Both the position numbers and the translations under genes were made by a program. DNA of 64,000 nt from a bacterium. GTDB taxonomy: Bacteria; Planctomycetota; UBA1135; GCA-002686595. Each line of letters begins with the position of its first letter. Positions within the stretch are counted from its first letter, which is position 1. Positions 1 to 64,000 of the stretch are shown here, piece after piece. Location: the NCBI GenBank assembly GCA_024226735.1, contig JAAELL010000252.1, forward strand, positions 1-64,000, in the 5' to 3' direction. Under the pieces are notes generated by a model that saw only the letters and a list, made by a program, of their open reading frames with translations, ran no database searches and had not been told where the DNA came from.

Positions 1-577
1 CCGATCTGACGGTACCATCAGAATCGACAACCTCGGGCCCCGCTCGCAACAGCTACCAGCACGCTGCAGGAGAAGAGCCCCTGAGGGCCCCTAATGGCCG
101 GTTTTAGCGGTGCTGCGGCCTATCCGCAACAAGCTCCTAGCTAAAGAGGCCGCTCTAGGACGCATGATCCTCGAACGGCCTCCCCGTCTGACTCGTCCGG
201 TTCCACTCTTTGGACGAGGGTTGGCGTTGCGGACCAGGGAGTCCGCATGCCGGGGTCCTACTCCTTAGAGATACCCCTTCAGAAGGTACCTGCTTCGCGT
301 CCGCATCCACTCCGAGAGCCGGAGGATGGGCGGCTTCCAACGCCCAGGCTCCCATAGCTCGAAGCCGCGAAACGCGAAGCAGGGACCCATCGCTTCTCAC
401 CTTGCTTCGCTCGTGGGCCTTCAGCAGCCCACGCAAACACCATCGGCCGGCTGTGAAGATCCTTTCCTCTTTTCCGTTGGATCCTTGATCCTTTCTTCGC
501 ATCGGAGCTGTGTTTCGAGAACGGGAACGGGTGTGCACTTGCGTGCCACGTGCGGCACTGGTTTTAGCGGGACGCGG
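1..577. other. Gene-free leader region with strong hairpins
   Basis: I see no convincing protein gene here; the open frames have no recognisable motifs and the longest runs antisense into radC. Several perfect inverted repeats are visible: arms 192-198/212-218 (7 bp), 228-234/241-247 (7 bp), 289-300/372-383 (12 bp, extendable to 285-300/372-387 with one mismatch) and 412-418/427-433 (7 bp). An 11-base direct repeat GGTTTTAGCGG occurs at 100-110 and 560-570. This could be a structured RNA or a small element, but no known RNA family could be matched by eye (RNase P, tmRNA and SRP RNA signatures were looked for and not found). Confidence 0.4.
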
Positions 578-1255
578 ATGCAACCCGCTTTCGTTCGCCG
601 AGGTCCTTTTTCTGTGTGGCAGCCGAACGTCGATGGGCCGAGCGCCCCGGACCCGGTGATTGGCCGCGACCCGCTCGAGACACTGATCGGGGGGCGCGGG
701 AGTGCGGCGCTCGAGCGCGTGCGCAGCCTTTACGCCCGCGTCGGACTCGCGCGCGCGAGCCGCTTCGATGCCGCGACCCTGTGCTGTGAGGCGGGCGTCA
801 CTCCGAACCAGGCGGCACGCATCGAAGCTGCATTCGAGCTCGGGCGCGCGGCCGAACGTGCGCGCCGCCGGCCCTCCGAACCGCTGCACACGGCGGCGAG
901 CGTGGCGCGGCTGATGCGGCCCGAACTACGGGGTCTGGAGCGCGAGAGCTTTCACGTGCTCCTTCTCGACACCAAGCATCGGCTGCTCGACCGCTCGCGT
1001 GTCAGCGAAGGTACGTTGACGTCGTCGCTCGTGCATCCGCGCGAGGTCTTTCGCCCCGCGATTCGACAGGGCGCGGCGGCACTCGTCGTCGTGCACAACC
1101 ACCCCTCCGGCGACCCTGAACCGAGCACCGAGGACGAAGCGGTCACGCGCCGTTTGATCGATGCGGGCAAGCTGATCGGTATTCCCCTGCTCGATCACGT
1201 GGTCGTCGCCGACGGCGGTTGGACTTCGTTGCGCCAACGGATCGAATTCGATTAG
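578..1255 (+). CDS. radC: RadC-family JAMM-domain protein
   Basis: A 225-residue protein of the RadC (JAB/MPN) family. The JAMM metal-site motif HNHPSGDPEPSTED is at about residues 173-186, preceded by the family-typical segment GTLTSSLVHPREVF and followed by LLDHVVVADGGW. RadC was long annotated as a DNA repair protein, but its biochemical role is unsettled and a Zn-dependent peptidase-like fold is what the motif shows. The ATG at 578 is preferred because the extra 84 residues of the longer open frame are low in recognisable sequence and pass through the hairpin-rich leader. The helix-hairpin-helix part at the N-terminus is short and diverged. It is convergent with rsmE. Confidence 0.85.
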   Translation: MQPAFVRRGPFSVWQPNVDGPSAPDPVIGRDPLETLIGGRGSAALERVRSLYARVGLARASRFDAATLCCEAGVTPNQAARIEAAFELGRAAERARRRPSEPLHTAASVARLMRPELRGLERESFHVLLLDTKHRLLDRSRVSEGTLTSSLVHPREVFRPAIRQGAAALVVVHNHPSGDPEPSTEDEAVTRRLIDAGKLIGIPLLDHVVVADGGWTSLRQRIEFD

Positions 1256-1312
1256 GGGCGAATCCGCTATGAAGTGTCGCGGTACCGTACTGACCGATTC
1301 GCACCCCTAATC
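1250..1312. terminator. Inverted repeat between radC and rsmE, possible bidirectional terminator
   Basis: GATTAGGGG (1250-1258) pairs perfectly with CCCCTAATC (1304-1312), and CGAATC (1259-1264) with GATTCG (1296-1301) after a two-base bulge. The left arm contains the radC stop codon. It lies between two convergent genes, which suits a shared terminator, but the loop is long (about 31 bases) and there is no T-run, so the call is tentative. Confidence 0.4.
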
Positions 1313-1324
1313 GGATTCGATCCC

Positions 1325-2068
1325 CTACACGAACCGCTGCACCAACGCCGCCACCGCCGCCTCGATCGCGGTCTCGACGCGCAGTACGTGCGGCGCGAGG
1401 CGCGCTTCCTGTGCTCCGGCGTCCCGCGCGAGCTTCCGCTCCTCTTCGGTCCAGCCGCCCTCCGGTCCGACGGCGAGCGTCCACGCCGCGGGCGTCGCCG
1501 TTTCGCACCACCCGCGAAACGGCGCCGCGGCGCGCGGTTCGAGGAGGCACGCGCCGCCGCTCACCTCGGCGAGCACCTGCGCCAGGGGCGCCGGCTCGGC
1601 GAGCACGGGAAACCAGGTGCGGATCGACTGCTTGCACGCCTCGCGGGCGGTCCGCTCGAGCCGCTCGCGGCGGTTCCGCGACAGCTCGCGCGCTCCCTCG
1701 GCCGCCCGTTCGGTCACGAGGGGCACGATGGCCGCGACCCCGAGCTGGGTCAGCCGATCGATCATCGCCTCCGCCCGCGGCCCCTTCGGCAGCGGCGCGC
1801 AGGCGATGATGCGCGGTAGGGGGGCACCGGCTTCCCCCGGCGCGGGCTCGTGCTCGGCTTCGCCCGTGGGTTCGACCGCGATGGCGTGACGATCGACGGC
1901 CAGCACCCTGAGGGGGTAGCGGCCGCCGCGTCCGTCGAGGCCGACGATCGCATCGCCGGGGCGCAGGCGCACGACGTTGCGCGCGTGGTGCAACTCCTCG
2001 GGCGCCAGGCTTTCCGGGACTCCCGTGTTCGAATGCGAGATCAGGAAGCGACGCTCTGGAGCAGCCAT
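1325..2068 (-). CDS. rsmE: 16S rRNA (uracil(1498)-N3)-methyltransferase RsmE
   Basis: A 247-residue SPOUT-class methyltransferase that methylates N3 of U1498 in 16S rRNA using SAM. Family landmarks are all present: an N-terminal PUA-like part with HHARNVVRLRPGD, then PLPKGPRAEAMIDRLTQLGV, and the C-terminal trefoil-knot SAM site AVGPEGGWTEEE followed by LAPHVLRVETA. The start at 2068 gives MAAPERRFLIS, the usual N-terminus; an in-frame ATG 13 codons upstream is possible. Length is typical of the family. It points toward radC, away from the secretion cluster. Confidence 0.93.
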   Translation of the reverse strand: MAAPERRFLISHSNTGVPESLAPEELHHARNVVRLRPGDAIVGLDGRGGRYPLRVLAVDRHAIAVEPTGEAEHEPAPGEAGAPLPRIIACAPLPKGPRAEAMIDRLTQLGVAAIVPLVTERAAEGARELSRNRRERLERTAREACKQSIRTWFPVLAEPAPLAQVLAEVSGGACLLEPRAAAPFRGWCETATPAAWTLAVGPEGGWTEEERKLARDAGAQEARLAPHVLRVETAIEAAVAALVQRFV

Positions 2069-2330
2069 GGGTCGGCGCGGATTCTGCGCGTCCGGGGGGG
2101 CCGCCACAACCCGGTGGCGCGAGCTGCGCTGAAGCCGCGCCCAAATTGCGACCAGGGCCGCGCGTCGTTATCCTGTTCCGCTTGCGCAACTCGCCCGGCG
2201 AAGCGTGTAACACCCTGTGCGATGCGGGGTAGGATCGCGCCCCCCCAGGTCCGAGCCTCCCTGCCCCTCCTCCTCCTTTGCCCCCCGCCCCGACCGCGGT
2301 CGCCGCGCGGGTGCCCGCAATTTGACCCCC

Positions 2331-4283
2331 ATGAGCCAGCGCTACTCCCTGCGTTTCGAGAGCGGTGAGCGTGCCGGGGAGACGATCCCGATCACCGGGA
2401 CGGTTTTCTCCATCGGGCGCCGGCCCGGGAACTCGTTGCAGATCCTCGAGAACTCCGTCTCGGGCAAGCACGCCGAGTTGCACGTCGACGACCGCGGCAT
2501 CCTGCTGCGGGATGTCGGGAGCACCAACGGCACCCGCATCGGCGAGGCGCGCGTCCTCGAGTCCCGCATCGAGCCCGGGGCGCGCGTCATCTTCGGCAAC
2601 GTGGCGATGTCGTTCCTCGACACGGAGGCACCCGAGGCGGCGGCCGCGCAGCCAACGCCCGAGGCGGACGCGGTCGACCACGCCAACGAGAACACGCCGG
2701 AGCTGCGCGTCAGCGCCGAGAACCTCGCCCGCGCCAAGCGCGGATCGAAGCTGGGGCTCGTGCTGATCGTCAGCGTCTTGGCCGCCGGTGGCGCGGCCGC
2801 CGCGTACTTCCTCAAGGGCGGCTCCGGCGGCGCGGGCGAGCGGCTGCGGCCGGTCGCTTCGCCCGAGGGGAACCTGCTGGAGAACGGCTACTCGTTCGAG
2901 GGCGAGACCTCGACCTGGGAGTCGCGCGACAGCCTGCCCGCCAGCTTCAGTCCGACGCCCCGCGCCCGGTACTCGGGCGAGATGGGCATCAGCGCGTCCC
3001 TCGAAGCGGGCGAAGCGGCGGTCCACCGATCGGGCGACGTGCGGGTCGCCGAGGGCAAGAGCTTCGAGGCGCGCGCCGAAGTGCGTGCTCCCGGCGATGT
3101 GCTCGGCCGACTCGGCATCCAGTTCTTCTCGCTCTCCGAAGGGCCCGACGCCCCCCAGCCCGCGACCGCGTGGTCGGCGGGCGTTGCGGACGAGAGCGCG
3201 TTCGGTGAGCTGATGGTGCAGACGACCGTGCCCGCGGGCTACGACCGCGCGCGCGTGCTCGTCCTCGCGAGCGCCGCCCCCGCGGGTGAGGGCGGACGCG
3301 TCGACTTCGACGACGTCGCGATGACGCCGGCCGGGTCGGGCGCGCCCACCTCGACGATCGACGAGTACCGCTTCTACACGCTGGGCGACGCGGCGCTCGA
3401 GGCGAGCCTGTTCAAGGTCGACCGCGTGCTGATCTCGAACCTGCGCTTCAAGGACGCCGAGGGGGTCGGGCGCGGGTTCCAACGCATCGACGTCAGCGAG
3501 GAGGACAACGGCCTGCGCATCCGCCACGGCGGATCGGGATCGTGCACGTTCTCGTTCCTGGCGGAGCCGGGCGCGATCCAGGGTGGCCTGGCCGGAATCG
3601 GCAAGATCGGTTACTCGACGATCAACGCGGACATCGAAGCGACCATGGCCACCGACGTCCTGCTCGGCGGTGGGGTCGACCTCGTGCGGGTCTCCTTCGG
3701 GACCGAGGTGGAGCTGAAGGGGCGCGTGCAGGGCACGGCCTACCGGATTCAGGTCGAGCTTCCGGCCGGCGCCGACGTGCTCGTGCAGCTGCGCTTCCGC
3801 GAGGAGCGCGCCGCCGCGATCGCCATCGCCGCCGAGGCCGACGACGCGCGGGACGGCGGGCGGCTCGGCGAGTGCATCGCGAAGTGGCAGACGCTGCTCG
3901 ATCGCTACCCATACGAGGAGCAGGCCGTCGTGCGCGGCCAGGAGACGATCTCCGAGCTGGTGCAGGGGGGCATCGAGGAGGTGCGCGCCGTCGAGGGCGA
4001 GGTCGAGCGGGCACGCTTCTTCCGGCTCGTCGATCTCTACCGCGAGTGCCGCGCCAGCGCGGAGACGGTCGCCCAGCGCTACGCAGGAAGCGACGTCGAG
4101 AAGGACGCGCACGAGCTTACCCTGGCGATCGACGGCGACTTGAAGCTGCTCGAGGCCAAGCTCGACGAGCATGAAGTGCAGCGCCTGCGATCGATCCTGG
4201 CGGCGCTGGAAGCGACCGAGTCCGAGGGCCTCGCTGCCGAAGTCCGCGCCTACCTCGAGAACCACTACGGAGAGTCGCGCTAA
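2331..4283 (+). CDS. FHA-domain membrane protein heading the pseudopilin cluster
   Basis: A 650-residue protein. Residues 1-100 form an FHA domain, a phosphothreonine-binding module: GRRPGNSLQI, SGKHAELHVDD and GSTNGTRI are the canonical conserved blocks. An Ala/Glu-rich linker follows, then one membrane segment at about 139-161 (LGLVLIVSVLAAGGAAAAYF), and a large domain of about 490 residues expected outside the cytoplasm that I cannot assign; its end is helical and acidic. The start at 2331 puts MSQRYSLRFESG at the FHA edge; the longer frame adds 38 unlikely residues. It lies 4 bases before the PilM-like gene. A Ser/Thr kinase signal feeding into assembly of the apparatus is a reasonable inference, not shown. 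Confidence 0.8.
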   Translation: MSQRYSLRFESGERAGETIPITGTVFSIGRRPGNSLQILENSVSGKHAELHVDDRGILLRDVGSTNGTRIGEARVLESRIEPGARVIFGNVAMSFLDTEAPEAAAAQPTPEADAVDHANENTPELRVSAENLARAKRGSKLGLVLIVSVLAAGGAAAAYFLKGGSGGAGERLRPVASPEGNLLENGYSFEGETSTWESRDSLPASFSPTPRARYSGEMGISASLEAGEAAVHRSGDVRVAEGKSFEARAEVRAPGDVLGRLGIQFFSLSEGPDAPQPATAWSAGVADESAFGELMVQTTVPAGYDRARVLVLASAAPAGEGGRVDFDDVAMTPAGSGAPTSTIDEYRFYTLGDAALEASLFKVDRVLISNLRFKDAEGVGRGFQRIDVSEEDNGLRIRHGGSGSCTFSFLAEPGAIQGGLAGIGKIGYSTINADIEATMATDVLLGGGVDLVRVSFGTEVELKGRVQGTAYRIQVELPAGADVLVQLRFREERAAAIAIAAEADDARDGGRLGECIAKWQTLLDRYPYEEQAVVRGQETISELVQGGIEEVRAVEGEVERARFFRLVDLYRECRASAETVAQRYAGSDVEKDAHELTLAIDGDLKLLEAKLDEHEVQRLRSILAALEATESEGLAAEVRAYLENHYGESR

Positions 4284-4287
4284 GCCG

Positions 4288-5940
4288 ATGGCCAAGACAA
4301 GCACAGGAATCGACGTTGGCCACCGCACCTCCAAGGTGCTGCGCGGCCAATACAAGGGCAACACGTTCCACGTGTCGGAGTTCGCGCTGACCGAAAACCG
4401 CGGCGGCGATCTGGACGACGGCTGGAGGAACCTCGGCCTGCCCTTCAAGCCCACCGACGCGCGCATTGGCTTGACGGGCCGTGACGTCAACATTCGCTAC
4501 ACGCGCGTGCCCGAGGTCCCGGACTGGCAGCTGCGCAACCTGATGCGTTTCGAGGTCGCCGAGATCGGCGACCAGTCGGGCTCGGAGGTCGCCTCGGACT
4601 TCAACCTGTTGCCGCAGTTGCCCGAGGTCGACGGCGAGGACGTCGTCCTCCTCGCGATGGCGCGCGAGCAAATGCTGGGCGAGCAGATGGAGGGCCTGAA
4701 GCAGAGCGGCGGCACGCTCGACAGCTTCAGCCCGTCCGCGATCGCGCTGTACAATGCGTGGACGCACTACGGAGTTGTCGAGGAGGACACGGTCCTGCTC
4801 GCGAACATCGGCCACGACAACATCGACGTCGTGATCAGCCGCGGCCCCGACCTGCTCTTCGCGCGCAACCTGTCGGGCGGCGGACGCCTGTTCGACGACG
4901 CGATTGCCCAACGCTTCAACTGCAGTGCCGAGCAGGCCGAGAAGCTGAAGATCGACATCGCGACGCTCGAGCCCGGCGCCAAGTACGAGACGCCCAACCA
5001 CGAGCGCGCGAGCCGGGCGATCCTGGGCGCGGCGGGTCAGCTGTTGTCGCTGTTGCAGTCGGCGATCCTGTTCTGCAAGAGCCAGGTGCGGATCACGGGT
5101 CTCAAGGTCGACCGCGTGCTTTTGTGCGGCGGCGGCTCCGCGCTCGACGGGCTCACCTCGTACCTGTCGTCAGGCATGAACGTGCCGGTCGACTACTTCG
5201 ATCCCTTCCGTGTCGTCGACGCGTCGAGCCTCGAACCCGAGGGTGCCGAGCTGCTCGATGAGTACAAGCTCGAGGCCGTCGTGGCGCTCGGGCTCGCGAC
5301 GATGGGTTCGAATCCGGCCGCCTACTCGCTCGAGATCCTGCCGCAGGACGTCGCCAAGAAGCGCGAGTTCTTCGGCGGGACGATCTGGCTGATCGCGGCG
5401 GCCGTGCTCGGGGTCGCCTACCTCGGCTTCTCCGCGTACCAGAAGTCGAAGCAACTCGACGCCGTCGAGACCGAGAACGTCGGGCTCGCGCGTCGGGTGA
5501 AGGACGCGGACCGCGTGCACTCGGCGACCGAGACGCTGCTGGACGAGAACGAGGCGCTCGCCGGGCTCGTCGACGAGCTGCAGGGCGTCGCCGGCACCGG
5601 CGAGCAGATGGCGCGCACCATGGAGTTCCTCGACGAGCGCCTGCCCGACGACTTCTGGCTCACCGAGCTCTCGAGCGACTGGAGCCACGACAAGGAGCTG
5701 CGCGTCGAGCGCAACTACGAGCGGCCGATCCTCTTGATCCGCGGGCGCGCGCGAGAAGGCACCGACTCGACGACGAGCCAGCAGCAGCAGATGATGGCGG
5801 GGCTCAGAACGGCGATGCCGGACGCCGCCGTGCTGGAGACATTCAACCAGGACTTGTTCGAGATCGACATGACCCTCTTCGCGCCACCGCCACCGCCCGC
5901 CGAGGACAATGGCGACGGCGAGGCCGAGGAGACGAACTGA
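4288..5940 (+). CDS. PilM-PilN-like fusion (inner membrane platform of T4P/T2SS-like machine)
   Basis: A 550-residue protein. Residues 1-355 are an actin-like ATPase domain of the PilM/GspL-cytoplasmic type: GIDVGHRTSKVL is the phosphate-1 loop, and GGGRLFDDAIAQRFN with EQAEKLK is characteristic of PilM. A membrane segment follows at about 364-384 (GTIWLIAAAVLGVAYLGFSAY), then a coiled-coil stretch and a ferredoxin-like periplasmic part of the PilN/GspL type (FLDERLPDDFWLTELSSDWS). Canonical systems have PilM and PilN as separate proteins, whereas GspL is naturally fused, so the T2SS-L reading is equally valid. Start 4288 is 4 bases after the FHA gene; the C-terminus is proline- then acid-rich. 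Confidence 0.82.
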   Translation: MAKTSTGIDVGHRTSKVLRGQYKGNTFHVSEFALTENRGGDLDDGWRNLGLPFKPTDARIGLTGRDVNIRYTRVPEVPDWQLRNLMRFEVAEIGDQSGSEVASDFNLLPQLPEVDGEDVVLLAMAREQMLGEQMEGLKQSGGTLDSFSPSAIALYNAWTHYGVVEEDTVLLANIGHDNIDVVISRGPDLLFARNLSGGGRLFDDAIAQRFNCSAEQAEKLKIDIATLEPGAKYETPNHERASRAILGAAGQLLSLLQSAILFCKSQVRITGLKVDRVLLCGGGSALDGLTSYLSSGMNVPVDYFDPFRVVDASSLEPEGAELLDEYKLEAVVALGLATMGSNPAAYSLEILPQDVAKKREFFGGTIWLIAAAVLGVAYLGFSAYQKSKQLDAVETENVGLARRVKDADRVHSATETLLDENEALAGLVDELQGVAGTGEQMARTMEFLDERLPDDFWLTELSSDWSHDKELRVERNYERPILLIRGRAREGTDSTTSQQQQMMAGLRTAMPDAAVLETFNQDLFEIDMTLFAPPPPPAEDNGDGEAEETN

Positions 5941-5941
5941 C

Positions 5942-6727
5942 ATGGACCTCAACGACTATTGGCAGGAGAACAAGCGCTTCATCGTCTCCGTGGCGGTGGG
6001 CCTCCTCGTGTTCTTGATCGGAACGCTCGTCGTCAGCGGAGTCGTCGATTCCGATCTGCAGAAGGCACTGCGCACGCGCACCGGCTACAAGAACAGCCTC
6101 AAGAACAAGGCCCGCCACACGAGCGCCGACAAGACGCGCGCGGGTGAGCACAACGAGGCTCTTCAGGCGGCGCTCGGAGCGCTCGCGGGCAACGTCGCGT
6201 TCGTGCCGCGCCCCGGGTTCGAGCTCGACCCGGGAGCTGGGTCGGCGAGCAACCAGTACTACACAGCGGTCGACCAGGTGCGCGGCGACCTCGACGTCCT
6301 GCGCAGCCGGCACCGCGTGCTGCTGCCCGAGGGGCTCGGCATCGAGCCGGTGAAGACCAACAGCGCTCAGACGATCCAGCGCCACCTCGAGGCCGTGGAC
6401 CTGCTCGAACGCGCGCTGCGCTGCGCGATCGATTCGGGGGTCAAGAACATCAGCAAGATCCGCATCGAGCTCGACCCCGCTTTCAACTCGCGCGGCGGCC
6501 TCGGATCGGTCGAGCGCACCCGCGTCCAAATGACGATCGTCTCGCCGTCCGATGCCGTGAGCGACATGTTGATGATGACCCAGTCCGATCGCTTCGGGCA
6601 GCCGCTCGCGATCGAGAAGTTCGAGATCAAGGCCGCGCGCAACAAGGAGGACGAGGTGACCGCGGCGATCACTTTCCTCGTCGTCCGATTGCGCCCGATC
6701 GAGCTCGATGCGGAAGGTGAGGCCTGA
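5942..6727 (+). CDS. PilO/GspM-like inner membrane protein
   Basis: A 261-residue protein: a short cytoplasmic N-terminus (MDLNDYWQENKR), one membrane helix at about residues 13-33 (FIVSVAVGLLVFLIGTLVVSG), a helical stretch and a C-terminal alpha/beta domain. This is the topology of PilO/GspM, which pairs with PilN/GspL. Sequence identity to the family is not obvious by eye, so the call rests on topology plus position between the PilM/N-like fusion and the pseudopilin genes. The ATG at 5942 starts one base after the previous stop. Confidence 0.65.
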   Translation: MDLNDYWQENKRFIVSVAVGLLVFLIGTLVVSGVVDSDLQKALRTRTGYKNSLKNKARHTSADKTRAGEHNEALQAALGALAGNVAFVPRPGFELDPGAGSASNQYYTAVDQVRGDLDVLRSRHRVLLPEGLGIEPVKTNSAQTIQRHLEAVDLLERALRCAIDSGVKNISKIRIELDPAFNSRGGLGSVERTRVQMTIVSPSDAVSDMLMMTQSDRFGQPLAIEKFEIKAARNKEDEVTAAITFLVVRLRPIELDAEGEA

Positions 6728-6729
6728 GC

Positions 6730-9411
6730 GTGCGGATTCGCAAGGAACAAGTCGTCTTCGCTGTCTCGCTGTTGGCGCTTGGCTGGATGGCCAAGGGCGA
6801 CCTCGAGGACACCGGCCCGACGCGTACGCGCGGCGGCAGGCGGACCAGCTCGCAGCCAGCCGACTTCCGTGATTATCCGGCGCCGAACGTCTCACTGGCC
6901 CTGATGGACGGCGACCGCGACGGAGAGTTCCGGCGCGACCTCTTCTCGCCGCCGCGCGACACCTCGCCGCTGGCGCCGCTCGACCTCGTGTTGCCGCCGA
7001 TCGAGTCGCTCGAAGCGCTGCGCCCGCCGGCGGCGTGGGGGCCCGGACCGCGCGCGATGTCCGCGCACCTGCGCGAGCGCATCGAACCGACCGCTGAACC
7101 CGGTCTGTTCGACGTCAGCGACGTGGCGGATGACGGGCAGGATGCGGCCGCCCAACTCCCTGTCGATCCCGATGATCCCGAGGCGCGCGCCGAGCGCATC
7201 GCAGGCTACAAGCGGCTCTACGACTCGATCCAGCTCGGCAGTCTGCGCTTCGGCCACGTTCGCAACAGCGACCGGTACGACCTGTCGGGCAGGCTCGACG
7301 ACGACATCCTGTTCGTCGAGGTCGACCCCGCGACAGGGCTCGAGCGTTTCCCGGGACAGGATCCCGTACCGTACGCCCGCGAGCGCGTGCAGACCTTCGC
7401 GTTCGCCGACAACACGGTCAATTGGATCGAGCTGACGCTGCGCGAGTTCTCGGACCCGCTCCGCCCGGGTGACTTCGAGAAGGCCGTCCTGTTCGCCGAC
7501 GAGTGCGTGCGCCTGCGCAACGAGGCGCCGCGCGCGCTCGAGGTTGCGCTCGAGGTCTATACGCTCGCAATGAAGGTGAACAGCGACTCCGCCGATCCGC
7601 GCCTGGGCATCGCGCGCTGCTACGAGGTCGGCTTCGAGTTCGACAAGGCGTTCCAGGAGTACAAGGACCTGCTCGAAAACGGCTTCCACACGAACCCGGT
7701 CGTGCATGCTCGACTGGCGGATCTGTACGCGCGCTTCCGCATGCCGAAGAGGGCCGAGGAGCTCTTCGGCGAGGGCATGCGTGTCAGCCGGACGAACTGG
7801 GAGCTGCGCTGGCGCTACGGCCGCTTTCTGCTCGAGACCGGTGACGGCGAGGCTGCGCTCGAGCACCTCGCCGAGGCCGAGCGGCGCGAGCCGAGCACGC
7901 CGGAGACACGTGCTGAACGCGTTGGCATCCGTGCCGACCACGGTCGGGCGCTCCTCTATATGGGGCGCATGCGCGACGCGCTCGCCGCGTTCCAGCGTGC
8001 GCGCAACGCCGACCCCGCCGACCAGCGTGGAATCGCCGGCGTCTTCGCGGCGAGCCTCTTCACCGACGGCGAGGATGCCGACCTCGAGAGCGTCGGCGAG
8101 CAAGCCGACGCGAGCTTCGAGCTGCACCTGAGTCTCGGCCTGCAGGCGATCGTGCAGAAGGACTGGGTGTCCGCACGGCGCTTCCTCGAGCTCGCCGTGG
8201 AGGCCGATCCGTTCCGCGCGAACCTGCCCTGGCGCTCGCTCTCGTGGCTGGCCGAGATCACCGACTATCCCGAGGAGGCCTACGCCTACATCCAGCGCGC
8301 GTACGCGATCGACCCGACCGACCCCTGGACGCTCTACCAGCGTGGGCGTCTGCTCGCCGCCCAGGACGACGTCGAAGGGGCGCAGGGAAGCTTCCAGGAC
8401 GCCTTGGACCGCGAGCTCGATTTCGTCGACGCCCTGGTAGCGATGGGCGAGCTCGCGCAGCTGCGCGGCCTGCACGAGGACGCGGAGCGCTACTACGAAC
8501 GGGCGTTGAGCATCGATGCGCAGCGGCCGCTCGTGCAGTCGCTGCGCGGCTTCAACCAGCTCGAGCTCGGCGACACGAGCGGCGCCGAGGAGAGCTTCCG
8601 CAACGCGCTGGACCAAGATCCGGAGCTGGCGTCCGCGCGCAACGGTCTCGCGTGGTGGTACTACGCGAACGGCGATTCCGAAGAGGCGCGGACGCAGTTC
8701 GCGCAGCTCGCCGAGAGCCGCCGCAACCAGCCCGAGGGCGATGCGCACCGCGGCTACGCCGAGCAGCAGATCGAGCGCATCACCGACCACGAGAGCAAGG
8801 AAGTCTGGACCGACCGCTTCGAGCGCCGGCCGGGCCGCCGCATCGCCAACGGCTGGATCGCCGAGGAGGGCGTCGGACCCGAGGTCGTCCTGCGTGACGG
8901 CAAGGTGTGGATCGAGGGCCAGTTCGACTCACTGGGACGGACGCGCGCGTTCCTGCCCCTGCCGGCCGAGAAGCTCCTGTCGTTCGACGTGACGCTGACG
9001 GTCGGGGCCGAGTCGCGCGACGCCAACGTCGGCATCTTCATCTCGCGCGAGCGCGTCGTGCGGGGCGTGAACGCCGTGCAGGCCGAGGTGCTGCTCTACC
9101 GCGACAAGGAGGGCAAGGTGCGCAGCTCGTACCGCAAGGCCGGCGCCGACGAGCCCAAGGACCAGGACCTGTTCACGAACGAGTGGGTGCTCGGCCAGCC
9201 GATCGAGGTCGGCATCGAGCGCATTGGCGACGGCTCGGACGCGCGCATGAACCTGTTCGTCGACGGCGAGATGGTGCTCGAGGGCCTCAAGGCCCAGAGC
9301 CTCGGCCGTTCGACTCACGACCTGCGCTTCGGAGTGTTTGTCGAGGCGGCCAACGGTCGCCGGGCTTCGGTCAACATGGACGACGTGCGCGTCGTGCGGA
9401 GGATTCACTGA
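6730..9411 (+). CDS. TPR protein with C-terminal concanavalin-like domain
   Basis: An 893-residue protein beginning with GTG at 6730. The N-terminus (RIRKEQVVFAVSLLALGWMAKG) is one probable membrane anchor or uncleaved signal. Residues up to about 130 are disordered and contain FRRDLFSPP, reminiscent of the short motif in GspC/PilP-like proteins. About residues 250-690 are tandem tetratricopeptide repeats (for example the block ALVAMGELAQLRGLHEDAER). Residues 695-893 look like a beta-sandwich of the LamG/concanavalin type (LFVDGEMVLEGL). TPR proteins in pilus/T2SS operons often act as assembly or pilotin factors; that role is inferred from position. It overlaps the next gene by one base (TGATG). 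Confidence 0.72.
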   Translation: MRIRKEQVVFAVSLLALGWMAKGDLEDTGPTRTRGGRRTSSQPADFRDYPAPNVSLALMDGDRDGEFRRDLFSPPRDTSPLAPLDLVLPPIESLEALRPPAAWGPGPRAMSAHLRERIEPTAEPGLFDVSDVADDGQDAAAQLPVDPDDPEARAERIAGYKRLYDSIQLGSLRFGHVRNSDRYDLSGRLDDDILFVEVDPATGLERFPGQDPVPYARERVQTFAFADNTVNWIELTLREFSDPLRPGDFEKAVLFADECVRLRNEAPRALEVALEVYTLAMKVNSDSADPRLGIARCYEVGFEFDKAFQEYKDLLENGFHTNPVVHARLADLYARFRMPKRAEELFGEGMRVSRTNWELRWRYGRFLLETGDGEAALEHLAEAERREPSTPETRAERVGIRADHGRALLYMGRMRDALAAFQRARNADPADQRGIAGVFAASLFTDGEDADLESVGEQADASFELHLSLGLQAIVQKDWVSARRFLELAVEADPFRANLPWRSLSWLAEITDYPEEAYAYIQRAYAIDPTDPWTLYQRGRLLAAQDDVEGAQGSFQDALDRELDFVDALVAMGELAQLRGLHEDAERYYERALSIDAQRPLVQSLRGFNQLELGDTSGAEESFRNALDQDPELASARNGLAWWYYANGDSEEARTQFAQLAESRRNQPEGDAHRGYAEQQIERITDHESKEVWTDRFERRPGRRIANGWIAEEGVGPEVVLRDGKVWIEGQFDSLGRTRAFLPLPAEKLLSFDVTLTVGAESRDANVGIFISRERVVRGVNAVQAEVLLYRDKEGKVRSSYRKAGADEPKDQDLFTNEWVLGQPIEVGIERIGDGSDARMNLFVDGEMVLEGLKAQSLGRSTHDLRFGVFVEAANGRRASVNMDDVRVVRRIH

Positions 9412-10052
9412 TGCGACGGTTCGGACGATCGAGGGCGCTCGCGCGGGCTGGTTTCACTCTGATCGAGATGCTGGCGGTACTCGTCATCATCTCGATTCTC
9501 GCGGTGTTCGTCCTGCGCACGCTGATGACCGGCGAGGACATCGTGCGCATGGAGGCGACGCGCGGGTTCATCCGGCAGGTCGCGACCATGGTCGAGGAGC
9601 ACGAGGTCGAGCGCGGCGACTACCCGCCCTCGACCTTCCCGTCGCAGATGGACCCCAAGCCGACCAAGACGAACATGGGGGCGGAGATGTTGTTCATCAC
9701 GCTCTACCCGGCGGACTCCAGCAAGTGGCGCGCGCGCGAGGTCCCGGACGAGAACCGCGGCAACGTCGACGGTGACACGACCAAGAAGAGCGCCACGATG
9801 TACACGAAGGCCGACGCCTTCGAGATCATCGACGGATGGGAGAATCCGATCGCTTACATCCATCGCCGGGACTACGAGAAACCGGTCACGTACGTCACGA
9901 TAGACCCCTTGACCGGCATCGAGCACGAGGCCATGGTCAAGGGCGTCGTGAACCCCGAGACCGGCGACCCTTACAACAAGCAGACGTTTCAGCTGATCTC
10001 CGCCGGACCGGACGGGATCTTCGGAACGGACGACGACATAGGCAACTGGTGA
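9411..10052 (+). CDS. gspG: Major pseudopilin, GspG-like
   Basis: A 213-residue type II secretion major-pseudopilin-like protein. The class III leader ends RARAG with the mature N-terminus FTLIEMLAVLVIISILAVF, so prepilin peptidase should cut after Gly and N-methylate Phe; the conserved Glu at +5 is present. The C-terminal block SAGPDGIFGTDDDIGNW matches the calcium-site end of GspG proteins. It is longer than usual for GspG (about 140-150 residues), with an insertion around KADAFEIIDGW-type sequence. The ATG at 9411 overlaps the preceding stop. Confidence 0.85.
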   Translation: MRRFGRSRALARAGFTLIEMLAVLVIISILAVFVLRTLMTGEDIVRMEATRGFIRQVATMVEEHEVERGDYPPSTFPSQMDPKPTKTNMGAEMLFITLYPADSSKWRAREVPDENRGNVDGDTTKKSATMYTKADAFEIIDGWENPIAYIHRRDYEKPVTYVTIDPLTGIEHEAMVKGVVNPETGDPYNKQTFQLISAGPDGIFGTDDDIGNW

Positions 10053-11098
10053 TCGATCACGTGCGAGCCGCGAACGCCCATCGCCGACGTCCCCCGAGCC
10101 GCCGGGCCGGGTTGACGTTGATCGAGCTCGTGATGGTCGTCGGGCTGATCGGCCTGGTCGTCGGGATTGGCGCCGGCATGTTCGTCGGGCTCAACCCCGG
10201 CGAGCGCGCGGCCTACGGGCTCGTGCAGAACATGCTCCGCACCGCGCACAACACGGCCGTGGCGCGCACGGCACCGGCGCGTGTCGTGATCGACCGCGAG
10301 CTGGGTGAGGTGCGCGCCGAGGGGATGCTCGTCGCGGGCACGTGGCACTTCGAGACGCGCGAGATCTCGGGCGCGTTCGGGATCGACGGGGTCGTGCTGA
10401 ACGTCGTCGAGGATGGACTGATCGACGACGGGTACCAGGGGCGCGCGCTGTCGTTCGACGGCGAGGCGCTCGGCGCGCGCGCCGAGATGCCGATCCAGAA
10501 CGACCCGATCTTCGACTTCCGGCTCGGCTTCGCGATCGATCTCGCCGTGCGCCTGGAGAGCTTCGCCGCGGCGAAGCTCCTCGACGTCGGCGGCTCGATC
10601 ACGTGCGAGATCACGGGGCTCGGTGGGGTCAAGGTGGCGTTCTTCGGCGAGTCGACCGACCGCATGGGCAAGCCGACGCGCGGCGCGCGCATCGAGGTCG
10701 AGACGCCCCCCGGGGTGCTGCGGCCGGGGCGCTGGACGCGGCTGCGCCTCATGTACGACCGCAGCGCTCTGCGCGTGCTCGCCGACTCGGTCGAGGTCGC
10801 GCGGCGCGAGGAGTCGCCCCCCGTCTGGCAACCGGGCGGCGCGCTCGTCCTGGGAGGCGGGCGAACGCCGTTCCCGGGCGCGATCGACAACCTCGTGGTC
10901 GCGGTCGTGACGGGCGAGGAGCGCGCGACGCTGCCGGAGGGCGTGCGGTTCGCGGAGGGCACGCCGCGCGAGGTCTTCTTCGCGGCCGGGGGCGCGCTCG
11001 ATCCGGCGCGACATTCAGCGCCGGTGATCGTCGGGCTCGAGCTCGAGAGCGGCCGCACCGAGACGATTCAGGTCAATCTGTACGGGACGATCGAGTGA
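10049..11098 (+). CDS. gspH: Minor pseudopilin (GspH-like) fused to a LamG/concanavalin-like domain
   Basis: A 349-residue protein with leader RRAG and mature start LTLIELVMVVGLIGLVVGIG (Glu at +5), followed by a short GspH-like segment (AYGLVQNMLRTAHNTAVAR). From about residue 134 the sequence becomes LamG-like: LSFDGEAL, a middle GVKVAFFG, and GVLRPGRWTRLRLMYD with LRVLADSVEVARRE, which are typical strands of that fold. Ordinary GspH is about 170-200 residues, so the lectin-like part is an addition. I chose the GTG at 10049 because GTGA overlaps the gspG-like stop; a second GTG at 10061 is possible. Confidence 0.75.
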   Translation: MIDHVRAANAHRRRPPSRRAGLTLIELVMVVGLIGLVVGIGAGMFVGLNPGERAAYGLVQNMLRTAHNTAVARTAPARVVIDRELGEVRAEGMLVAGTWHFETREISGAFGIDGVVLNVVEDGLIDDGYQGRALSFDGEALGARAEMPIQNDPIFDFRLGFAIDLAVRLESFAAAKLLDVGGSITCEITGLGGVKVAFFGESTDRMGKPTRGARIEVETPPGVLRPGRWTRLRLMYDRSALRVLADSVEVARREESPPVWQPGGALVLGGGRTPFPGAIDNLVVAVVTGEERATLPEGVRFAEGTPREVFFAAGGALDPARHSAPVIVGLELESGRTETIQVNLYGTIE

Positions 11099-11111
11099 CG
11101 GCGGAGGGACG

Positions 11112-14100
11112 ATGATGATGCAGCCGATCCAGATGATGCGTTCGACGGGGAGCCGAGAGAGTGGCTTCGCGATGATGACCGTGCTGTTCGTCCTCCTGAC
11201 CCTGCTCATGTTGACCGCGCCGTTCCTGACGACGGCGCGCAACGCCGACCGCGCGAGCGCGCAGCTCGCCGACCGCGCACAGGCGCGGGTCACGCTCGAT
11301 GCGGCGTCCAGGCACGCGCGCGTGCACCTGCAGCAGTCGCACCCCGCGCTCGATTCGACGCCGGACTGGGACGACGCGGCCGAGTGCGACGTGACGAACC
11401 GCTTCGCCGAGGGCTTTCTCGACGCGAACAAGACCGATGGCGTGATGTGGGATCTCGACGTCGACGACCTCGCGTCTCGGATCGATCTCAACAGCGCCAG
11501 CCCGCAGGTGCTGGCGAACATGATGGGCCTGGTCTCGCGCCTCTCGAAGCCGCTGGAGAACGAGGCGGTCGAGCTCGACGTGCGCACGACCGCGACGTTG
11601 CCCGACGAGGGCTACATCTGGATCGGCGGCGAGTTCATCGCGTACCGCAAGAGGGAGCGTGGGCGGTTGCTCGAGGCGACGCGCGGCCTGTTCACCGAGA
11701 AGGACGAGGACGACAACTGGATCACCGACGGGCCGCGCCCGCCGACCGCGCACCCGGTCGGTGGACACGTGATCGACCAGCGCGCTTTCGCCACGGTCGA
11801 CTGGCGCATCGCCGTGCCCGACGGCGTACCGCGCATGCTCGACGCGCCCGAGCAGCTCGAGGAGGCGGAGCTCTTCTCGCTCGCCGGCGGCATCGGGCCG
11901 GAGGGCGTCGATTCCCTCCGCCAGCTCGGCACGGTCTTCGGCGCCGTGCGTGCCGGCAAGACGTGGCAGCGCGCCGCGCGCCTCACCGCGCCGGTCGAAG
12001 GCGGCGAGCAGAACGTGATCAGCGTGGACGACCCGCGCTGGTTCACGGTCGGCTCCACGGTGAAGATCACCGATGGCGAGGTGACCGAGCTGCGCTACGT
12101 GCAGCGGCCGCCGCGCGGCGACCGGATCATCCTCAACCGCGTGCTCGACTACGACTACAGCGCGTACGAGGCAGAGGTGTCGGTGCTGCAGAAGCGTCCC
12201 GTCAACCTCAACACCGCGCCGCTGTCCGTGCTGGAGGTGCTCTTCACCAACCTGCAGCTCACCGGCCAGAACGCGCGCATCTCCGAGGGCGAGGCGAGCA
12301 CGCTCGCCGCGCTGACCGCGGCCTCGCGCCCGTTCGAGGGCATGGAGGACTGGATGCGGCGCATCATCCTCCCCGCTGCGGCGATCGAGGAGCTTCCGAA
12401 CGACGCGGACGTGCGCCCCGACATGCTCGAGGGCGAGGTGGGGGTGATCGAGCCGCGTGACGCGCTCGCGCTCTACATCAACGGGATGAACGCCAACGAC
12501 TCGCGCCTCGCGTACGCGACGATGCCGTTCTGCTTCACGGCCCGCGACGTGTACGCGATGGAGCTGCGCGCCACGGTCAACGCCCCGAGCGGGACGTTGC
12601 GCACGGCGATGGTGCGCGACCGCGTCGAGCTGATCTCGCCGCAGTCCGAGCTGTTCTACATGTGGTGGCGCCAGGCCGACTTCGACGAGGCGCTGCGGCT
12701 GACGCGCGAGGCGCCACTGTGGGCGTCGGGGCCGGCGGCGACGACGCGCTACGACGGCAGCACGCGGCCGCCGTCCCGCGTCTGGCCGAACTTCGGGACG
12801 CTCGAGGGAAGGCCGTACGTACCCGGGATCGCGAACGCGGTCGTCGGCGACGACGGCGAGACGCTCCCGGCCGAGCACGTCTTCGCGGTGCGCGAGGACG
12901 AGGACTCCTGGATCCAGCTCTGGCCCTCGCGCCTGATGGACGTCGATCCGTGGACTGGCCGGTCGATGCACTTCGACCACGAGACGCGCGACCTCGAGGG
13001 GCGCTATCTGCCGGACCGCACGATCCAGAAGACGACCGACGACAAGCTCGTCGCCTGGACCGATCCGGGCGAGGGCGGCCTGATGCAGGCGATGTCGTTC
13101 TCGATGTGGGTCAAGCCGCAGAGCGCCGGTCCGGGCGTCCTGCTCGACGTCGGCAACACCAGCCGCGAGACCGACCGGTTGCTCCTCGCGATGGAGGAAG
13201 AGGATCTCGTCCTGCGTCTCCTGGACGCCGGCGGCGACCACAACGTCAGCCAGCAGGTCGAGGCGAGCGAGGTACGGTTCGCGATCGCGGCGGGCGACGG
13301 ACCGGGCCTGCCGGTCGGGACCTGGAGCCACCTGGAGATCGACGTCAGCGGCAGCCGTCCCGACCAGATGCACATGCGCGTCAACGGGCTGACGCACGGA
13401 GTGCGCCGGCCGGGCATGACGCGCCTGACGCAGTCGCTGAGCCAGGGCCAGGAGCTGATCCTGGTCGAATCGACCGACGGTTTTCCCGCGGCGGGCGTGT
13501 GCCGGATCGGCAACGAGCTGATCGAGTACGTCATCGACGGCGACAACACTTTGCGCGCGAGTCACAACGAGGAGGGCGAGCTCGCCGGCTTCGGCGGTCG
13601 TCTCGCGCGGACGCAGTACTCGGGCGAAGGCGAGGACGCGGTGCCCGTCAACATCGGCCAGATCACGGTCGACCACCCGGCCGGCACGACGGTCACGCAC
13701 TACGGCTACAGCTCGCCGATCTCGACCAACCTGCCGACGGGCGGCGTCGAGCTGCCCGAGGAGCTCGACACGTTCCGCGTCGCGCGCCTGATGGGCGTCG
13801 ACACGAACACGGGCCAGCCGACGCCGGTCGTCGTCGGGTTCTTCTACTTCGGCCTCGGCATTTCCGGCGCCAACCCGGCGGACTGGATCCTCGCGCTCGG
13901 CGACGACCCCCAGAACGATCCCGACGGCGAGCGCGTGATGAGCTCGTTCAACGAGAACGGTGGCTATGCGGCGATCGTGCAGCGCACGTGGTTCGGTGGC
14001 CAGGAGACGCTCAACGAGGACGGCTCCCTGCTGGGCGGGATCGAAGTGATCCGCTACTCGGGCTACACGGACAACATCCTGCACGTCGCCCAGCGCGCCG

Positions 14101-16232
14101 TGCAGCCGAACGAGCTCGCGCGCCTGGCGGACCTCGGCGAGAACGACGAGCGGGTCATGCTCGGCGCCGCGGGACGCACGTTCGTGTTCGACTGGGAGGG
14201 AACGACGATCAACGGCGCGCCCGGCCAGACGCTGATGGAGTTCGCGCCCTACGTCGTGCCGATCTCGATCCCGGCCCCGGACGCGACCGACCTCAACTTC
14301 CTCGAGCCCGACGAGGACCGCTCGGAGTTCGCACAGATCACACACACCGACGCAGCCGAGCTCACCGAGTGGGTGCGCTACGACGACATCCAGGTCGCCC
14401 AGGGACAGCTCGTGCGCTCGAGCCCCGATGCGCTGCGAGCGGTCTACGCCGCACTCGTCATCGAGGGGCGAACCTTCGCCGATCCGACCGGCGGCGATCC
14501 GCCGGGCAGCGACAACAATGTGCCGCCCGAACCCGTTCCGCCGACCACGACGATCCCGCCGCTGCCGCCGGTCGCGACGAGCACTCCCGCGCCGAAGCGC
14601 GCCGTCGGCGTCCAGTGGGACCCGCTCCTCGGCGAGGACGAGCTGATCGACTACCCGATGTCGCGCGCGGCATCCGACGCGTTCCAGTTCCGCGGCGTCT
14701 TCGGCACGAAGGGCCATCTGCATCCGGCCGGGACACAGATCCTCCCGGTCTTCCGCGTGGGCAACGGCGGCGTCGACTCGGGACGCATGGGGGCGCAGGA
14801 CACGATCTTCGTGTTCGGTGCCGAGATCGATCATCCGGGCTGGCCGCTGACCGTCCAGCGCGGTCACGTGCCCGCTCTCTCGTACGTGCTGAACACCTGG
14901 TCGCAGCCGGACGAGAACCTGAACGTCGCCGCCGTGGGCCAGACCGGTAACGGGCTTCACACCGGCTTCGTGCTCGGCAGCGTGTACGTCGCGCTGCAGG
15001 AGCCGTGCCCCGAGGCGATCGCCGCGGGCGGACTCGGCGGCGGTGTGCAGACGACGGTCACCGACTCGCGCATCCTCTCGCGCCTCTCCAAGTTCCCCTC
15101 GGGCGAGCGTCCGCGCGTCGTGACGGGGGCTGGCATCGGCACGAGCTTCGACGGCAGCACCGAGATCGGTGTGCCGTCGGCCGTGGTCGACGAGATCGTC
15201 TTCGGCACGCCCGAGTTCGCACGCGGCATGACGGCGGCAGATCCGCCGTCATCGACGCAGGGGGGGCAGATCATTCTCGCGAACGACCTCTCCGACAACG
15301 GCGACTCGTTCGAGGTCTTCAAGAACGGCACGCGCATCGCGCACGCGGTTTGGTCGTCGGCCGAGGAGATCCTGAATCGTCTGCCCGAGGACGCCGGACT
15401 CCTGCGCGTCGGCGAAGAGATCCTCTGCTACGACTTCCGCAACCCCGAGACGGGCGAGATGCGCATCGCGGTCGAGGGACGCGGCTTGCTCGGCACGACG
15501 CCGCAGCCGCACGAGCCGACCGAACCGATGTGCTTCCTCGAGCACGCGCCGGTCAGCGTCCTCACGGCTGACATCGGGCCGGGCGACGCGTTCCTCCCGC
15601 TCGTCGACCTGACGGGTTTCCCGCCCGAGGGGACGGTGCTGGTCGGCGGCGAGCTGATCCACTACACGCGCCAGCGCAGCGGCGCACTCGAAATGCCCAA
15701 GTCCTCCTCGCAGGCGGGCAAGAAGCGCGAGGACGGCAACGGCATCTTCCGGGGCCGCTACGGCACGGCGTCGGGTAGCCACGCCGCGGGCACGCCCGTC
15801 ATCTACTTCCACATCCGCTACTGGGATCGCTGGTCGGACCGTGCCGACTGCCCCGAGCTCTCCTACTTCGGCTTCGAGTTCAACCAGCCCTCGGCGTGGT
15901 GGAACAACGTCTTCTGGGACTGGGAGCCGAGCGCGAGCGGGAGCGCCGTCGTCGGTGTCCTGCAGCGCTCCGACCCGAGCGTGCCGTGGGACGAGGAGCC
16001 CGACGTGACCGAGGGACTCGACCTGATGTGGCAGGGCTACGTCGAAGGCGAGCCGATCGGCATCGGCCGACAGTCGGATCGCATCGAGTGGCGCGTGTTC
16101 GTGCGCTACGACCCGAATGCGTTCGAGCCACAGGCGGGGATGTCGCACGCGTGGAAGGAGACACCGCGCTTCCGGCGGCTCGGATTGAGCTTCTTCGCTC
16201 CCGGGCGTGTGCTGCGGAGCGTCGACCGGTGA
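11112..16232 (+). CDS. gspK: Giant GspK-like minor pseudopilin with LamG and repeated motifs
   Basis: A 1,706-residue protein, about five times normal GspK length. The leader/membrane segment ESGFAMMTVLFVLLTLLMLT lacks Glu at +5, as in GspK. GspK hallmarks are SRIDLNSASPQVLANMM (about 122-140) and RPVNLNTAPLSVLEVLF (about 362-380). Inserted modules are a LamG-like domain at about 660-775 (MSFSMWVKP, GTWSHLEIDVSG), a Pro/Thr linker at about 1127-1163, and several copies of a motif G-(x)n-(V/I)GxExIxY...RGxxGT...HxxGxxV. An SD-like GGAGGG precedes the triple ATG. GspK caps the pseudopilus tip in T2SS; the size suggests a large tip structure. Confidence 0.75.
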   Translation: MMMQPIQMMRSTGSRESGFAMMTVLFVLLTLLMLTAPFLTTARNADRASAQLADRAQARVTLDAASRHARVHLQQSHPALDSTPDWDDAAECDVTNRFAEGFLDANKTDGVMWDLDVDDLASRIDLNSASPQVLANMMGLVSRLSKPLENEAVELDVRTTATLPDEGYIWIGGEFIAYRKRERGRLLEATRGLFTEKDEDDNWITDGPRPPTAHPVGGHVIDQRAFATVDWRIAVPDGVPRMLDAPEQLEEAELFSLAGGIGPEGVDSLRQLGTVFGAVRAGKTWQRAARLTAPVEGGEQNVISVDDPRWFTVGSTVKITDGEVTELRYVQRPPRGDRIILNRVLDYDYSAYEAEVSVLQKRPVNLNTAPLSVLEVLFTNLQLTGQNARISEGEASTLAALTAASRPFEGMEDWMRRIILPAAAIEELPNDADVRPDMLEGEVGVIEPRDALALYINGMNANDSRLAYATMPFCFTARDVYAMELRATVNAPSGTLRTAMVRDRVELISPQSELFYMWWRQADFDEALRLTREAPLWASGPAATTRYDGSTRPPSRVWPNFGTLEGRPYVPGIANAVVGDDGETLPAEHVFAVREDEDSWIQLWPSRLMDVDPWTGRSMHFDHETRDLEGRYLPDRTIQKTTDDKLVAWTDPGEGGLMQAMSFSMWVKPQSAGPGVLLDVGNTSRETDRLLLAMEEEDLVLRLLDAGGDHNVSQQVEASEVRFAIAAGDGPGLPVGTWSHLEIDVSGSRPDQMHMRVNGLTHGVRRPGMTRLTQSLSQGQELILVESTDGFPAAGVCRIGNELIEYVIDGDNTLRASHNEEGELAGFGGRLARTQYSGEGEDAVPVNIGQITVDHPAGTTVTHYGYSSPISTNLPTGGVELPEELDTFRVARLMGVDTNTGQPTPVVVGFFYFGLGISGANPADWILALGDDPQNDPDGERVMSSFNENGGYAAIVQRTWFGGQETLNEDGSLLGGIEVIRYSGYTDNILHVAQRAVQPNELARLADLGENDERVMLGAAGRTFVFDWEGTTINGAPGQTLMEFAPYVVPISIPAPDATDLNFLEPDEDRSEFAQITHTDAAELTEWVRYDDIQVAQGQLVRSSPDALRAVYAALVIEGRTFADPTGGDPPGSDNNVPPEPVPPTTTIPPLPPVATSTPAPKRAVGVQWDPLLGEDELIDYPMSRAASDAFQFRGVFGTKGHLHPAGTQILPVFRVGNGGVDSGRMGAQDTIFVFGAEIDHPGWPLTVQRGHVPALSYVLNTWSQPDENLNVAAVGQTGNGLHTGFVLGSVYVALQEPCPEAIAAGGLGGGVQTTVTDSRILSRLSKFPSGERPRVVTGAGIGTSFDGSTEIGVPSAVVDEIVFGTPEFARGMTAADPPSSTQGGQIILANDLSDNGDSFEVFKNGTRIAHAVWSSAEEILNRLPEDAGLLRVGEEILCYDFRNPETGEMRIAVEGRGLLGTTPQPHEPTEPMCFLEHAPVSVLTADIGPGDAFLPLVDLTGFPPEGTVLVGGELIHYTRQRSGALEMPKSSSQAGKKREDGNGIFRGRYGTASGSHAAGTPVIYFHIRYWDRWSDRADCPELSYFGFEFNQPSAWWNNVFWDWEPSASGSAVVGVLQRSDPSVPWDEEPDVTEGLDLMWQGYVEGEPIGIGRQSDRIEWRVFVRYDPNAFEPQAGMSHAWKETPRFRRLGLSFFAPGRVLRSVDR

Positions 16233-17362
16233 GGCACGTCCACACATCGCGGAGCGGGCTGACGCTCGTCGAGCTGATGATCGCGGCCGGTCTCGCCGCG
16301 ATCCTGATGACGGCGGTGTTCCAGCTGCTCGACGTGACGCTCGACTTGTGGAGCCGCGGCGAGACGCGGCGCAGCCTCGTGGAGCAGGGCGCCGCGACGG
16401 GCGAGCTGCTCGCGCGCGACCTGCGCGCTGTCCACGGCGGCCAGCAGGGCGACTTCCTCGTCGACTGGCACCCGTTCGACGCCGACGGTGACCAGCGCGC
16501 CGACCGCGTCTGGCCCCGCGTGCGGATGGTGCGCCAGGCATCGGCCGGCGACATCGCGCGCATCCGCGAGGCCGAGCGCCAGTTCAACAAGACGAGCGCC
16601 GACGACGAGCAGCCCGAGCCCGATCCGGAGGACGGGCTCACCCCCGAGCCACCCGACCCGAGCGGCCTCATGGAGGTCGTCTGGGCCGTGCTCCCCGCGG
16701 GCAAGGACCCCGACGTCAAGGGCGAGGGCGTCCTGTGGCGCGGCGAGCGGCTGCTCGATCCGACGGGCACGACGACCTACTTCTCGCCCGGCTTCTTCGA
16801 CGCGAACGGGACGCCCGAGCTCGCGCTCGTCAGCGAGGTCACCGGCGGCGTGCTCTGGTTTGGCGTGCAGCTCGCGGCGCAGACCTCGGTCGTCCACGAC
16901 GGCTGGAAGCTCGGCTCGGAGCTGGCGAGCACGACCGCCTGTTGGGACGCGTGGAACCGCGGCCGCCCCGACCTCGACGTGTTCGAGTGGAACGAGACAC
17001 ACGTCGGCATGCCCGCGGCCGCGGGCGCGCCGCTCCTACCGCGGCGCGTGCGGATCGAGCTGGAGTTCGAGCGCCCGCGCGACCGCCAGCGGCGCACGCG
17101 CATCCTCGACACCGTCGAGCGTGACGCGATGTTTCTTACCGTCGAGAACGGGGACCGAATCCCCAAGCGCGAGGGGCTCTTCTTGCTCGTCGACGCCGAG
17201 TGGCTCGAGGTCATCAACGTCCGCGGCGACACCGTCAACGTCAAGCGCGGTGCGCGCGCGACGCAGCCGGTCGCTCATGACGCCGGCGCCATGGTGCATT
17301 TCGGCGAGCCGATCGTCATCGAGGTCCCGATTCCCCTGTACGTCGACGACTGGAACCTGTGA
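16229..17362 (+). CDS. gspJ: Minor pseudopilin, GspJ-like
   Basis: A 377-residue protein starting with GTG, overlapping the previous stop as GTGA. The leader ends HTSRSG and the mature part starts LTLVELMIAAGLAAILMTAV, with Glu at +5; the following QLLDVTLDLWSRGETRRSL is GspJ-like. Longer than typical GspJ (about 200 residues) through an acidic Pro-rich insertion near residues 125-150 and a C-terminal segment with LFLLVDAEWLEVINV...RGARATQPVAHDAGAMV, one further copy of the motif repeated in the neighbouring GspK-like protein. GspJ, I and K form the tip complex in T2SS. Confidence 0.78.
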   Translation: MRHVHTSRSGLTLVELMIAAGLAAILMTAVFQLLDVTLDLWSRGETRRSLVEQGAATGELLARDLRAVHGGQQGDFLVDWHPFDADGDQRADRVWPRVRMVRQASAGDIARIREAERQFNKTSADDEQPEPDPEDGLTPEPPDPSGLMEVVWAVLPAGKDPDVKGEGVLWRGERLLDPTGTTTYFSPGFFDANGTPELALVSEVTGGVLWFGVQLAAQTSVVHDGWKLGSELASTTACWDAWNRGRPDLDVFEWNETHVGMPAAAGAPLLPRRVRIELEFERPRDRQRRTRILDTVERDAMFLTVENGDRIPKREGLFLLVDAEWLEVINVRGDTVNVKRGARATQPVAHDAGAMVHFGEPIVIEVPIPLYVDDWNL

Positions 17363-17871
17363 TGCGTACGCTCCCTTCGCCGCGCCAGGCCACGACTGAG
17401 AGGAACCGCTCCGGCTTCACGATCCTCGAGGTCATGCTCGCCATGGGGATCCTCGTCATCGGGATGACGATCCTCCTCAGCCTGCTCACGTTCGGTGCGG
17501 CGCTGACGCGCACCGCCGCGCTGCGCACGACCTCGAGCACGGTGATCGAGTCGGTCGTCGCCGACCTCGAGGAGTCGCTCTTTCCCCTCGCCGAAGACGG
17601 CACGGTTGGGGAGCCGCGCACGATCACCGACCGCGCCGTCCCCTCGGCCCCGGGCGTGGTCTACTCGGCCGTCGCGACGGCGCACGTCGAGGGGCCCTAC
17701 TTGGGGGAGATGCCGCTCGAGTACAAGGTGGACATCGAGGTCAAGTGGGGCTCGCGCGGGGTCAAGCGTGCGCGCAGCTACGAGACGATCCTCCTGCGCG
17801 AGGTCCCCTTCGGCGAGCGCATGCGGAGAATGTTCATCGAACACGGTTCGAACACGGGGATCGACAAGTGA
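17362..17871 (+). CDS. gspI: Minor pseudopilin, GspI/PilV-like
   Basis: A 169-residue protein. The leader ends RNRSG and the mature N-terminus is FTILEVMLAMGILVIGMTIL, with Glu at +5 and the LEVMLAM pattern that is typical of GspI/PilV. The globular part is small (SAVATAHVEG, YKVDIEVKWG). The ATG at 17362 overlaps the upstream TGA; a GTG one codon earlier is in frame. Its place directly after the J- and K-like genes supports the I assignment, since I, J and K act as one complex at the pseudopilus tip. Confidence 0.8.
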   Translation: MRTLPSPRQATTERNRSGFTILEVMLAMGILVIGMTILLSLLTFGAALTRTAALRTTSSTVIESVVADLEESLFPLAEDGTVGEPRTITDRAVPSAPGVVYSAVATAHVEGPYLGEMPLEYKVDIEVKWGSRGVKRARSYETILLREVPFGERMRRMFIEHGSNTGIDK

Positions 17872-17923
17872 GGGCTCCCATGCCCGAGCCGCGCTCCGTA
17901 CGTTGGCTGAGAGGTCTACTGTC

Positions 17924-19444
17924 ATGAAGAAGCTCCTGAGCACGCTCCTCCCCTTCGTCCTCGCGGCCGCCGCGTTCGCGCAAGACGCCGCCACGACGGC
18001 GACGGCTGGTGCGCCCGCGGCCGACAGCGTCGCGATGCTGCGCCTACGCAGCGGCGCGATCCACTGGGGATCGATCGTCGAACACGACCCCGACGGCCTC
18101 GTGTTCGAGCTCCTCACGCACGGCGGCCGCGTCGAGGTTCCGTGGAACCTGCTCGATCCGCGCCAGGAAGAGGAGCTGCGCCAGCGCTTCGGCTACGTCG
18201 ACGTCTCGTCGGAGGAGCTGATGATCGATGCGGAGCGGCTGATCCTGAGCGAGGGTCAGGAGCGCATCGGCGTGATCGTCTCGCGTGAGGGCGCGAACTT
18301 CATCCTCAAGGAGGGTGGCAACATCATCTCGATCCCCAAGACACGCGTCACGAGCGTGACCAAGGGGCTGCGCGTGCCGGCGCTCGACATCTACTCGCGC
18401 GAGGAGATCTACAGCCAGTACGAGGCGCGTGCGGCGACGGGCGACGCCCAGAGCCAGCACGAGCTCGCCAAGACCTGCGAGCGCATCCTCGACTTCCAGC
18501 ACGCGGTCGAGCACTACCAGGCGGCGCTCACGCTCGACCCGACGTTCAATGCCGAGGAGATCGGCTTCGCGCTGGAGCGTGCCACGGCGAAGGCGGCGCA
18601 GCAGGAACAGATCGACTACCTGCGCAACGTCGACATCCTGCGCAAGAAGAAGAAGTTCGACGAGGCGTTGGCCGCGGCCGAGGCCTTCGGCGAGACGTTC
18701 CCGAACAGCCCGTTGCAGGTCGACGCGAACAAGAAGCGCGAGCAGGTCCTGCGCGCCCGCGACGACGCGACGCGCGACCTCGTCAAGCGCCGCTGGCACT
18801 ACTGGATGCGGCGCCTCGCGCGCGACGGGGCCAAGCTGAACTACCAGGACGCGCTCGCCTACGCCCAAGAGGGACTGTCCGACGACATCCAGAACAAGGT
18901 GCTCGAGGACGTGCAGAAGCGCGTCTCGGTGGATATTCAGCTGGAGCACGTGCTCGCCTACTGGGCGACGCGCAAGAAGGTGCGCTACGAGAACGCCTCG
19001 TACGGGCTCGGCACGTTCTTGCTCGGTGAGGACCGCGCCCACGCCGGGACCGATCCCGACAAGGAGGCGAAGAAGGAGCCCAAGACCGAGAAGGATGCCG
19101 AACGCGCGGCGCTCGAGGAGAAGATCAAGCGCTTCCAGCGCAACCAGCAGCTCGCGCGCCGGGCCCAGTCGCGGCAGGACGAGGCGGAGAACTACGAGTC
19201 GTTCTGGAACGGCTTCCCGCCCTCGAACCGGGCGCAGTGGATTCGCGCGTACTACGTCGAGAACTCCGGCGACCTCGAGCTGCGGCCGCACCCCTACATC
19301 CGGCCCTGCCCGACGTGCGCGGGCTCCGGTGCGCGGGAGGTGATCTTCACCGGCGGCGGCCAGAACAACAACGGCGGCACGCAGCTCGTCAAGTGCGAGA
19401 CGTGCCAGGGCGTCGCGATCATCCGTCGCGTCTACTACCGCTGA
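17924..19444 (+). CDS. Secreted TPR-containing protein with C-terminal DnaJ-like zinc knuckle
   Basis: A 506-residue protein with a clear signal peptide (MKKLLSTLLPFVLAAAAFAQ). The N-terminal part has two short SH3-like/beta segments (LRLRSGAIHWGSIVEHD, GQERIGVIVSREGANF), the middle is helical with tetratricopeptide character (ILDFQHAVEHYQAALTLDP) and a charged coiled-coil stretch, and the C-terminus carries CPTCAGSG and CETCQG, two CxxCxG knuckles as in the DnaJ zinc centre. I do not recognise the family. Position at the end of the pseudopilin genes and overlap with the PPIase gene (TGATG) suggest a periplasmic assembly factor. Confidence 0.65.
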   Translation: MKKLLSTLLPFVLAAAAFAQDAATTATAGAPAADSVAMLRLRSGAIHWGSIVEHDPDGLVFELLTHGGRVEVPWNLLDPRQEEELRQRFGYVDVSSEELMIDAERLILSEGQERIGVIVSREGANFILKEGGNIISIPKTRVTSVTKGLRVPALDIYSREEIYSQYEARAATGDAQSQHELAKTCERILDFQHAVEHYQAALTLDPTFNAEEIGFALERATAKAAQQEQIDYLRNVDILRKKKKFDEALAAAEAFGETFPNSPLQVDANKKREQVLRARDDATRDLVKRRWHYWMRRLARDGAKLNYQDALAYAQEGLSDDIQNKVLEDVQKRVSVDIQLEHVLAYWATRKKVRYENASYGLGTFLLGEDRAHAGTDPDKEAKKEPKTEKDAERAALEEKIKRFQRNQQLARRAQSRQDEAENYESFWNGFPPSNRAQWIRAYYVENSGDLELRPHPYIRPCPTCAGSGAREVIFTGGGQNNNGGTQLVKCETCQGVAIIRRVYYR

Positions 19445-20472
19445 TGGCCTGTCCGCATGCACGCCAGCGCTGGATCCTCGCGCTGGCGCTCCTCGCGCCC
19501 GCGTGCGGGGCCACTCCGAATCGTTCGATGGGGAATCGTTCGATGGGGCCTCAGGCGCGGGTGCAAGATTCCGGCGCGGGCGCCGAGCAGCCCCAGACGC
19601 AGGTCCAGCAGCCGGACGCGCGACCGCGCGAGGCCGCGGCCGAGGGTGCGAACCGCTCCCGGGTCCTGGCCACCGTCGCCGGGGACTCGATCCGGATGGA
19701 CGACCTCGTCGAGGACTGGGTCCTGCGCGACGGGCCCGGCGCGCGTCAAGCGCTCGAGGATCTGGTCCTCGTGCGCTTGACCGTCGCGGAATCCAAGCGC
19801 CTGGGCATCGAGCTCGACCCGTCGCACCTGGAGAGCGCGATGCAGGCGACGCGCGCCTCGCTCGAAGAGGAGAACGCCCGCGCTGGCGCCGGGCTCACGC
19901 TCGAGGAGACGATCGAGCGAAGGCTCGGCCTCGACCCCGCGCTCTACCTGTCGCGGCTCGAGGAGCGGCGCCAGTCCGAGCTCTTGACCCAGCGCTGCGT
20001 CCGGGCCTGGATCCTCGCGAGCGAGCGCGTCGACGTGCGCGTGATCGTCGTGGCTGACGAGGACGCGATGCAGAAGGTGCAAGCCGAGCTCGTGGCGGGT
20101 GCGGAGTTCGTCGAGCTCGCACGGACGCACAGTCGAGAGGACTCGGCCGCGGTCGGTGGCCGCATTCCGCCGGTCGTGCGCGGGAACACGGCGCTCGCGC
20201 GGCTCGCGTTCTCCACTCCCGTGGGGGAGGTCGGCGGACCGCTCCTGGAGCAGGGCCAGTACCTGTTCCTCTACGCCGAGGCTCGCCCCGCGCCCATCGA
20301 GGGGCCGTGGTCCGAGATCGGTCCGTTGATCGAGGCGAGCCTCGCCGAGCATCCCGTTGAGAGCCCTGAATTCTGGCAGTGGAAAGGGTCGCTGCTCGAT
20401 CGGTTCGAGGTCGACATGACCCCGTTCCTGGAGCTGACCGGCCTCGGCGCCGGCGCGAACGCCGCGCAGTGA
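19444..20472 (+). CDS. Parvulin-type peptidyl-prolyl isomerase lipoprotein
   Basis: A 342-residue lipoprotein-like protein; the lipobox LAPAC gives acylation at Cys21. A disordered Gln/Pro-rich linker is followed by a SurA-N-like helical region (about 75-195) and a PpiC/parvulin domain (about 200-295) with FVELARTHSREDSAAVGGRIP and TPVGEVGGPLLEQGQYLFLY, the conserved rotamase blocks. It probably chaperones exported or outer-membrane proteins in the periplasm. It overlaps the preceding gene by one base, tying it to the pseudopilin cluster. The linker contains an exact 15-bp tandem duplication. Confidence 0.8.
   Translation: MACPHARQRWILALALLAPACGATPNRSMGNRSMGPQARVQDSGAGAEQPQTQVQQPDARPREAAAEGANRSRVLATVAGDSIRMDDLVEDWVLRDGPGARQALEDLVLVRLTVAESKRLGIELDPSHLESAMQATRASLEEENARAGAGLTLEETIERRLGLDPALYLSRLEERRQSELLTQRCVRAWILASERVDVRVIVVADEDAMQKVQAELVAGAEFVELARTHSREDSAAVGGRIPPVVRGNTALARLAFSTPVGEVGGPLLEQGQYLFLYAEARPAPIEGPWSEIGPLIEASLAEHPVESPEFWQWKGSLLDRFEVDMTPFLELTGLGAGANAAQ
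19518..19547 (+). repeat. 15-bp tandem duplication in the lipoprotein linker
   Basis: GAATCGTTCGATGGG occurs twice in tandem, giving the peptide NRSMGNRSMG just after the lipidated cysteine of the PPIase lipoprotein. The copies are identical, which points to a recent slippage event in a tolerant linker. Confidence 0.9.
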
Positions 20473-20521
20473 GAGCCGCCTGGCTCTTGAACGGCGCGTG
20501 CGCATCCGGGATGCTCACGTC

Positions 20522-21238
20522 ATGGACGACACGAGCGAAGCCGACCTCGAAGCGACCATGACCCTGGACCCAGAGACAGACCCCGAGGAGGTCTCGCTTC
20601 CCGCCGAGGACGCCGAGGGGCTGGCCGACGATCAGGACGGCGACGTCCCCGAGGGGAGTCCCGGGGAGGCGCTGGAGAATGCCGCGCCCAAGCGCCTGGG
20701 CCGTGGGGCCAAGCTGAGCGACAAGGACCTCGAGAAGCGCGTGTTCGCGCTGGTGTTCGCCTCGCCCGAGCCGCTCTCGCTGGCCAAGCTCGTGCCGCTG
20801 CTCGAGAATCCGCAGCCCGACCGTGTCCAGCAGGCGCTGGAACGGCTCGAAGCACGGTTCAAGCGCGCGGGCCTGCCCCTGCAGGTCCTCGGCCTCCGCG
20901 GCGGCTTCACGCTCGCCACGACCGACGAGATGGCCGACGTCGTCGCCCGCCTGGCAAAGGGCAACAGCGTCGAGAAGGTCAGTCCGGCGGCGCTCGAGAC
21001 GCTGGCCGTGATCGCCTACCGTCAACCGGTGACGAAGGCCGAAATCGAGGCGATCCGTGGCGTCCAGGCGGGCCCGATCATGCGTGCGCTCGTCGATCGT
21101 GGGCTCGCGCGCGTCGTGGGTCGCGCGGACCAGCCGGGGCACCCCCTGCAGTACGGCACCACCAAGGAATTCCTCGATCGTTTCGGGCTGATGAACCTCA
21201 AGGAGCTGCCCCGGGACACGGAGCTGGCTCGGGATTGA
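20522..21238 (+). CDS. scpB: Segregation and condensation protein B
   Basis: A 238-residue ScpB: an acidic disordered N-terminus of about 65 residues, then two winged-helix domains. The segments KRVFALVFASPEPLSLAKL and SPAALETLAVIAYRQPVTK, followed by EIEAIRGVQAG and YGTTKEFLDRFGL, are diagnostic. ScpB bridges SMC-ScpA in the condensin complex. The ATG at 20522 is preferred over a GTG eight codons upstream. No scpA is visible next to it; the neighbours are chaperone-like genes. Confidence 0.92.
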   Translation: MDDTSEADLEATMTLDPETDPEEVSLPAEDAEGLADDQDGDVPEGSPGEALENAAPKRLGRGAKLSDKDLEKRVFALVFASPEPLSLAKLVPLLENPQPDRVQQALERLEARFKRAGLPLQVLGLRGGFTLATTDEMADVVARLAKGNSVEKVSPAALETLAVIAYRQPVTKAEIEAIRGVQAGPIMRALVDRGLARVVGRADQPGHPLQYGTTKEFLDRFGLMNLKELPRDTELARD

Positions 21239-21433
21239 GCGCGGCCCGAGCGGGGTCCCGGATAGGGGCCCGAGTGGGGGCTCGGACGGGGGAGGGGCGC
21301 CGTTGGCTCGGAGCGCTTGCGCTGCGGACCGGGCCCCGCGTAGACTGCCGCGTTCCCTGTCCCCAGGACACGTCTGCGGAGGGCCCGCCGTGCGTCGGCT
21401 CCCCGGCCCATTACCCGGACAACGACTCGACCG

Positions 21434-23596
21434 ATGTCGCACAAATCCACGAGCCAAGAAGCTGCCGTCGAAGTTGCTCACGACGACGACCTGATCGTCG
21501 TTCCCAAGGGCACGAGCCGGCTTAAGTTCATCCTGATTCTCGCGCTCACGATCTTCGTCCTGCTGATCTTCACGGTCGGCGACGTCGTACAGAGCGGTAT
21601 GGGCGGCATCTTCGGTGGTGGGGGGCGCAACCCCACCTACATGAGCTGGACGCATCCCGACACGGGCGAAAAGCTCGAGGTCGACTCGATCACGTTCCAG
21701 AAGCGGATGCAGACGCTCAACGCGATGTCTTCGATCGGGGCGTACCGCCCGATCAACTTCCGCGACCAGCGCGCGCGCGTCTCCTCGAACGACGCCGCGA
21801 TGTTCTTCATCCTCGACAAGCTCGCCGAGGATGCGGGGATCGAGGTCTCGGACACCGAGCACCGTCAGCGGCTGCTGCAGCTGTTCGGTTCGAGCGAGAC
21901 GCTGCGCCTCGCGGCGCGCCGCATCGGCTCGTCGGCGCCCAAGCTGGAGACCGACCTGCGCGAGACGATGCGCGGGGAGAAGTTCCGCGAGCTCCTGCTC
22001 CGGGGCATTAACGTCGCGGACGCGGACGCGGTCGCGGCGAAGTGGGACGAGGCGCACCCGGAATTCTCGTTCGAGTACGCGACGGTCACGGCCTCCGACT
22101 ACGAGGAAACCGCCCGCGCCGAGCTACCGGAGAACGAGGCCCTGCTCACTTGGTACCGGGCGCTGCCCGAGTTCAAGCAGAAGCAGCACTACACCGAGGA
22201 CCGAGTCTCGCCGGTCCTCGCGACGGTCTCGCTCGATGCGGGCTTCGACGCCACTGCGCTGCTCGCGAAGTACCCCGTGCCCGAGGAAACCGACCTCGAG
22301 ACCCAGGCGCGGACCTACTACAACCTGAACTCCCACGTTCGTTTTCAGCGGCCGCAGGACGACGAAGAGTCCACCGATGAGACGCCGGACGAGGACGGCG
22401 AGCAGGCCGAGGCGCCCAACGACGAGGACGGCGACGCCGACCAAGAGGGCGCGACGGGCGACGAAGGCGCGACCGAAAATGAAGGCGCGACCGACGACGA
22501 AGGCGCGACGGGCGACGAAGGCGCGACGGGCGACGAAGGCGCGACGGGCGACGAAGGCGCGACGGGCGACGAAGGCGCGACCGACGACGAAGGCGCGACC
22601 GACGACGAAGGCGCGACCGACGACGAAGGCGCGACCGACGACGAAGGCGCGACCGAAGATCAGGAAGAGAGCGACGAGACCGAGCCTCAGCGTCCCTATT
22701 TCGACTACGAGGAGGTCATCGACACCTGCAAGGTCGAGGCGCCGATCCACGCCGCCATGGCCGAGTTCATGCGCGACGTGCGACAGCGCGCCGACGAGGG
22801 TGCGGAAGTCGACTTCGAGGCGGAGGCGACGGCCCTTGGCCTGACGATCGTCAAGCCCGAGGCCCCGGTGTCGCGCGCCGACGTCGAGGAGTCCGAGGGC
22901 TGGGGCGGGCGCTTCATCGCCGGCCAGCTGCTCTATGCCCAGGAGGGTGCCTGGCTCCCGCGCGTCGTGCTCGAGGAGCGCGCGATGATGGTCGGGCGTG
23001 TGCTGGAGAAGCATCCCGGCGAGGAACCTCCGATCGAGGACATGCGCGACGCGCTGATCGAGGAGTGGGTCACCGAACGCTCGAAGGAGCTCGCGGTCGA
23101 GAAGCTGGAGGCGGTCCGCGACTCGTTCGGCGAGCGCCCCACCGAGGAGGGCGAAGCCTTCCTGCCGACGGTCGAGTCCGAAGCGTTCAAGACCGCCGTG
23201 ACCGAAGCGGGCTTCGAGGTCATCGAGCGCTCGTTCCTCGAGCGGCTCGAGCTCATCGACGACGACTACGACGCGGCCTCCCCCGGAGACCTGCACATTC
23301 GCGGCAACGCGACGCTGCACGGCCTGGAGGTTGGACAAGTCCCCGACGCCATCGCCAACGCTCAGGGTGACGCGGCTTTCCTCGTACGCCTCTCGGGCAA
23401 GCGCTCCGCACCGATCTCCGAGATCAAGCCGGGTGAGCTCATGCGCCTGCGCCAAACGGTCATCGGCGAGGTCCAGACCGGGCTCATGGAGCGCGCCTTC
23501 TCACCGGATTCCCCGTACGTTCGAGAGCGCTTTTCCCTGACGCTTCTCGACGACGAGGACGACGCCGAAGCTGTGGACGAGACCGAGCAGCCGTAG
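21434..23596 (+). CDS. PpiD/SurA-like membrane-anchored periplasmic chaperone with acidic repeat
   Basis: A 720-residue protein with one N-terminal membrane helix at about 31-50 (KFILILALTIFVLLIFTV) and a large extracytoplasmic part. Helical SurA_N-like sequence (FILDKLAEDAGIEV, LLRGINVADADAV) resembles PpiD-type chaperones, but a convincing parvulin catalytic domain is not visible. Residues 337-408 are twelve hexapeptide repeats of the type xEGATx. After the repeat comes a second helical domain with ELAVEKLEAVRDSFGE. Likely a periplasmic folding factor. The 195 bases upstream are GC-rich with no gene seen. Confidence 0.65.
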   Translation: MSHKSTSQEAAVEVAHDDDLIVVPKGTSRLKFILILALTIFVLLIFTVGDVVQSGMGGIFGGGGRNPTYMSWTHPDTGEKLEVDSITFQKRMQTLNAMSSIGAYRPINFRDQRARVSSNDAAMFFILDKLAEDAGIEVSDTEHRQRLLQLFGSSETLRLAARRIGSSAPKLETDLRETMRGEKFRELLLRGINVADADAVAAKWDEAHPEFSFEYATVTASDYEETARAELPENEALLTWYRALPEFKQKQHYTEDRVSPVLATVSLDAGFDATALLAKYPVPEETDLETQARTYYNLNSHVRFQRPQDDEESTDETPDEDGEQAEAPNDEDGDADQEGATGDEGATENEGATDDEGATGDEGATGDEGATGDEGATGDEGATDDEGATDDEGATDDEGATDDEGATEDQEESDETEPQRPYFDYEEVIDTCKVEAPIHAAMAEFMRDVRQRADEGAEVDFEAEATALGLTIVKPEAPVSRADVEESEGWGGRFIAGQLLYAQEGAWLPRVVLEERAMMVGRVLEKHPGEEPPIEDMRDALIEEWVTERSKELAVEKLEAVRDSFGERPTEEGEAFLPTVESEAFKTAVTEAGFEVIERSFLERLELIDDDYDAASPGDLHIRGNATLHGLEVGQVPDAIANAQGDAAFLVRLSGKRSAPISEIKPGELMRLRQTVIGEVQTGLMERAFSPDSPYVRERFSLTLLDDEDDAEAVDETEQP
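22442..22657 (+). repeat. Twelve-copy 18-bp in-frame tandem repeat
   Basis: Twelve consecutive 18-bp units encode hexapeptides of the form (D/N/Q)EGAT(G/D/E), consensus GACGAAGGCGCGACSGRC. Copies 4-7 end in G and 8-11 in D, showing homogenisation by slippage in two blocks. The array sits inside the PpiD-like gene and keeps frame, so copy number could vary without disrupting it. Confidence 0.95.
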
Positions 23597-23711
23597 CGTC
23601 GTAGCGCGAGAATCCCTCCGCGAGTCGACTCGATCCGGGTTAGTCTCGATGCGTGCCCGCGCTTCCTGCGCGGGGCTGTGTGCTTGACGTGTCGATCGAA
23701 TTGGAGCTTCC

Positions 23712-26700
23712 ATGTGCTCGTGGTCTCGCCTCTCCGCCGTTCTTCCGTGCCTTCTCGCCGCTCCCCTCGCAGCGCAAACGACTTGGTGCGTCGATGTCAC
23801 GGGCACGCCGCCCGGTAGCGGTACACAGAACGATCCCTACACGAGCATCGACTTCGCGATCGCCCAGCCGGCGACACAGGGCGGCGATACGGTGCTCGTC
23901 GCGCCCGGCACCTACTTCGAGGCGATCGACCTTCGCGGCAAGGGGCTGCTCTTGCGCAGCACGGATGGACCCGAGTCGACGGTCTTGGACGGCGGCACGA
24001 CGCGGACGGTCGTGACGATCGCGAACGGTGAACCACCGAGCCTGACGATCGAGGGCTTCACGATCCAGCACGGCAACGCGGTCGAGGGCGGCGGGGTGTT
24101 CATCGAGGACGCGGCGGCACGCTTCTACGACTGCGTCATCACTGACAACTACTCGGTCACGCGCGGGGGCGGCGTGCTGGCGCGCAACTCGTCCGTGCTC
24201 TTCGGGCGCTGCGCGATCGTCGACAACCCGGGCGACCAGTTCGTGTGCGCTCCGATCGACGGCGGCGGGCTGCATGCGGCCGGAGGCAACGTCGTGCTCG
24301 AGGAGTGCATGATCGCCGGCAACGTCGCGGCCAACGGGGGCGGGACCTTCGGGCCGTGCACGGTGCGGCGCTCCGTCTACATCAACAACCTGGGGCAGTT
24401 CGGCGGCGGGGCGAGCGGCGCCGCGTCGATCTCGGACTCCGTCCTGGCGGAGAACTGGGGAGCGGGCTACACGGGCGAGGCGGGGTTCGGCGGAGGCGCG
24501 TACCAGAGCACGCTCGAGCGCTGCTTCGTCTTCGACAACAACGCGCGGGATGGCGGCGGGCTCTTGTGGTGCACCGCGACCGACTGCACGATCGCCGCCA
24601 ACGAGGTCTACTGGCACAACCGGGACACTGCCTCGCCCCAGGGCGGCGGCGCGGCGAACTCCTCGCTGACGCGCTGCGAGGTGTACGCCAACCGGGCGAA
24701 CGGGATCATGGGGGCCGAGGGGCTCGGCGGCGGCGTCTTCGGCGGCGCGGCGCTCGAGTGCGTCATCTACGACAACGAGGCATGGATCGGAGGCGGGACA
24801 CACGAAACGGGTCTCGTTCGATCGACCGTGACGCGCAACTCGGCGTCCGTTCTGGGCGGCGGCGCCTGGTCGGGGGACGTGTCGACCTCGATCCTGTGGG
24901 GCAACGCGCCCGACTCCCTCGACGGCCCTCTCGCCACCGCGGTCTACTCCGACGTCCAGGGCGGATGGCCGGGGCTGGGCAACCTCGACGTCGACCCGAT
25001 GTTCTGGGACACCGTCGCGAGCGACTTCCACCTGCGCGCGGGATCGCCGTGCATCGACGCGGGCGACCCCGCGCTGTTCGACCCCGACGCGACCCGCGCG
25101 GACATGGGGGCGCTGCCCTTCGATCCGAACAACTGCGAGGACGCCGAGACCAAGCTCGTCGCGGCCGGCACCCCGGGCGCGGAGCTGGGCACCAGCGTCG
25201 ACTTCGACGAGCAATGGGTGCTCGCGGGCGCGCAGGAAGGGGACGGAACGAGTCCTGGATCGGGCGTCGCGGTCGCCTTCGGACGCCCGGACGGGGCCTT
25301 CCCGGGGGCGATGACGACGCTCGCCGCGGATGACGGAGCCGCGGGGGATCAGTTCGGGCGTGACGTCGACCTCGACTGGCCGCTCGCGGTCGTCGGAGCT
25401 CCGCGCGCCGACGCCCCCGGCCAGGACGCCGGGGCGGTGTACGTCTTCGACTCGTTCTGGCCCGTCGCGACACCGGCCCACAAGCTGACCGGATCGGACA
25501 GCGGTCCCTTCGACGAATTCGGCGTCAGCGTGTCGATCGATGGGTACTACCTGTGTGCCGGTGCCCACCAGCACAACGCGAACGCCGGCGCCGCCTACGT
25601 GTTCACGAACTTCGGCTCGATCAACGAGATGGCCAAGCTCGTCGGGAGCGACACGGCCGCTGGCGATCAGTTCGGCGTGTCCGTCTCCCTGTCCGGCGAT
25701 CGACTCGCGGTCGGTGCCGTCTTCGACGACAACGCGAGCGGCGCGAACGCAGGCGCCGTGTACCTCTTCCACCACGTGCAGGGGCAGGGTTGGATCGAGG
25801 AGGCGAAGCTGACGGCGAGTGACGGCGCGGGCGGCGACTTCTTCGGCGTCGCCGTCACGCTCTCGGGCGACAAGCTGCTCGTCGGCGCCGAGGGCGTCGA
25901 CGACCACGGCAACGTGGCCGGCGCCGCGTACGTGTTCGAGCTCGTTGGCGGCACGTGGACCGAAGTCGCCAAGCTCTTCGGGGACGACCTGGAGGCCGGG
26001 GACATCTTCGGCAACGCGGTCGACCTCGACGGCGACCGGGCGATCGTGAGCGCCCGGGGCGACGACGACCGCGGAGCGGACGCGGGCGCGGCGTACGTGT
26101 TCCTGAGGATCGCGGGAACGTGGACCCAGGAGCACAAGCTCCTGCCGAGCCCGGGCGCGGCCGGGGACGAATTCTCGACCAGCGTCGGCGTGAACGGCAG
26201 CTGGACGCTCGTCGGTGCGACCGCCGACGACGACGGTGGCAACGGTGCCGGGGCCGTGTACCTCGCGCCGAACGACTTTGCCGACTGCAACGGCAACTTG
26301 ATCGCCGACTCGTGCGACATCGCCAGCGGCCGCAGCACCGACTTCGACGGCGACGGCGTTCCCGACGAGTGCCAGCCGTCGATCGGCTCGACCTACTGCT
26401 CGCCGAACGCGAACAACTCGACGGGGCAGCCCGCCGAGATCCGGGCGATCGGTAGCGACGAGGTCCTCGACCTCGACCTCGCGCTGGTCGCCACGAACCT
26501 GCCGCCGGATCAGTTCGGCTACTTCCTGACGAGCCAGACGCAGGGCTTCATCGCGATGCCCGGCGGCAGCCAGGGCAACATCTGCCTTGGCGGGAGCATC
26601 GGCCGGTTCAACTCTCTGTCACAGATCTTCCAGTCGGGCCACGGCGTCGGCGGTCTCGTCGTCGACCTGACGCAGATGCCGGTGTCACCGCCGGTGCCGG

Positions 26701-26801
26701 TGATGGCTGGCGAGACTTGGAACTTCCAGGCCTGGTACCGCGATCTCAACCCCGGCTCGACGTCCAACTTCACCGACGCCGTTTCCGTCGCGTTCCAGTA
26801 G
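23712..26801 (+). CDS. Secreted beta-helix + FG-GAP protein with shared C-terminal domain
   Basis: A 1,029-residue protein. A signal peptide (about 1-21, ending LAAPLAAQ) is followed by a right-handed parallel beta-helix (about 22-480) with Gly-rich turns such as EGGGVFIEDAAARFYDC, of the polymorphic-membrane/pectate-lyase-like kind, then four to six FG-GAP-like repeats (about 480-855; units like GDQFGVSVSLSGDRLAVGA), a calcium-type Asp/Asn spacer (DCNGNLIADSCDIASG, DFDGDGVPDECQ) and the shared C-terminal domain (about 894-1029; TYCSPNANNSTG, NICLGGSIGRF, ETWNFQAWYRD). Probably cell-surface or released; substrate unknown. Confidence 0.8.
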   Translation: MCSWSRLSAVLPCLLAAPLAAQTTWCVDVTGTPPGSGTQNDPYTSIDFAIAQPATQGGDTVLVAPGTYFEAIDLRGKGLLLRSTDGPESTVLDGGTTRTVVTIANGEPPSLTIEGFTIQHGNAVEGGGVFIEDAAARFYDCVITDNYSVTRGGGVLARNSSVLFGRCAIVDNPGDQFVCAPIDGGGLHAAGGNVVLEECMIAGNVAANGGGTFGPCTVRRSVYINNLGQFGGGASGAASISDSVLAENWGAGYTGEAGFGGGAYQSTLERCFVFDNNARDGGGLLWCTATDCTIAANEVYWHNRDTASPQGGGAANSSLTRCEVYANRANGIMGAEGLGGGVFGGAALECVIYDNEAWIGGGTHETGLVRSTVTRNSASVLGGGAWSGDVSTSILWGNAPDSLDGPLATAVYSDVQGGWPGLGNLDVDPMFWDTVASDFHLRAGSPCIDAGDPALFDPDATRADMGALPFDPNNCEDAETKLVAAGTPGAELGTSVDFDEQWVLAGAQEGDGTSPGSGVAVAFGRPDGAFPGAMTTLAADDGAAGDQFGRDVDLDWPLAVVGAPRADAPGQDAGAVYVFDSFWPVATPAHKLTGSDSGPFDEFGVSVSIDGYYLCAGAHQHNANAGAAYVFTNFGSINEMAKLVGSDTAAGDQFGVSVSLSGDRLAVGAVFDDNASGANAGAVYLFHHVQGQGWIEEAKLTASDGAGGDFFGVAVTLSGDKLLVGAEGVDDHGNVAGAAYVFELVGGTWTEVAKLFGDDLEAGDIFGNAVDLDGDRAIVSARGDDDRGADAGAAYVFLRIAGTWTQEHKLLPSPGAAGDEFSTSVGVNGSWTLVGATADDDGGNGAGAVYLAPNDFADCNGNLIADSCDIASGRSTDFDGDGVPDECQPSIGSTYCSPNANNSTGQPAEIRAIGSDEVLDLDLALVATNLPPDQFGYFLTSQTQGFIAMPGGSQGNICLGGSIGRFNSLSQIFQSGHGVGGLVVDLTQMPVSPPVPVMAGETWNFQAWYRDLNPGSTSNFTDAVSVAFQ

Positions 26802-27560
26802 GCGCGCGGGCGATTCGAGCGGCTTGCGTCCCAGCGCCGCTAGCGAGTGCCCCAGGGGCCATCGCCGGCGCTGGCCGAGTCGGCTCTCTGCGCGGAACAC
26901 GGCGGCCAGCGCGTCGTGCACCCTGCGCGGGAGGCGCAGCGACAGGTTCGTGTGCCCGCGCGCGAGGCCGACGCGCTCGACGGCCTTCAGCCCGAGCACG
27001 AGCGGTGCGATGACGCCGAACAGAGCGACGTTGGTGTGCGTGTCGTGCCCGAGCTCGAACCCGGCGCCGGTGAAGAGCTTCCGCAGCGCCGGACGGGCGT
27101 AGCGCCGGTGATGCCCCGACACGCGGTCGTTCTCGGCGTAGAGCCAGGGGTGCGCGGGCACGTGCACGAACACGTGTCCGCCCGGGCGTAGAACGCGCGA
27201 CACTTCGGCCAGTGCGGCCGCGTCGCGCTCGATGTGCTCGAGGACGTCGAACAGCGTGACGAGGTCGAAGCTCGCGTCGGCGAAGGGCAGCGCCTCGCCC
27301 CCCGCGCGCACACCCCGTGCGAACCCGCGCTCGCGGCAGGCGGCGAGCATCGCCGGATCCCACTCGGTGTGGGTCACCGTCCCGAGCCGCGCCAGCGGAG
27401 CGAGGAAGCCGCCGGAGCCCGCGCCGACGTCGAGGATGCGTGGGGCATCCGTGCCCGCGAGCACGTCCTCGATCAGCGCCATGCACACCGCGCGCCGACC
27501 GCGGAACCACCAGTGCTCCGCTTCGAGCTCGAGGAGCTGACGGTACGCGAGAGCTTTCAC
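26685..27560 (-). CDS. SAM-dependent methyltransferase
   Basis: A 291-residue class I methyltransferase (Methyltransf_11 type). Motif I is ILDVGAGSGGFLAPLARLG, later motifs are FDLVTLFDVLEHIERD and VLRPGGHVFVHVPAHPWLY. The GTG at 27560 overlaps the upstream stop as GTGA, so it is translationally coupled. Relatives usually end near the phrase SLAALGRKP; here the frame runs about 40 residues further and overlaps the convergent beta-helix gene by 117 bp, so the tail may be a lost stop. The substrate is probably a polysaccharide or lipid-linked glycan intermediate, judged only from the neighbours. Confidence 0.78.
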   Translation of the reverse strand: MKALAYRQLLELEAEHWWFRGRRAVCMALIEDVLAGTDAPRILDVGAGSGGFLAPLARLGTVTHTEWDPAMLAACRERGFARGVRAGGEALPFADASFDLVTLFDVLEHIERDAAALAEVSRVLRPGGHVFVHVPAHPWLYAENDRVSGHHRRYARPALRKLFTGAGFELGHDTHTNVALFGVIAPLVLGLKAVERVGLARGHTNLSLRLPRRVHDALAAVFRAESRLGQRRRWPLGHSLAALGRKPLESPARLLERDGNGVGEVGRRAGVEIAVPGLEVPSLASHHRHRR

Positions 27561-28426
27561 AGTGGCTCCGCGACGACGATCATCTCGTCGAGTGGATTGA
27601 TGTAGACGACGGGGTTGCCGAGCGCCAGTAGAGGGGCGAGAGCGCGTGTCGCCCACGGGCCGAGGCGCCCCGAGCGCTCGACGAGGAAGTCGAGGCGCAC
27701 GTACTTTCCGGCCGCGCGCGTCGTGCGGCTCGTCACGCGGAGACCGGCCGCGGCGAGCGCGCGCGAGAGCGTCGTCGGCGAGAAGTGTACGAGGTGCTCC
27801 TCGTGCTTGTAGTGGTGCCAGCGCCTGCCGAGCGCGCGCGCCGCGAGGCTGGCCACGTTCTGGGTCTCGAGCACGATGCGTCCGCCGGGTGCGAGCCAGC
27901 TGCGCGCGCGGCGCAGGGCGCCGACCGGATCGGGCAAGTGCTCGAGGACGTCCCAGAGGGTGACGAGGTCGAAGGTCTCGCCCGGCTCGAACAGCATGAG
28001 GTCCGATCCGTCGACCGGCGCGCCGAGGCGCTCCTCGGCGATCGCGCGCATCGGCTCGGAGGGCTCGAGGCCCCGCACCGTCCAGCCCGACTCGAGCATC
28101 ACCAAGAGGAAGGCCCCGCCCGCGCAGCCGACGTCGAGCACGCGGCCGGGGCGAGGGAACAGCGGCTCGATACCGCGCAATCTGCGCGCGAAGGTCTTGC
28201 GCTGCAGCGCGAGGTCGCCCGCGTAGTCCGAGTAGCCCTTGCGCCGCGCGGCGTCCGAACGCCAGTAGGTCGCGTCGTACACCGACTCGATCAGGTCGAG
28301 CGCGCGCGGGCTCACGTAGTCGAGCCCACACGAGTCACAGGTGCGCACGGTGAACGGCTCTTCGTGGAACCGGACGCTCGAGGGCGCATCGCCGCACAGG
28401 GCGCAGCTGACCTCGCAGAGGTTCAC
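27557..28426 (-). CDS. SAM-dependent methyltransferase with N-terminal Cys knuckles
   Basis: A 289-residue protein with CALC and CDSC pairs near the N-terminus (likely zinc binding), then a class I methyltransferase core: VLDVGCAGGAFLLVMLESG (motif I), TFDLVTLWDVLEHLPDP and WLAPGGRIVLETQNV. Such zinc-knuckle methyltransferases are common in surface-polysaccharide clusters, often acting on nucleotide or lipid-linked sugars. It overlaps the upstream oxidoreductase by 4 bases (ATGA) and the downstream methyltransferase by 3 bases, forming a tight three-gene unit. Confidence 0.82.
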   Translation of the reverse strand: MNLCEVSCALCGDAPSSVRFHEEPFTVRTCDSCGLDYVSPRALDLIESVYDATYWRSDAARRKGYSDYAGDLALQRKTFARRLRGIEPLFPRPGRVLDVGCAGGAFLLVMLESGWTVRGLEPSEPMRAIAEERLGAPVDGSDLMLFEPGETFDLVTLWDVLEHLPDPVGALRRARSWLAPGGRIVLETQNVASLAARALGRRWHHYKHEEHLVHFSPTTLSRALAAAGLRVTSRTTRAAGKYVRLDFLVERSGRLGPWATRALAPLLALGNPVVYINPLDEMIVVAEPL

Positions 28427-29823
28427 CCGAAGTACTCCGCCTGGGCGGCGACGACCTCCGTCTGCGCGCGGTGCCCCGCGAGCAGCGCGCGCGCCGCCTT
28501 GCGGCCCATCGCGATCGAGTGGTCCATGTTGTTGTATCGGAAGAGCCCCTGGCGACCGGTCGACGTGAAGTTCTCGAGCTCTTGCACGGCGCTGCGGACC
28601 CGCTGCAGGCGTGGCTGGTACGTGGTGTCGTAGACCGGGTAGGCGTGGCTCAGCCGGCGGACGGCGAGCGGTCGCGTGCGACCCGGCTCGACGAGCCCGG
28701 CGCGGCCGAGGTCACCGGCGGCGACCTCGGCCGCGGCCGCCGGAGCGAGGTTCCACGTCGCGTCGCCGGGGCGGCAGGTGATCTCGCAGCACACCGCGGT
28801 ACGATCTCCGGGCGCGGCGTCGTCAGAGAAGTTCTTGAACTCGGAGATGCGGTGGATCGTCAGGTGGCGCTCGGGCAGGTAGATCCAGTGGTCGGCGGAG
28901 ACGGACGGCTGGAGGACCTCGAGGTAGACGAAGACGATCCCGACGTACTCGAGCTCCTGGGCCGCGGCGAGCGCGGGGGCGTCGATCGCCGGCGTGATCG
29001 CGGGCGTGAGGGTGGGCAGCGGGAGCGTGCTGATCACCTCGTCGCAACCGATGACGTTGCGCTTGCCGCCGACCTCCACGTGCACACGCTGGACGCGCCT
29101 TCGGTCGCGTTCGATGCGCCGGACGGTGGCGCCGGTCAGCACCTCGCCGCCCGCGGCGCGGACCTTCTCTTCGTAGGCGCGCGCGAGTGCGCCGATGCCG
29201 CCGTTGCGCGGGTAGAGGAACTCGGCGGTCAGTCCACGCACGTCGCCGTCACGCGGCGGGAAGAGCGTCTGGCGCACGGCGTCGGCCAAGCTCTTCTGGC
29301 TGATGCGCTGGCTGGCCCAGTCGGCACTGATGTCGCGCGGCGACATGCACCAGGCCTTCTCGGTGTACGTGCCGAAGAACAGCTCGTAGAGGGTGCGCCC
29401 GAAGCGCCGCGTCACCCAGCTCTCGAAGTTGTCGTCGGGGATCGGCGCCATGCGGTCGCGGACGCGGATCGCGAGGTAGTCCCAGATCGAACGCGCGAGC
29501 AAGCCGGGCGGCAGGTTGCGCAGCACGTTGCCGGTGCGCAGCGGGTAGTCGAAGTAGCGGCCGAGCAGGTGGATCCGTGAGCGACGCTCGCGCACGACGA
29601 CGTCGTCGTCGAGCACCTCGTACACGTGCCGCTCGAGCTCCGCGTCGCGCGAGTAGAAGCGGTGCGGGCCGAAGTCGAGCCAGTACTCGCCTACCCGAAA
29701 GCTGCGCGCCATTCCGCCCACGGCTGGCTCGCATTCGACGAGGGTGACCCGGCGGCCGGCTCGGCTGAGCTCGTAGGCCGCCGCCAATCCGGAGAGCCCG
29801 GCGCCGAGGACGAGGACGTGCAT
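28423..29823 (-). CDS. FAD-dependent oxidoreductase (amine-oxidase / UDP-galactopyranose mutase-like)
   Basis: A 466-residue flavoprotein with an N-terminal Rossmann dinucleotide site VLVLGAGLSGLAAAYELSRAG and the adjacent GGMARSF block of the NAD(P)-binding Rossmann-like/protoporphyrinogen-oxidase superfamily. DFGPHRFYS and the C-terminal FRYNNMDHSIAMGRKAA, which closes the FAD site, match a subfamily often found with glycan genes. The reaction is unknown; UDP-galactopyranose mutase-like or desaturase-like roles are possible. First gene of the unit with the two methyltransferases. Confidence 0.8.
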   Translation of the reverse strand: MHVLVLGAGLSGLAAAYELSRAGRRVTLVECEPAVGGMARSFRVGEYWLDFGPHRFYSRDAELERHVYEVLDDDVVVRERRSRIHLLGRYFDYPLRTGNVLRNLPPGLLARSIWDYLAIRVRDRMAPIPDDNFESWVTRRFGRTLYELFFGTYTEKAWCMSPRDISADWASQRISQKSLADAVRQTLFPPRDGDVRGLTAEFLYPRNGGIGALARAYEEKVRAAGGEVLTGATVRRIERDRRRVQRVHVEVGGKRNVIGCDEVISTLPLPTLTPAITPAIDAPALAAAQELEYVGIVFVYLEVLQPSVSADHWIYLPERHLTIHRISEFKNFSDDAAPGDRTAVCCEITCRPGDATWNLAPAAAAEVAAGDLGRAGLVEPGRTRPLAVRRLSHAYPVYDTTYQPRLQRVRSAVQELENFTSTGRQGLFRYNNMDHSIAMGRKAARALLAGHRAQTEVVAAQAEYFG

Positions 29824-29901
29824 GGGAAGCGGCGCACGGTGACCACCCCGCCGGACTCGACGGGGATAGGGTGGTTCAGGCGTGGCGTCTCGAGAAGATC
29901 G

Positions 29902-31791
29902 TCACGCGAGGGCGCCCGGCTTGAGGGTCTTGAAGGTGACCCGGAATGCGGTGCCTCCGCCCGGCCTCGGGAGCGCTTGGGCGCGCGCCCCGAGCGAGCG
30001 GGCCGTCAGGGACACCAGATGCAGGCCCAGGCCCGTCCCCACGGTCGTCCGTGTCGCCTCGTCTCCCAGGCGGTAGAAGGCTCCAAACACCTTCGTACGC
30101 TCTCCGTCGGGGATGCCGGGGCCGCGATCGAGAACCTCCAGCACCGCCCTGCCCTTGCGGTTGAGGCGGGTCAGGACGCGGATCGGCTCGGCGCCGGGCG
30201 CTTGCGAGTCGACGGGTGCGTACTTGCGCGCGTTCTCGACGAGGTTGACCAGGATCGCGTGCACGCCTTCCGCCGTCAGGAGCACGGGCGGGAGGTCGCG
30301 CGCGAGCTCGAACACGAGGTCCTCCTCCTCGGTGCCCCGGTTCAAGAGGAGCTCGCTCTCCTGCTTGACGATCTCCTCGTTGAGGTCGCCGGGCCGGGGT
30401 TCGGGGGCGCCGACCCCGAGCCGACGCTTCTCGAGCACACGGTCGACGAGCGTGTCGAGCCGGTTCGCCTCGCGCACGATTCGCGTCAGGTACTCCTGGC
30501 GCTTCTCCTCGTCAGTGACCCAGCCGTCCTTCAGCATTTCGCCGAACAGCTTCACCGTGGCGACGGGCGTGCGCAGCTCGTGCGTGACCGACGCGACGAA
30601 GTTCTCGGTTCGCCGCGCCTGCTCCTGTGACGCGCGGATGCTGCCGAGGAGCAGCCGCAGTCCGATGATCAGCGACACGATCATCACGATCGCGACCCCG
30701 CCGAACCAGAAGAGCTGTCGGCGGAAGTTGTGTCTCATTCGCCCCTCGTTGACCGCGACCCTCATCAGCCCGAGATCGCGGTCGGCGGGGTAGTCGAACA
30801 TCACTTCCTCGAAGCGGTCGAAGAGCTGCACCTCCTGGACGGCGTGCCCCTCGCCAATGGAGGCCGCCGGGTAGTTCTTCACGAGCAGCTGCTGCGACTG
30901 GCCCAGCGCGTCGCTCGCGATCTCGCCGGGGAGATCGACGAGGAGCCAGTCGGGGTCGACCAAGAAGCCCTGGACGTCGTAGGTCATGTACTCGAGCACT
31001 TCGAAGCAGTCCGGGAGCTCGACGTCGGTCTCGTAGGCGGGGATGTGGATCTTGCGTGCCACGATGATCCACCGCCGCCCGTCCCCCGCACGGACGACGC
31101 GGATCATGAAGGGCATGACGTTGACCGCGATCGTCTCGTCCTGCAGCTCCCGGATGTGCGCGAGGTCGTCCGCGATGCAGTTCGGCTCACGTCCCTGGTG
31201 CAGGTTGACCGCGACGTGGGGGATCGGTCGCAAGCGCTGCTCGGCGTCGTCCGTCTCCAGCAGTCGATTGATCTCCGAATGGATCATCGTCGCGGGCCTC
31301 GAGGCGAACTCGCCCGCGATGGTCTCGGTGATCAGGTCGACGTGGTTGTTCTTGATTTCCTCGTGGTCGACCGTGATGTCGTTCCCGCCGTAGAACATCG
31401 CGATCTCGCCGAACTGCTCGAGCGCGTCGAACGAGAACCAGGCCGCGATGCCCTCCGGACGGTCGGGGCCGATGTAGAGCGGCGAGGCCTCGAACGGGAT
31501 GATTCCCGTCGTGGCCTCGCCCGCGTACATGTCCTGCTGGTAGTGGAAGAAGGGGCGGTCTTGCTCGCTCTCGAGCAGGTCCTCGAAGCGTCTCTCCAAC
31601 GCACCGAGGATGCGCGACGCCGCGTCGACCGCGTCGGTCGGCACCTCCTCCAGCCGTCGCTCGTGATCGGTCGTGATCTGCTGCCAGAGCAGGACGCCGA
31701 AGACGAGCGCGGGCAAAACGACCAAGAGGCCGTAGAGGAAGAGCACCGTGCGCTCCGTGCCGAACGTGCGGTCGCGGAGACCCGAGAGCAT
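29902..31791 (-). CDS. Sensor histidine kinase
   Basis: A 629-residue membrane histidine kinase. Membrane segments lie at about 17-37 (LFLYGLLVVLPALVFGVLLW) and 356-382 (FWFGGVAIVMIVSLIIGL), leaving an extracytoplasmic sensor region of about 320 residues that I do not recognise. The HisKA phospho-acceptor is His404 in SVTHELRTPVATV; the ATPase domain has the N box VNLVENARKYAP, the G1 box DRGPGIPDG and the G2 box GTGLGLHLV. It is 56 bases downstream of the response regulator, with which it should form a two-component pair. Confidence 0.92.
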   Translation of the reverse strand: MLSGLRDRTFGTERTVLFLYGLLVVLPALVFGVLLWQQITTDHERRLEEVPTDAVDAASRILGALERRFEDLLESEQDRPFFHYQQDMYAGEATTGIIPFEASPLYIGPDRPEGIAAWFSFDALEQFGEIAMFYGGNDITVDHEEIKNNHVDLITETIAGEFASRPATMIHSEINRLLETDDAEQRLRPIPHVAVNLHQGREPNCIADDLAHIRELQDETIAVNVMPFMIRVVRAGDGRRWIIVARKIHIPAYETDVELPDCFEVLEYMTYDVQGFLVDPDWLLVDLPGEIASDALGQSQQLLVKNYPAASIGEGHAVQEVQLFDRFEEVMFDYPADRDLGLMRVAVNEGRMRHNFRRQLFWFGGVAIVMIVSLIIGLRLLLGSIRASQEQARRTENFVASVTHELRTPVATVKLFGEMLKDGWVTDEEKRQEYLTRIVREANRLDTLVDRVLEKRRLGVGAPEPRPGDLNEEIVKQESELLLNRGTEEEDLVFELARDLPPVLLTAEGVHAILVNLVENARKYAPVDSQAPGAEPIRVLTRLNRKGRAVLEVLDRGPGIPDGERTKVFGAFYRLGDEATRTTVGTGLGLHLVSLTARSLGARAQALPRPGGGTAFRVTFKTLKPGALA

Positions 31792-31847
31792 CAGCCGGCT
31801 CCCCTGGGAGAACGGTGCGCCAGGAGTTCGGCCATGCTCACCGACGA

Positions 31848-32603
31848 CTAGCTATACCAGCGGTATCCCTTGCCGCGCACCGTCTGAATCAACGTGGGCT
31901 CGGAAGGGTTCGGTTCTACCTTGCGCCGCAGGCCGACGATGTGGATGTCGACGGTGCGTGTCTCGACATTGGCACTCTGGTAGTGCCAGACGTCGAGCAA
32001 AAGGTCTTCACGCGTCACGACGCGGTCGCGGTGTTGGATCAGGTAGGCGAGGATGTCGCCCTCGCGCGGCGTCAGCGCCAAGGTCTTGCCGTCGCGATGC
32101 ACCTCGAGCCGCTGCAGGTCGACGCGGATGTCGTCGGGCAGCTCGAGGAACTGCGGCGGGGCCGTGTCCATCTCAACGCGCCGGAACTGGGCTTCGACGC
32201 GTGCGACCAGCTCGCGCGGTGAGAACGGCTTCTTGAGGTAGTCGTCGGCGCCCATCTCGAAACCGCGCACCAGGTCCTCTTCGTCGGCCAAGGCCGTGAG
32301 GATCAGGACGCGACTCGTGATGCGCTCACCCCGCAGCTTCTCGAGGATCTCGAGTCCGCTCATACTCGGCAGCATCAGATCGAGCACGATCAGGTCCGGC
32401 TTGTCGGCGCGGATCCGCTCGAGCGCCTGTGCGCCGTCGTGCACGACGGCGACCTCGAACTTGGCGTGTTCGAGTGCGTCCTTGACGCCTATGGCCAGCG
32501 CTTCCTCGTCCTCGACGACCAGGACACGGCGGGTAGACGTAGCTTCGGTGGGGGGCGTTTCTTCGGACGCGGTCATAGCGGGGATGTTATGGGTCGTCGT
32601 CAT
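31848..32603 (-). CDS. OmpR/PhoB-family response regulator
   Basis: A 251-residue two-component regulator. The receiver domain has RVLVVEDEEAL, the phospho-acceptor Asp75 in LIVLDLMLPSMSG and the conserved Lys in YLKKPFSPREL; the C-terminal winged-helix DNA-binding domain has LTPREGDILAYLI and RTVDIHIVGLRRKVE, ending VRGKGYRWYS. The start at 32603 gives MTTTHNIPAM; an in-frame ATG at 32576 is also plausible. Its partner kinase is the next gene. Targets are unknown; the neighbours are envelope genes. Confidence 0.92.
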   Translation of the reverse strand: MTTTHNIPAMTASEETPPTEATSTRRVLVVEDEEALAIGVKDALEHAKFEVAVVHDGAQALERIRADKPDLIVLDLMLPSMSGLEILEKLRGERITSRVLILTALADEEDLVRGFEMGADDYLKKPFSPRELVARVEAQFRRVEMDTAPPQFLELPDDIRVDLQRLEVHRDGKTLALTPREGDILAYLIQHRDRVVTREDLLLDVWHYQSANVETRTVDIHIVGLRRKVEPNPSEPTLIQTVRGKGYRWYS

Positions 32604-32713
32604 GGTAGCGCTTCGAGGGATGGCAAAGCAGCCCCCGATCGGGTGGCAGGAGTCGTAGGAGTTCAAGGGCGCGCCGCAGTCGCGCTGAGTCCGTGCGGGC
32701 TGGCGAGCCTTTG

Positions 32714-32730
32714 GACCTACCGCGTAGGTC
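32714..32730. promoter_or_regulatory. Perfect 7-bp hairpin upstream of the response regulator
   Basis: GACCTAC-CGC-GTAGGTC lies in the 276-base gap between the GT2 gene stop and the response-regulator start. It could be an operator or part of a terminator for the glycosyltransferase gene; no T-run follows on either strand. The rest of this gap shows no gene. Confidence 0.35.
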
Positions 32731-32879
32731 GGGTCTGGAGTACGGGAGCGTTCTGCAAGCTCCGCGTAGCCAGGAGTCATTACGTCTTCACTACGCCGCC
32801 CGCGCCCGAGCATGGGCGGAGATGTCGTAAGTCCCTTGTAGGTACAGCCCTAGGTCAGGCCTCCCGCCCCACGGGCCCC

Positions 32880-33737
32880 CTACGCGTACCGTTTCAAGAC
32901 GCGCCGCAGCGCGATTCGGCCGAGGTCGAATGCCGCCGAGGGAACGGCGCTCGACAGGCGGACCTTCGAGCCGCCGCGGTGCTCCCAGGTCACCGGGACC
33001 TCGACGAGGGTCAGCTCCTGGCTCTTGCTCGCGCACGCGACCTCGGCGTCGAACGCCCAGCCGTCGAGCTCGCAGCGCGCGAACACGTCCCGCGCGGCGT
33101 GGAGGCGAAAGCCCTTGAAGCCGCACGTGAAGTCCGAGATCGGCGTGCCCAGGACGAGGGCGGCGAGGGACGTGAACCCGCGTCCGAGCCATTCGCGCAG
33201 CGCGGGCTGGCGCAAGACGAGCTCGGCGCCGGGTGCGCGGCGGCTGCCGAAGACGACGTCGGCACCGTCGTCCAGCGCCGCGATCATGCGCGGCAGGGCC
33301 TCGAGATCGGTCGAGAGGTCCGCATCCATGCACACGATCCGTGCACCGCGCGCGGCGAACATCCCCGTCCGGACCGCGGCACCCTTGCCGTGGTTGCGAG
33401 CGAGGGAGAGCACCTCGATCCGCGGGTCGTGCTGTTGCCAAGACACGAGCACCTCCGCGCTCGCGTCGCGCGAGCCGTCGTCGACGCACACGACCTCGAA
33501 GTCCGGATCGATGCGCTCGAGGACGGCGACGAGCCGCGCGAGCGACGAATCCAGCACGGGGGCTTCGTCGAAGATCGGGATGACGACCGAGAGCGAGGGC
33601 GAGCGCGGCGCACCCGGGGCCGCGAGGGCGAGGGGCGCGAAGGACTCGGGGACGGTCCCGGATTGAAGGGCCGGCTGGGAGATCACTTGGGACACTGGCT
33701 GCTGGGACACTGGCTGCGGGACACTGGTGTGAGTCAT
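32880..33737 (-). CDS. Family 2 glycosyltransferase (polyprenyl-phosphate sugar synthase-like)
   Basis: A 285-residue GT-A enzyme. SLSVVIPIFDEAPVLD, VVCVDDGSRDAS and the metal-site CMDADLSTDLEALP are GT2 hallmarks, and DFTCGFKGFRLHAARDVF fits the dolichyl/undecaprenyl-phosphate glucosyl- or mannosyltransferase-like subgroup. It would load a sugar onto a lipid carrier for use by a GT-C enzyme, which fits the divergent YfhO-like gene beside it. Start ATG 33737 is preferred; a GTG at 33755 adds six residues. The first 30 residues are low complexity (Ser/Pro/Gln/Val), encoded by tandem repeats, and lie outside the catalytic fold. Confidence 0.85.
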   Translation of the reverse strand: MTHTSVPQPVSQQPVSQVISQPALQSGTVPESFAPLALAAPGAPRSPSLSVVIPIFDEAPVLDSSLARLVAVLERIDPDFEVVCVDDGSRDASAEVLVSWQQHDPRIEVLSLARNHGKGAAVRTGMFAARGARIVCMDADLSTDLEALPRMIAALDDGADVVFGSRRAPGAELVLRQPALREWLGRGFTSLAALVLGTPISDFTCGFKGFRLHAARDVFARCELDGWAFDAEVACASKSQELTLVEVPVTWEHRGGSKVRLSSAVPSAAFDLGRIALRRVLKRYA

Positions 33738-33843
33738 GGTCTCAGGGGGGGACACTGTCCTAAGATCGGTGGCCTGAGATTCGGGGCGGTTCGGCGTTCA
33801 TCGACGCGCCCGCCCCCCCGAGCGCAGCGAATCCTCCTTTCCC

Positions 33844-36582
33844 ATGCGATTCCTCGCCGTACTCGTTCCTCTCGCCGCTCTCGCGGCGCTGATCGTCGGC
33901 CGGCCGCTCTTCGACGCGGAGCGCGTCGCCTTTCCGGTCGACGGCGCGACGACCCAGTTGCCGTGGTCGAAGGTCATCGCGGGCGCGCCGGGCGAGGCGC
34001 GCGATCCGGGGTCGTCGGATCTCGGCGTCGCGTTCTACCCCGCCTACCGCCACGTCGCTCAGCGCCTCGCGGCGGGCGACCTGCCGCTGTGGAACGGCGA
34101 CGTGCACGCCGGCGTGCCGCTCCTCGCCAACCCGCAGTGGGGCGTGCTCGATCCATTCGTGTGGGGGCTCGCGCTCGCAGAGCGGCGCGGGGGTAAGGAG
34201 CTGTTCGACCGCGCGCTCGGTTGGCTGGCCGCGCTGCGCATCGTCATCGCGGGCCTCGGGGCGTGGTGCCTGGCGCGCGCCCTCGGTGCGGCTGCCGCGG
34301 GCGCGGGGCTCGCGGCGGTGGGGTTCGCCCTGTCGGGGGCGTTCCTGCCGTGGCTGCACTTCAGCGTCGGGCACTCCGCGCCCTGGTTGCCCTGGGTGTT
34401 GCTCGGCGTCGAAGGTTGCGCGGGCGCGCGGCCACGGCGCAGCGCGCTGGGATGTGCGCTCGCGCTGTGGCTCGCGATCGTCGGCGGTCATCCGGAGACG
34501 GCGTTCTTCGTGGGCCTCGCGGCGGGAGCACGCGCGCTGACGCTGCGCGTGGGGCGGGGGCGTGCGCTCGGCGCGCTCGCCGCGGGCACGCTGCTCGCGG
34601 GAGTGCTGCTGGTGCCGTTCGGCGAGTACCTCGCGCACTCCGGTGCTTGGCTCGCGCATCAGGCCCGCAGCGGCGGCGGCTTGGCTGCGGTCGACTACGC
34701 GGCACTCGGTGCGTTCGCCATGATCTGCGGCGCGTGCGTGCACGCGCGGCGCGTGCTCGCCGGGGCGCGGGACGGCGTCGCGCTCCACGTCGCGGCCGCG
34801 GCCGCGCTCGCCGTCGCGGTCTGGATCCTGCGCGGCCGGGGACTGCGGGAGACTGCCGGCGTCAGCGTCGTGTTCGACCTCTTCGGCCGGCCGCTCGACG
34901 CGGAGCGCTACACGGGACCCGGTGCGTACATCGAGGCCGCGAGCGCGTGGGTCGCGACTCCGGTCCTCGCGCTCGCGCTCGCCGCCGTGCTCGAGCTGCG
35001 CGGCAGCACGCGAGCGCTGCGCTCGTGGTCGCTGCTCGGCGCGTTCGCGTTCGCGCTCGCCGTCGGCTTCCCCGGTATCGTCGAGCTCTGGCGCGCCCTG
35101 CCGCTCGTGGGCGGCGCCGCGACCGAGCGCGCGGCACCCGTCGCGGCGCTCGCGGCGGCGCTACTCGCGGGCGACGGCCTGCAGCGGGCGCGCACACCCG
35201 CCCGCGTCGCGGGCGTCTGTCTGTGTGGCGCGCTCGTCCTGCTCGCGTTCCGTGCGCCGCCCTCGACCGGGCCTGCCGTCGATTCGTTCGCGGCTGAGGT
35301 GGACGGCACGCTGTACGGGCTCGATCAGCAGCTACCCGAGACGGTCGCCACCGGGCGCATCCCGGTCGCCGGCTGGCTCCACGCGGCCGTGCCGGTGCGC
35401 ACGGCCGCGCTCCGCTGCGATCGACTCGGCGTGCCCGGGCCGCCGCTGCACGTGCCGGTGCTGCACGTGCCAGTGCGGATCGAGCGCGGCGCGCCCGGCG
35501 AGCGGGCGCGATTCACCGCGCCGCACTTCGACGCGAGCCTGTTGGCGGCGGGCGCCTGGGCGGTGACGCTCGAGCTCTTCGACGAGGCGGGACCGCTCGG
35601 CAAGCGTAGCCTGGGTGCGTTCCGCGTCGAGCGTCCGCGTCGGGGCGGGCCCCTGTCGTTGGGGCTCGTGCTGCTGGGTCTGCTCGGAGTGGCCGCGTTG
35701 GCGCTGGGGAGTCCGCGCGGAATGCCCTGGCTGATCGTGGCGCTCGCGGCGGTCCAGGGGCTGGCGTTCGCGCGGGGAACACTGCACGACGTCGCGCGCG
35801 GCGAAGTCTTTCCCGAGACGCATACGACCGCGGCGCTGCGTGTCGAACAAGCCGACGGTCGCGTGCTCGGTGGCCCGGGCGTTCTCGTCTACAACACCGC
35901 ACTCGCCCACGGCCTGCGCGGGCTCGACGGATACGACGCGCTCGACGTCGCGTCGTTCGACGGCTATCGCGCGTACGCGATGCACGCCGGCACGAACCCG
36001 CTGCTCGATTGGAACGCGTCGGGGATCGACCTCGACTCGCCCGCGTTCCGGTTGCTCGGCGTGCGCGCGATCGCGACGGCGCGGCCGCTCGAGCACCCCG
36101 ACTGGGAGCTGGCCCTGGAGGCGGAGACGTTCCTCTACCGTGCCCGCGACCCCTTGCCGCGCGCGTTCTGCGTCCCGCGCATCGTGCCGCGCGAGGACGT
36201 GCTCGCCGACCTCGCCGCGTTCGATCCGGCCGCCGCCGCGTTCCTGGAGGAGGCGCGGGATTGGGTGCCGGCGAGTCCGTTCACGGCGGCGGAGGTGACG
36301 GGCGTCGTATTCTCCTACGACGAGGTGCGCATGCGGGTCACGCTCGACGGCGACGGCCTGCTCGTTCTGACCGAGCAAGCCTTCCCCGGGTGGCGCGCGA
36401 GCGTCGACGGCGAGACGGCGGAGGTATGGACGGTCGACTCGATGTTCCGCGGCGTCGCGTTGACGGCGGGCGAGCACGAAGTCGTGTTTCGCTACTGGCC
36501 GCTCAGTCTCATCGTGGGCGCGTGGTCGTCGGCGCTGGGCTTGTGCGTGCTGCTGGGGGCGGTGTTCGGGCGCTCGAGGTGA
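33844..36582 (+). CDS. YfhO-like polytopic membrane protein
   Basis: A 912-residue integral membrane protein with many hydrophobic helices in the first 480 residues, a periplasmic region and a last helix at the C-terminus (SLIVGAWSSALGLCVLLGAV). DLPLWNGDVHAGVPLLANPQ near residue 80, FAPLHYGxxRGxDA-like sequence HGLRGLDGYDALDVASFDGY, and the end LVLTEQAFPGWRASVDGE are characteristic of the YfhO family, GT-C-fold proteins that transfer lipid-linked sugars to envelope polymers. It is divergent from the GT2 gene that may supply its donor. Confidence 0.8.
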   Translation: MRFLAVLVPLAALAALIVGRPLFDAERVAFPVDGATTQLPWSKVIAGAPGEARDPGSSDLGVAFYPAYRHVAQRLAAGDLPLWNGDVHAGVPLLANPQWGVLDPFVWGLALAERRGGKELFDRALGWLAALRIVIAGLGAWCLARALGAAAAGAGLAAVGFALSGAFLPWLHFSVGHSAPWLPWVLLGVEGCAGARPRRSALGCALALWLAIVGGHPETAFFVGLAAGARALTLRVGRGRALGALAAGTLLAGVLLVPFGEYLAHSGAWLAHQARSGGGLAAVDYAALGAFAMICGACVHARRVLAGARDGVALHVAAAAALAVAVWILRGRGLRETAGVSVVFDLFGRPLDAERYTGPGAYIEAASAWVATPVLALALAAVLELRGSTRALRSWSLLGAFAFALAVGFPGIVELWRALPLVGGAATERAAPVAALAAALLAGDGLQRARTPARVAGVCLCGALVLLAFRAPPSTGPAVDSFAAEVDGTLYGLDQQLPETVATGRIPVAGWLHAAVPVRTAALRCDRLGVPGPPLHVPVLHVPVRIERGAPGERARFTAPHFDASLLAAGAWAVTLELFDEAGPLGKRSLGAFRVERPRRGGPLSLGLVLLGLLGVAALALGSPRGMPWLIVALAAVQGLAFARGTLHDVARGEVFPETHTTAALRVEQADGRVLGGPGVLVYNTALAHGLRGLDGYDALDVASFDGYRAYAMHAGTNPLLDWNASGIDLDSPAFRLLGVRAIATARPLEHPDWELALEAETFLYRARDPLPRAFCVPRIVPREDVLADLAAFDPAAAAFLEEARDWVPASPFTAAEVTGVVFSYDEVRMRVTLDGDGLLVLTEQAFPGWRASVDGETAEVWTVDSMFRGVALTAGEHEVVFRYWPLSLIVGAWSSALGLCVLLGAVFGRSR

Positions 36583-36593
36583 CTTTCTCGGGA

Positions 36594-36634
36594 GACGGAC
36601 CAACGGTTCGTCATTCGGGACACAATGGTCCGTC
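36594..36634 (+). promoter_or_regulatory. Perfect 9-bp inverted repeat just ahead of the Kelch array
   Basis: GACGGACCA (36594-36602) pairs with TGGTCCGTC (36626-36634), loop 23 bases. It occupies most of the 64-base gap between the YfhO-like stop and the first Kelch gene, and is followed directly by the SD-like GAGGAG (36635-36640) and the ATG at 36647. It could act as a leader hairpin, an operator or a terminator of the upstream gene. Confidence 0.5.
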
Positions 36635-36646
36635 GAGGAGCTCCCC

Positions 36647-38077
36647 ATGCACCAACCTGCTGTCGTCGTCTCTTGCTTCCTGTTTGCTTCGACCGCTTTC
36701 GGGCAGTGGTCGACCGACTCGCTCTCGGTGCCGCGCGGAAAACTCGCCGCGACGACCGTGGGGACCGAGGCGCTGTTCGCGGGTGGCCTGGGAGGCGGCG
36801 CTACTCACAACACCGTCGATATTTACGACGCCGCTTCGCAGACGTGGTCGGTCGCGTCGCTGTCGCTCCCGCGATCGAGTCTCGCCGCTGCGAGCGCGGA
36901 CGGCAGGGCGTTCTTCGCGGGTGGTCAAGCGCCGGCCGGGCAGTCGTCGCGGGTCGACATCTACGACGCAGCGAGCGGCACCTGGACGACGTCGACGCTG
37001 TCGCAGCCGCGCGATCAGCTGGCCGGGGCCGCAGCGGGCGGCAAGGTCCTGTTCGGCGGAGGGCGCGGCTTCAGCGCCGCCTCCAGCCGCGTCGACATCT
37101 TCGACACCCAGACGAACACTTGGTCGACGGCCGAGCTCTCCGTGCCGCGCTATCGGCTGGCGGCGACGACCGTCGGAGACGTCGTCCTGTTCGCTGGGGG
37201 GACGAGCGGTCACAGCGAGGCTCCGTTCCGCGTGGACCTGTACGACACGGCGACCGGCACGTGGTCGACGGCGACGCTACCCAATCGGCACGCCTACCCC
37301 GTCGCCACCAGCGTGGGGGACGTCGCGTTCTTTGCGGGAGACATCCACCCGAGCCTCTCCGTGGACGGGTACGACGTGCCCAACGGAACCTGGACGACGC
37401 ACGTACGGCCGGGCGGTCGCTTCCGTCTCGCCGGCGCCTCGGTCGGCGCGTTCGCGGTGTTCGCCGGAGGGGCGGGGTCGGGCGTGAACGGAGACGAGGT
37501 CGATCTCTTCGATGCGGCGACCCAGACGTGGACGACGGCGACGCTGAGCGAGCGGCGCTTCTCGCTCGCCGCGACGACGGTGCTCGGGCAGGCGATGTTC
37601 GCCGGTGGGTTGAGGAACTCGGCGTCGTTCGCCACCGTCGACATCTTCACGCCCGACCTCGGCGTGCGCTACTGCTCGCCCGCGAACGTGAACTCGAGTG
37701 GCGTACCGGGCCGGATCTCGGCGGACGGCTCGCTTCTGGTCGACGACCAGGACTTCACGCTGATCGCGGAGAACCTGCCCGCCGGCGAGTTCGGCTACTT
37801 CCTCGTCGGCTCGAACCAGGGCGCCTTCCAGCCGCCGGGCAGCCAGGGAGTCCTGTGCCTCACGTGCGGGTTCCAGGGATGCGCGGGCATCGGCCGCTTC
37901 AATCAAGGGGGGCTGATCATCCAGGGCCCGTCGGGTTCGATCGACGTCGACCTCACGAGCCTGCCGACCTCGCCGCCCACCGCGGTGCAGGCCGGCGAGA
38001 CGTGGAACTTCCAGTGCTGGTTCCGCGACCAGGGCTCCAGCAACTTCACCGACGCGCTTTCCGTCACCTTCTTCTGA
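36647..38077 (+). CDS. Secreted seven-bladed Kelch protein 1 with shared C-terminal domain
   Basis: A 476-residue protein: signal peptide (MHQPAVVVSCFLFASTAFG), seven Kelch-like blades of about 45-50 residues (pattern PRxxLAAxxVGxxxLFAGG...VDIYDAxTGTWSTA) covering about 20-340, then the shared domain (about 343-476) with VRYCSPANVNSSGVPG, EFGYFLVGSNQGAFQPPG, LCLTCGFQGCAGIGRF and ETWNFQCWFRD. A closed beta-propeller suggests binding of carbohydrate or protein outside the cell. First gene of the array; SD-like GAGGAG lies 6 bases before the ATG. Blade 5 is the most diverged. Confidence 0.85.
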   Translation: MHQPAVVVSCFLFASTAFGQWSTDSLSVPRGKLAATTVGTEALFAGGLGGGATHNTVDIYDAASQTWSVASLSLPRSSLAAASADGRAFFAGGQAPAGQSSRVDIYDAASGTWTTSTLSQPRDQLAGAAAGGKVLFGGGRGFSAASSRVDIFDTQTNTWSTAELSVPRYRLAATTVGDVVLFAGGTSGHSEAPFRVDLYDTATGTWSTATLPNRHAYPVATSVGDVAFFAGDIHPSLSVDGYDVPNGTWTTHVRPGGRFRLAGASVGAFAVFAGGAGSGVNGDEVDLFDAATQTWTTATLSERRFSLAATTVLGQAMFAGGLRNSASFATVDIFTPDLGVRYCSPANVNSSGVPGRISADGSLLVDDQDFTLIAENLPAGEFGYFLVGSNQGAFQPPGSQGVLCLTCGFQGCAGIGRFNQGGLIIQGPSGSIDVDLTSLPTSPPTAVQAGETWNFQCWFRDQGSSNFTDALSVTFF

Positions 38078-38081
38078 TCCG

Positions 38082-39530
38082 ATGCATGCACCTCATCTCG
38101 CCACACTGACTCTTCTGCTCACTGCGGCCGCGTCCGGCCAGTGGACGACCGCGAACCTCTCGCAGGCGCGGACTCAGCTCGCGGCGACCAGCGTCGGCAC
38201 CACGGCGTTGTTCGCGGGCGGGATCCACCAGGGCACGCACTACGCGACCGTCGACCTCTACGACGCCAGCACGCGTACCTGGTCGACTGCGACCCTGTCG
38301 GCAGCTCGCTCGGAGCTCGCCGCGGCGAGCGCTGGAGGCAAGGCGCTCTTCGCGGGCGGGCGTAATGCCAACGGACTGCTCTCGCGCGTCGACATCTACG
38401 ACGCCGCGAGCGGGACGTGGTCGACGGCGGAGCTCTCGATCCCGCGCCGCCAGCTCGTCGGAGCGAGCGTGGGCGGGCGCGTGTTCTTCGCGGGAGGAGA
38501 CGACGGTTCGTGGCCGCCCTCGGAGCGCATCGACATCTACGATCCCGTGACGGACACGTGGACGACCGACACGCTCCCGAGGGACCGCCAGCAGTTGGCC
38601 GCGGCGACGTGGGGGGACCTGACGATGTTCGCCGGTGGCGTCCACAGCCAGGGGCCCGTGATCACCGCCTTCATCGACGTGTACGACGCGGCGACGAGCA
38701 CCTGGTCGACCGCGGAGCTCAGCGCGGGCCGCCAGCGACTCGGAGGGACCGCGGTCGCCGGGGTCTTCCTGTTCGCCGGCGGCTCGGAATATGCGGTCTC
38801 CGACGTCGTCGACCTCTTCGACACGGCGACGGAGCAATGGACGTCGACGGTCCTGTCCGAGGCCCGGTACAACCTGGGCGCGACGTCGGTCGGCTCGTTC
38901 GCCGTGTTCGCGGGAGGCCTGCGGCGCCACGACGAGGCCACCGCTGCCGTCGACCTCTACGACGCGAGCAGCGGGACGTGGTCGACGACGACGCTGAGCT
39001 TCGCGCGCAACAACATGGGAGCGACGACGGTCGCTGGACAGGCACTCTTCGCCGGAGGCGCCGCGCCCGGGCTCGGATCCGTCGACACCGTCGACATCTT
39101 CGAACCGGAGCTGGGAGTACGGTATTGCTCACCGGCCAACCCCAACAGCAGTGGCGTCCCCGGCCGGATCTCCGCTGACGGCTCGCTCCTCGTCGCCGAC
39201 CAGGACCTGACGTTGATCGCAGAGGACCTCCCTGCCGGAGAGTTCGGGTACTTCCTCGTCGGCTCGAACCAGGGCGCGTTCCAGCCGCCGGGGAGCCAGG
39301 GGATCCTGTGCCTCACGTGCGGGTTCCAGGGCTGCTCTGGCATCGGCCGCTTCAGCCAGGCGGGGCTCATCATCCAAGGACCGACGGGCTCGATCGACGT
39401 CGATCTCACGAGCCTGCCGCTCTCTCCGCCGGTCGGTGTGCAACCCGGAGAGACGTGGAACTTCCAGTGCTGGTTCCGCGACCAAGGTTCCAACAACTTC
39501 ACCGATGCACTGTCGGTCACATTCTTCTGA
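38082..39530 (+). CDS. Secreted seven-bladed Kelch protein 2 with shared C-terminal domain
   Basis: A 482-residue paralogue of protein 1, starting 4 bases after its stop. Signal peptide MHAPHLATLTLLLTAAASG, then seven blades (for example ARSELAAASAGGKALFAGG and SRVDIYDAASGTWSTAELS) and the C-terminal domain from about residue 345 (VRYCSPANPNSSGVPG, LCLTCGFQGCSGIGRF, ETWNFQCWFRD, ending SVTFF). The domain is almost the same as that of protein 1, whereas the loops between blade strands differ strongly, as expected if loops carry binding specificity. It overlaps the next gene by one base (TGATG). Confidence 0.85.
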   Translation: MHAPHLATLTLLLTAAASGQWTTANLSQARTQLAATSVGTTALFAGGIHQGTHYATVDLYDASTRTWSTATLSAARSELAAASAGGKALFAGGRNANGLLSRVDIYDAASGTWSTAELSIPRRQLVGASVGGRVFFAGGDDGSWPPSERIDIYDPVTDTWTTDTLPRDRQQLAAATWGDLTMFAGGVHSQGPVITAFIDVYDAATSTWSTAELSAGRQRLGGTAVAGVFLFAGGSEYAVSDVVDLFDTATEQWTSTVLSEARYNLGATSVGSFAVFAGGLRRHDEATAAVDLYDASSGTWSTTTLSFARNNMGATTVAGQALFAGGAAPGLGSVDTVDIFEPELGVRYCSPANPNSSGVPGRISADGSLLVADQDLTLIAEDLPAGEFGYFLVGSNQGAFQPPGSQGILCLTCGFQGCSGIGRFSQAGLIIQGPTGSIDVDLTSLPLSPPVGVQPGETWNFQCWFRDQGSNNFTDALSVTFF

Positions 39531-40948
39531 TGCATAGATTCTTCTTTTGTGCCGTGAGCTGCGCTCTCGTTCCCAGTGCCCTCGCGCAGTGGACGACGGA
39601 CACGCTCTCGGTCGCACGCACGCAGCTCGCGGCGACGAGTGTCGAGGGCAAGGCGCTCTTCGCAGGCGGGGTCACGCTCGGGACGTACCACGACACCGTC
39701 GACATCTACGATGCGCAAACGGAAACCTGGTCGACCGCGTCGTTGTCGATCGCGCGGTCCCAGCTCGCAGCGGCGAGCGTCGGTGGGAAGGCTTTCTTTG
39801 CCGGTGGACGCAATCAGGGCGGGCGGTTCGCGCGTGTCGACATCTACGACGCGGCCACCGGCACCTGGTCGACGGCGGGGCTGTCCCAGCCGCGCGCCAG
39901 GCTCGCCGCGGCCGCCGCGGGCGGCAAGGTCCTCTTCGCCGGTGGAGAGGTCACCCTGGGCTCGACGACGCGCGTCGACATCTACGACACACAGACCGAT
40001 ACGTGGACGACGGCCGAGCTCTCCGAGCCGCGCAAGAGCCTGGCGGCGACTGCGGTGGGCGATCTCGTTCTCTTCGGCGGTGGCGATGCGAGCGACCGCG
40101 TCGACATCTACGATACGAGCACGGACACCTGGTCGACGGCATCGCTGTCCATCGCGCGGCACAGTCTAGCGGCGACGAGCGTGGGCGGACTCGCGTTCTT
40201 CGGCGGTGGCTCGGTCGGCGGGGATTCCGTCGACATCATGGACGCGGCGAGCGGCACATGGACGACAGCGACGCTGTCGGTGCCGCGCAGGAAGCTCGCC
40301 GCTACTTCGGTCGGGGCGCTGGCTCTGTTCGCCGGAGGCGCAGGTGGCTTCGGCGCGGGAGACGTGGTGGACATCTTCGACACGGGCACCCAGACGTGGT
40401 CGACATCGAACCTGAGCGTGGCGCGCCAGAGCCTGGCTGCGACGACGGTGCTGGGTCGCGTGATGTTCGCTGGAGGTTCCGTCGAGCAGGGCGGCATCTT
40501 CGACACGGTCGACATCTTCGAGCCCGAGCACGGCGTGCGCTACTGCTCGCCCGCGAACCCCAACAGCAGTGGTGCCCCGGGGCGCATCGCGTCACACGGT
40601 TCGCTCGTCGTATCCGAGCAGAGCTTCACTTTGGCCGCGGCGGACCTTCCCGTCGGGGAGTTTGGCTACTTCCTCGTCGGGTCGGGCCAGGGGACGGTTC
40701 AGCCACCCGGTAGTGACGGCGTCCTCTGCCTCGTGTGCACGTTTCAAGGCTGCGGCGGAATCGGTCGTTTCAACCAAGCGGGCCGCATCATCCAAGGGCC
40801 GGTTGGCTCGATCGATGTCGACCTCTCACATTTGCCCATGTCTCCGCCCGTCGCCGTGCAGCCGGGCGATACGTGGAACTTCCAGTGCTGGTACCGCGAC
40901 CTGGGCTCGAGCAACTTCACCGATGCCATCTCGGTGACCTTCATCTGA
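39530..40948 (+). CDS. Secreted seven-bladed Kelch protein 3 with shared C-terminal domain
   Basis: A 472-residue paralogue. The ATG at 39530 overlaps the upstream TGA and gives the signal peptide MHRFFFCAVSCALVPSALA; the longer frame upstream is antisense-like filler. Seven blades are regular and short-looped, then the C-terminal domain with VRYCSPANPNSSGAPG, LCLVCTFQGCGGIGRF and DTWNFQCWYRD. Compared with neighbours the CGFQGC motif has become CTFQGC, keeping the cysteines. Confidence 0.85.
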   Translation: MHRFFFCAVSCALVPSALAQWTTDTLSVARTQLAATSVEGKALFAGGVTLGTYHDTVDIYDAQTETWSTASLSIARSQLAAASVGGKAFFAGGRNQGGRFARVDIYDAATGTWSTAGLSQPRARLAAAAAGGKVLFAGGEVTLGSTTRVDIYDTQTDTWTTAELSEPRKSLAATAVGDLVLFGGGDASDRVDIYDTSTDTWSTASLSIARHSLAATSVGGLAFFGGGSVGGDSVDIMDAASGTWTTATLSVPRRKLAATSVGALALFAGGAGGFGAGDVVDIFDTGTQTWSTSNLSVARQSLAATTVLGRVMFAGGSVEQGGIFDTVDIFEPEHGVRYCSPANPNSSGAPGRIASHGSLVVSEQSFTLAAADLPVGEFGYFLVGSGQGTVQPPGSDGVLCLVCTFQGCGGIGRFNQAGRIIQGPVGSIDVDLSHLPMSPPVAVQPGDTWNFQCWYRDLGSSNFTDAISVTFI

Positions 40949-40952
40949 CCCG

Positions 40953-42392
40953 ATGCACAGACTTCTCATCCTTGCGTTGTCCTGTTGGTTCGCCCCGGCG
41001 GCCACCGGCCAATGGTCGACAGCGACTCTCTCGCAGCCGCGCGCCCAACTCGCCGCGACAACCGTCGGCACGCACGCGATCTTCGCCGGGGGCGTCTCGA
41101 ACGGCGCCCAGAGCGCCGTGGTCGACCTCTACGACGCGAGCACGCAGACCTGGTCGACGGCGACGCTGTCGATGGCGCGGTCCCAACTCTCGGCGGTGAG
41201 TGCCGGCGGCAAGGCGGTCTTCGCCGGGGGGCGCACGGCCGCGGGGCCGGTGGCGAGAGTCGACATCTACGACGCGGCGAGTGCGACCTGGTCGACGGCG
41301 GAGCTCTCTGCACCGCGGAGACAGATGGCGGCGGCAAGTGCCGGTGGGGTGCTGCTCTTCGCCGGTGGCGCCACTCCGAGCTCGGCGGCCTCCGATCGGG
41401 TCGATATCTACGATCCCCAGGCGGGGACGTGGACGACCGAGACACTGCCCATCGGCCGGTGGTCGCTCGCCGCGGCGGCGATCGGGGACCGCGTGTTCTT
41501 CGGTGGGGGCGCGGCCAACCCGAGCACGATGCAGGTCGACGTGTACGACACGGCGAGCGGGTCCTGGTCGGCCGAGGTTCTGTCGGAGGCGCGGCTGCAG
41601 CTGACGGCGACGTCCCTGTTCGGTCAGGCGATCTTTGCGGGCGGGGCGACGGGGATCTCCAGCGCGACCGTGGACCTCTACGACGCGGCGAGCGGCACGT
41701 GGACGACAGCGGAACTCTCCGACGGGCGCTTCAATCTGGCCGCTACGACGGTCGGCCCGTTCGCCGTCTTCGGCGGGGGGCGGTCGGACTTCCTGATCGA
41801 TTCCGACGTGGTTGACCTCTTCGATGCGAGCACCGCGACGTGGACGACGGCGACGCTCAGCGTCGAGCGCGCCGGCCTGGCGGCGACGACCGTGGGTGGG
41901 CGGGCGTTCTTCGCCGGAGGGGGCAACATCTCGTCGGGCTCGTCCGACGTCGTGGACATCTTCGAGCCCGAGCTCGGCGTCCGCTACTGCTCGCCGGCGA
42001 ACCCGAACAGCAGCGGCGTCCCCGGTCGCATCTCGGCCGACGGCTCGCTGTTCGTCGACGACCAAGACGTGACGCTGATTGCCGAGGATCTGCCCGCTGG
42101 CGAGTTCGGCTACTTCCTCGTCGGCGCGAACCAGGGAGCGTTCCAGCCGCCCGGAAGTGACGGGGTCCTGTGCCTCGCGTGCGGCTTCCAGGGCTGTGGC
42201 GGAATCGGACGCTTCAACCAGGCGGGGCTCATCATCCAAGGGCCGTCGGGCTCGATCGCCGTCGACCTCTCGAACCTGCCGACCTCGCCGCCGGTCGCGG
42301 TGCAAGCGGGCGAGACATGGAACTTTCAGTGCTGGTACCGCGACCAGGGTGCGAGCAACTTCTCCGATGCCGTGTCGCTGACCTTCTTGTAA
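40953..42392 (+). CDS. Secreted seven-bladed Kelch protein 4 with shared C-terminal domain
   Basis: A 479-residue paralogue starting 4 bases after the previous stop, signal peptide MHRLLILALSCWFAPAATG. Seven blades (MARSQLSAVSAGGKAVFAGG and similar) precede the C-terminal domain: LGVRYCSPANPNSSGVPG, LCLACGFQGCGGIGRF, ETWNFQCWYRD, ending SLTFL. The last ~265 bases are nearly identical to the end of the next gene while the blades differ, pointing to recent duplication or gene conversion of the domain. Confidence 0.85.
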   Translation: MHRLLILALSCWFAPAATGQWSTATLSQPRAQLAATTVGTHAIFAGGVSNGAQSAVVDLYDASTQTWSTATLSMARSQLSAVSAGGKAVFAGGRTAAGPVARVDIYDAASATWSTAELSAPRRQMAAASAGGVLLFAGGATPSSAASDRVDIYDPQAGTWTTETLPIGRWSLAAAAIGDRVFFGGGAANPSTMQVDVYDTASGSWSAEVLSEARLQLTATSLFGQAIFAGGATGISSATVDLYDAASGTWTTAELSDGRFNLAATTVGPFAVFGGGRSDFLIDSDVVDLFDASTATWTTATLSVERAGLAATTVGGRAFFAGGGNISSGSSDVVDIFEPELGVRYCSPANPNSSGVPGRISADGSLFVDDQDVTLIAEDLPAGEFGYFLVGANQGAFQPPGSDGVLCLACGFQGCGGIGRFNQAGLIIQGPSGSIAVDLSNLPTSPPVAVQAGETWNFQCWYRDQGASNFSDAVSLTFL

Positions 42393-42396
42393 TCAC

Positions 42397-43803
42397 ATGC
42401 ACAGGCTTACCACCATCGCTGCCGCGATCCTCGCGACTCCCGCCTTCGGTCAATGGACGACCGCGAACCTGTCCCAGCCGCGCGCCCAGCTCGCCGCGAC
42501 CAGTGTGGGGTCGAAGGCGCTGTTCGCCGGTGGCATCGACAATGGGTCGCACTCGAACGTCGTCGACGTCTACGACGCGAGCACGGGGACGTGGTCGACC
42601 GCGGCGTTGTCGCTCGCGCGCTCCGAGCTCGCGGCGGCGAGTGCGGGAGGCAAGGCGTTGTTCGCAGGCGGGCGGAACGCGAATAGTGTGGTCTCGCGCG
42701 TCGACATCTACGACGAAGTGAGCGGGACCTGGACGACGGCGGAGCTCTCGAGTCCGCGCCGCCAAATCGCGGCGGCGGCCGTCGGTGGGCGTGTGCTCTT
42801 CGCTGGCGGAGAAGGGGCCGACCGCGTCGATATCTACGACCCGGGGACGGGGACGTGGACGACGGCTTCACTCTCGGTGGCGCGCCCTCGCATCGCCGCA
42901 GCGGTGTCGGGCGACCTCGCCCTGTTCGCTGGCGGGGTTTTTGCCGTGGACGTCGTCGACCTCTACGACGCTTCGACTGACACCTGGTCGACATCGACTC
43001 TGTCGGCAGGCCGCCACAGCCTCGCCGGCGTTTCGGTTGGGAACCTCTTCATGTTCGGCGGTGGCGCCCCGACGACGGCGGTTGTCGACATCTTCGATGC
43101 GACGAGCGGGGTTTGGACGACCTCTGCGCTCTCCCAGGCGCGCTCCAACCTGGCGGCAGCCTGCGTAGGCTCGGCCGCTCTGTTCGCCGGTGGGCAACTG
43201 AGTAGCAGCGCCCGTTCCGACACCGTCGACATCTTCGACGCGAGCGATCAGACGTGGTCGACGAGCACCTTGAGCGTCGCGCGCGGCAAGCTGGCCGCGA
43301 CGTCCGTCGCGGGGCGGATCCTGTTCGCAGGTGGAGGCGCGGGCGGAGGCTCGTCGGACGTCGTCGACATCTACGAGCCCGAGCTCGGTGCGCGCTACTG
43401 CTCGCCCGCGAACCCCAACAGCAGCGGAGTCCCCGCTCGCATCTCGGCGGATGGATCGCTGTTCGTCGTCGACCAGGACCTGACGCTGATCGCAGAGGAC
43501 CTGCCCAGCGGAGAGTTCGGCTACTTCCTCGTCGGCGCAAACCAGGGAGCGTTCCAGCCGCCCGGAAGTGACGGGGTCTTGTGCCTCGCGTGCGGCTTCC
43601 AAGGCTGTGGCGGAATCGGACGCTTCAACCAGGCGGGGCTCATCATCCAAGGACCGTCGGGCTCGATCGCCGTCGACCTCTCGAATCTGCCGACCTCACC
43701 GCCGGTCGCGGTGCAGGCGGGCGAGACGTGGAACTTCCAGTGCTGGTACCGCGACCAGGGCTCGAGCAACTTCTCCGACGCAGTGTCGCTGACCTTCTTG
43801 TAG
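42397..43803 (+). CDS. Secreted seven-bladed Kelch protein 5 with shared C-terminal domain
   Basis: A 468-residue paralogue, 4 bases after protein 4, signal peptide MHRLTTIAAAILATPAFG. Seven blades are followed by the C-terminal domain (LGARYCSPANPNSSGVPA, LCLACGFQGCGGIGRF, ETWNFQCWYRD, SLTFL). It has the shortest interblade loops of the seven-bladed copies (for example blade 4 LALFAGGVFAVDVVDLYD). Its blades 1-3 are closest to those of protein 2, but its domain is closest to protein 4, a mosaic pattern. Confidence 0.85.
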   Translation: MHRLTTIAAAILATPAFGQWTTANLSQPRAQLAATSVGSKALFAGGIDNGSHSNVVDVYDASTGTWSTAALSLARSELAAASAGGKALFAGGRNANSVVSRVDIYDEVSGTWTTAELSSPRRQIAAAAVGGRVLFAGGEGADRVDIYDPGTGTWTTASLSVARPRIAAAVSGDLALFAGGVFAVDVVDLYDASTDTWSTSTLSAGRHSLAGVSVGNLFMFGGGAPTTAVVDIFDATSGVWTTSALSQARSNLAAACVGSAALFAGGQLSSSARSDTVDIFDASDQTWSTSTLSVARGKLAATSVAGRILFAGGGAGGGSSDVVDIYEPELGARYCSPANPNSSGVPARISADGSLFVVDQDLTLIAEDLPSGEFGYFLVGANQGAFQPPGSDGVLCLACGFQGCGGIGRFNQAGLIIQGPSGSIAVDLSNLPTSPPVAVQAGETWNFQCWYRDQGSSNFSDAVSLTFL

Positions 43804-43820
43804 TTAGACCTCTCTCCATC

Positions 43821-45068
43821 ATGAAACTCCACACGTCCGTCTTGACCATGCTCCTCGCTGCCGTCGCCGGCGGTCAGGTACCGGAGAACGAGATCCTCAT
43901 CAGCTCCCGAGCGGGTGGGTGTGACGGCCTGCGCCACTACCGCCTCGATGGGACGCTAGTCACGGAAGCGACCGTGGGCTCGGGCCAGACTTGGTCGGGT
44001 GCGGCGATCGCCCAGGACGGCAGCTGGGTCACCGCGTACGCGACGCCGCGGCTGTTGGCGTTCTTCGATCCGACGACCGGCGTCGAGACGATGACCTTCC
44101 CGATTCCCGAGGTCACGGGTGGTCCCGCGGATGTCGCGATCTTCGCGGACGGGACGTTCGTCGTCGCGGACCACGCCGCACGCGTGCACTTGTACTCGCC
44201 GGCCGGCGCGTATCTCGGGACGTGGACGACGCCCGGCATGGACAACTGCTGGGGTCTGCTCGTCGATGCGAACGACGAGCTATGGGTCACTGAGCACGAC
44301 ATCTTCCGTATTTGGCACTTCGCGCGCGACGGCACGTTCCTAGGCGTCATCGACACGGGCACGCGCGAAGTGGGGGACGTCGACGTCGCGCCGGATGGGA
44401 CCCTGTGGACGATCGCCGAAGACAACGGGCTCGTGCGCGCGTACACGGCCGCGGGTGCGCAGGTCGCGAACTTCCCGACTGCCGCCGGCGGCAATGCGAT
44501 GGGCATCGCGGTCGCGCCGGACGGGACGGTTTGGGTGACGGGTGGAAACGGCGTCCCGCTGTTCAACTACGACGCGAGCGGAAGCCTGCTCGGTCAGATT
44601 TCGATCGCGTGCAACGCGCGGTTCATCACGATTCCGAAGTTCAACATCGGCGTTCGTTACTGTTCACCCGCGGCTACGAACTCGAGCGGCATGCCGGCGC
44701 GGCTCTCGGTCGAGGGACGCTCGCTGATCTCGTTCAACGACGTGACGCTCCATGTCGAGGACATGCCCGCGGGCGAGTTCGGCTACTTCCTCGTCGGCTC
44801 GAATCAAGGGACGTTCATGCCGCCGGGGAGCCAAGGGCTCTTGTGTCTGTCGTGTTCGGGCTTCCAGGGATGCGCGGGCATCGGCCGCTACAACCAAGCG
44901 GGCCACATCATCCAGGGGCCGACCGGGAGCATTTCCATCGATCTGAACAGCCTGCCGCTCAGTCCACCCGTCGCCGTGCTGCCTGGGCAGACGTGGAACT
45001 TCCAGTGTTGGTTTCGTGACTTGGGCTCGAACAACTTCAGCGATGCCGTCGCCGTGACATTTCAATGA
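43821..45068 (+). CDS. Secreted NHL/SMP30-like propeller protein with shared C-terminal domain
   Basis: A 415-residue protein with signal peptide (MKLHTSVLTMLLAAVAGG). The propeller is not Kelch: units such as WGLLVDANDELWVTEHD, VGDVDVAPDGTLWTIAEDN and MGIAVAPDGTVWVTGGNG are NHL/SMP30-like six-bladed style. From about residue 277 it carries the same domain as its neighbours (IGVRYCSPAATNSSGMPA, LCLSCSGFQGCAGIGRY, QTWNFQCWFRD, AVTFQ). It sits in the middle of the Kelch array, 17 bases after protein 5, so a different propeller has been joined to the common tail. Confidence 0.85.
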   Translation: MKLHTSVLTMLLAAVAGGQVPENEILISSRAGGCDGLRHYRLDGTLVTEATVGSGQTWSGAAIAQDGSWVTAYATPRLLAFFDPTTGVETMTFPIPEVTGGPADVAIFADGTFVVADHAARVHLYSPAGAYLGTWTTPGMDNCWGLLVDANDELWVTEHDIFRIWHFARDGTFLGVIDTGTREVGDVDVAPDGTLWTIAEDNGLVRAYTAAGAQVANFPTAAGGNAMGIAVAPDGTVWVTGGNGVPLFNYDASGSLLGQISIACNARFITIPKFNIGVRYCSPAATNSSGMPARLSVEGRSLISFNDVTLHVEDMPAGEFGYFLVGSNQGTFMPPGSQGLLCLSCSGFQGCAGIGRYNQAGHIIQGPTGSISIDLNSLPLSPPVAVLPGQTWNFQCWFRDLGSNNFSDAVAVTFQ

Positions 45069-45106
45069 ATGCGCCAGTCCAATCCGGCGCCCCGTACCGA
45101 GGGACC

Positions 45107-46525
45107 ATGAAGCGACTCCTGTGTGCGGCGGCTCCGTTCCTCCTCACCTCGGTCGCGCTTGGCCAGTGGTCGACCGCGTCGCTCTCGCAGCCGCGTGCGC
45201 AGCTGGGTGCGACGAGCGTCGGAACGAAGGCACTGTTCGCGGGTGGCATCTCGAACGGCACTGCGAGCGCCGTCGTCGACATCTACGATGCGAGCACGCG
45301 TACGTGGTCGACGGCTTCGCTTTCGCTCGCGCGCTCGAAGATCGCTGCCGGCAGTGCCGGCGGCAAGGCCGTCTTCGCGGGCGGTCGCCGCACCGGAGGG
45401 CCGATCACGGCGCGCGTCGACATCTACGACGATGCGAGCGGCACGTGGTCGACGGACGAGCTGCCGATGCCGAAGGAGGCTGCGACCGCCGTCACCATCG
45501 GCGGGAGGATCTTCTTCGCCAGCGGATCACCGTCTCCCTTCGACCACATCGACATCTACGACCCTGCGACGGGGACCTGGACGACGGATGTGCTGCCGAG
45601 TGGTGGCGCGAGCGCAGCTGGCGTCGTTGGGCACTAGGGGGTCTTCACGCGGGGCTCCGACGTCGACATCTACGATGCGACGACCGACACGTGGACGCTG
45701 GACGCGCTCTCGAGCCCCCGGGGCTTCCTCTCGGGGACGGCGGTTCTGGACCGCGTCCTCTTCGCGGGAGGGGAGAATGTGAACCTGGACGCCGACGACA
45801 CGGTCGACATCTGGGACGCTTCGAGCGGGACCTGGACGATCGCGAATCTGTCCTCGCCGCGCATGCTCATGACGGCGACGTCCGTGGGCTCGTTCGCGGT
45901 GTTCGCGGGTGGGATCGACGATCTCTTCGGTGCGCCGTCCGACTTCGCCGACATCTACGATGTGGCCACCGACACCTGGACGGTCGCGCCAATCTCCGCG
46001 GGGCGCCGGGGCATGGCAGCGACGTCAGTCGCTGGCCAGGCGTTCTTCGCAGGAGGAGCTGCCGGTGGAGCATCGTTCGACGTCGTCGACATCTTCACAC
46101 CCGAGCTCGGGGTGCGCTACTGCACGCCCGCCCACGACAACTCGAGCGGTGCGCCGGCCACGATCTCAGCCGACGGCTCCTTGTTCGTGGCCGATCAGGA
46201 CGTGACGCTGGTCGCCGAGGATCTGCCCGTGGGCGAGTTCGGCTACTTCCTCGTCGGGGCGAACCAGGGGCAGTTCCAGCCGCCGGGGAGCCAGGGGATC
46301 CTGTGTCTCGCGTGCGGCTTCCAGGGCTGCTCGGGCATCGGGCGCTTCAGCCAAGCGGGGTTCATCATCCAGGGGCCAACGGGCTCGATCGACGTCGATC
46401 TCTCGGGCCTGCCCACGTCGCCGCCGGTCGCTGTGCAGGCGGGCGAGACGTGGAACTTCCAGTGTTGGTACCGTGATCAGGGCTCCAGCAACTTCACCGA
46501 TGCGGTGTCCGTGACCTTTCTATGA
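45107..46525 (+). pseudogene. Kelch protein 6, interrupted by an in-frame UAG
   Basis: The frame from ATG 45107 (SD-like GAGGGA; signal peptide MKRLLCAAAPFLLTSVALG) to 46525 encodes a full seven-bladed Kelch protein with the C-terminal domain (VRYCTPAHDNSSGAPA, LCLACGFQGCSGIGRF, ETWNFQCWYRD), but TAG at 45635-45637 interrupts it in blade 4. The reading frame is the same before and after, and alignment to Kelch protein 7 has no gap: the stop falls where paralogues have Leu (DLVLF versus H*GVF). A single base change (for example TTG to TAG), readthrough or a sequencing error could explain it. The full length would be 472 residues. Confidence 0.85.
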
Positions 46526-46532
46526 GCGCGTC

Positions 46533-47933
46533 ATGAAGATCCTCCACTCCGCAGCTTCGATCCTGTTCGCCTCGACGGCCTTCGGCCAGTGGTCGACCGC
46601 GACGCTCTCGCAGCCGCGTGCACAGCTGGGTGCGGCCAGCGTGGGGACGAAGGCGCTTTTTGCGGGCGGACTCTCCAACGGCGCCGTGAGTGCCGTCGTC
46701 GACATCTACGACGCGAACACGCGCACTTGGTCGACGGCGTCGCTGTCGCTCGCGCGCACGCGGGTCGCCGGTGCCAGCGCGGCGGGCAAGGCCGTGTTCG
46801 CCGGTGGGCGCAGCGCGGCGGGCTCCCTGGTCTCGCGCGTCGACATCTACGACGCGGCGAGCAGTACGTGGTCGACGTCCGAGATGCCGATACCGCGCCA
46901 GGTACTCGCGACGAGCTCCGGAGGCAGGATCTTCTTCGCGGGCGGGAGCCGCGTCGACATCTTCGACCCCGCGACAGGTGCCTGGACCTTGGAGATGATG
47001 CCGACAACCTACGCTTCGACCGTTGTCGCCGCCGGGTCGCTCGTGCTGTTCTCGTCCGGGAACGAGGTCGATCTCTTCGACGTGACGACGGACACGTGGT
47101 CGTCGGACGCGCTCTCCTCTGCGCGCACGTTTCCTGCGGGGACGGCGGTCCTGGGCCGCGCTTTCTTCGGGGGCGGGGAGGACCCGCAGACGTGGATGAC
47201 CGTCGACACGGTCGACATCTACGACGTTGCGACGGGCACGTGGACGATCGCGAGCTTGTCCATGCCGCGCCTCCGCATCGTGGCGACTTCCGTCGGCTCG
47301 CTCGCGATCTTCGCGGGTGGTCTGGACTCCTTCTCCGGCCCGCCGGTCGATGTCGTCGACATCTACGATGTGGCGACCGACACATGGACGGTTGCGACGC
47401 TCACGTTGGGGCGTCGCGGAATGGCTGCGACCACGGTCGCGGGCCAGGTGCTCTTCGCCGGCGGGGGCGCTGGGGGCGTATCGTCCGACGTCGTCGACAT
47501 CTTCACGCCCGAGCTCGGCGTACGCTACTGCACGCCCGCCAACGACAACTCGAGTGGCGCGCCGGCCAGGATCGCGGCGGACGGCTCGCTCTTCGTGGCC
47601 GACCAGGACTTGACGTTGATCGCCGAGGACCTACCCGCGGGCGAGTTCGGCTACTTCCTCGTCGGTGCGAATCAGGGCCAGTTCCAGCCGCCCGGTAGCC
47701 AGGGGGTCCTGTGCCTCGCGTGCGGGTTTCAGGGCTGCTCGGGCATCGGGCGTTTCAGCCAAGCGGGGTTCATCATCCAGGGGCCGACGGGTTCGATCGA
47801 CGTCGACCTCACGGGCCTGCCCACGTCGCCGCCGGTAGCGGTGCAAGCGGGCGAGACGTGGAACTTCCAGTGCTGGTACCGCGACCAGGGCTCGAGCAAC
47901 TTCACCGACGCCGTGTCCGTGACTTTCCTCTAA
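46533..47933 (+). CDS. Secreted seven-bladed Kelch protein 7 with shared C-terminal domain
   Basis: A 466-residue protein and the closest paralogue of the interrupted gene before it; both have LGVRYCTPA and DNSSGAPA where other copies have YCSPA and NPNSSGVPG. Signal peptide MKILHSAASILFASTAFG. Blade 4 (TTYASTVVAAGSLVLFSSGN) has lost the usual PRxxLAA start. C-terminal domain: LCLACGFQGCSGIGRF, ETWNFQCWYRD, SVTFL. Gap to the upstream stop is 7 bases and to the next gene 3 bases. Confidence 0.85.
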   Translation: MKILHSAASILFASTAFGQWSTATLSQPRAQLGAASVGTKALFAGGLSNGAVSAVVDIYDANTRTWSTASLSLARTRVAGASAAGKAVFAGGRSAAGSLVSRVDIYDAASSTWSTSEMPIPRQVLATSSGGRIFFAGGSRVDIFDPATGAWTLEMMPTTYASTVVAAGSLVLFSSGNEVDLFDVTTDTWSSDALSSARTFPAGTAVLGRAFFGGGEDPQTWMTVDTVDIYDVATGTWTIASLSMPRLRIVATSVGSLAIFAGGLDSFSGPPVDVVDIYDVATDTWTVATLTLGRRGMAATTVAGQVLFAGGGAGGVSSDVVDIFTPELGVRYCTPANDNSSGAPARIAADGSLFVADQDLTLIAEDLPAGEFGYFLVGANQGQFQPPGSQGVLCLACGFQGCSGIGRFSQAGFIIQGPTGSIDVDLTGLPTSPPVAVQAGETWNFQCWYRDQGSSNFTDAVSVTFL

Positions 47934-47936
47934 CCG

Positions 47937-49079
47937 ATGCGACCTCTCCTGCTGGTAGTCTTCCTCGCCCTGGCTCCATTGGCCCACGGGCAGTGGACGA
48001 CCGCGACCCTCTCCCAGCCCCGCGCTCAACTCGCAGCGACGAGCGTCGGCACGAAGGCGTTGTTCGGCGGCGGGATCGAGGCGGGTACGCCGAGTGCGGT
48101 CGTCGACATCTACGACGCGAGCACCGGGGCTTGGTCGACGGCAGCACTCTCACTCCCGCGCGCGCAGCTCGCCGCGGCGAGCGCGGACGGCGTCGCGCTC
48201 TTCGTCGGCGGACGCACTGCACAAGGGCCTGTCGCGACAGTGGATCTCTACGACGACGCGAGCGGTACCTGGTCGACGAGCGCCTTGTCGAGTACGCGCG
48301 TGCGCCACGCTGCGACGTCCGTGGCCGGATGGATCCTGTTTGGTGGGGGCACCTCCAACTCTTCGGGTGACGGCATCAAGGTGGAGATCCTGGACACGGT
48401 CACCGGTGCCTGGACGCTGGCGTCGCTTTCCGAGGAGCGCTACCACCTCGCCGCGACGACGGTCGGTTCGTTCGCCCTCTTCGCGGGAGGGAGCACTTCG
48501 ATCGGTCGGTCGGATGCCGTCGACATCTTCGATGCCCGCTCCGCGACGTGGACGACGGCGGCGCTCAGCTTCGCACGCCAAAGGCTCGCCGCGACGACGC
48601 TCGGCGGGCAGGCGTTCTTCGCCGGCGGTGCCGACTCCTCGGGCGCGTACGACGTTGTGGACATCTTCACCCCCGAGCTTGGGGAACGGTTCTGTTCGCC
48701 GGCGAACGACAACAGCACCGGCGTCCCCGCACGCATTTTGGCGCAGGGCTCACCCGTCGCCGTCGACGACGACTTGACGCTGATCGCCGAGGACTTGCCT
48801 GCCGGTGAGCTCGGCTATTTCCTCGTTGGTCCGAGCCAGGGGCAGGTGCAGCCGCCGGGCAGCGATGGGGTCCTGTGTCTCGCTGGCAACATCGGCCGTT
48901 TCAACCAGGCGGGGTTCATCATCCAAGGGCCGTCCGGTTCGATCGACGTCGACCTCACGGGCCTGCCCACGTCGCCGCCGGTGGCGGTGCAGCCGGGCGA
49001 GACGTGGAACTTCCAGTGCTGGTACCGCGATCAGGGCTCGAGCAACTTCACCGACGCCGTGGCGATCACTTTTCTGTGA
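47937..49079 (+). CDS. Secreted five-bladed Kelch protein 8 with shared C-terminal domain
   Basis: A 380-residue protein, last of the array. Signal peptide MRPLLLVVFLALAPLAHG. Only five Kelch blades are present (QPRAQLAA, LPRAQLAA, STRVRHAA, EERYHLAA, FARQRLAA), two fewer than the paralogues. The C-terminal domain lacks the CGFQGC insert: VLCLAGNIGRFNQAG, then ETWNFQCWYRD and AITFL. It overlaps the convergent redoxin-PQQ gene by 14 bases. Confidence 0.83.
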   Translation: MRPLLLVVFLALAPLAHGQWTTATLSQPRAQLAATSVGTKALFGGGIEAGTPSAVVDIYDASTGAWSTAALSLPRAQLAAASADGVALFVGGRTAQGPVATVDLYDDASGTWSTSALSSTRVRHAATSVAGWILFGGGTSNSSGDGIKVEILDTVTGAWTLASLSEERYHLAATTVGSFALFAGGSTSIGRSDAVDIFDARSATWTTAALSFARQRLAATTLGGQAFFAGGADSSGAYDVVDIFTPELGERFCSPANDNSTGVPARILAQGSPVAVDDDLTLIAEDLPAGELGYFLVGPSQGQVQPPGSDGVLCLAGNIGRFNQAGFIIQGPSGSIDVDLTGLPTSPPVAVQPGETWNFQCWYRDQGSSNFTDAVAITFL

Positions 49080-50823
49080 GGTCGACGCAGACGAGCTCCT
49101 CGTCGTTGCGCAGGAAGACGTGCCTGTAGGCGAACGCCGGGTGCGCCCAGCAGACGCCCTCGCGCTGGTTCAGCTGGGCGAGCGTCGGCTCGATCAGCTT
49201 CACGCGGTCTTTCTCCTCGAAGCCCTCGGGCGAGAGGCGCGCGATGACGAGCTCGCCGCGCTCGTTGAACATCCACGTCGTTTCGCCGTTCTGCACGAAG
49301 TGGATGTTCGCCCAGCGCGCGCGGGGGACGGCCGTCCGGTCCTCCCAGACGCGTGAGCCGTCCGCGAGCTTCAGGCAGCGCAGCTCCCCGTAGCTGTCGA
49401 CGCCGTAAATGTGCTCGCCCAGGATTAGGGGCGTCGAGATGATGCTGTGCAGGCCGTCGGTGCTGCGCTCGTTCTGGCCTTTGCGGCGCCAGACTTCCTC
49501 CACGGCGAGCTCGTCCTGCGCGAGGCGCAGGAGGACGCAGCCGTCGTAGAAACCCGTCACGAAGAGCTCGTCCCCGTGCATGACGGGTGTCGCGACGCCG
49601 AGCGGCATCTTGCTCGCCGCGAACGGATGCTCCCAGAGCAGCTTGCCCGTCTTGGGGGCGACGCCGAGGATGCGGTCGCCCGTCCAGCACACGACGACGC
49701 GCTGGCCCGCTTGCGTGACGACGATCGGCGCCGCGTAGTTGCCGCGGTCGTCGAAGGCCTTCCAGCGCTCCTCGCCCGTCTTCGCGTCGAACGCGACCAG
49801 GTACGCGCCCTCGGCCCCGCTCACCGGAACGATCAAGAGCCCGTCCTCGAGCAGAGGAGAGGCGGCGATGCCCCAGATCGGCATCCGGATTCCGTACGCC
49901 TCGTTCAGCGCGTGGCTCCAGAGCACGTCGCCCTTGGCCGCGTCGAAGCAGAACAGGTGGCCCATCGAGCCGAGCGAGTACGCGCGTCCATCCTCGACGA
50001 GCACCGCGCAGCGCGGGCCCGCTTCGTAGCGGACCTTCTCGTAGACGCAGTCGTAGGTGTGCGACCAGACGCTCGCACCCGTCTTCCAGTCGAAGCAGAG
50101 GACGCGCTCGATCTCGCTGGGCTCCTCGGAGCGGTCCATCACGTACACGCGACCGTCGGCGACGGTGGGACCGGTGTAGCCGCTGGCGATCTTCGTGCGC
50201 CAGCGCACCTTCGGGCCGTCCTCGGGAAAGCTCGCGAGCACGCCCTCCTCGCTCCAGGTCCCGTCGCGCCCCGGGCCGCGCCATTGTGGCCAGTCGTCGC
50301 CCTCTTGCTGGGAGAAAGTCGTCTTGAGCTTGCCGACCGACTCGTAGTGGTCGTCGATCCTCCCGCGGTACACGAGCCGGTCCTCGACGTCGACGACGAA
50401 CGCCTCGGGCACGTGCGTTGGGCCGAGTCGCTGGGCGAGGTTGCCCGAGGCGTTGAACAGCACCGTCAGCGCGAGCTCGTATTCGGCCCGGTGCTCGCGC
50501 GCCGCGACGCTCGTCACGCTCGGGTCGGAGATCACGCCGTCGAGCTCGACGTCCAGCTCGCGCGCGATGGCGAGCAGCTCGTTCAGCCGCGGGACGTAGC
50601 GGTTCGCGATCGGGCAGGTCGTGTCCAGGAACACGAGGGCGAAGGGGCGCGCGCCCGCGCCGAGCGTGTGCACCTTGCCGTCGAGCGCCAAGGCACGGAC
50701 GCCTCGAGTGCTCGAAACCGAGGGTATCGCTTGGGCGGCGCCCTGCGCTGGCGGGGCGGCGGTGACGGCGGTGACGGTGGTGACGAGTGCGCTCCAGAGC
50801 GCGATGGCGACCTTGATCTTCAT
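49066..50823 (-). CDS. Redoxin-PQQ beta-propeller fusion, secreted
   Basis: A 585-residue protein with a signal peptide (about 1-30). Residues 45-165 look like a thioredoxin-fold redoxin (FALVFLDTTCPIANRYVPRL; a single Cys at the active-site position, so a CxxC pair is absent), followed by about 180-580 of PQQ/BamB-like propeller repeats (WRTKIASGYTGPTVADGRVY, FDAKTGEERWKAFDDRGN). Such fusions are frequent in planctomycetes; the function is not established. Its start codon abuts the opposite-strand remnant at 50822. Confidence 0.78.
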   Translation of the reverse strand: MKIKVAIALWSALVTTVTAVTAAPPAQGAAQAIPSVSSTRGVRALALDGKVHTLGAGARPFALVFLDTTCPIANRYVPRLNELLAIARELDVELDGVISDPSVTSVAAREHRAEYELALTVLFNASGNLAQRLGPTHVPEAFVVDVEDRLVYRGRIDDHYESVGKLKTTFSQQEGDDWPQWRGPGRDGTWSEEGVLASFPEDGPKVRWRTKIASGYTGPTVADGRVYVMDRSEEPSEIERVLCFDWKTGASVWSHTYDCVYEKVRYEAGPRCAVLVEDGRAYSLGSMGHLFCFDAAKGDVLWSHALNEAYGIRMPIWGIAASPLLEDGLLIVPVSGAEGAYLVAFDAKTGEERWKAFDDRGNYAAPIVVTQAGQRVVVCWTGDRILGVAPKTGKLLWEHPFAASKMPLGVATPVMHGDELFVTGFYDGCVLLRLAQDELAVEEVWRRKGQNERSTDGLHSIISTPLILGEHIYGVDSYGELRCLKLADGSRVWEDRTAVPRARWANIHFVQNGETTWMFNERGELVIARLSPEGFEEKDRVKLIEPTLAQLNQREGVCWAHPAFAYRHVFLRNDEELVCVDLTEK

Positions 50824-51706
50824 GGATCCTCCGGCCCCAAGCTACTCGATGACACGTCTGCCGTTCGTGATCGCCCCCGCCGCCGCCCTGACCGGTGACC
50901 GGATCGTGATCGGCGATCAGCACGACAACGAAGCCGGGCCGCTCGCGGGTGCGGTCTACGTCTACGAGCGCGTTGCGGGTGACTGGTCGTTTGCCGCCAA
51001 GCTCACCCCCGACCCTGCGCACTACCCGGGCCAGATGGGGACGACGATTGCCATCCGCGGCACGACGATCGCTACGGGCGTGCCGCGCAGCGGCGAGTTC
51101 CAACACGACGGGGGCGTCCAGCTCTTGCGCGAGCTGCCCGGCGGATGGGCGCGGGGCGCGTATCTCGTGGGGACGCGACTGGAGCGTAGCGAGCTCGGCT
51201 GGGGGCTAGCGCTCTCCGACCGGCATCTCGCCGCGGGAGCCCGCATGCTCGACGACGGAATCGGGAACACCGGTGGCGCGTTCACCTACCGCATGGACTG
51301 CGCGATCGGGACCAGCTACTGCGGACCGGCCGTTCCCAACTCGAGTGGCGCGTCAGCGTCGATGGCGGCCGAGGGCAGCGCGCGGATCGTCGATCGGGAC
51401 GTGGTCCTCGTCGCGAGCGGTCTGCCGGTCTCGGAGCTCGGGTACTTCCTCGTCGCGCGCCGCCAGGGGCTGGCCCAGCCGGCGGGCTCGGCGGGGTTTC
51501 TGTGCCTGGGCGGCGAAGTCGGTCGCTTCCGCGCGATCGCGGAGATCATCGAAGGGCCAGAGGCGAGTCTGCGCATCGATGTTGGCGCGCTTCCCCTCGC
51601 GGGTGCGCCCGGCGCCGCAGTGGGAGAGACGTGGAACTTCCAGTGCTGGTTCCGGGACGGCTCGACGAGCAGTTTTACCGACGCTGTTGCGATCCGATTC
51701 GAGTGA
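50822..51706 (+). pseudogene. 5'-truncated FG-GAP protein with shared C-terminal domain
   Basis: The open frame gives about 294 residues: two to three FG-GAP-like units (LTGDRIVIGDQHDNEAG, GAVYVYERVAGDWSFAAKL) and the C-terminal domain (TSYCGPAVPNSSGASA, FLCLGGEVGRF, ETWNFQCWFRD). It has no signal peptide, its first FG-GAP unit starts mid-motif, and its possible starts (50822 or 50849) leave no promoter space because the opposite-strand gene begins at 50823. All family members elsewhere are secreted, so I read it as a fragment cut off by a rearrangement; translation from 50849 is not excluded. Confidence 0.65.
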
Positions 51707-51740
51707 GACGGGCCCGCCTCGGCGTGGCTCGGGCAGGTCC

Positions 51741-53966
51741 TTATCGAAGCAATCCCGCGTCGAGCAAGGCCTGCCCGGCCCACGTCGGCAGCTCGATCAA
51801 CTCGGCCGCCGTCGCCTCGAAACCCTCGAGGGTCGTGCGCGCGTCCTCGGTCTTCTCGGCCTGGACCTGCGCGGCCGCCATCTCGAGGCGCACCAAGTGC
51901 GCGCCGCCCTCGATGTAGTCGCGGGAGACGCGCACGCTCTGGCGGTAGTTGCGGATCGCGACCTCGGGCTTGCGGTCGGCGATGTGCTCGCGCGCGAACA
52001 GCAGCTGTGCGTTGGCGAGCAGGCCGTCCGCAAGGAGCTTGTCGCCCGCGGAGCGGTGCTCCTGCGCGAGCTGATAGGACACGTTCGGATCGTGCACGGC
52101 GTAGCGCGCGTCGAGCTTGCTCAACAGGAAGTGCGCGAGCCCGGGCCGGCCACGCAGGAGCTGCTCGGCACCGGCGCGGCGCACCCAGGCGGGCTCGAGC
52201 GCGTCCTCGCGCTCGAGCTCGGCGAGCGCATCGATCAACGCGTCGGAATCGCCCGAGTCGAGGGCGAGCTGGGTTCGGTTCTGAAGGAGCACCGGGCTCG
52301 TCGCGTCGATCTCGCCCGCGCGGTCGTAGTACCGGCGCGCTTCCCCGAAGTTCTTGCCGCGCGCATGCAGGCTGCCGAGCCCGACGAGGTGCTCGAAGTT
52401 CCACGGCCGGAGCAGGAGCGCTTGTTCGCGCACGAGGCGTTCGGCCCCCGAGCGGTCGCGCGCGCGCTCGAGCTGAGCACGCTGGGACAGGGCGGCGACC
52501 GAGTCGGGGCACGCGTCGAGCGCGTCGTCGAGAATCGGGCCGAGCCGCGTCGAGCGCAGCCGCGTTTCGCCGTTCATCTCGACGGTGATGCGCGCGAGGC
52601 GCGAGAGCGCCGCGCCGTGCCGCACGAAGTCGTAGGCCGCGCTCGCACGCACGGCGAGCAGGACGACGCACGCGAGCGGGAGCAGGGGCGCCAGGCGGCG
52701 CTTGGGACGCTGGGCGTCGTCCTCGTTCTTGCCCTCGTTCTTGCCCTCTGGCCCACCGGCGAGCGCACCCAGGACGAGGAACGCGATCGGTGCCGACGCG
52801 ACGCCGTACAGGAGCGGCGCGTTCGCCAGCGCGCTCGTGAGCAGGGCGACCGTCGCGAGCCCGAGCGTCTGGCGCATCACGTCCCGTGCGAAGAGCGCAC
52901 GCAAGGCGCGCAGGCCGGCGAGCGCGAGGAACAACGCCCACGCGGCGCCGCCGACCAGGCCGAGCTCGGCGAAGCCCTCGAGCCAGTCGTCGTGCGCGTG
53001 CTCGACCTCGATCGGCGTGGGCTCGCGGCGCTGCAGGGACGACACGAGCGTCTCGGCCGGATCGCGGTAAGGGGGGAAGGCGGCTTGGAACTGTCCTGGG
53101 CCGACCCCGACGAAGGGATGGTCGAGCACCATCGCCGGCAGGGCGCGCGCCGTGCGCAAGCGGAACTCGACTCCGCCTCCCGCGGGTGGCGGCGCGAGCG
53201 CGCTCGCGGCGGGAGTGGCGTGGGCGGGACGGTCCGCGCGCACCGCGCGCCATCCGAAGGGCAGCGCGAGCAACAGGCACGCGACGAGCCCCAGCCGGGC
53301 GTGTCGCGCGAGCGGGCGGTGCTTGAGCGAGAGCACGATGCCGAGTGCGATCGCGAACCCGAGGCTCACGACGCCGGTCCAGACCGGCACCGAGGCGACG
53401 TACCACGCGTAGACCAGCGTCGCGGCCAGGCCGAGCACGCGCACGAAGCCCGTGCCCGCCAAGAAGACGCCCAGGCCGCAGAGCGCGCCGGGCAGCGCGG
53501 CCTCCGACAGGTCGCCCGTGTTTCCCAGGACTCCCGCCGGTCCGTCGAACGTGAGGACCGGCAGCGTCAGCGCCAGCGAGAGGCACGCGAGGCCGAGCGC
53601 CAGCACCGCGCGACCACGATCCGCGAGGCTCGCGCCGCACAAGTACAGGGCGAGCCCGGTCCAGAGGGTGAGTAGCGCCCGCCGAGCCTCGAAGGAATCG
53701 ACCGCCACGGTGCGTGCCCCGAGCTCGGCGATCGTGATCACGATCAGGAGCGGGACGAGGCCGCGGGCGCGTAGCGGCGTCCTGCGCGCGACGAGTAGCG
53801 CGGCCGGGATCAGCGTCGCGAGCGCCGCGACGCCGGCGGCGGTCGACGCGGTCGTGGGGACGTCGCGTAGTGGCGCGCCCGGCCCGAACCACACCAGCAG
53901 GGCGGCGGGCAGGAGGGCGGCGAGGGCCTGGGCGGCGTCGAAGGGATGGGACGAGCTCTCGGACAT
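51741..53966 (-). CDS. O-antigen ligase-like membrane protein with C-terminal TPRs
   Basis: A 741-residue protein with about ten membrane helices in the first 450 residues and tetratricopeptide-like repeats after. The Wzy_C/O-antigen ligase region is visible as HPFVGVGPGQFQAAFPPYRD followed by the conserved periplasmic block VEHAHDDWLEGFAELGLVGG. The C-terminal part (for example PWNFEHLVGLGSLHARGKN and ARRYYDRAGEIDATSPVLL) is TPR-like. It would join or polymerise lipid-linked glycans in the periplasm. Convergent with the FG-GAP remnant. Confidence 0.85.
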   Translation of the reverse strand: MSESSSHPFDAAQALAALLPAALLVWFGPGAPLRDVPTTASTAAGVAALATLIPAALLVARRTPLRARGLVPLLIVITIAELGARTVAVDSFEARRALLTLWTGLALYLCGASLADRGRAVLALGLACLSLALTLPVLTFDGPAGVLGNTGDLSEAALPGALCGLGVFLAGTGFVRVLGLAATLVYAWYVASVPVWTGVVSLGFAIALGIVLSLKHRPLARHARLGLVACLLLALPFGWRAVRADRPAHATPAASALAPPPAGGGVEFRLRTARALPAMVLDHPFVGVGPGQFQAAFPPYRDPAETLVSSLQRREPTPIEVEHAHDDWLEGFAELGLVGGAAWALFLALAGLRALRALFARDVMRQTLGLATVALLTSALANAPLLYGVASAPIAFLVLGALAGGPEGKNEGKNEDDAQRPKRRLAPLLPLACVVLLAVRASAAYDFVRHGAALSRLARITVEMNGETRLRSTRLGPILDDALDACPDSVAALSQRAQLERARDRSGAERLVREQALLLRPWNFEHLVGLGSLHARGKNFGEARRYYDRAGEIDATSPVLLQNRTQLALDSGDSDALIDALAELEREDALEPAWVRRAGAEQLLRGRPGLAHFLLSKLDARYAVHDPNVSYQLAQEHRSAGDKLLADGLLANAQLLFAREHIADRKPEVAIRNYRQSVRVSRDYIEGGAHLVRLEMAAAQVQAEKTEDARTTLEGFEATAAELIELPTWAGQALLDAGLLR

Positions 53967-54044
53967 GCAGGTCGTTCCTCGGACGCGCCGGTCAGCCCCT
54001 TAGTCCCATCAAGTCTCTGCGTTCCGGCAACTTTCCACGCCCCG

Positions 54045-54992
54045 TCAACCGCCTGTACGCTCGGCGGCACCTTCGGCGACGGCCCGCGAGACGATCGCAT
54101 CGACGAAGGGCTCGGGCTCGAAGGGCTCCAGGAGCTCGAGCGACTCACCCGTGCCGATGTACTGGACGGGGAGGCCCAGGGCCTCGTGGATCCCGAACAC
54201 GGCGCCGCCGCGCGCGGTGCCGTCGAGCTTGGCGACCACGAGGCCCGTCACCTCGACGGCCGCGGTGAACTGCTTCGCCTGCTCGATCGCGTTCTGGCCG
54301 TTCGTGCCGTCGATGACGAGCCAGGTGTGGTGGGGGGCATCGGGGATCTTCTTCGCGATCACGCGCCGCACCTTGGCCAGCTCGTCCATCAGGTTGCGCT
54401 GGGTGTGCAGCCTGCCCGCCGTGTCGATCAGGACGACGTCGATGTCGCGCGCGAGGGCCGCGGACACCGTGTCGAAGGCGACGGCCGCGGGATCGGCATT
54501 GTCCTTGTTCTGGCGTACGATCTCGGCGCCGTTGCGCTCGGCCCAGATCGCGAGCTGGTCGGCGGCGGCGGCCCGGAACGTGTCGCCCGCGCCGAGCAGG
54601 ACCGACTTGCCCTGTGTCTTGAAGCGGTGCGCGAGCTTGGCGATCGAGGTCGTCTTGCCCGAGCCGTTCACGCCGACGACGAGGATGACCTCCGGCTTGT
54701 GCGTCAGCTCGACCTCGCCGCCGCCCTCGCCGAGCTTTCCGAGCAGCGTCGTGCGCAGGCACGTGCGCACGTCGTCCTCGCCCTTCAGCTCGCCGCGCTT
54801 GTGCAGGCGCGCCAGCTCTTCGGTCAGCTCACCAGCGATCGGGCCGAGGTCCGATGTGTAGAGCAGCTCCTCGAGCTCGGACAGGAGGTTCTCGTCGATC
54901 GGCCGGCCACCCTTGAAGAGTCCGGTCAGGCCGTCCGAGATTGCCGTTCTCGTCTTCGACAGGCGGCTCTTCAGTCGGTCGAGTAGCCCCAT
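54045..54992 (-). CDS. ftsY: Signal recognition particle receptor FtsY
   Basis: A 315-residue FtsY comprising only the N and G domains without a long acidic A region. GTPase motifs: VVGVNGSGKTTSIAKLA (P-loop), GAGDTFRAAAADQL, LIDTAGRLHTQ, and AKLDGTARGGAVF, ending YIGTGESLELLEPFEPE. FtsY docks the SRP-ribosome complex at the membrane for co-translational insertion. The ATG at 54992 overlaps the nusB stop (TGATG), and ribH, nusB and ftsY form one operon. Confidence 0.95.
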   Translation of the reverse strand: MGLLDRLKSRLSKTRTAISDGLTGLFKGGRPIDENLLSELEELLYTSDLGPIAGELTEELARLHKRGELKGEDDVRTCLRTTLLGKLGEGGGEVELTHKPEVILVVGVNGSGKTTSIAKLAHRFKTQGKSVLLGAGDTFRAAAADQLAIWAERNGAEIVRQNKDNADPAAVAFDTVSAALARDIDVVLIDTAGRLHTQRNLMDELAKVRRVIAKKIPDAPHHTWLVIDGTNGQNAIEQAKQFTAAVEVTGLVVAKLDGTARGGAVFGIHEALGLPVQYIGTGESLELLEPFEPEPFVDAIVSRAVAEGAAERTGG

Positions 54993-55474
54993 CAGTCACC
55001 CTCACTGGCCTGGACGGTCTTTTCCTCCACGCCTCCGCCGTCCGCGACGTCGGTGCCCTCATCGTCGTTCGCGGCGTGGTTGTTCTTGATCTTGTCGAGG
55101 ATGCCGTTGATGAACGCGCCCGAGTTGGAGGTCGAGTAGCGCTTGCCCAACTCGATCGCTTCGTTGATCGCGACCTTCGGCGGGATGTCGTCACAGTGGA
55201 GCAGCTCGTACGCGGCGAGCCGGAGCACGTTGCGGTCGATGACCGCCATGCGCGAGATCTGCCAGTTCTGCGCGACGACCTGGATCTCGGAGTCGATTCC
55301 CGTCTGCGCGCTGAGCGTGCCCGTGACGATGCGCTTGGCGAATCGGCACGTCTCGGCGTCGCGCTCCTCTTCGCGCAGGAACTCCGCCAGATCGTCGGCC
55401 TTGGTCTCGCCGAGCAGGTCGACTTGGTAGAGGAACTGGAGCGCCAGCTCGCGAGCTCTGGTGCGCTTCTTCAT
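54992..55474 (-). CDS. nusB: Transcription antitermination factor NusB
   Basis: A 160-residue NusB. RARELALQFLYQVDLLGE at the N-terminus and the C-terminal PPKVAINEAIELGKRYSTSN with FINGILDKI are diagnostic; together with NusE it binds boxA RNA in rRNA antitermination. An acidic tail of about 20 residues is extra. Start 55474 overlaps the ribH stop as ATGA; the longer upstream frame is ribH out of frame. The ribH-nusB order is widely conserved in bacteria. Confidence 0.95.
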   Translation of the reverse strand: MKKRTRARELALQFLYQVDLLGETKADDLAEFLREEERDAETCRFAKRIVTGTLSAQTGIDSEIQVVAQNWQISRMAVIDRNVLRLAAYELLHCDDIPPKVAINEAIELGKRYSTSNSGAFINGILDKIKNNHAANDDEGTDVADGGGVEEKTVQASEGD

Positions 55475-56010
55475 CGCTGAGTCTCCGGTGTTCGTTGTGC
55501 TCGGTCGAGGGCTTCGAGCGTCGCGAGCGCGGCGCGTGCGACCTCCCGCCCCTTGTCTTCGCCGTCTTCGCCGCCGCCCTTGTTTGCCTGGGGGCTTGCC
55601 TGCGGGGGGAGAGCGCGCGCGCGCGCCTGCTCGATCGTCTGGCACGTGAGCACGCCCATGAGGATCGGCTTGTCGGTCTCCAGCATGGCCTGGACGATGC
55701 CCTGCGTCGCGCCCATCGCCACGTACTGATCGTGCGTCGTCTCACCCTTCAGGATCAAGCCGAGGCACAGCACCGCGTCGACGTCGTCGCGGCGCGCGAA
55801 GCGCCGTGCGACCAGCGGCAGCTCGAACGAGCCCGGCACCCACGCAACCTGAAAGTCGTTCTCGGCCATGCCCGACGCGAGCAGCTCCTGGCGGGCGGAC
55901 TCCAGCATGGCACCGGTCAACTCGTCGTGGAATCGCGAGACGACCGCAGCGATCCGGACACCGGGTCGTTGCGTGCGCGCACGTTCCGAGCTTTTCGGAT
56001 CGAGGGCCAT
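55471..56010 (-). CDS. ribH: 6,7-dimethyl-8-ribityllumazine synthase
   Basis: A 179-residue lumazine synthase, the penultimate riboflavin step, which condenses 5-amino-6-ribitylaminouracil with 3,4-dihydroxy-2-butanone 4-phosphate. Family motifs: VVSRFHDELTGAMLESA, WVPGSFELPLVARRFAR, VLCLGLILKGETTHDQYVA and GVLTCQTIEQARAR. It is about 20 residues longer than usual, through an N-terminal extension and a Gly/Asp/Lys-rich insertion before the final helix. First gene of ribH-nusB-ftsY. Confidence 0.95.
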   Translation of the reverse strand: MALDPKSSERARTQRPGVRIAAVVSRFHDELTGAMLESARQELLASGMAENDFQVAWVPGSFELPLVARRFARRDDVDAVLCLGLILKGETTHDQYVAMGATQGIVQAMLETDKPILMGVLTCQTIEQARARALPPQASPQANKGGGEDGEDKGREVARAALATLEALDRAQRTPETQR

Positions 56011-56512
56011 GGTGGATTCGTAAGGAGCGTTGGGGGCTTTCGGGCCGGACCATGGTAGTCGGGCTGGACGGGGGGTCCAGGGGTAGTGCCCATTTCCGGC
56101 GGAACTCGAAGGGCCTCTCCGGGGCAGCGGGAGGTGGGCTCGCGCGATTTGGCTGAATCCGTGTGCGGTTTCGCGACGCACCTCGCTGAGACATGTAGAC
56201 GCACCCTGGTCGTCGCGAGACAGCAACTCTTCTCACCCCTTTGAATGCTCCCGTCTCCGCGCCGAACAGGGTGCCGTTGTATTTGCGGTGCGCGAACTCG
56301 GACACGCTTCGATTGTCGTCAGTTCGCGGTTCGCTCGGAGTGCTTCAAGAGCATCGAGATATGGGCGAAACACGCCCTCGTCGTTGGGGACAACGAGCAA
56401 TCCGCGCAGCAACTGTTCGTTCTTCTTGGAATCCCTGCTGCAACAGAAAGGCCCGCGCGGCTGCTCCGTTCGAACCAATGGATCGACTAGGTCCTTTGCC
56501 TTTGGTTCCGAC
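56011..56512. other. Gene-poor stretch between ribH and the next FG-GAP gene
   Basis: About 500 bases between the divergent ribH and FG-GAP genes, with visibly lower GC after about 56170 than the rest of the window. Short open frames exist on both strands (for example minus 56233-56514, 93 residues) but none has a recognised motif. Promoters for both flanking genes are expected here; I could not identify -35/-10 pairs with confidence. Confidence 0.5.
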
Positions 56513-58141
56513 ATGAAGCACTTCGAATCGATGCGCGCACTGGCGAAACGCGCGGCAGTTGTTTGCCTCTACGCCCTTCCCGTTCTGGCGCTCGATCGGA
56601 TTGCCATGGCGCAATTCAGCGGTGACGCCGTGATCCTCGATCCGGGGACAGGCGAGACGGCTGATTTCTTTGGCCTCACCAGCTCACTGTCGGGCGATCG
56701 CCTCGCCGTCGGTGCGATGCGTGCCTCGAACCCCGAAGGTCGGGTGTACCTGTTCGAGCGCAGCGGCGACACGTGGATCTCGATCGGCGCCGTCGCCGGT
56801 GATGCCGACTCCAACCAGCTCTTCGGCTCCGGCGTCGAGCTCTTCGGGGACACGCTGATCGTCGCCGACAACGAGCCGTACAACGGCAAGGCGCGCTTCC
56901 ACGCGTTCGAGAGCGTCGGTGGGGAGTGGGCGCCGACCCAGGTGTTCATGACTAGCGGCGAGGCGGGTGAGAGCGCACGCCTCCTCACGCTCGCCGCGGA
57001 CTTCGCGATCATCGGTGCGCCGAAGGCCGACCACCCGCAGGCGAACGAAGCCGGAGCGGTCTATTTCTTCGAGCGGGTCGGCGGCGTGTGGACCGAGACG
57101 CGCAAGCTCTTCGCCGATCGGCCGCGCGACGGCGCGCAGTTCGGTGGCGCTGCTGCGCTCTCCGGGAACCATCTCGTGATCGGCGAGCAGACCCACGAGT
57201 ACAAGGACAACGCCGTGTACTTCTTCGAGCGTGGGCCCAACGGCTGGGCGGAAACCGAGCGCGTACTCGCCAGCGACGGATCGCCGTGCGATCTGTTCGG
57301 CAAGGAGCTCGCGATCGAGGGCACCCTGGCCATCGTCGCGGCGCCCGAGAAGAACGGCGCGTGGCACCGCGAGGGCGCCGTCTACGTATTCGAGCGCCGC
57401 GCATCGGGCTGGGTCGAGACCGGTTCGTTGACGGAGACGTTCGCCAACCGGGGTGCGTTCGCGAACCGCTTCGGGGGGACGGTGGCGCTGTCGGGCAGGA
57501 GCCTGGTCGTGGGGGCGGCGGGGGCGACGCCCGCCCCGCGGGTCGGAGGGCAAGTCTTCCTCTACACCCGTGAAGCGGACGGCTCTTGGACGCGCGAGTG
57601 GAGCGTCGACGGAGAGGAGTTCGCCTACCTCGGGCTGAGCGTCGAGATGAACGAGCGCTGGATGATGGCCGCGGCTCCCGATGCGATCAGTCAATCACCC
57701 AACGGATCACGCGCCTACGTCTGGCGGCGGGAAGGCGGGGCGGTCGCGACGAGCTACTGCCACCCTGACCCCGCTTCGACCGGAGGCGTCGTGGGGCTGC
57801 GCGCCGTCGGCAGCGAGACCGTCGCGCAGAACGAGCTGACGTTCCTCGTCGACGGGCTGCCGCAAGGCAGCTTCGCGTTCCTGCTCGCGTCGCGCGGCGC
57901 GGCCGACCGGCCGTTCCACGCAAGGCAGGCGATGCTTCTGTGCCTCGCGGATCCACTCGAGCGCGCCTCGGGAGTGTTCGGTGGCCCCGCGTTCCAGCAC
58001 ACGGTCTCGGTTCCGTTCGACCTCACATCCTCACCGAACGGGATCGTCGTTCTTCCCGGGGAGAGGTGGCGGTTCCAGGTGTGGTATCGCGACGGGGGGA
58101 CGACCAACACGTCGGTCGCCGTGTCGATCGACTTCCGGTAA
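56513..58141 (+). CDS. Secreted FG-GAP repeat protein with diverged C-terminal domain
   Basis: A 542-residue protein: signal peptide (about 1-33, ending RIAMAQ), six to seven FG-GAP-like blades of the form FGxxxSLSGDRLAVGAxxxxxGRVYLFERSGDTW, and a C-terminal domain from about residue 417 that is a distant member of the shared family (TSYCHPDPASTGGVVG, MLLCLADPLERAS, ERWRFQVWYRDGG). Blades lack the full DxDGDGxxD calcium loop. The ATG at 56513 is preferred; ATG 56531 would also leave a signal peptide. Ends 5 bases from a convergent gene. Confidence 0.8.
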   Translation: MKHFESMRALAKRAAVVCLYALPVLALDRIAMAQFSGDAVILDPGTGETADFFGLTSSLSGDRLAVGAMRASNPEGRVYLFERSGDTWISIGAVAGDADSNQLFGSGVELFGDTLIVADNEPYNGKARFHAFESVGGEWAPTQVFMTSGEAGESARLLTLAADFAIIGAPKADHPQANEAGAVYFFERVGGVWTETRKLFADRPRDGAQFGGAAALSGNHLVIGEQTHEYKDNAVYFFERGPNGWAETERVLASDGSPCDLFGKELAIEGTLAIVAAPEKNGAWHREGAVYVFERRASGWVETGSLTETFANRGAFANRFGGTVALSGRSLVVGAAGATPAPRVGGQVFLYTREADGSWTREWSVDGEEFAYLGLSVEMNERWMMAAAPDAISQSPNGSRAYVWRREGGAVATSYCHPDPASTGGVVGLRAVGSETVAQNELTFLVDGLPQGSFAFLLASRGAADRPFHARQAMLLCLADPLERASGVFGGPAFQHTVSVPFDLTSSPNGIVVLPGERWRFQVWYRDGGTTNTSVAVSIDFR

Positions 58142-58146
58142 GTCGG

Positions 58147-59263
58147 TCAGGGGCAGAAGCGCACGCGCAACCCGTCCGACAGGTTGAACCCTGCGCCCAT
58201 CGCCTGCGGGTCGCGGAACCAGCATTGGAAGTGCCACGTCGAGCTCGGCGTGATCGAACTCAGGTCGAAGTCGACCGTCGACACCGCGTCGCCGCTCGCG
58301 TCGAGCTGCGTGACGCCGAGCCGATGCAACGTTCCGCCCGAGATGCACAGCGCGCCGTCGCCGAGCGGAATCGGGACCGAACGGTCTTCGGCGTACACGA
58401 AGATCGCCGTCTGGTCCGGGACCGCCGCGGTGACGGTCAGCTCGAACGTGTTGGCTGCGTGGCTGAGCGAGCGCCCGTAGCCGATCCGCGCGCCGGGTCC
58501 GGCCGAATGGGGGCTTGCGGCGCAGTAGGTCCGGGGCAGCTCGGGCGCCGCGGTCAGCACGTACACCGCCCCGGTCGCGGTCATCGCGGGCGCGGCCGTC
58601 AGGACGAAGTCCCGAGGCGCCCAGGAAGTCGGATGTGGACAGACCCTCGTGCGTCCGGATCAGCGCTCCGCTGTTTCCCGAGTAGACGTACAGGCGCCCG
58701 GCGTTGGTGCCAGCGGTGTCGTCCGCCGGCGCGCCGACGACGACGTCGTCGAAGCCGTCCCCGTCGACGTCGAGCGCGGTGCTGACGGAGGCTCCAAAGC
58801 GGTCGCCCGTGATCCCCGCCGACAGCGTATGGGCCAGGGTGCCGCTCGGGCCGAGCAGGATGTAGGCGACGCCGGGGCTCCCCGCGTTCGACGGCGCGCC
58901 GACGATCACATCGCCGAAACCGTCTCCGTCGACGTCCCCCGCGGGCGCGACGTCCGTTCCGAGCTGTGCAAAACTCGACGCGCCGTCGAACGTGAAGAGC
59001 GCTGCGCCGCCTACGCCGGCGTAGACGTACGCTCGACCCGCGTTTGTTCCCGCTCCGTCGTTGAACGGCGCGCCGACGATCAGATCTTGGACTCCGTCGC
59101 CGTCCACGTCTCCCGCGCTCAGGCCGACCCAGCCGAACTGGTCCCCTGGAGCCTCCCCGAGGAACGTGTCACCCAGATTGCAGGTTTCCCAAACCTGGGC
59201 CGGGGCGGCGGGGGAGAGAACGAAGAGCGAGAGAAGGGGTCCGAGGATCGGTGTCAGATTCAT
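58147..59263 (-). pseudogene. FG-GAP (integrin-like) protein, frameshifted, with shared C-terminal domain
   Basis: ATG at 59263 gives a signal peptide (MNLTPILGPLLSLFVLSPAAPAQ) and three FG-GAP repeats with calcium loops (GDVDGDGVQDLIVGAP, GDVDGDGFGDVIVGAP, LDVDGDGFDDVVVGAP). The fourth starts as SDFLGASG, then the correct sequence continues in another frame as DFVLTAAPAMTATGAVYVL to the C-terminal domain (RTYCAASPHSAGPG, GALCISGGTL, STWHFQCWFRD). Compared with the repeats, about 11-12 residues including the calcium loop are missing at the junction near 58600-58620, so a small out-of-frame deletion is the likely cause. Confidence 0.8.
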
Positions 59264-59326
59264 TGCGATCGTGGTGTCGTGGCCGCGGGGCCGTTGCCGG
59301 TGCCGGTCCAATGCAGTATCGCGCCA

Positions 59327-59374
59327 AATGGACCCACGTCGAGGTCCACTTTCCTTGTGTCTAGTGGTACCACT
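59327..59374. promoter_or_regulatory. Inverted repeats upstream of the MocR-type regulator gene
   Basis: A perfect 12-bp palindrome AGTGGTACCACT lies at 59363-59374, five bases before the ATG. Upstream, TGGACC (59329-59334) and GGTCCA (59343-59348) form an inverted repeat; on the minus strand the second reads AAAGTGGACC, similar to the AAAGTGG-type boxes reported for PdxR regulators. The layout suits autoregulation, and the divergent FG-GAP gene could share the control. Confidence 0.5.
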
Positions 59375-59379
59375 CGGAG

Positions 59380-60852
59380 ATGAGCACCGAACCGCTCGTC
59401 GGCGGGTTGACCCCTCCCCTGCAGATCGATCCGCGGGGCACGGAGCCGCTCCAGCGCCAGCTCGGGCGTGCGCTGCGGGCGGCGATCCACTCGGGTGCCC
59501 TCGCGCCGGGCGCGCGCCTGCCCTCTACGCGGGCGCTCGCTGCCGACCTCGGGTTGTCGCGCAACACGGTTCTGTACGCGTACGAGCAGCTCGAGGCCGA
59601 GGGCTACCTCGTGCCACGGCGCGGTGCGGGCACGTACGTCGCGGCCACGCTCGCGTGGAGGGAGGAGTCGGGCGCACGGGCCGACCCCGTGCGTCCACCG
59701 CGTCTCGCCGCCCGCGTCACGCGCACCGCGGCGCTCGCGTTCCAGTCCGAGCTGCCCGCGAACAAGGGACCGTTCCTGATCGGTCTCCCCGACCTCGAGT
59801 CCTTTCCGCGACGCACGTGGGCGCGCCTCGCCGCGCGGCGCCTGCGGTCGGGGGATCGCACGCTGGTCGACCACGGGGACCCGCGCGGGCGGCCGGAGCT
59901 GCGCGAGGCCATCGCCGCCTACGTGCGCACCTCGCGCGGCGTGCGCTGCACGTCCGATCAAGTGGTGGTCGTCAACGGCTCACAGCACGCGCTCGCGCTC
60001 GCCGGCGCCGTCCTGATCGATCCCGGCGACACGGTGTGGGTCGAGGAGCCGGGCTACCGCGGCGCGCGCGCGGCGTTTCTCGCGGCGGGCGCGAGGCTCG
60101 CCGGCATCCCGCTCGAGCCTGACGGCATCGACCTCGCGGCCGGCGCCGCGCGCCGCGAGGCACCGCGGCTGATCTTCGTCACGCCCTCGAACCAGTTCCC
60201 GACGGGCGTCACGTTGAGCATGACCAAACGGCTCGCGCTGCTCGCGTGCGCGCGCGAGCACGACGCGTTCCTCATCGAGGACGACTACGACAGCGAGTTC
60301 CGCTACGTCGGCGCGCCGGTTCCGGCGTTGCAGGGGCTGGACGCGGACGGACGCGTGCTCTACGTCGGCACGTTCAGCAAGACGCTCTCGCCGGCGGTGC
60401 GCGTCGGCTACCTCGTGTTGCCGCCCCAACTCGTCGAGCCGTTCGCCGCTATGCGTGCGGTGGGGGACCCGTACACCTCGAGCTGGACACAAGCCGTGCT
60501 CGCGGACTTCCTGCTCGAGGGCCACTACACGCGGCACGTCGCGCGCATGCGCCGCCTGTACCGCACGCGGCGGCGCTTCCTCGAGGACGCTCTCGCATCC
60601 GACTTTGCCGACGTCTTGCGCGTCTGGCCGGCCGGCGGCGGGCTGCACCTCGTCGCCGGGCTCGCGCGCGGAATGGAGGCGACCGCGCTGTCGCGCGCCC
60701 TCGGCGAAGCCGATGTCAAGGCCACCTCCATCGCCGCCTTCCACCTCGACGAGCCCAGTCGTCCGGCACTGGTTCTCGGCTACGCGGGCTTCGGTCGGGA
60801 ACGCACCGCCGCCGCGCTCGTGCGCATGCGGGCGGTGTTCGACGCCGGATGA
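59380..60852 (+). CDS. MocR/PdxR-family regulator (GntR HTH + aminotransferase domain)
   Basis: A 490-residue protein. Residues 15-90 are a GntR winged helix (LQRQLGRALRAAIHSGAL, LPSTRALAADLGLSRNTVL), and residues 120-490 are a class I aminotransferase-like domain with DHGDPRGRPELREAIAAYV, IEDDYDSEFRY and the PLP lysine K334 in GTFSKTLSPAVRVGY. MocR proteins sense pyridoxal phosphate and amino compounds (PdxR, GabR). No pdxST or gab genes lie in the window, so the ligand and targets are unknown. An SD-like GGAG directly abuts the ATG, an unusually close spacing. Confidence 0.9.
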   Translation: MSTEPLVGGLTPPLQIDPRGTEPLQRQLGRALRAAIHSGALAPGARLPSTRALAADLGLSRNTVLYAYEQLEAEGYLVPRRGAGTYVAATLAWREESGARADPVRPPRLAARVTRTAALAFQSELPANKGPFLIGLPDLESFPRRTWARLAARRLRSGDRTLVDHGDPRGRPELREAIAAYVRTSRGVRCTSDQVVVVNGSQHALALAGAVLIDPGDTVWVEEPGYRGARAAFLAAGARLAGIPLEPDGIDLAAGAARREAPRLIFVTPSNQFPTGVTLSMTKRLALLACAREHDAFLIEDDYDSEFRYVGAPVPALQGLDADGRVLYVGTFSKTLSPAVRVGYLVLPPQLVEPFAAMRAVGDPYTSSWTQAVLADFLLEGHYTRHVARMRRLYRTRRRFLEDALASDFADVLRVWPAGGGLHLVAGLARGMEATALSRALGEADVKATSIAAFHLDEPSRPALVLGYAGFGRERTAAALVRMRAVFDAG

Positions 60853-60860
60853 AAGAAGGC

Positions 60861-60891
60861 GACCCCTCCGCGCGAATCGCGCGGAGGGGTC
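60861..60891. terminator. Strong hairpin between convergent genes
   Basis: A perfect 14-bp stem, GACCCCTCCGCGCG (60861-60874) with CGCGCGGAGGGGTC (60878-60891), and a 3-base AAT loop lies 8 bases after the MocR stop and 34 bases before the end of the convergent gene. A pyrimidine-rich tract (CTCC/TCTC) follows on the plus strand. A bidirectional terminator is the simplest reading. Confidence 0.75.
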
Positions 60892-60925
60892 CCTCCTCTC
60901 TCCCGGTCTCTCTCTCAGGTCCTGA

Positions 60926-62710
60926 TCAGGGCGTGAAGAGGATCGACAGCGCGTTCGAGGCGTTCGAGTTCGCGCCGCACGCTCCGCCCGGATCGCGGTA
61001 CCAGGCCTGGAAGTTCCACGTCGAGGCGGGCAGGATCGCTCCGCCCGGGATGCCCAGGGACAGCCCGACCATCGGGCCGACCGTCGCCGAGCCAACAGCG
61101 TTCGAGACGAACGGCGGGAGGAAGCGGAACAGGTTGCCGCCGACACAGCGCAGTCCGTTGCCGAAGGGCGTCGGCGGGATCATCGCGGGGCCCATGAAGA
61201 TCATGCCGAAGTTGTTGGCCGGCATCTGGATGACGTCGAGGAACAGGTCGTCGCCCAGCACCGAGCCGCTACCGCTGGCGCTGAGGATCGCGCCGAGTCC
61301 GGTGATGTTCTCGCATCCGCCGGGGGCGTAGGGGTTGCCACAGGGGGCGGAGCCGACGGGGCAGAAGCAGAACGCGGTCGAGATCAGCTCGCACTCGTCG
61401 GGGACGCCGTTCACGTTCCAGTCGCTCGAGAAGCCGCTCGCGATGTCGATCGCATCCGGGACGCCGTTGGAGTTGCAGTCGCTACCGAGGGGACGGCGCA
61501 CGTCGAGGGCGTCGAGGTCGTCGCCGGTGTTGCCGCCGATCAGCGTGCCGCTGCGCATCGTCTGCAGGCCGAGGTTCTCCGCCGCGATCCAGATCGAGGG
61601 GAAGGGCGAGCAGCCGCCCGAGCCGGTCGGGAGCGGGACCGAGAGGATGTCGCCCTCTTCGATCGGGATGCAGAAGCGGCTGTCGGGCATGCCGATGACC
61701 GCCGAGCCGCGCCGTACCGAGAAGAGCAGCATGTCGGACGGCGTGGCGCCGAACCAGCCAAAGTCGGTCGTCGAGGGCTGGAAGCCGGGGAAGCCGTTCT
61801 CCCAGATCGAGAGCGCGTCGAGGTCGTCCGTGCCGGGGCCGGTCAGGTCGAGGCCCAGCGCTGCCGCGGGCGCGTACAGCACCGGCGGGCCGCCGGGCGC
61901 GAGCGTCGCGACGACGTCGCCGCCGACGAAGCCGTGCGCTCCCGCGCTGCCCTGCAGCGGCGTGCCGAGCACCGGATCGACCCATGCGGAGTCGAGCGAG
62001 AAGAAGACCGGGAAGCCGATCCCCGCCGCGTCCGTGTCGGCCGCGTCGACATCGTCACCGATGAAGGGCCACAGACCACCCGGCTCGACCAGGCCGAGGC
62101 CGGGGTAGACGAAACCGGACGCGCTGATGAAGCCGTTGCCGTCGATCATGCCGGTGTTGCCGGCCGCGCCGGCGAACGGAGGCATCGGCGCGGGCGCGCC
62201 GCCCAGGTCCATGAACATGTCGCCCGCCGCCTCGAACGCGCCGGTCAGCGAGCCTTCGGTGAACACCGTCGGGGGCAGGGGCGAGCCCGGCATGCCGCGT
62301 GCGACCTCGTCGACCGAGAACCAATAGGCGCCGGGCAGGTTCGTCGTCGAGGCGATGCGGGCGTCGTTGCCGTAGGACAGGGCGTCGAGCTCGATCGGGC
62401 AGGGGGTTGCGGTCCCGTGACCGACGCATCCGCCCCAAGCGGCCAGGCCGAGGCCCCCGGGGCCGGAGCTGATGCTGATTCCAGGGGGCGTCGGAGCGGC
62501 GAGCGCCGGCCCGTTCGGCCCAGGCGCCGGGCCCGTCGACGGCGTCAGGATGTCGCCCTCGGTGATCGGCGTCGCGCTGAAGGCGTCGCCCGTGCCGACC
62601 GCGGCGCTGCCGTTGTCGACGCTGAACGTCACTTGGGCCGAGGCCGAGGCCGAGAAAGCAGCGGCGGCGAAGAAGGTCAAGGAGGTGGTCGCGGGGTTCA
62701 GAAGTTTCAT
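60926..62710 (-). CDS. Secreted repeat protein with distant shared C-terminal domain
   Basis: A 594-residue protein with signal peptide (about 1-26, ending ASASAQ). About residues 26-410 contain internally similar segments of the pattern FSVxxGSAxxG...EGDIL...LGL...DDLDAL (for example FSVDNGSAAVGTGDAF versus FSVRRGSAVIGMPDSRF). An Asn/Asp spacer follows (DCNSNGVPDAIDIASG, NVNGVPDECE), then CFCPVGSAPCGNPYAPGGC and a C-terminal part resembling the shared domain (GLRCVGGNLFRF, STWNFQAWYRDPGG). Function unknown; likely surface or released. Confidence 0.75.
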   Translation of the reverse strand: MKLLNPATTSLTFFAAAAFSASASAQVTFSVDNGSAAVGTGDAFSATPITEGDILTPSTGPAPGPNGPALAAPTPPGISISSGPGGLGLAAWGGCVGHGTATPCPIELDALSYGNDARIASTTNLPGAYWFSVDEVARGMPGSPLPPTVFTEGSLTGAFEAAGDMFMDLGGAPAPMPPFAGAAGNTGMIDGNGFISASGFVYPGLGLVEPGGLWPFIGDDVDAADTDAAGIGFPVFFSLDSAWVDPVLGTPLQGSAGAHGFVGGDVVATLAPGGPPVLYAPAAALGLDLTGPGTDDLDALSIWENGFPGFQPSTTDFGWFGATPSDMLLFSVRRGSAVIGMPDSRFCIPIEEGDILSVPLPTGSGGCSPFPSIWIAAENLGLQTMRSGTLIGGNTGDDLDALDVRRPLGSDCNSNGVPDAIDIASGFSSDWNVNGVPDECELISTAFCFCPVGSAPCGNPYAPGGCENITGLGAILSASGSGSVLGDDLFLDVIQMPANNFGMIFMGPAMIPPTPFGNGLRCVGGNLFRFLPPFVSNAVGSATVGPMVGLSLGIPGGAILPASTWNFQAWYRDPGGACGANSNASNALSILFTP

Positions 62711-62949
62711 GTCGGGTCCAGATTCGCTTGGATGGCCGCCCCCTTCGGACAGCTCTTGTGCCAGCGAAGTGACCCGCTGGCCGGCGACCGGACAGGAAAT
62801 CGCGAGTTCTTGGCCTGGGTCGGGGCGTTTGCGAGATTCCCGGTGTGGGACAGGAAGCGCGTACGAGGAGCTCGTTCCGCGCAGTCGGGCACTCGAGCTC
62901 GACGAGCAGCTGTCCGTGCTCGTTCTCGACCTCGAAGCGCTCATCGAGC

Positions 62950-64000
62950 TCAAGGAACAGATCGGTCGGGAGAAGGACGAAGTCCAGCTGGCACGGCTCC
63001 GTCCCCCGTCGCCTCGCCCCCCAGGATCCACGCGAGATCGAACCGCGCCACCTGCGACGCCCCCCCGGGTCCGCCCTCGAAGTGCAGGTAGATCCAGCCC
63101 TCGCTCGGCGTCCCGCCGCGGCCGGCGGCGAGGGACGAGTACGCGCTCGGCCCGTCGAACACGAGCCGCTTGATCGGCCACGTCTCGCCGCCGTCGAAGC
63201 TCGCCCAGACCGTGATGCGCTCGCGCTTCGACGCGGGCGTGTCGAGGTTGCTGAAGATCAGGACGTCGCGCCCCTCGATCGGTAGCCGCACGAGTCCGCC
63301 CATGCAGCCGTACGAGCGGTGCTGGTGTCCGTCGGGCAGAGCGTCGACGATGCGCCAGTCGGTCCACGTCTCGCCGCCGTCGTGGCTCCACGCCGCGCGC
63401 CGGCGCGTGTTGCGCTCGGCCTGGTCCCAGTGCACGCGCGAGTTGTAGTAGACGCGGCCATCGGAGAGCTCGGCGACGGCCGCCTCGCCGGTGCCGTTCT
63501 CGGGGAACGGCGCACTCGTGCTCCAGGTGCGGCCGCCATCGTCGCTGTAGATGGCATTGGTGTAGTGCTCGGGCCACATCCGTCGGTCGTTGGCGCCGGC
63601 GTAGTAGCGCGTGGCACGCAGGAGCCGGCCGCTCTTCAGCGTGATGCCGGTCTCGTTCATGTGCATCGACGGTGCGTGGCCGCCGGGGTCCGGATGGATG
63701 ACGGTCTCCTGTTCGGACCACGTCCGGCCGTCGTCCGAGCTGCGGAAGACGGAGATTGCGGCGGGGGGGTGCCCGGCCTCGGTGAAGGCGAGGATGTCGC
63801 CCGTCGTCTCGTCGACCGTCGCGCCGCCGCCGTGGATGCCGGAGCCGTCGATCGTGATCACAGGGCCCCAGGTCGCGCCGCCGTCCTCGCTGCGACGCAG
63901 CACGAGTCGACTCGAGCCGAAGAAGGCGAGGACGGTGCCGCGCGGGGTGACCGTGATGCCCGGGAAGCGCTCCTTCTCGAAGACTCGCGTCTGCTCGAAG
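62950..64000 (-). CDS. Sialidase-like BNR/Asp-box propeller protein, cut by the window end
   Basis: The frame runs off the right edge; its start is outside the window. At least 349 residues are visible. Five Asp-boxes (S-x-D-x-G-x-T-W) occur: SEDGGATW, SSDDGRTW, SDDGGRTW, SHDGGETW and SFDGGETW, with GITVTPRGTVLAFFGSSR upstream in place of the sialidase VTxxGTLLA strand. This is the six-bladed sialidase fold. Exo-sialidase activity is not certain: the arginine triad and Tyr/Glu pair cannot be fully checked from a fragment, and many planctomycete relatives are of unknown specificity. The 239 bases between it and the neighbouring gene hold nothing recognisable. Confidence 0.82.
   Translation of the reverse strand, partial: FEQTRVFEKERFPGITVTPRGTVLAFFGSSRLVLRRSEDGGATWGPVITIDGSGIHGGGATVDETTGDILAFTEAGHPPAAISVFRSSDDGRTWSEQETVIHPDPGGHAPSMHMNETGITLKSGRLLRATRYYAGANDRRMWPEHYTNAIYSDDGGRTWSTSAPFPENGTGEAAVAELSDGRVYYNSRVHWDQAERNTRRRAAWSHDGGETWTDWRIVDALPDGHQHRSYGCMGGLVRLPIEGRDVLIFSNLDTPASKRERITVWASFDGGETWPIKRLVFDGPSAYSSLAAGRGGTPSEGWIYLHFEGGPGGASQVARFDLAWILGGEATGDGAVPAGLRPSPDRSVP

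Follow-up and report, generated by a model that had tools for sequence, protein, structure and literature searches.

We found that hundreds of otherwise unrelated exported proteins of a planctomycete end, at the stop codon, in a module of about 130 residues, which is a genuine and unnamed domain and is massively used by this organism. Most likely, the domain acts as an address tag by which exported proteins are placed or held at the cell surface. Here, the window refers to the whole 64,000-nt stretch of DNA that was analysed, and the host genome to the 9.0 Mb planctomycete draft in which it lies. To our knowledge, the transport of planctomycete proteins over the outer membrane and their retention at the surface are poorly known. 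If the sorting reading is true, an undescribed system for protein sorting lies behind the pattern of this domain. With a tag on perhaps 6% of the proteins of the genome, hundreds of proteins would be marked in one step as secreted or surface-exposed, and the domain itself provides a test for the missing machinery.

Fourteen copies had been claimed for the window in the initial annotation, and alignment confirmed that all of them are in place and homologous. Ten lie in the region 36647-51706 and the others belong to the frames at 23712, 56513, 58147 (minus strand), and 60926 (minus strand). Nine of the 14 make up one head-to-tail, nearly gapless array (36647-49079), comprising eight Kelch genes and one NHL-like gene; one more copy is on an FG-GAP fragment ending at 51706, and four are found elsewhere, on both strands. 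All genes of the array are on the plus strand. Kelch proteins with a signal peptide are encoded at 36647-38077 (domain 37661-38074), 38082-39530 (domain 39114-39527), 39530-40948 (domain 40532-40945; the true start is 39530, not 39308), 40953-42392 (domain 41976-42389), 42397-43803 (domain 43387-43800), 46533-47933 (domain 47517-47930), and 47937-49079 (domain 48681-49076). The NHL/SGL-like propeller at 43821-45068 carries a signal peptide and the domain at 44649-45065. In the remaining Kelch gene, 45107-46525 (domain 46109-46522), the copy at 45638-46525 is part of a gene that starts at about 45107 and in which an in-frame TAG (45635-45637) breaks the reading frame.

The carriers beyond the array have other bodies. 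On the plus strand, Pfam identifies a beta-helix plus FG-GAP_2 protein at 23712-26801, whose domain aligns at 26385-26798; an FG-GAP_2 fragment at 50804-51706 with no clear signal peptide, which may be 5'-truncated (domain 51308-51703); and an FG-GAP_2 protein at 56513-58141 with a signal peptide and a divergent domain at 57746-58138. On the minus strand, a secreted protein with no named body domain is encoded at 60926-62710, and its divergent domain (60929-61381) is devoid of the first conserved cysteine, C8. The gene at 58147-59263, also on the minus strand, is frameshifted, since its signal peptide and body sit in the overlapping frame 58031-59263 and its divergent domain (58150-58536) in another frame. 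The two broken carrier genes, with the TAG at 45635-45637 and the frameshift in 58147-59263, are either pseudogenes or draft-assembly errors. Altogether, these carriers agree with the earlier view that the module follows Kelch, NHL-like, FG-GAP, and beta-helix/FG-GAP bodies.

The position of the domain within the proteins is highly constrained. In a first set of loci, 156 of 158 real matches end 0-4 residues before the stop codon, and the other two are at assembly N-gaps. Among 297 distinct ORFs of a larger set, no protein has two copies and there are no tandems; broken frames aside, only two clear carriers have the domain away from the C-terminus. One is a protein of ~1650 aa encoded a short way past the end of the window, at L166:4193-9157 (C252:68193-73157 on the host contig), in which the signal peptide is directly followed by the domain and then by about 1480 aa with TIG-, PQQ-like, and Kelch-looking parts. 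The other, in L171, has the domain before a Calx-beta-like end. Hence, the statement that the domain is always C-terminal holds for nearly all copies, which lie at the stop codon, and fails for these two carriers, both of them from the host genome. The proposed check for signal peptides was borne out as well: 92 of 108 complete domain genes pass a signal-peptide rule, versus 176 of 363 other genes. Because this home-made rule, at a permissive setting, passes about half of the control genes, the difference represents an enrichment and not a proof. Most domain genes that fail the rule have a visibly broken frame or a wrongly placed start, and the cleavage sites of the carriers are mostly AxA^Q. 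Nearly all complete carriers appear to have Sec signal peptides.

The domain is a well-defined sequence family. Over 127 diverse copies, residue conservation reaches 98% at C8, 100% at C69, 99% at R82, and 96% at F140; W118, F120, Q121, W123, R125, and D126 are each conserved in at least 95%, and N131 is also near-invariant. This pattern bears out the shared anchors by which the module was recognised. Of the 127 copies, 125 have both C8 and C69, which probably form a disulfide. As for the fold, whose prediction had been suggested as a check, AlphaFold2 gives a confident all-β sandwich (pLDDT 93.4, pTM 0.88). Searches with single members, the 14 copies, and the 127 copies returned no significant family match in Pfam or NCBIfam, and no convincing solved structure was found in the PDB by sequence. 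The first reading of the module as one that matches no named family is therefore upheld in Pfam, NCBIfam, and the PDB. Our search of openly available journal papers turned up no account of it.

Alternatively, the domain could be an ordinary Ig/FN3- or CBM-like module for extracellular binding, which sticks secreted proteins to a polymer, to the cell's own matrix, or to a substrate, with no sorting involved. A cell-surface or matrix-binding domain of this ordinary sort could yield much of the observed pattern, and the two proteins in which the domain is not C-terminal are in line with it. Moreover, Foldseek hits are limited to generic FN3/Ig-like sandwiches, along with a few secreted proteins of the copper-binding or LPMO type, and CBM49 is weakly matched by two of the 127 members (E 0.055). 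Nothing in the PDB or among the BFVD viral models reached E<0.001, with TM at most about 0.45. Membership of a generic carbohydrate-binding or Ig/FN3 family was rejected, as there is no significant match in Pfam, in PDB sequences, or in PDB folds. Binding modules are usually found in tandem and at varied positions, but about 290 proteins each have a single copy of the domain, nearly always at the stop codon. The bodies to which it is attached span from sulfatases to propellers, and sister lineages have the whole set of copies exchanged for another domain. A plain binding role is the main rival of the sorting reading, and we regard it as unlikely.

The host genome holds a large number of carriers. 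We counted 399 sites in it that fit the exact DNA pattern of W-x-FQ-x-W-x-RD, versus none for a reversed-pattern control. In sampled regions, this strict motif is carried by 83% of the profile-detected copies, so that about 480 copies are likely; the genome thus likely holds about 400–480. A profile search retrieved at least 150 matches, all with E<1e-37. The bodies are diverse, as 106 of them match 66 Pfam families, mostly propellers, with Kelch, NHL, and FG-GAP included; LamG, C-type lectin, GH16, and β-helix bodies occur as well. By NCBIfam, further bodies are sulfatases, subtilisin-like proteases, and members of several 'choice-of-anchor' families. Among its matches, choice_anch_B, GloVer, NxxGxxAF, and ScyF are known for variable C-terminal anchors. 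In other bacteria, members of the 'choice-of-anchor' families vary in their C-terminal anchor.

Across the phylum, the domain was detected in 28 of 392 sampled genomes, 18 of them from the host's family (host genome included), and carriers outside this family mostly have a single copy or few copies. Within the family, 42 of 61 sampled genomes have at least 24 copies and 19 have none or one, with no genome in between. The named relatives with the domain are almost all Planctomycetota. They include the cultured Saltatorellus ferox Poly30, in which the localisation of the carriers is therefore directly testable.

Seven Kelch genes in the window are intact, which allowed us to compare domain and body in the same proteins. 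On average, the domains are 82% identical, versus 57% for the bodies, and four-fold degenerate sites differ at 0.43 in the domain and 0.50 in the body, which is near-saturated. Because silent sites are near-saturated in domain and body alike, the conservation of the domain mainly reflects selection on the protein, and gene conversion is ruled out as its main cause. In the array pair 40953-42392 and 42397-43803, the domains are 96% identical and the bodies 59%, with a silent-site difference of 0.19 in the domains versus 0.45 in the bodies. This pattern shows a local and recent recombination of the domain. Such recombination, and the tandem arrangement of the nine carrier genes, would be consistent with an expansion devoid of any sorting role, in which the domain is a cap that stabilises beta-rich secreted proteins and has spread as gene ends were duplicated and recombined. 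Yet the strong conservation at the protein level despite near-saturated silent sites and the maintenance of at least 24 copies in all 42 domain-bearing family genomes sampled argue against this scenario, and enzyme bodies fold elsewhere without such caps. Altogether, we consider it very improbable.

Six genomes with no copy or one copy of the domain still encode many FG-GAP_2 proteins, and each of those inspected ends in another unnamed domain of about 120-130 residues. The commonest replacement, here called type B (LGSxSGTxPG...LPL...HHA...SNA; L219:1527-1913, L230-L249), reaches up to 70 copies per genome and was C-terminal in all 20 newly fetched copies. Like the domain of the host, type B is a predicted β-sandwich of ~130 residues (confident, pLDDT 97), lies at the C-terminus of FG-GAP_2 bodies, and occurs in many copies per genome. 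NCBIfam has no named family for it, and profile comparison detected no homology between the two domains. Among the 61 family genomes, 42 are rich in the host's domain, 14 in type B, five in neither, and none in both. In an rpoB tree, a single branch (support 97/99) separates the domain-rich genomes from the others. This mutual exclusion therefore represents one clade-level switch, and its Fisher p-value does not count as repeated independent evidence.

In its overall behaviour, the domain resembles a C-terminal sorting domain: two exceptions aside, it is found at the C-terminus, once per protein, on diverse exported bodies, and in many copies per genome. A sorting, anchoring, or secretion-recognition role, as proposed in the initial annotation, is still the best reading of its C-terminal position, the signal peptides, and the diversity of the bodies; a partner machine did not emerge. 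From the sequence family, its position, the signal peptides, the body diversity, the purifying constraint, and the lineage replacement, all of them observed, we infer a receptor and a destination, reached by export or by anchoring. We think it somewhat more probable than not that this is a lineage-specific sorting or anchoring domain. In such a system, carriers would cross the inner membrane via Sec, using their AxA^Q signal peptides, and would then fold in the periplasm. One common partner in the envelope would recognise the disulfide-bonded beta-sandwich at the C-terminus through its conserved surface, including the W-x-FQ-x-W-x-RD hairpin, and would either pass the carrier over the outer membrane or retain it at the surface. 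If all carriers share such a receptor, this would account for a single domain on hundreds of bodies that are otherwise unrelated, for its conservation where the bodies diverge, and for the presence of another unnamed C-terminal domain on the same bodies in sister lineages. More tentatively, and with a chance that we place a little short of even, planctomycetes of this family would use an undescribed system for outer-membrane export or surface attachment that reads the folded beta-sandwich at the C-terminus. Receptor and domain would then form a separate pair in each sister lineage, and a secretome of hundreds of proteins would as a whole have switched from one domain to another. The existence of two interchangeable domain types means that genome comparison could reveal the partner.

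The nearest functional analogy is found in the type A and type B CTDs of the Bacteroidota T9SS. The T9SS CTD is a C-terminal β-sandwich that serves as an outer-membrane export signal (PMC4804311), and anchoring partners have been described for it (PMC9143113, PMC12618676). Both kinds of domain are C-terminal beta-sandwiches on Sec-exported proteins, with diverse bodies and many paralogues per genome, but the host's domain is longer and likely has a disulfide. The CTD models TIGR04183, TIGR04131, and PF18962 had no match among the Pfam and NCBIfam results for the 14 and the 127 members. The translocon SprA/Sov was above the cut-off in none of the 61 family genomes, a search in which the control genomes themselves contain no SprA. 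Membership of the T9SS CTDs was rejected. PEP-CTERM proteins are likewise a large group of secreted proteins with only a C-terminal homology region in common (PMC1569441). This feature of PEP-CTERM/exosortase, GlyGly-CTERM, and MYXO-CTERM is shared by the host's domain, and some of its bodies match families otherwise seen with PEP-CTERM. Unlike these tags, which consist of a short motif, a TM helix, and a basic tail, the domain comprises ~130 folded residues, and the C-termini of the carriers end in a beta-strand (e.g. -DAVSVTFL). The host genome has no exosortase (PF09721), and of the 42 domain-rich genomes eight have one and 34 do not; a pairing with exosortase was rejected.

The window also contains, at 2217-21238, an FHA protein together with PilM-like, PilO-like, and prepilin-type N-methyl proteins; a protein of 1706 aa encoded there weakly matches LamG. 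This cluster is a type IV pilus/T2SS-like pseudopilin locus. The T2SS exports folded periplasmic proteins, and the domain could be an element read by one of several secretin machines, its carriers being released or retained outside. The PilM/pseudopilin cluster of the window would fit such recognition, as would the presence of secretins in all 61 family genomes, at 4-10 copies in all but one. However, genomes without the domain are equally rich in secretins, so nothing ties secretins to the domain, and the link to pseudopilins that had been suggested earlier is not discriminating. In addition, we know of no domain common to the known T2SS substrates. Recognition by the T2SS is thus quite improbable. 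Altogether, searches for SprA and secretins in the 61 family genomes, and for exosortase in the host and the 42 domain-rich genomes, revealed no receptor, protease, or translocon that tracks the domain.

Further distinct C-terminal domains were observed on FG-GAP_2 proteins of relatives (L214, L215, L217, L221-L224, L226, L228), ending in G...YxQA...D...SNA. A mixed third set of domains has a weak profile match to the host's domain (hhalign probability 27%), clearest at the terminal hairpin, and one sequence of this set was recruited by iteration with E 4e-4, versus 0.18 for the best decoy. These suggestive matches raise the possibility that the domains of the third set are perhaps distant relatives of the host's domain through the last hairpin.

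What the first reader, a model, noticed from the sequence alone, without database searches (positions are those of the whole stretch)
36647..49079. Nine tandem co-directional propeller genes with gaps of 0-38 bases
Seen: stop-to-start distances are about 4, overlap, 4, 4, 17, 38, 7 and 3 bases, so the array is probably one transcript. Each gene has its own signal peptide. The blades are regular and the loops variable, resembling an expanded recognition repertoire rather than simple gene dosage.
Basis: seen in the sequence. Interest (0 to 1): 0.6.

Follow-up and report, generated by a model that had tools for sequence, protein, structure and literature searches.

The report
Tandem propeller genes with shared tail
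Nine neighbouring genes in an uncultured planctomycete encode exported propeller-shaped proteins that all end in the same domain, which is absent from the domain libraries searched, recurs hundreds of times in the same genome, and may act as a tag for sending proteins to the cell surface.

Summary
The array is real: nine co-directional genes at 36647-49079, with gaps of 4, -1, 4, 4, 17, 38, 7 and 3 bases, each with a signal peptide. Corrections: eight are kelch propellers, the sixth is NHL/SGL-type, the seventh has an in-frame TAG (45635), and the ninth has about five blades. The more important feature was missed. All nine end in the same ~137-residue domain, which matches nothing in Pfam or NCBIfam and is confidently predicted as an Ig-like sandwich (pLDDT 91.5). 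It sits at the extreme C-terminus in 104 of 106 strong cases. Its core motif occurs 340 times in this 9-Mb genome (reversed-motif control 0). It is nearly confined to one family of Planctomycetota and follows kelch, NHL, FG-GAP, LamG, protease and lectin modules. Within the array propellers diverge while tails stay conserved, and kelch and tail trees disagree, suggesting recombination at the module boundary. Blade loops evolve at dN of about dS: compatible with a binding repertoire, not proof of one. Best reading: exported binding heads on a lineage-specific C-terminal sorting/attachment domain, working like (but not shown to be) type IX secretion tails. About half of the tagged proteins start with glutamine after signal-peptide cleavage, like the Bacteroidetes Q-rule. 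The partner machinery is unknown.

The parts
36647..38077 (+). g1: signal peptide + 7-blade kelch + C-terminal domain (CTD at 37658-38074)
38082..39530 (+). g2: signal peptide + 7-blade kelch + CTD (39111-39527)
39530..40948 (+). g3: signal peptide + 7-blade kelch + CTD (40529-40945); start overlaps g2 stop by one base
40953..42392 (+). g4: signal peptide + 7-blade kelch + CTD (41973-42389)
42397..43803 (+). g5: signal peptide + 7-blade kelch (28 strands, mostly pLDDT >85 in model) + CTD (43384-43800)
43821..45068 (+). g6: signal peptide + NHL/SGL/Vgb-type propeller (not kelch) + CTD (44646-45065)
45107..46525 (+). g7: kelch + CTD (46106-46522), interrupted by an in-frame TAG at 45635
46533..47933 (+). 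g8: signal peptide + 7-blade kelch + CTD (47514-47930; this CTD was modelled, pLDDT 91.5)
47937..49079 (+). g9: signal peptide + about 5-blade kelch + CTD (48678-49076)
50822..51706 (+). Another CTD gene next to the array: FG-GAP part + CTD (51305-51703); true start uncertain
23712..26801 (+). Further CTD gene in the window, 1029 aa, signal peptide, CTD at 26382-26798

Best explanation
The array is a local expansion of exported proteins built from three parts: a Sec signal peptide, a propeller head, and a ~137-residue Ig-like C-terminal domain (CTD). SHOWN: the anatomy; the CTD's sequence conservation, extreme C-terminal position, massive copy number and lineage restriction; its fusion to many unrelated extracellular modules; stronger conservation of CTD than of heads; and disagreement of head and CTD trees. 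INFERRED: the CTD is a sorting/attachment signal. After Sec export and signal-peptide removal it would fold in the periplasm, be recognised by a dedicated outer-membrane system not identified here, and bring the head to the cell surface, much as type IX secretion tails do in Bacteroidetes. INFERRED: the kelch heads bind extracellular ligands through the variable 2-3 loops, and the array enlarges the set of heads by tandem duplication, blade loss and head/tail recombination. The array is probably co-transcribed with translational coupling (spacing only).
For: Shared CTD on all nine genes. No Pfam or NCBIfam match for 46 of 46 diverse CTDs at E<=0.01. Strict C-terminal place: 104 of 106 strong hits end 0-1 residue before the stop; 96 of 101 in loci of named records and 55 of 57 in own-genome loci end within 2. 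Copy number: 170+170 motif matches in the own genome, reversed control 0; HMM searches hit the 150-per-genome cap at E about 1e-43 and 1e-51. Signal peptides: 101 of 114 open frames pass a crude hydrophobicity test. Diverse heads: 27 of 99 kelch, then Vgb, SGL, NHL, LamG, FG-GAP, reprolysin, C-lectin, subtilase; 72 Pfam families in all. Fold: pLDDT 91.5, pTM 0.88, Ig/FnIII-like; the PorU chain from residue 1005 on is among the top VIA matches, Z 7.5. Two near-invariant cysteines suit an oxidising compartment. CTD dN/dS 0.06-0.27, kelch 0.33-0.60. g4/g5 CTD 96% against kelch 60% aa identity, with fewer synonymous differences in the CTD (about p 7e-7, approximate site counts). Kelch data reject {g1,g2} (AU p 0.0033); CTD data reject {g2,g5} (p 0.00035) and {g2,g4,g5,g7,g8,g9} (p 0.021), which kelch supports at 98.9. 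Lineage: 59 of 81 family genomes; in a phylum draw 17 of 392, 16 of them in this family. Glutamine follows the signal peptide in 45 of 88 tagged against 16 of 160 untagged proteins in loci of named records.
Against: No export or anchoring machinery was found: SprA_N 0 of 81 genomes, though no positive control rang. The PorU-type match is inside the range of a merely common fold, and Foldseek gave nothing below E 0.001. Exceptions exist: L042 and three similar genes (L114, L117, L150) carry the CTD directly after the signal peptide with further sequence behind it, odd for a C-terminal export signal. 22 of 81 family genomes show no motif match. Loop dN/dS about 1 does not show selection for recognition. 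Groups for the AU tests were chosen after trees were seen. No expression, localisation or binding data exist.
Confidence: 0.52

Rival explanations
1. The CTD is a functional binding or building domain (for example a glycan-, matrix- or S-layer-binding Ig-like module, or a self-assembly unit), not a sorting signal. Proteins reach the outside by another route and the CTD holds them in the envelope or matrix.
For: Ig/FnIII-like fold with neighbours that include sugar-binding domains such as CBM56 and beta-GRP. N-terminal placements in L042, L114, L117 and L150 work for a binding module but not for a C-terminal signal. Strong purifying selection on the whole domain.
Against: Near-strict extreme C-terminal place over more than 150 genes and no protein with two strong copies; binding modules are usually found internally and repeated (recalled). 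Fusion to enzymes and propellers of many sorts.
Confidence: 0.33
2. The array is ordinary neutral birth-and-death of tandem duplicates; loop variation is relaxed constraint, with no selected repertoire.
For: Loop dN about dS; one array member has a nonsense codon and one member of the second array, C175, an interrupted frame; blade loss in g9.
Against: Eight of nine frames stay open and kelch dN/dS is 0.33-0.60 with W, R, F, GG and VDIYD positions kept, so most heads are under selection for folding. Two large arrays plus dispersed copies in one genome (38 match rows) against at most 11 match rows in any other family genome.
Confidence: 0.35
3. The array is a recombination cassette for surface variation: repeated blades and conserved CTDs let heads be swapped, giving switching within a population.
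For: Head/tail tree conflict and CTD similarity between neighbours; blade-number change in g9; an NHL head inside the kelch array.
Against: All frames have their own starts and signal peptides, with no silent-cassette layout; a recombinase was not looked for; no strain data.
Confidence: 0.1

Closest known systems
Type IX secretion system (T9SS) C-terminal domains of Bacteroidota
   Same: Signal peptide at the front, Ig-like beta-sandwich at the extreme C-terminus, many unrelated heads in one genome. In RgpB, loss of two C-terminal residues gives an inactive variant kept in the periplasm (passage of PMC11285876), which would explain such strict placement.
   Different: No match to any NCBIfam or Pfam model; different phylum; SprA_N not found in 81 genomes, without a positive control; longer (about 137 aa) with two near-invariant cysteines.
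PEP-CTERM/exosortase and LPXTG/sortase signals
   Same: A C-terminal signal repeated on many secreted proteins of one genome; PEP-CTERM median 8, maximum 65 copies in its first description (abstract of PMC1569441).
   Different: Those are short motif + transmembrane helix + basic tail. Here there is no hydrophobic helix, no basic tail and no LPxTG in 101 CTDs, and the motif count is 340.
Kelch beta-propellers, including recently amplified ones (Pereira and Lupas 2022, PMC9218822, passages)
   Same: Four-stranded blades, seven per propeller in the model, kelch Pfam hits, blade-number change and disrupted members.
   Different: Here whole genes, not only blades, are repeated in tandem, all tied to one lineage-specific C-terminal domain.
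Bacteroidetes Q-rule (PMC5837995, PMC10653852)
   Same: Glutamine at +1 after signal peptidase I cleavage in about half of tagged proteins; one type I glutaminyl cyclase gene in the own genome.
   Different: Planctomycetota, a phylum not mentioned in the main text of either paper (term searches). Type I cyclase is present in only 24 of 81 family genomes and shows no tie to the CTD. No mass spectrometry.

Membership tests
Kelch beta-propeller | Repeated kelch motif and four-stranded blades closing a propeller | tested here: met
   Pfam kelch families in g1, g2, g8, g9 and the g7 fragment; 28 strands = 7 x 4 in the g5 model, mostly pLDDT >85; g3-g5 by alignment. g6: not kelch.
T9SS CTD | Match to T9SS C-terminal domain sequence models | tested here: not met
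   0 of 46 CTDs match any NCBIfam or Pfam family at E<=0.01. That these libraries hold the T9SS tail models is recalled.
T9SS CTD | Ig-like beta-sandwich at the extreme C-terminus of Sec-exported proteins | tested here: met
   Fold; position; signal peptides.
T9SS CTD | SprA translocon in the same genome | tested here: inconclusive
   SprA_N 0 of 81 genomes, but the search rang in none of 14 control genomes.
T9SS CTD | Structural homology to a known T9SS CTD beyond a common fold | tested here: inconclusive
   PorU chain 6za2 Z 7.5 over 96 residues, rmsd 2.7, in the middling range.
PEP-CTERM | PEP motif, C-terminal transmembrane helix, basic tail | tested here: not met
   101 CTDs: hydropathy window (19 aa) in the last 50 residues at most 1.48; 0-1 K/R in the last six.
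LPXTG/sortase | LPxTG-like motif before a hydrophobic stretch | tested here: not met
   0 of 101 CTDs.
Q-rule | Glutamine at +1 in about half or more of signal peptidase I substrates | tested here: inconclusive
   Tagged proteins 45 of 88 (named records) and 25 of 48 (own), untagged 16 of 160 and 6 of 34, with a home-made cleavage predictor. Reached in tagged proteins only; the untagged set is contaminated by membrane proteins.
Single operon | One transcript over all nine genes | not testable with these tools
   Spacing only; consensus scans uninformative.

The most novel reading that the evidence does not exclude
This family of Planctomycetota (the one holding the 'Saltatorellus' strain Poly30) has its own protein-export pathway, independent of but convergent with the Bacteroidetes type IX system: an undescribed Ig-like C-terminal signal domain on up to hundreds of proteins per genome, with N-terminal glutamine protection of the cargo and an outer-membrane translocon still to be found. 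Tandem propeller arrays are its cargo libraries, renewed by recombination at the head/tail boundary.
Probability: 0.33. Interest if true: 0.85.

Novelty: new variant of a known kind. Interest (0 to 1): 0.63.

Why it matters
If the tail is a sorting signal, a whole group of planctomycetes moves up to hundreds of proteins to its surface by a route for which I found no description, and the tail gives a handle for finding the machine: pull-down, or co-inheritance across the 59 positive and 22 negative family genomes. It also gives a ready annotation for hundreds of unnamed proteins and a natural experiment in how binding heads diversify on a fixed tail.

Tried and rejected
Rejected: 'nine kelch genes' (g6 is NHL-type); sortase or exosortase signal; simple gene dosage (head identity 47-65%). 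Led nowhere: sigma-70/terminator scan at or below chance; Rfam and tRNA scans of the window, nothing; PDB sequence search with the CTD profile, best E 0.44; Foldseek against PDB, nothing below 0.001; SprA_N, 0 of 81 but no positive control. Shared upstream motif: the enriched 8-mers are tails of preceding CTD genes, the commonest in 16 of 86 upstream stretches, not a promoter. Type I glutaminyl cyclase as a marker of the CTD: no tie, for example CTD-rich G009 and G016 lack it and motif-free G015 and G084 have it. The CTD could not be placed in the full-length model (pLDDT under 50 after residue 330; only 7 rows). Upstream flanking gene: in 5 of 5 relatives read, no kelch or CTD gene within the ~1.5 kb flanks held; wider synteny not read. 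Literature: nine of ten searches used. I found no paper describing this domain. Only listings, passages and one section were read, and the library lacks most subscription journals; of the 31 papers only ten were listed and one opened.

Dropped rows: A3 used 73 of the 80 loci, leaving out L167, L169, L170, L172, L174, L176 and L177. The Pfam scan took 99 of the 114 open frames (CTD bits >=100, head >=40 residues). The 114 frames were not hand-curated and include a few frame fragments. g6 is outside all kelch trees and dN/dS pairs. Three kelch genes seen (C349, C414, C141) were not fetched and are not in the trees. Kelch gene number in the own genome is a lower bound (28 of 108 candidates scored).

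Full report
CHECK OF THE OBSERVATION. Each begins with a signal peptide of about 20 residues, usually followed by Q. Eight are kelch propellers by Pfam or by alignment to those that are. The sixth matches NHL, SGL, Vgb_lyase and Mala_s_1-like instead. The seventh carries an in-frame TAG at 45635 with the frame otherwise intact. The ninth has about five repeats against about seven elsewhere. A model of g5 shows 28 strands, seven blades, mostly above pLDDT 85.

THE SHARED TAIL. All nine proteins end in a ~137-residue domain, 71-90% identical to that of g1. The FG-GAP gene just downstream (51305-51703) has it too, at 47%. Forty-six diverse copies match no Pfam-A or NCBIfam model at E<=0.01. A degenerate DNA pattern for the W-[NHY]-F-x-x-W-[YFH]-R-D core finds 170+170 matches, with none for the reversed pattern. 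In the fetched loci, 104 of 106 strong copies end within one residue of the stop codon; of the other two, one is cut by the locus end and one (L042) is followed by a long open frame. On a second set from named records it is 96 of 101: one is cut by the locus end, three (L114, L117, L150) carry the domain directly behind the signal peptide with about 190 residues after it, and one (L139) has 15 extra residues. No protein held two strong copies.

STRUCTURE. With 81 rows (8 window, 73 of 80 loci), AlphaFold2 gives pLDDT 91.5 and pTM 0.88 and a nine-strand sandwich. Foldseek gives no PDB match below E 0.001. The second look by VIA-align lists mostly Ig- and FnIII-like domains at Z 6.6-8.1, among them the part of the PorU chain 6za2 from residue 1005 on at Z 7.5, rmsd 2.7, 96 residues; that this stretch holds PorU's T9SS C-terminal domain is recalled, not from a call. 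Z in this range may mean only a common arrangement. The tail has no transmembrane helix, no basic end and no LPxTG motif in 101 copies. Two cysteines are nearly invariant.

HEADS. Of 99 N-terminal parts scanned (of 114 frames), 27 have kelch, 11 Vgb_lyase, 9 SGL, 7 NHL, 5 Laminin_G_3, 4 FG-GAP_3, 3 reprolysin, 3 C-type lectin and 2 subtilase matches, 72 Pfam families in all, overlapping ones included. A crude test finds signal peptides in 101 of 114. The tail thus follows many unrelated extracellular modules.

LINEAGE. Of 41 genomes (own and relatives) 19 have the domain by profile, all in the window's own family. Of 81 family genomes 59 have the motif; the own genome has the most (340), then G092 (144) and G087 (105). 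Of 392 genomes drawn over the phylum 17 have it: 16 in this family and one with a single match elsewhere (G266). PMC11840708 speaks of an OM190/'Saltatorellus' clade (passages). Kelch heads like g5 occur in 19 of 81 family genomes at E<=1e-10; the own genome has 38 match rows, which I count as about 28 genes, any other at most 11 rows. A second array, C175 from about 15.7 to 23 kb, holds five kelch-tail genes with measured gaps of 4, 59 and 2 bases and one interrupted member. In five relatives with the gene upstream of the array, no kelch or tail gene lies within the ~1.5 kb flanks held.

EVOLUTION OF THE ARRAY. Between array members tails are 72-96% and heads 47-65% identical. Nei-Gojobori dN/dS over 28 pairs: tail 0.06-0.27, head 0.33-0.60, 2-3 loops 0.45-2.25 with one pair saturated. 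Over 125 blade units the positions W, L, R, F, GG, VD and D are nearly fixed; the 2-3 loop is the most variable in sequence and runs from 3 to 14 residues. Trees of heads and tails conflict. Heads group {g2,g4,g5,g7,g8,g9} (SH-aLRT 98.9), which tails reject (AU p 0.021). Heads reject {g1,g2} (p 0.0033), the tails do not (p 0.243). Tails reject {g2,g5} (p 0.00035), the heads do not (p 0.466). Heads do not reject {g4,g5} (p 0.136), a pair that tails place together. The groups were chosen after seeing trees. For g4/g5 synonymous differences are also fewer in the tail (0.25 against 0.50, about p 7e-7 with approximate site counts); for g7/g8 the same test gives p 0.30 and for g1/g8 p 0.003. I read this as recombination that swaps or homogenises tails between neighbours while heads diverge; the NHL head in g6 is one more head exchange. 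Loop dN near dS neither shows nor excludes diversifying selection.

HOW IT PROBABLY WORKS. Sec export and removal of the signal peptide, folding of the tail in the periplasm, recognition of the tail by an unknown outer-membrane system, and display or release of the head. Only the anatomy and evolution are shown; recognition, export and ligand binding are inference. The strict end position fits an export signal: in the Bacteroidetes protein RgpB the loss of two terminal residues leaves it in the periplasm (passage of PMC11285876). The N-terminal placements do not fit and keep the binding-domain rival alive.

GLUTAMINE AT THE NEW N-TERMINUS. In loci of named records 45 of 88 tagged proteins with a predicted signal peptide have Q right after the cut, against 16 of 160 untagged ones (Fisher 2e-12); in own-genome loci 25 of 48 against 6 of 34 (p 0.002). 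Earlier counts: 51 of 100 tagged; 37 of 69 and 11 of 20 tagged, against 3 of 37 and 0 of 4 untagged. The Bacteroidetes Q-rule paper reports Q-values above 48% in 332 of 334 Bacteroidetes and low values in most groups it compared, with scattered exceptions (section read); it and the 2023 follow-up do not contain the word Planctomycet (term searches). A type I glutaminyl cyclase is present once in the own genome but in only 24 of 81 family genomes, with no tie to the tail. The cleavage predictor is home-made and the untagged set contains membrane proteins, so this needs SignalP and mass spectrometry.

NOVELTY. C-terminal sorting domains are a known kind; this family, its phylum and its copy number are new to the libraries and papers searched. 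Hence new variant of a known kind.

Noticed in passing
loci L099-L178, window and L039-L078: About half of the tail-bearing proteins have glutamine right after the predicted signal-peptide cut (45 of 88 and 25 of 48), like the Bacteroidetes Q-rule, in a phylum where I found no report of it.
   Followed up: partly
45635 (g7) and G000:C175 array (L039): Each of the two large kelch arrays has one broken member: a nonsense codon in g7, an interrupted frame in the C175 array.
   Followed up: partly
L042:6194-11158; L114:300-1397; L117:5884-6981; L150:5932-6981: Rare genes carry the tail domain near the N-terminus, directly behind the signal peptide, with a further long stretch after it.
   Followed up: no
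window 23712-26801, about 50822-51706, 56087-58138 and minus strand 1-3072: Further genes with a tail domain in the same window, the last two weak (54 and 37 bits).
   Followed up: no
own genome, contigs C21-C183: 18 of 100 tail sites have a same-strand neighbour within 2.5 kb: tail genes with unlike heads sometimes sit in short tandem runs (for example L055, L072).
   Followed up: partly
G000:C593:16343-17077: Single type I glutaminyl cyclase (PF05096, E 1.5e-92).
   Followed up: no
33844-36582: A 912-aa gene ends 64 bases before the array on the same strand; homologues in 13 of 41 genomes, own included, without the array in the five read.
   Followed up: partly
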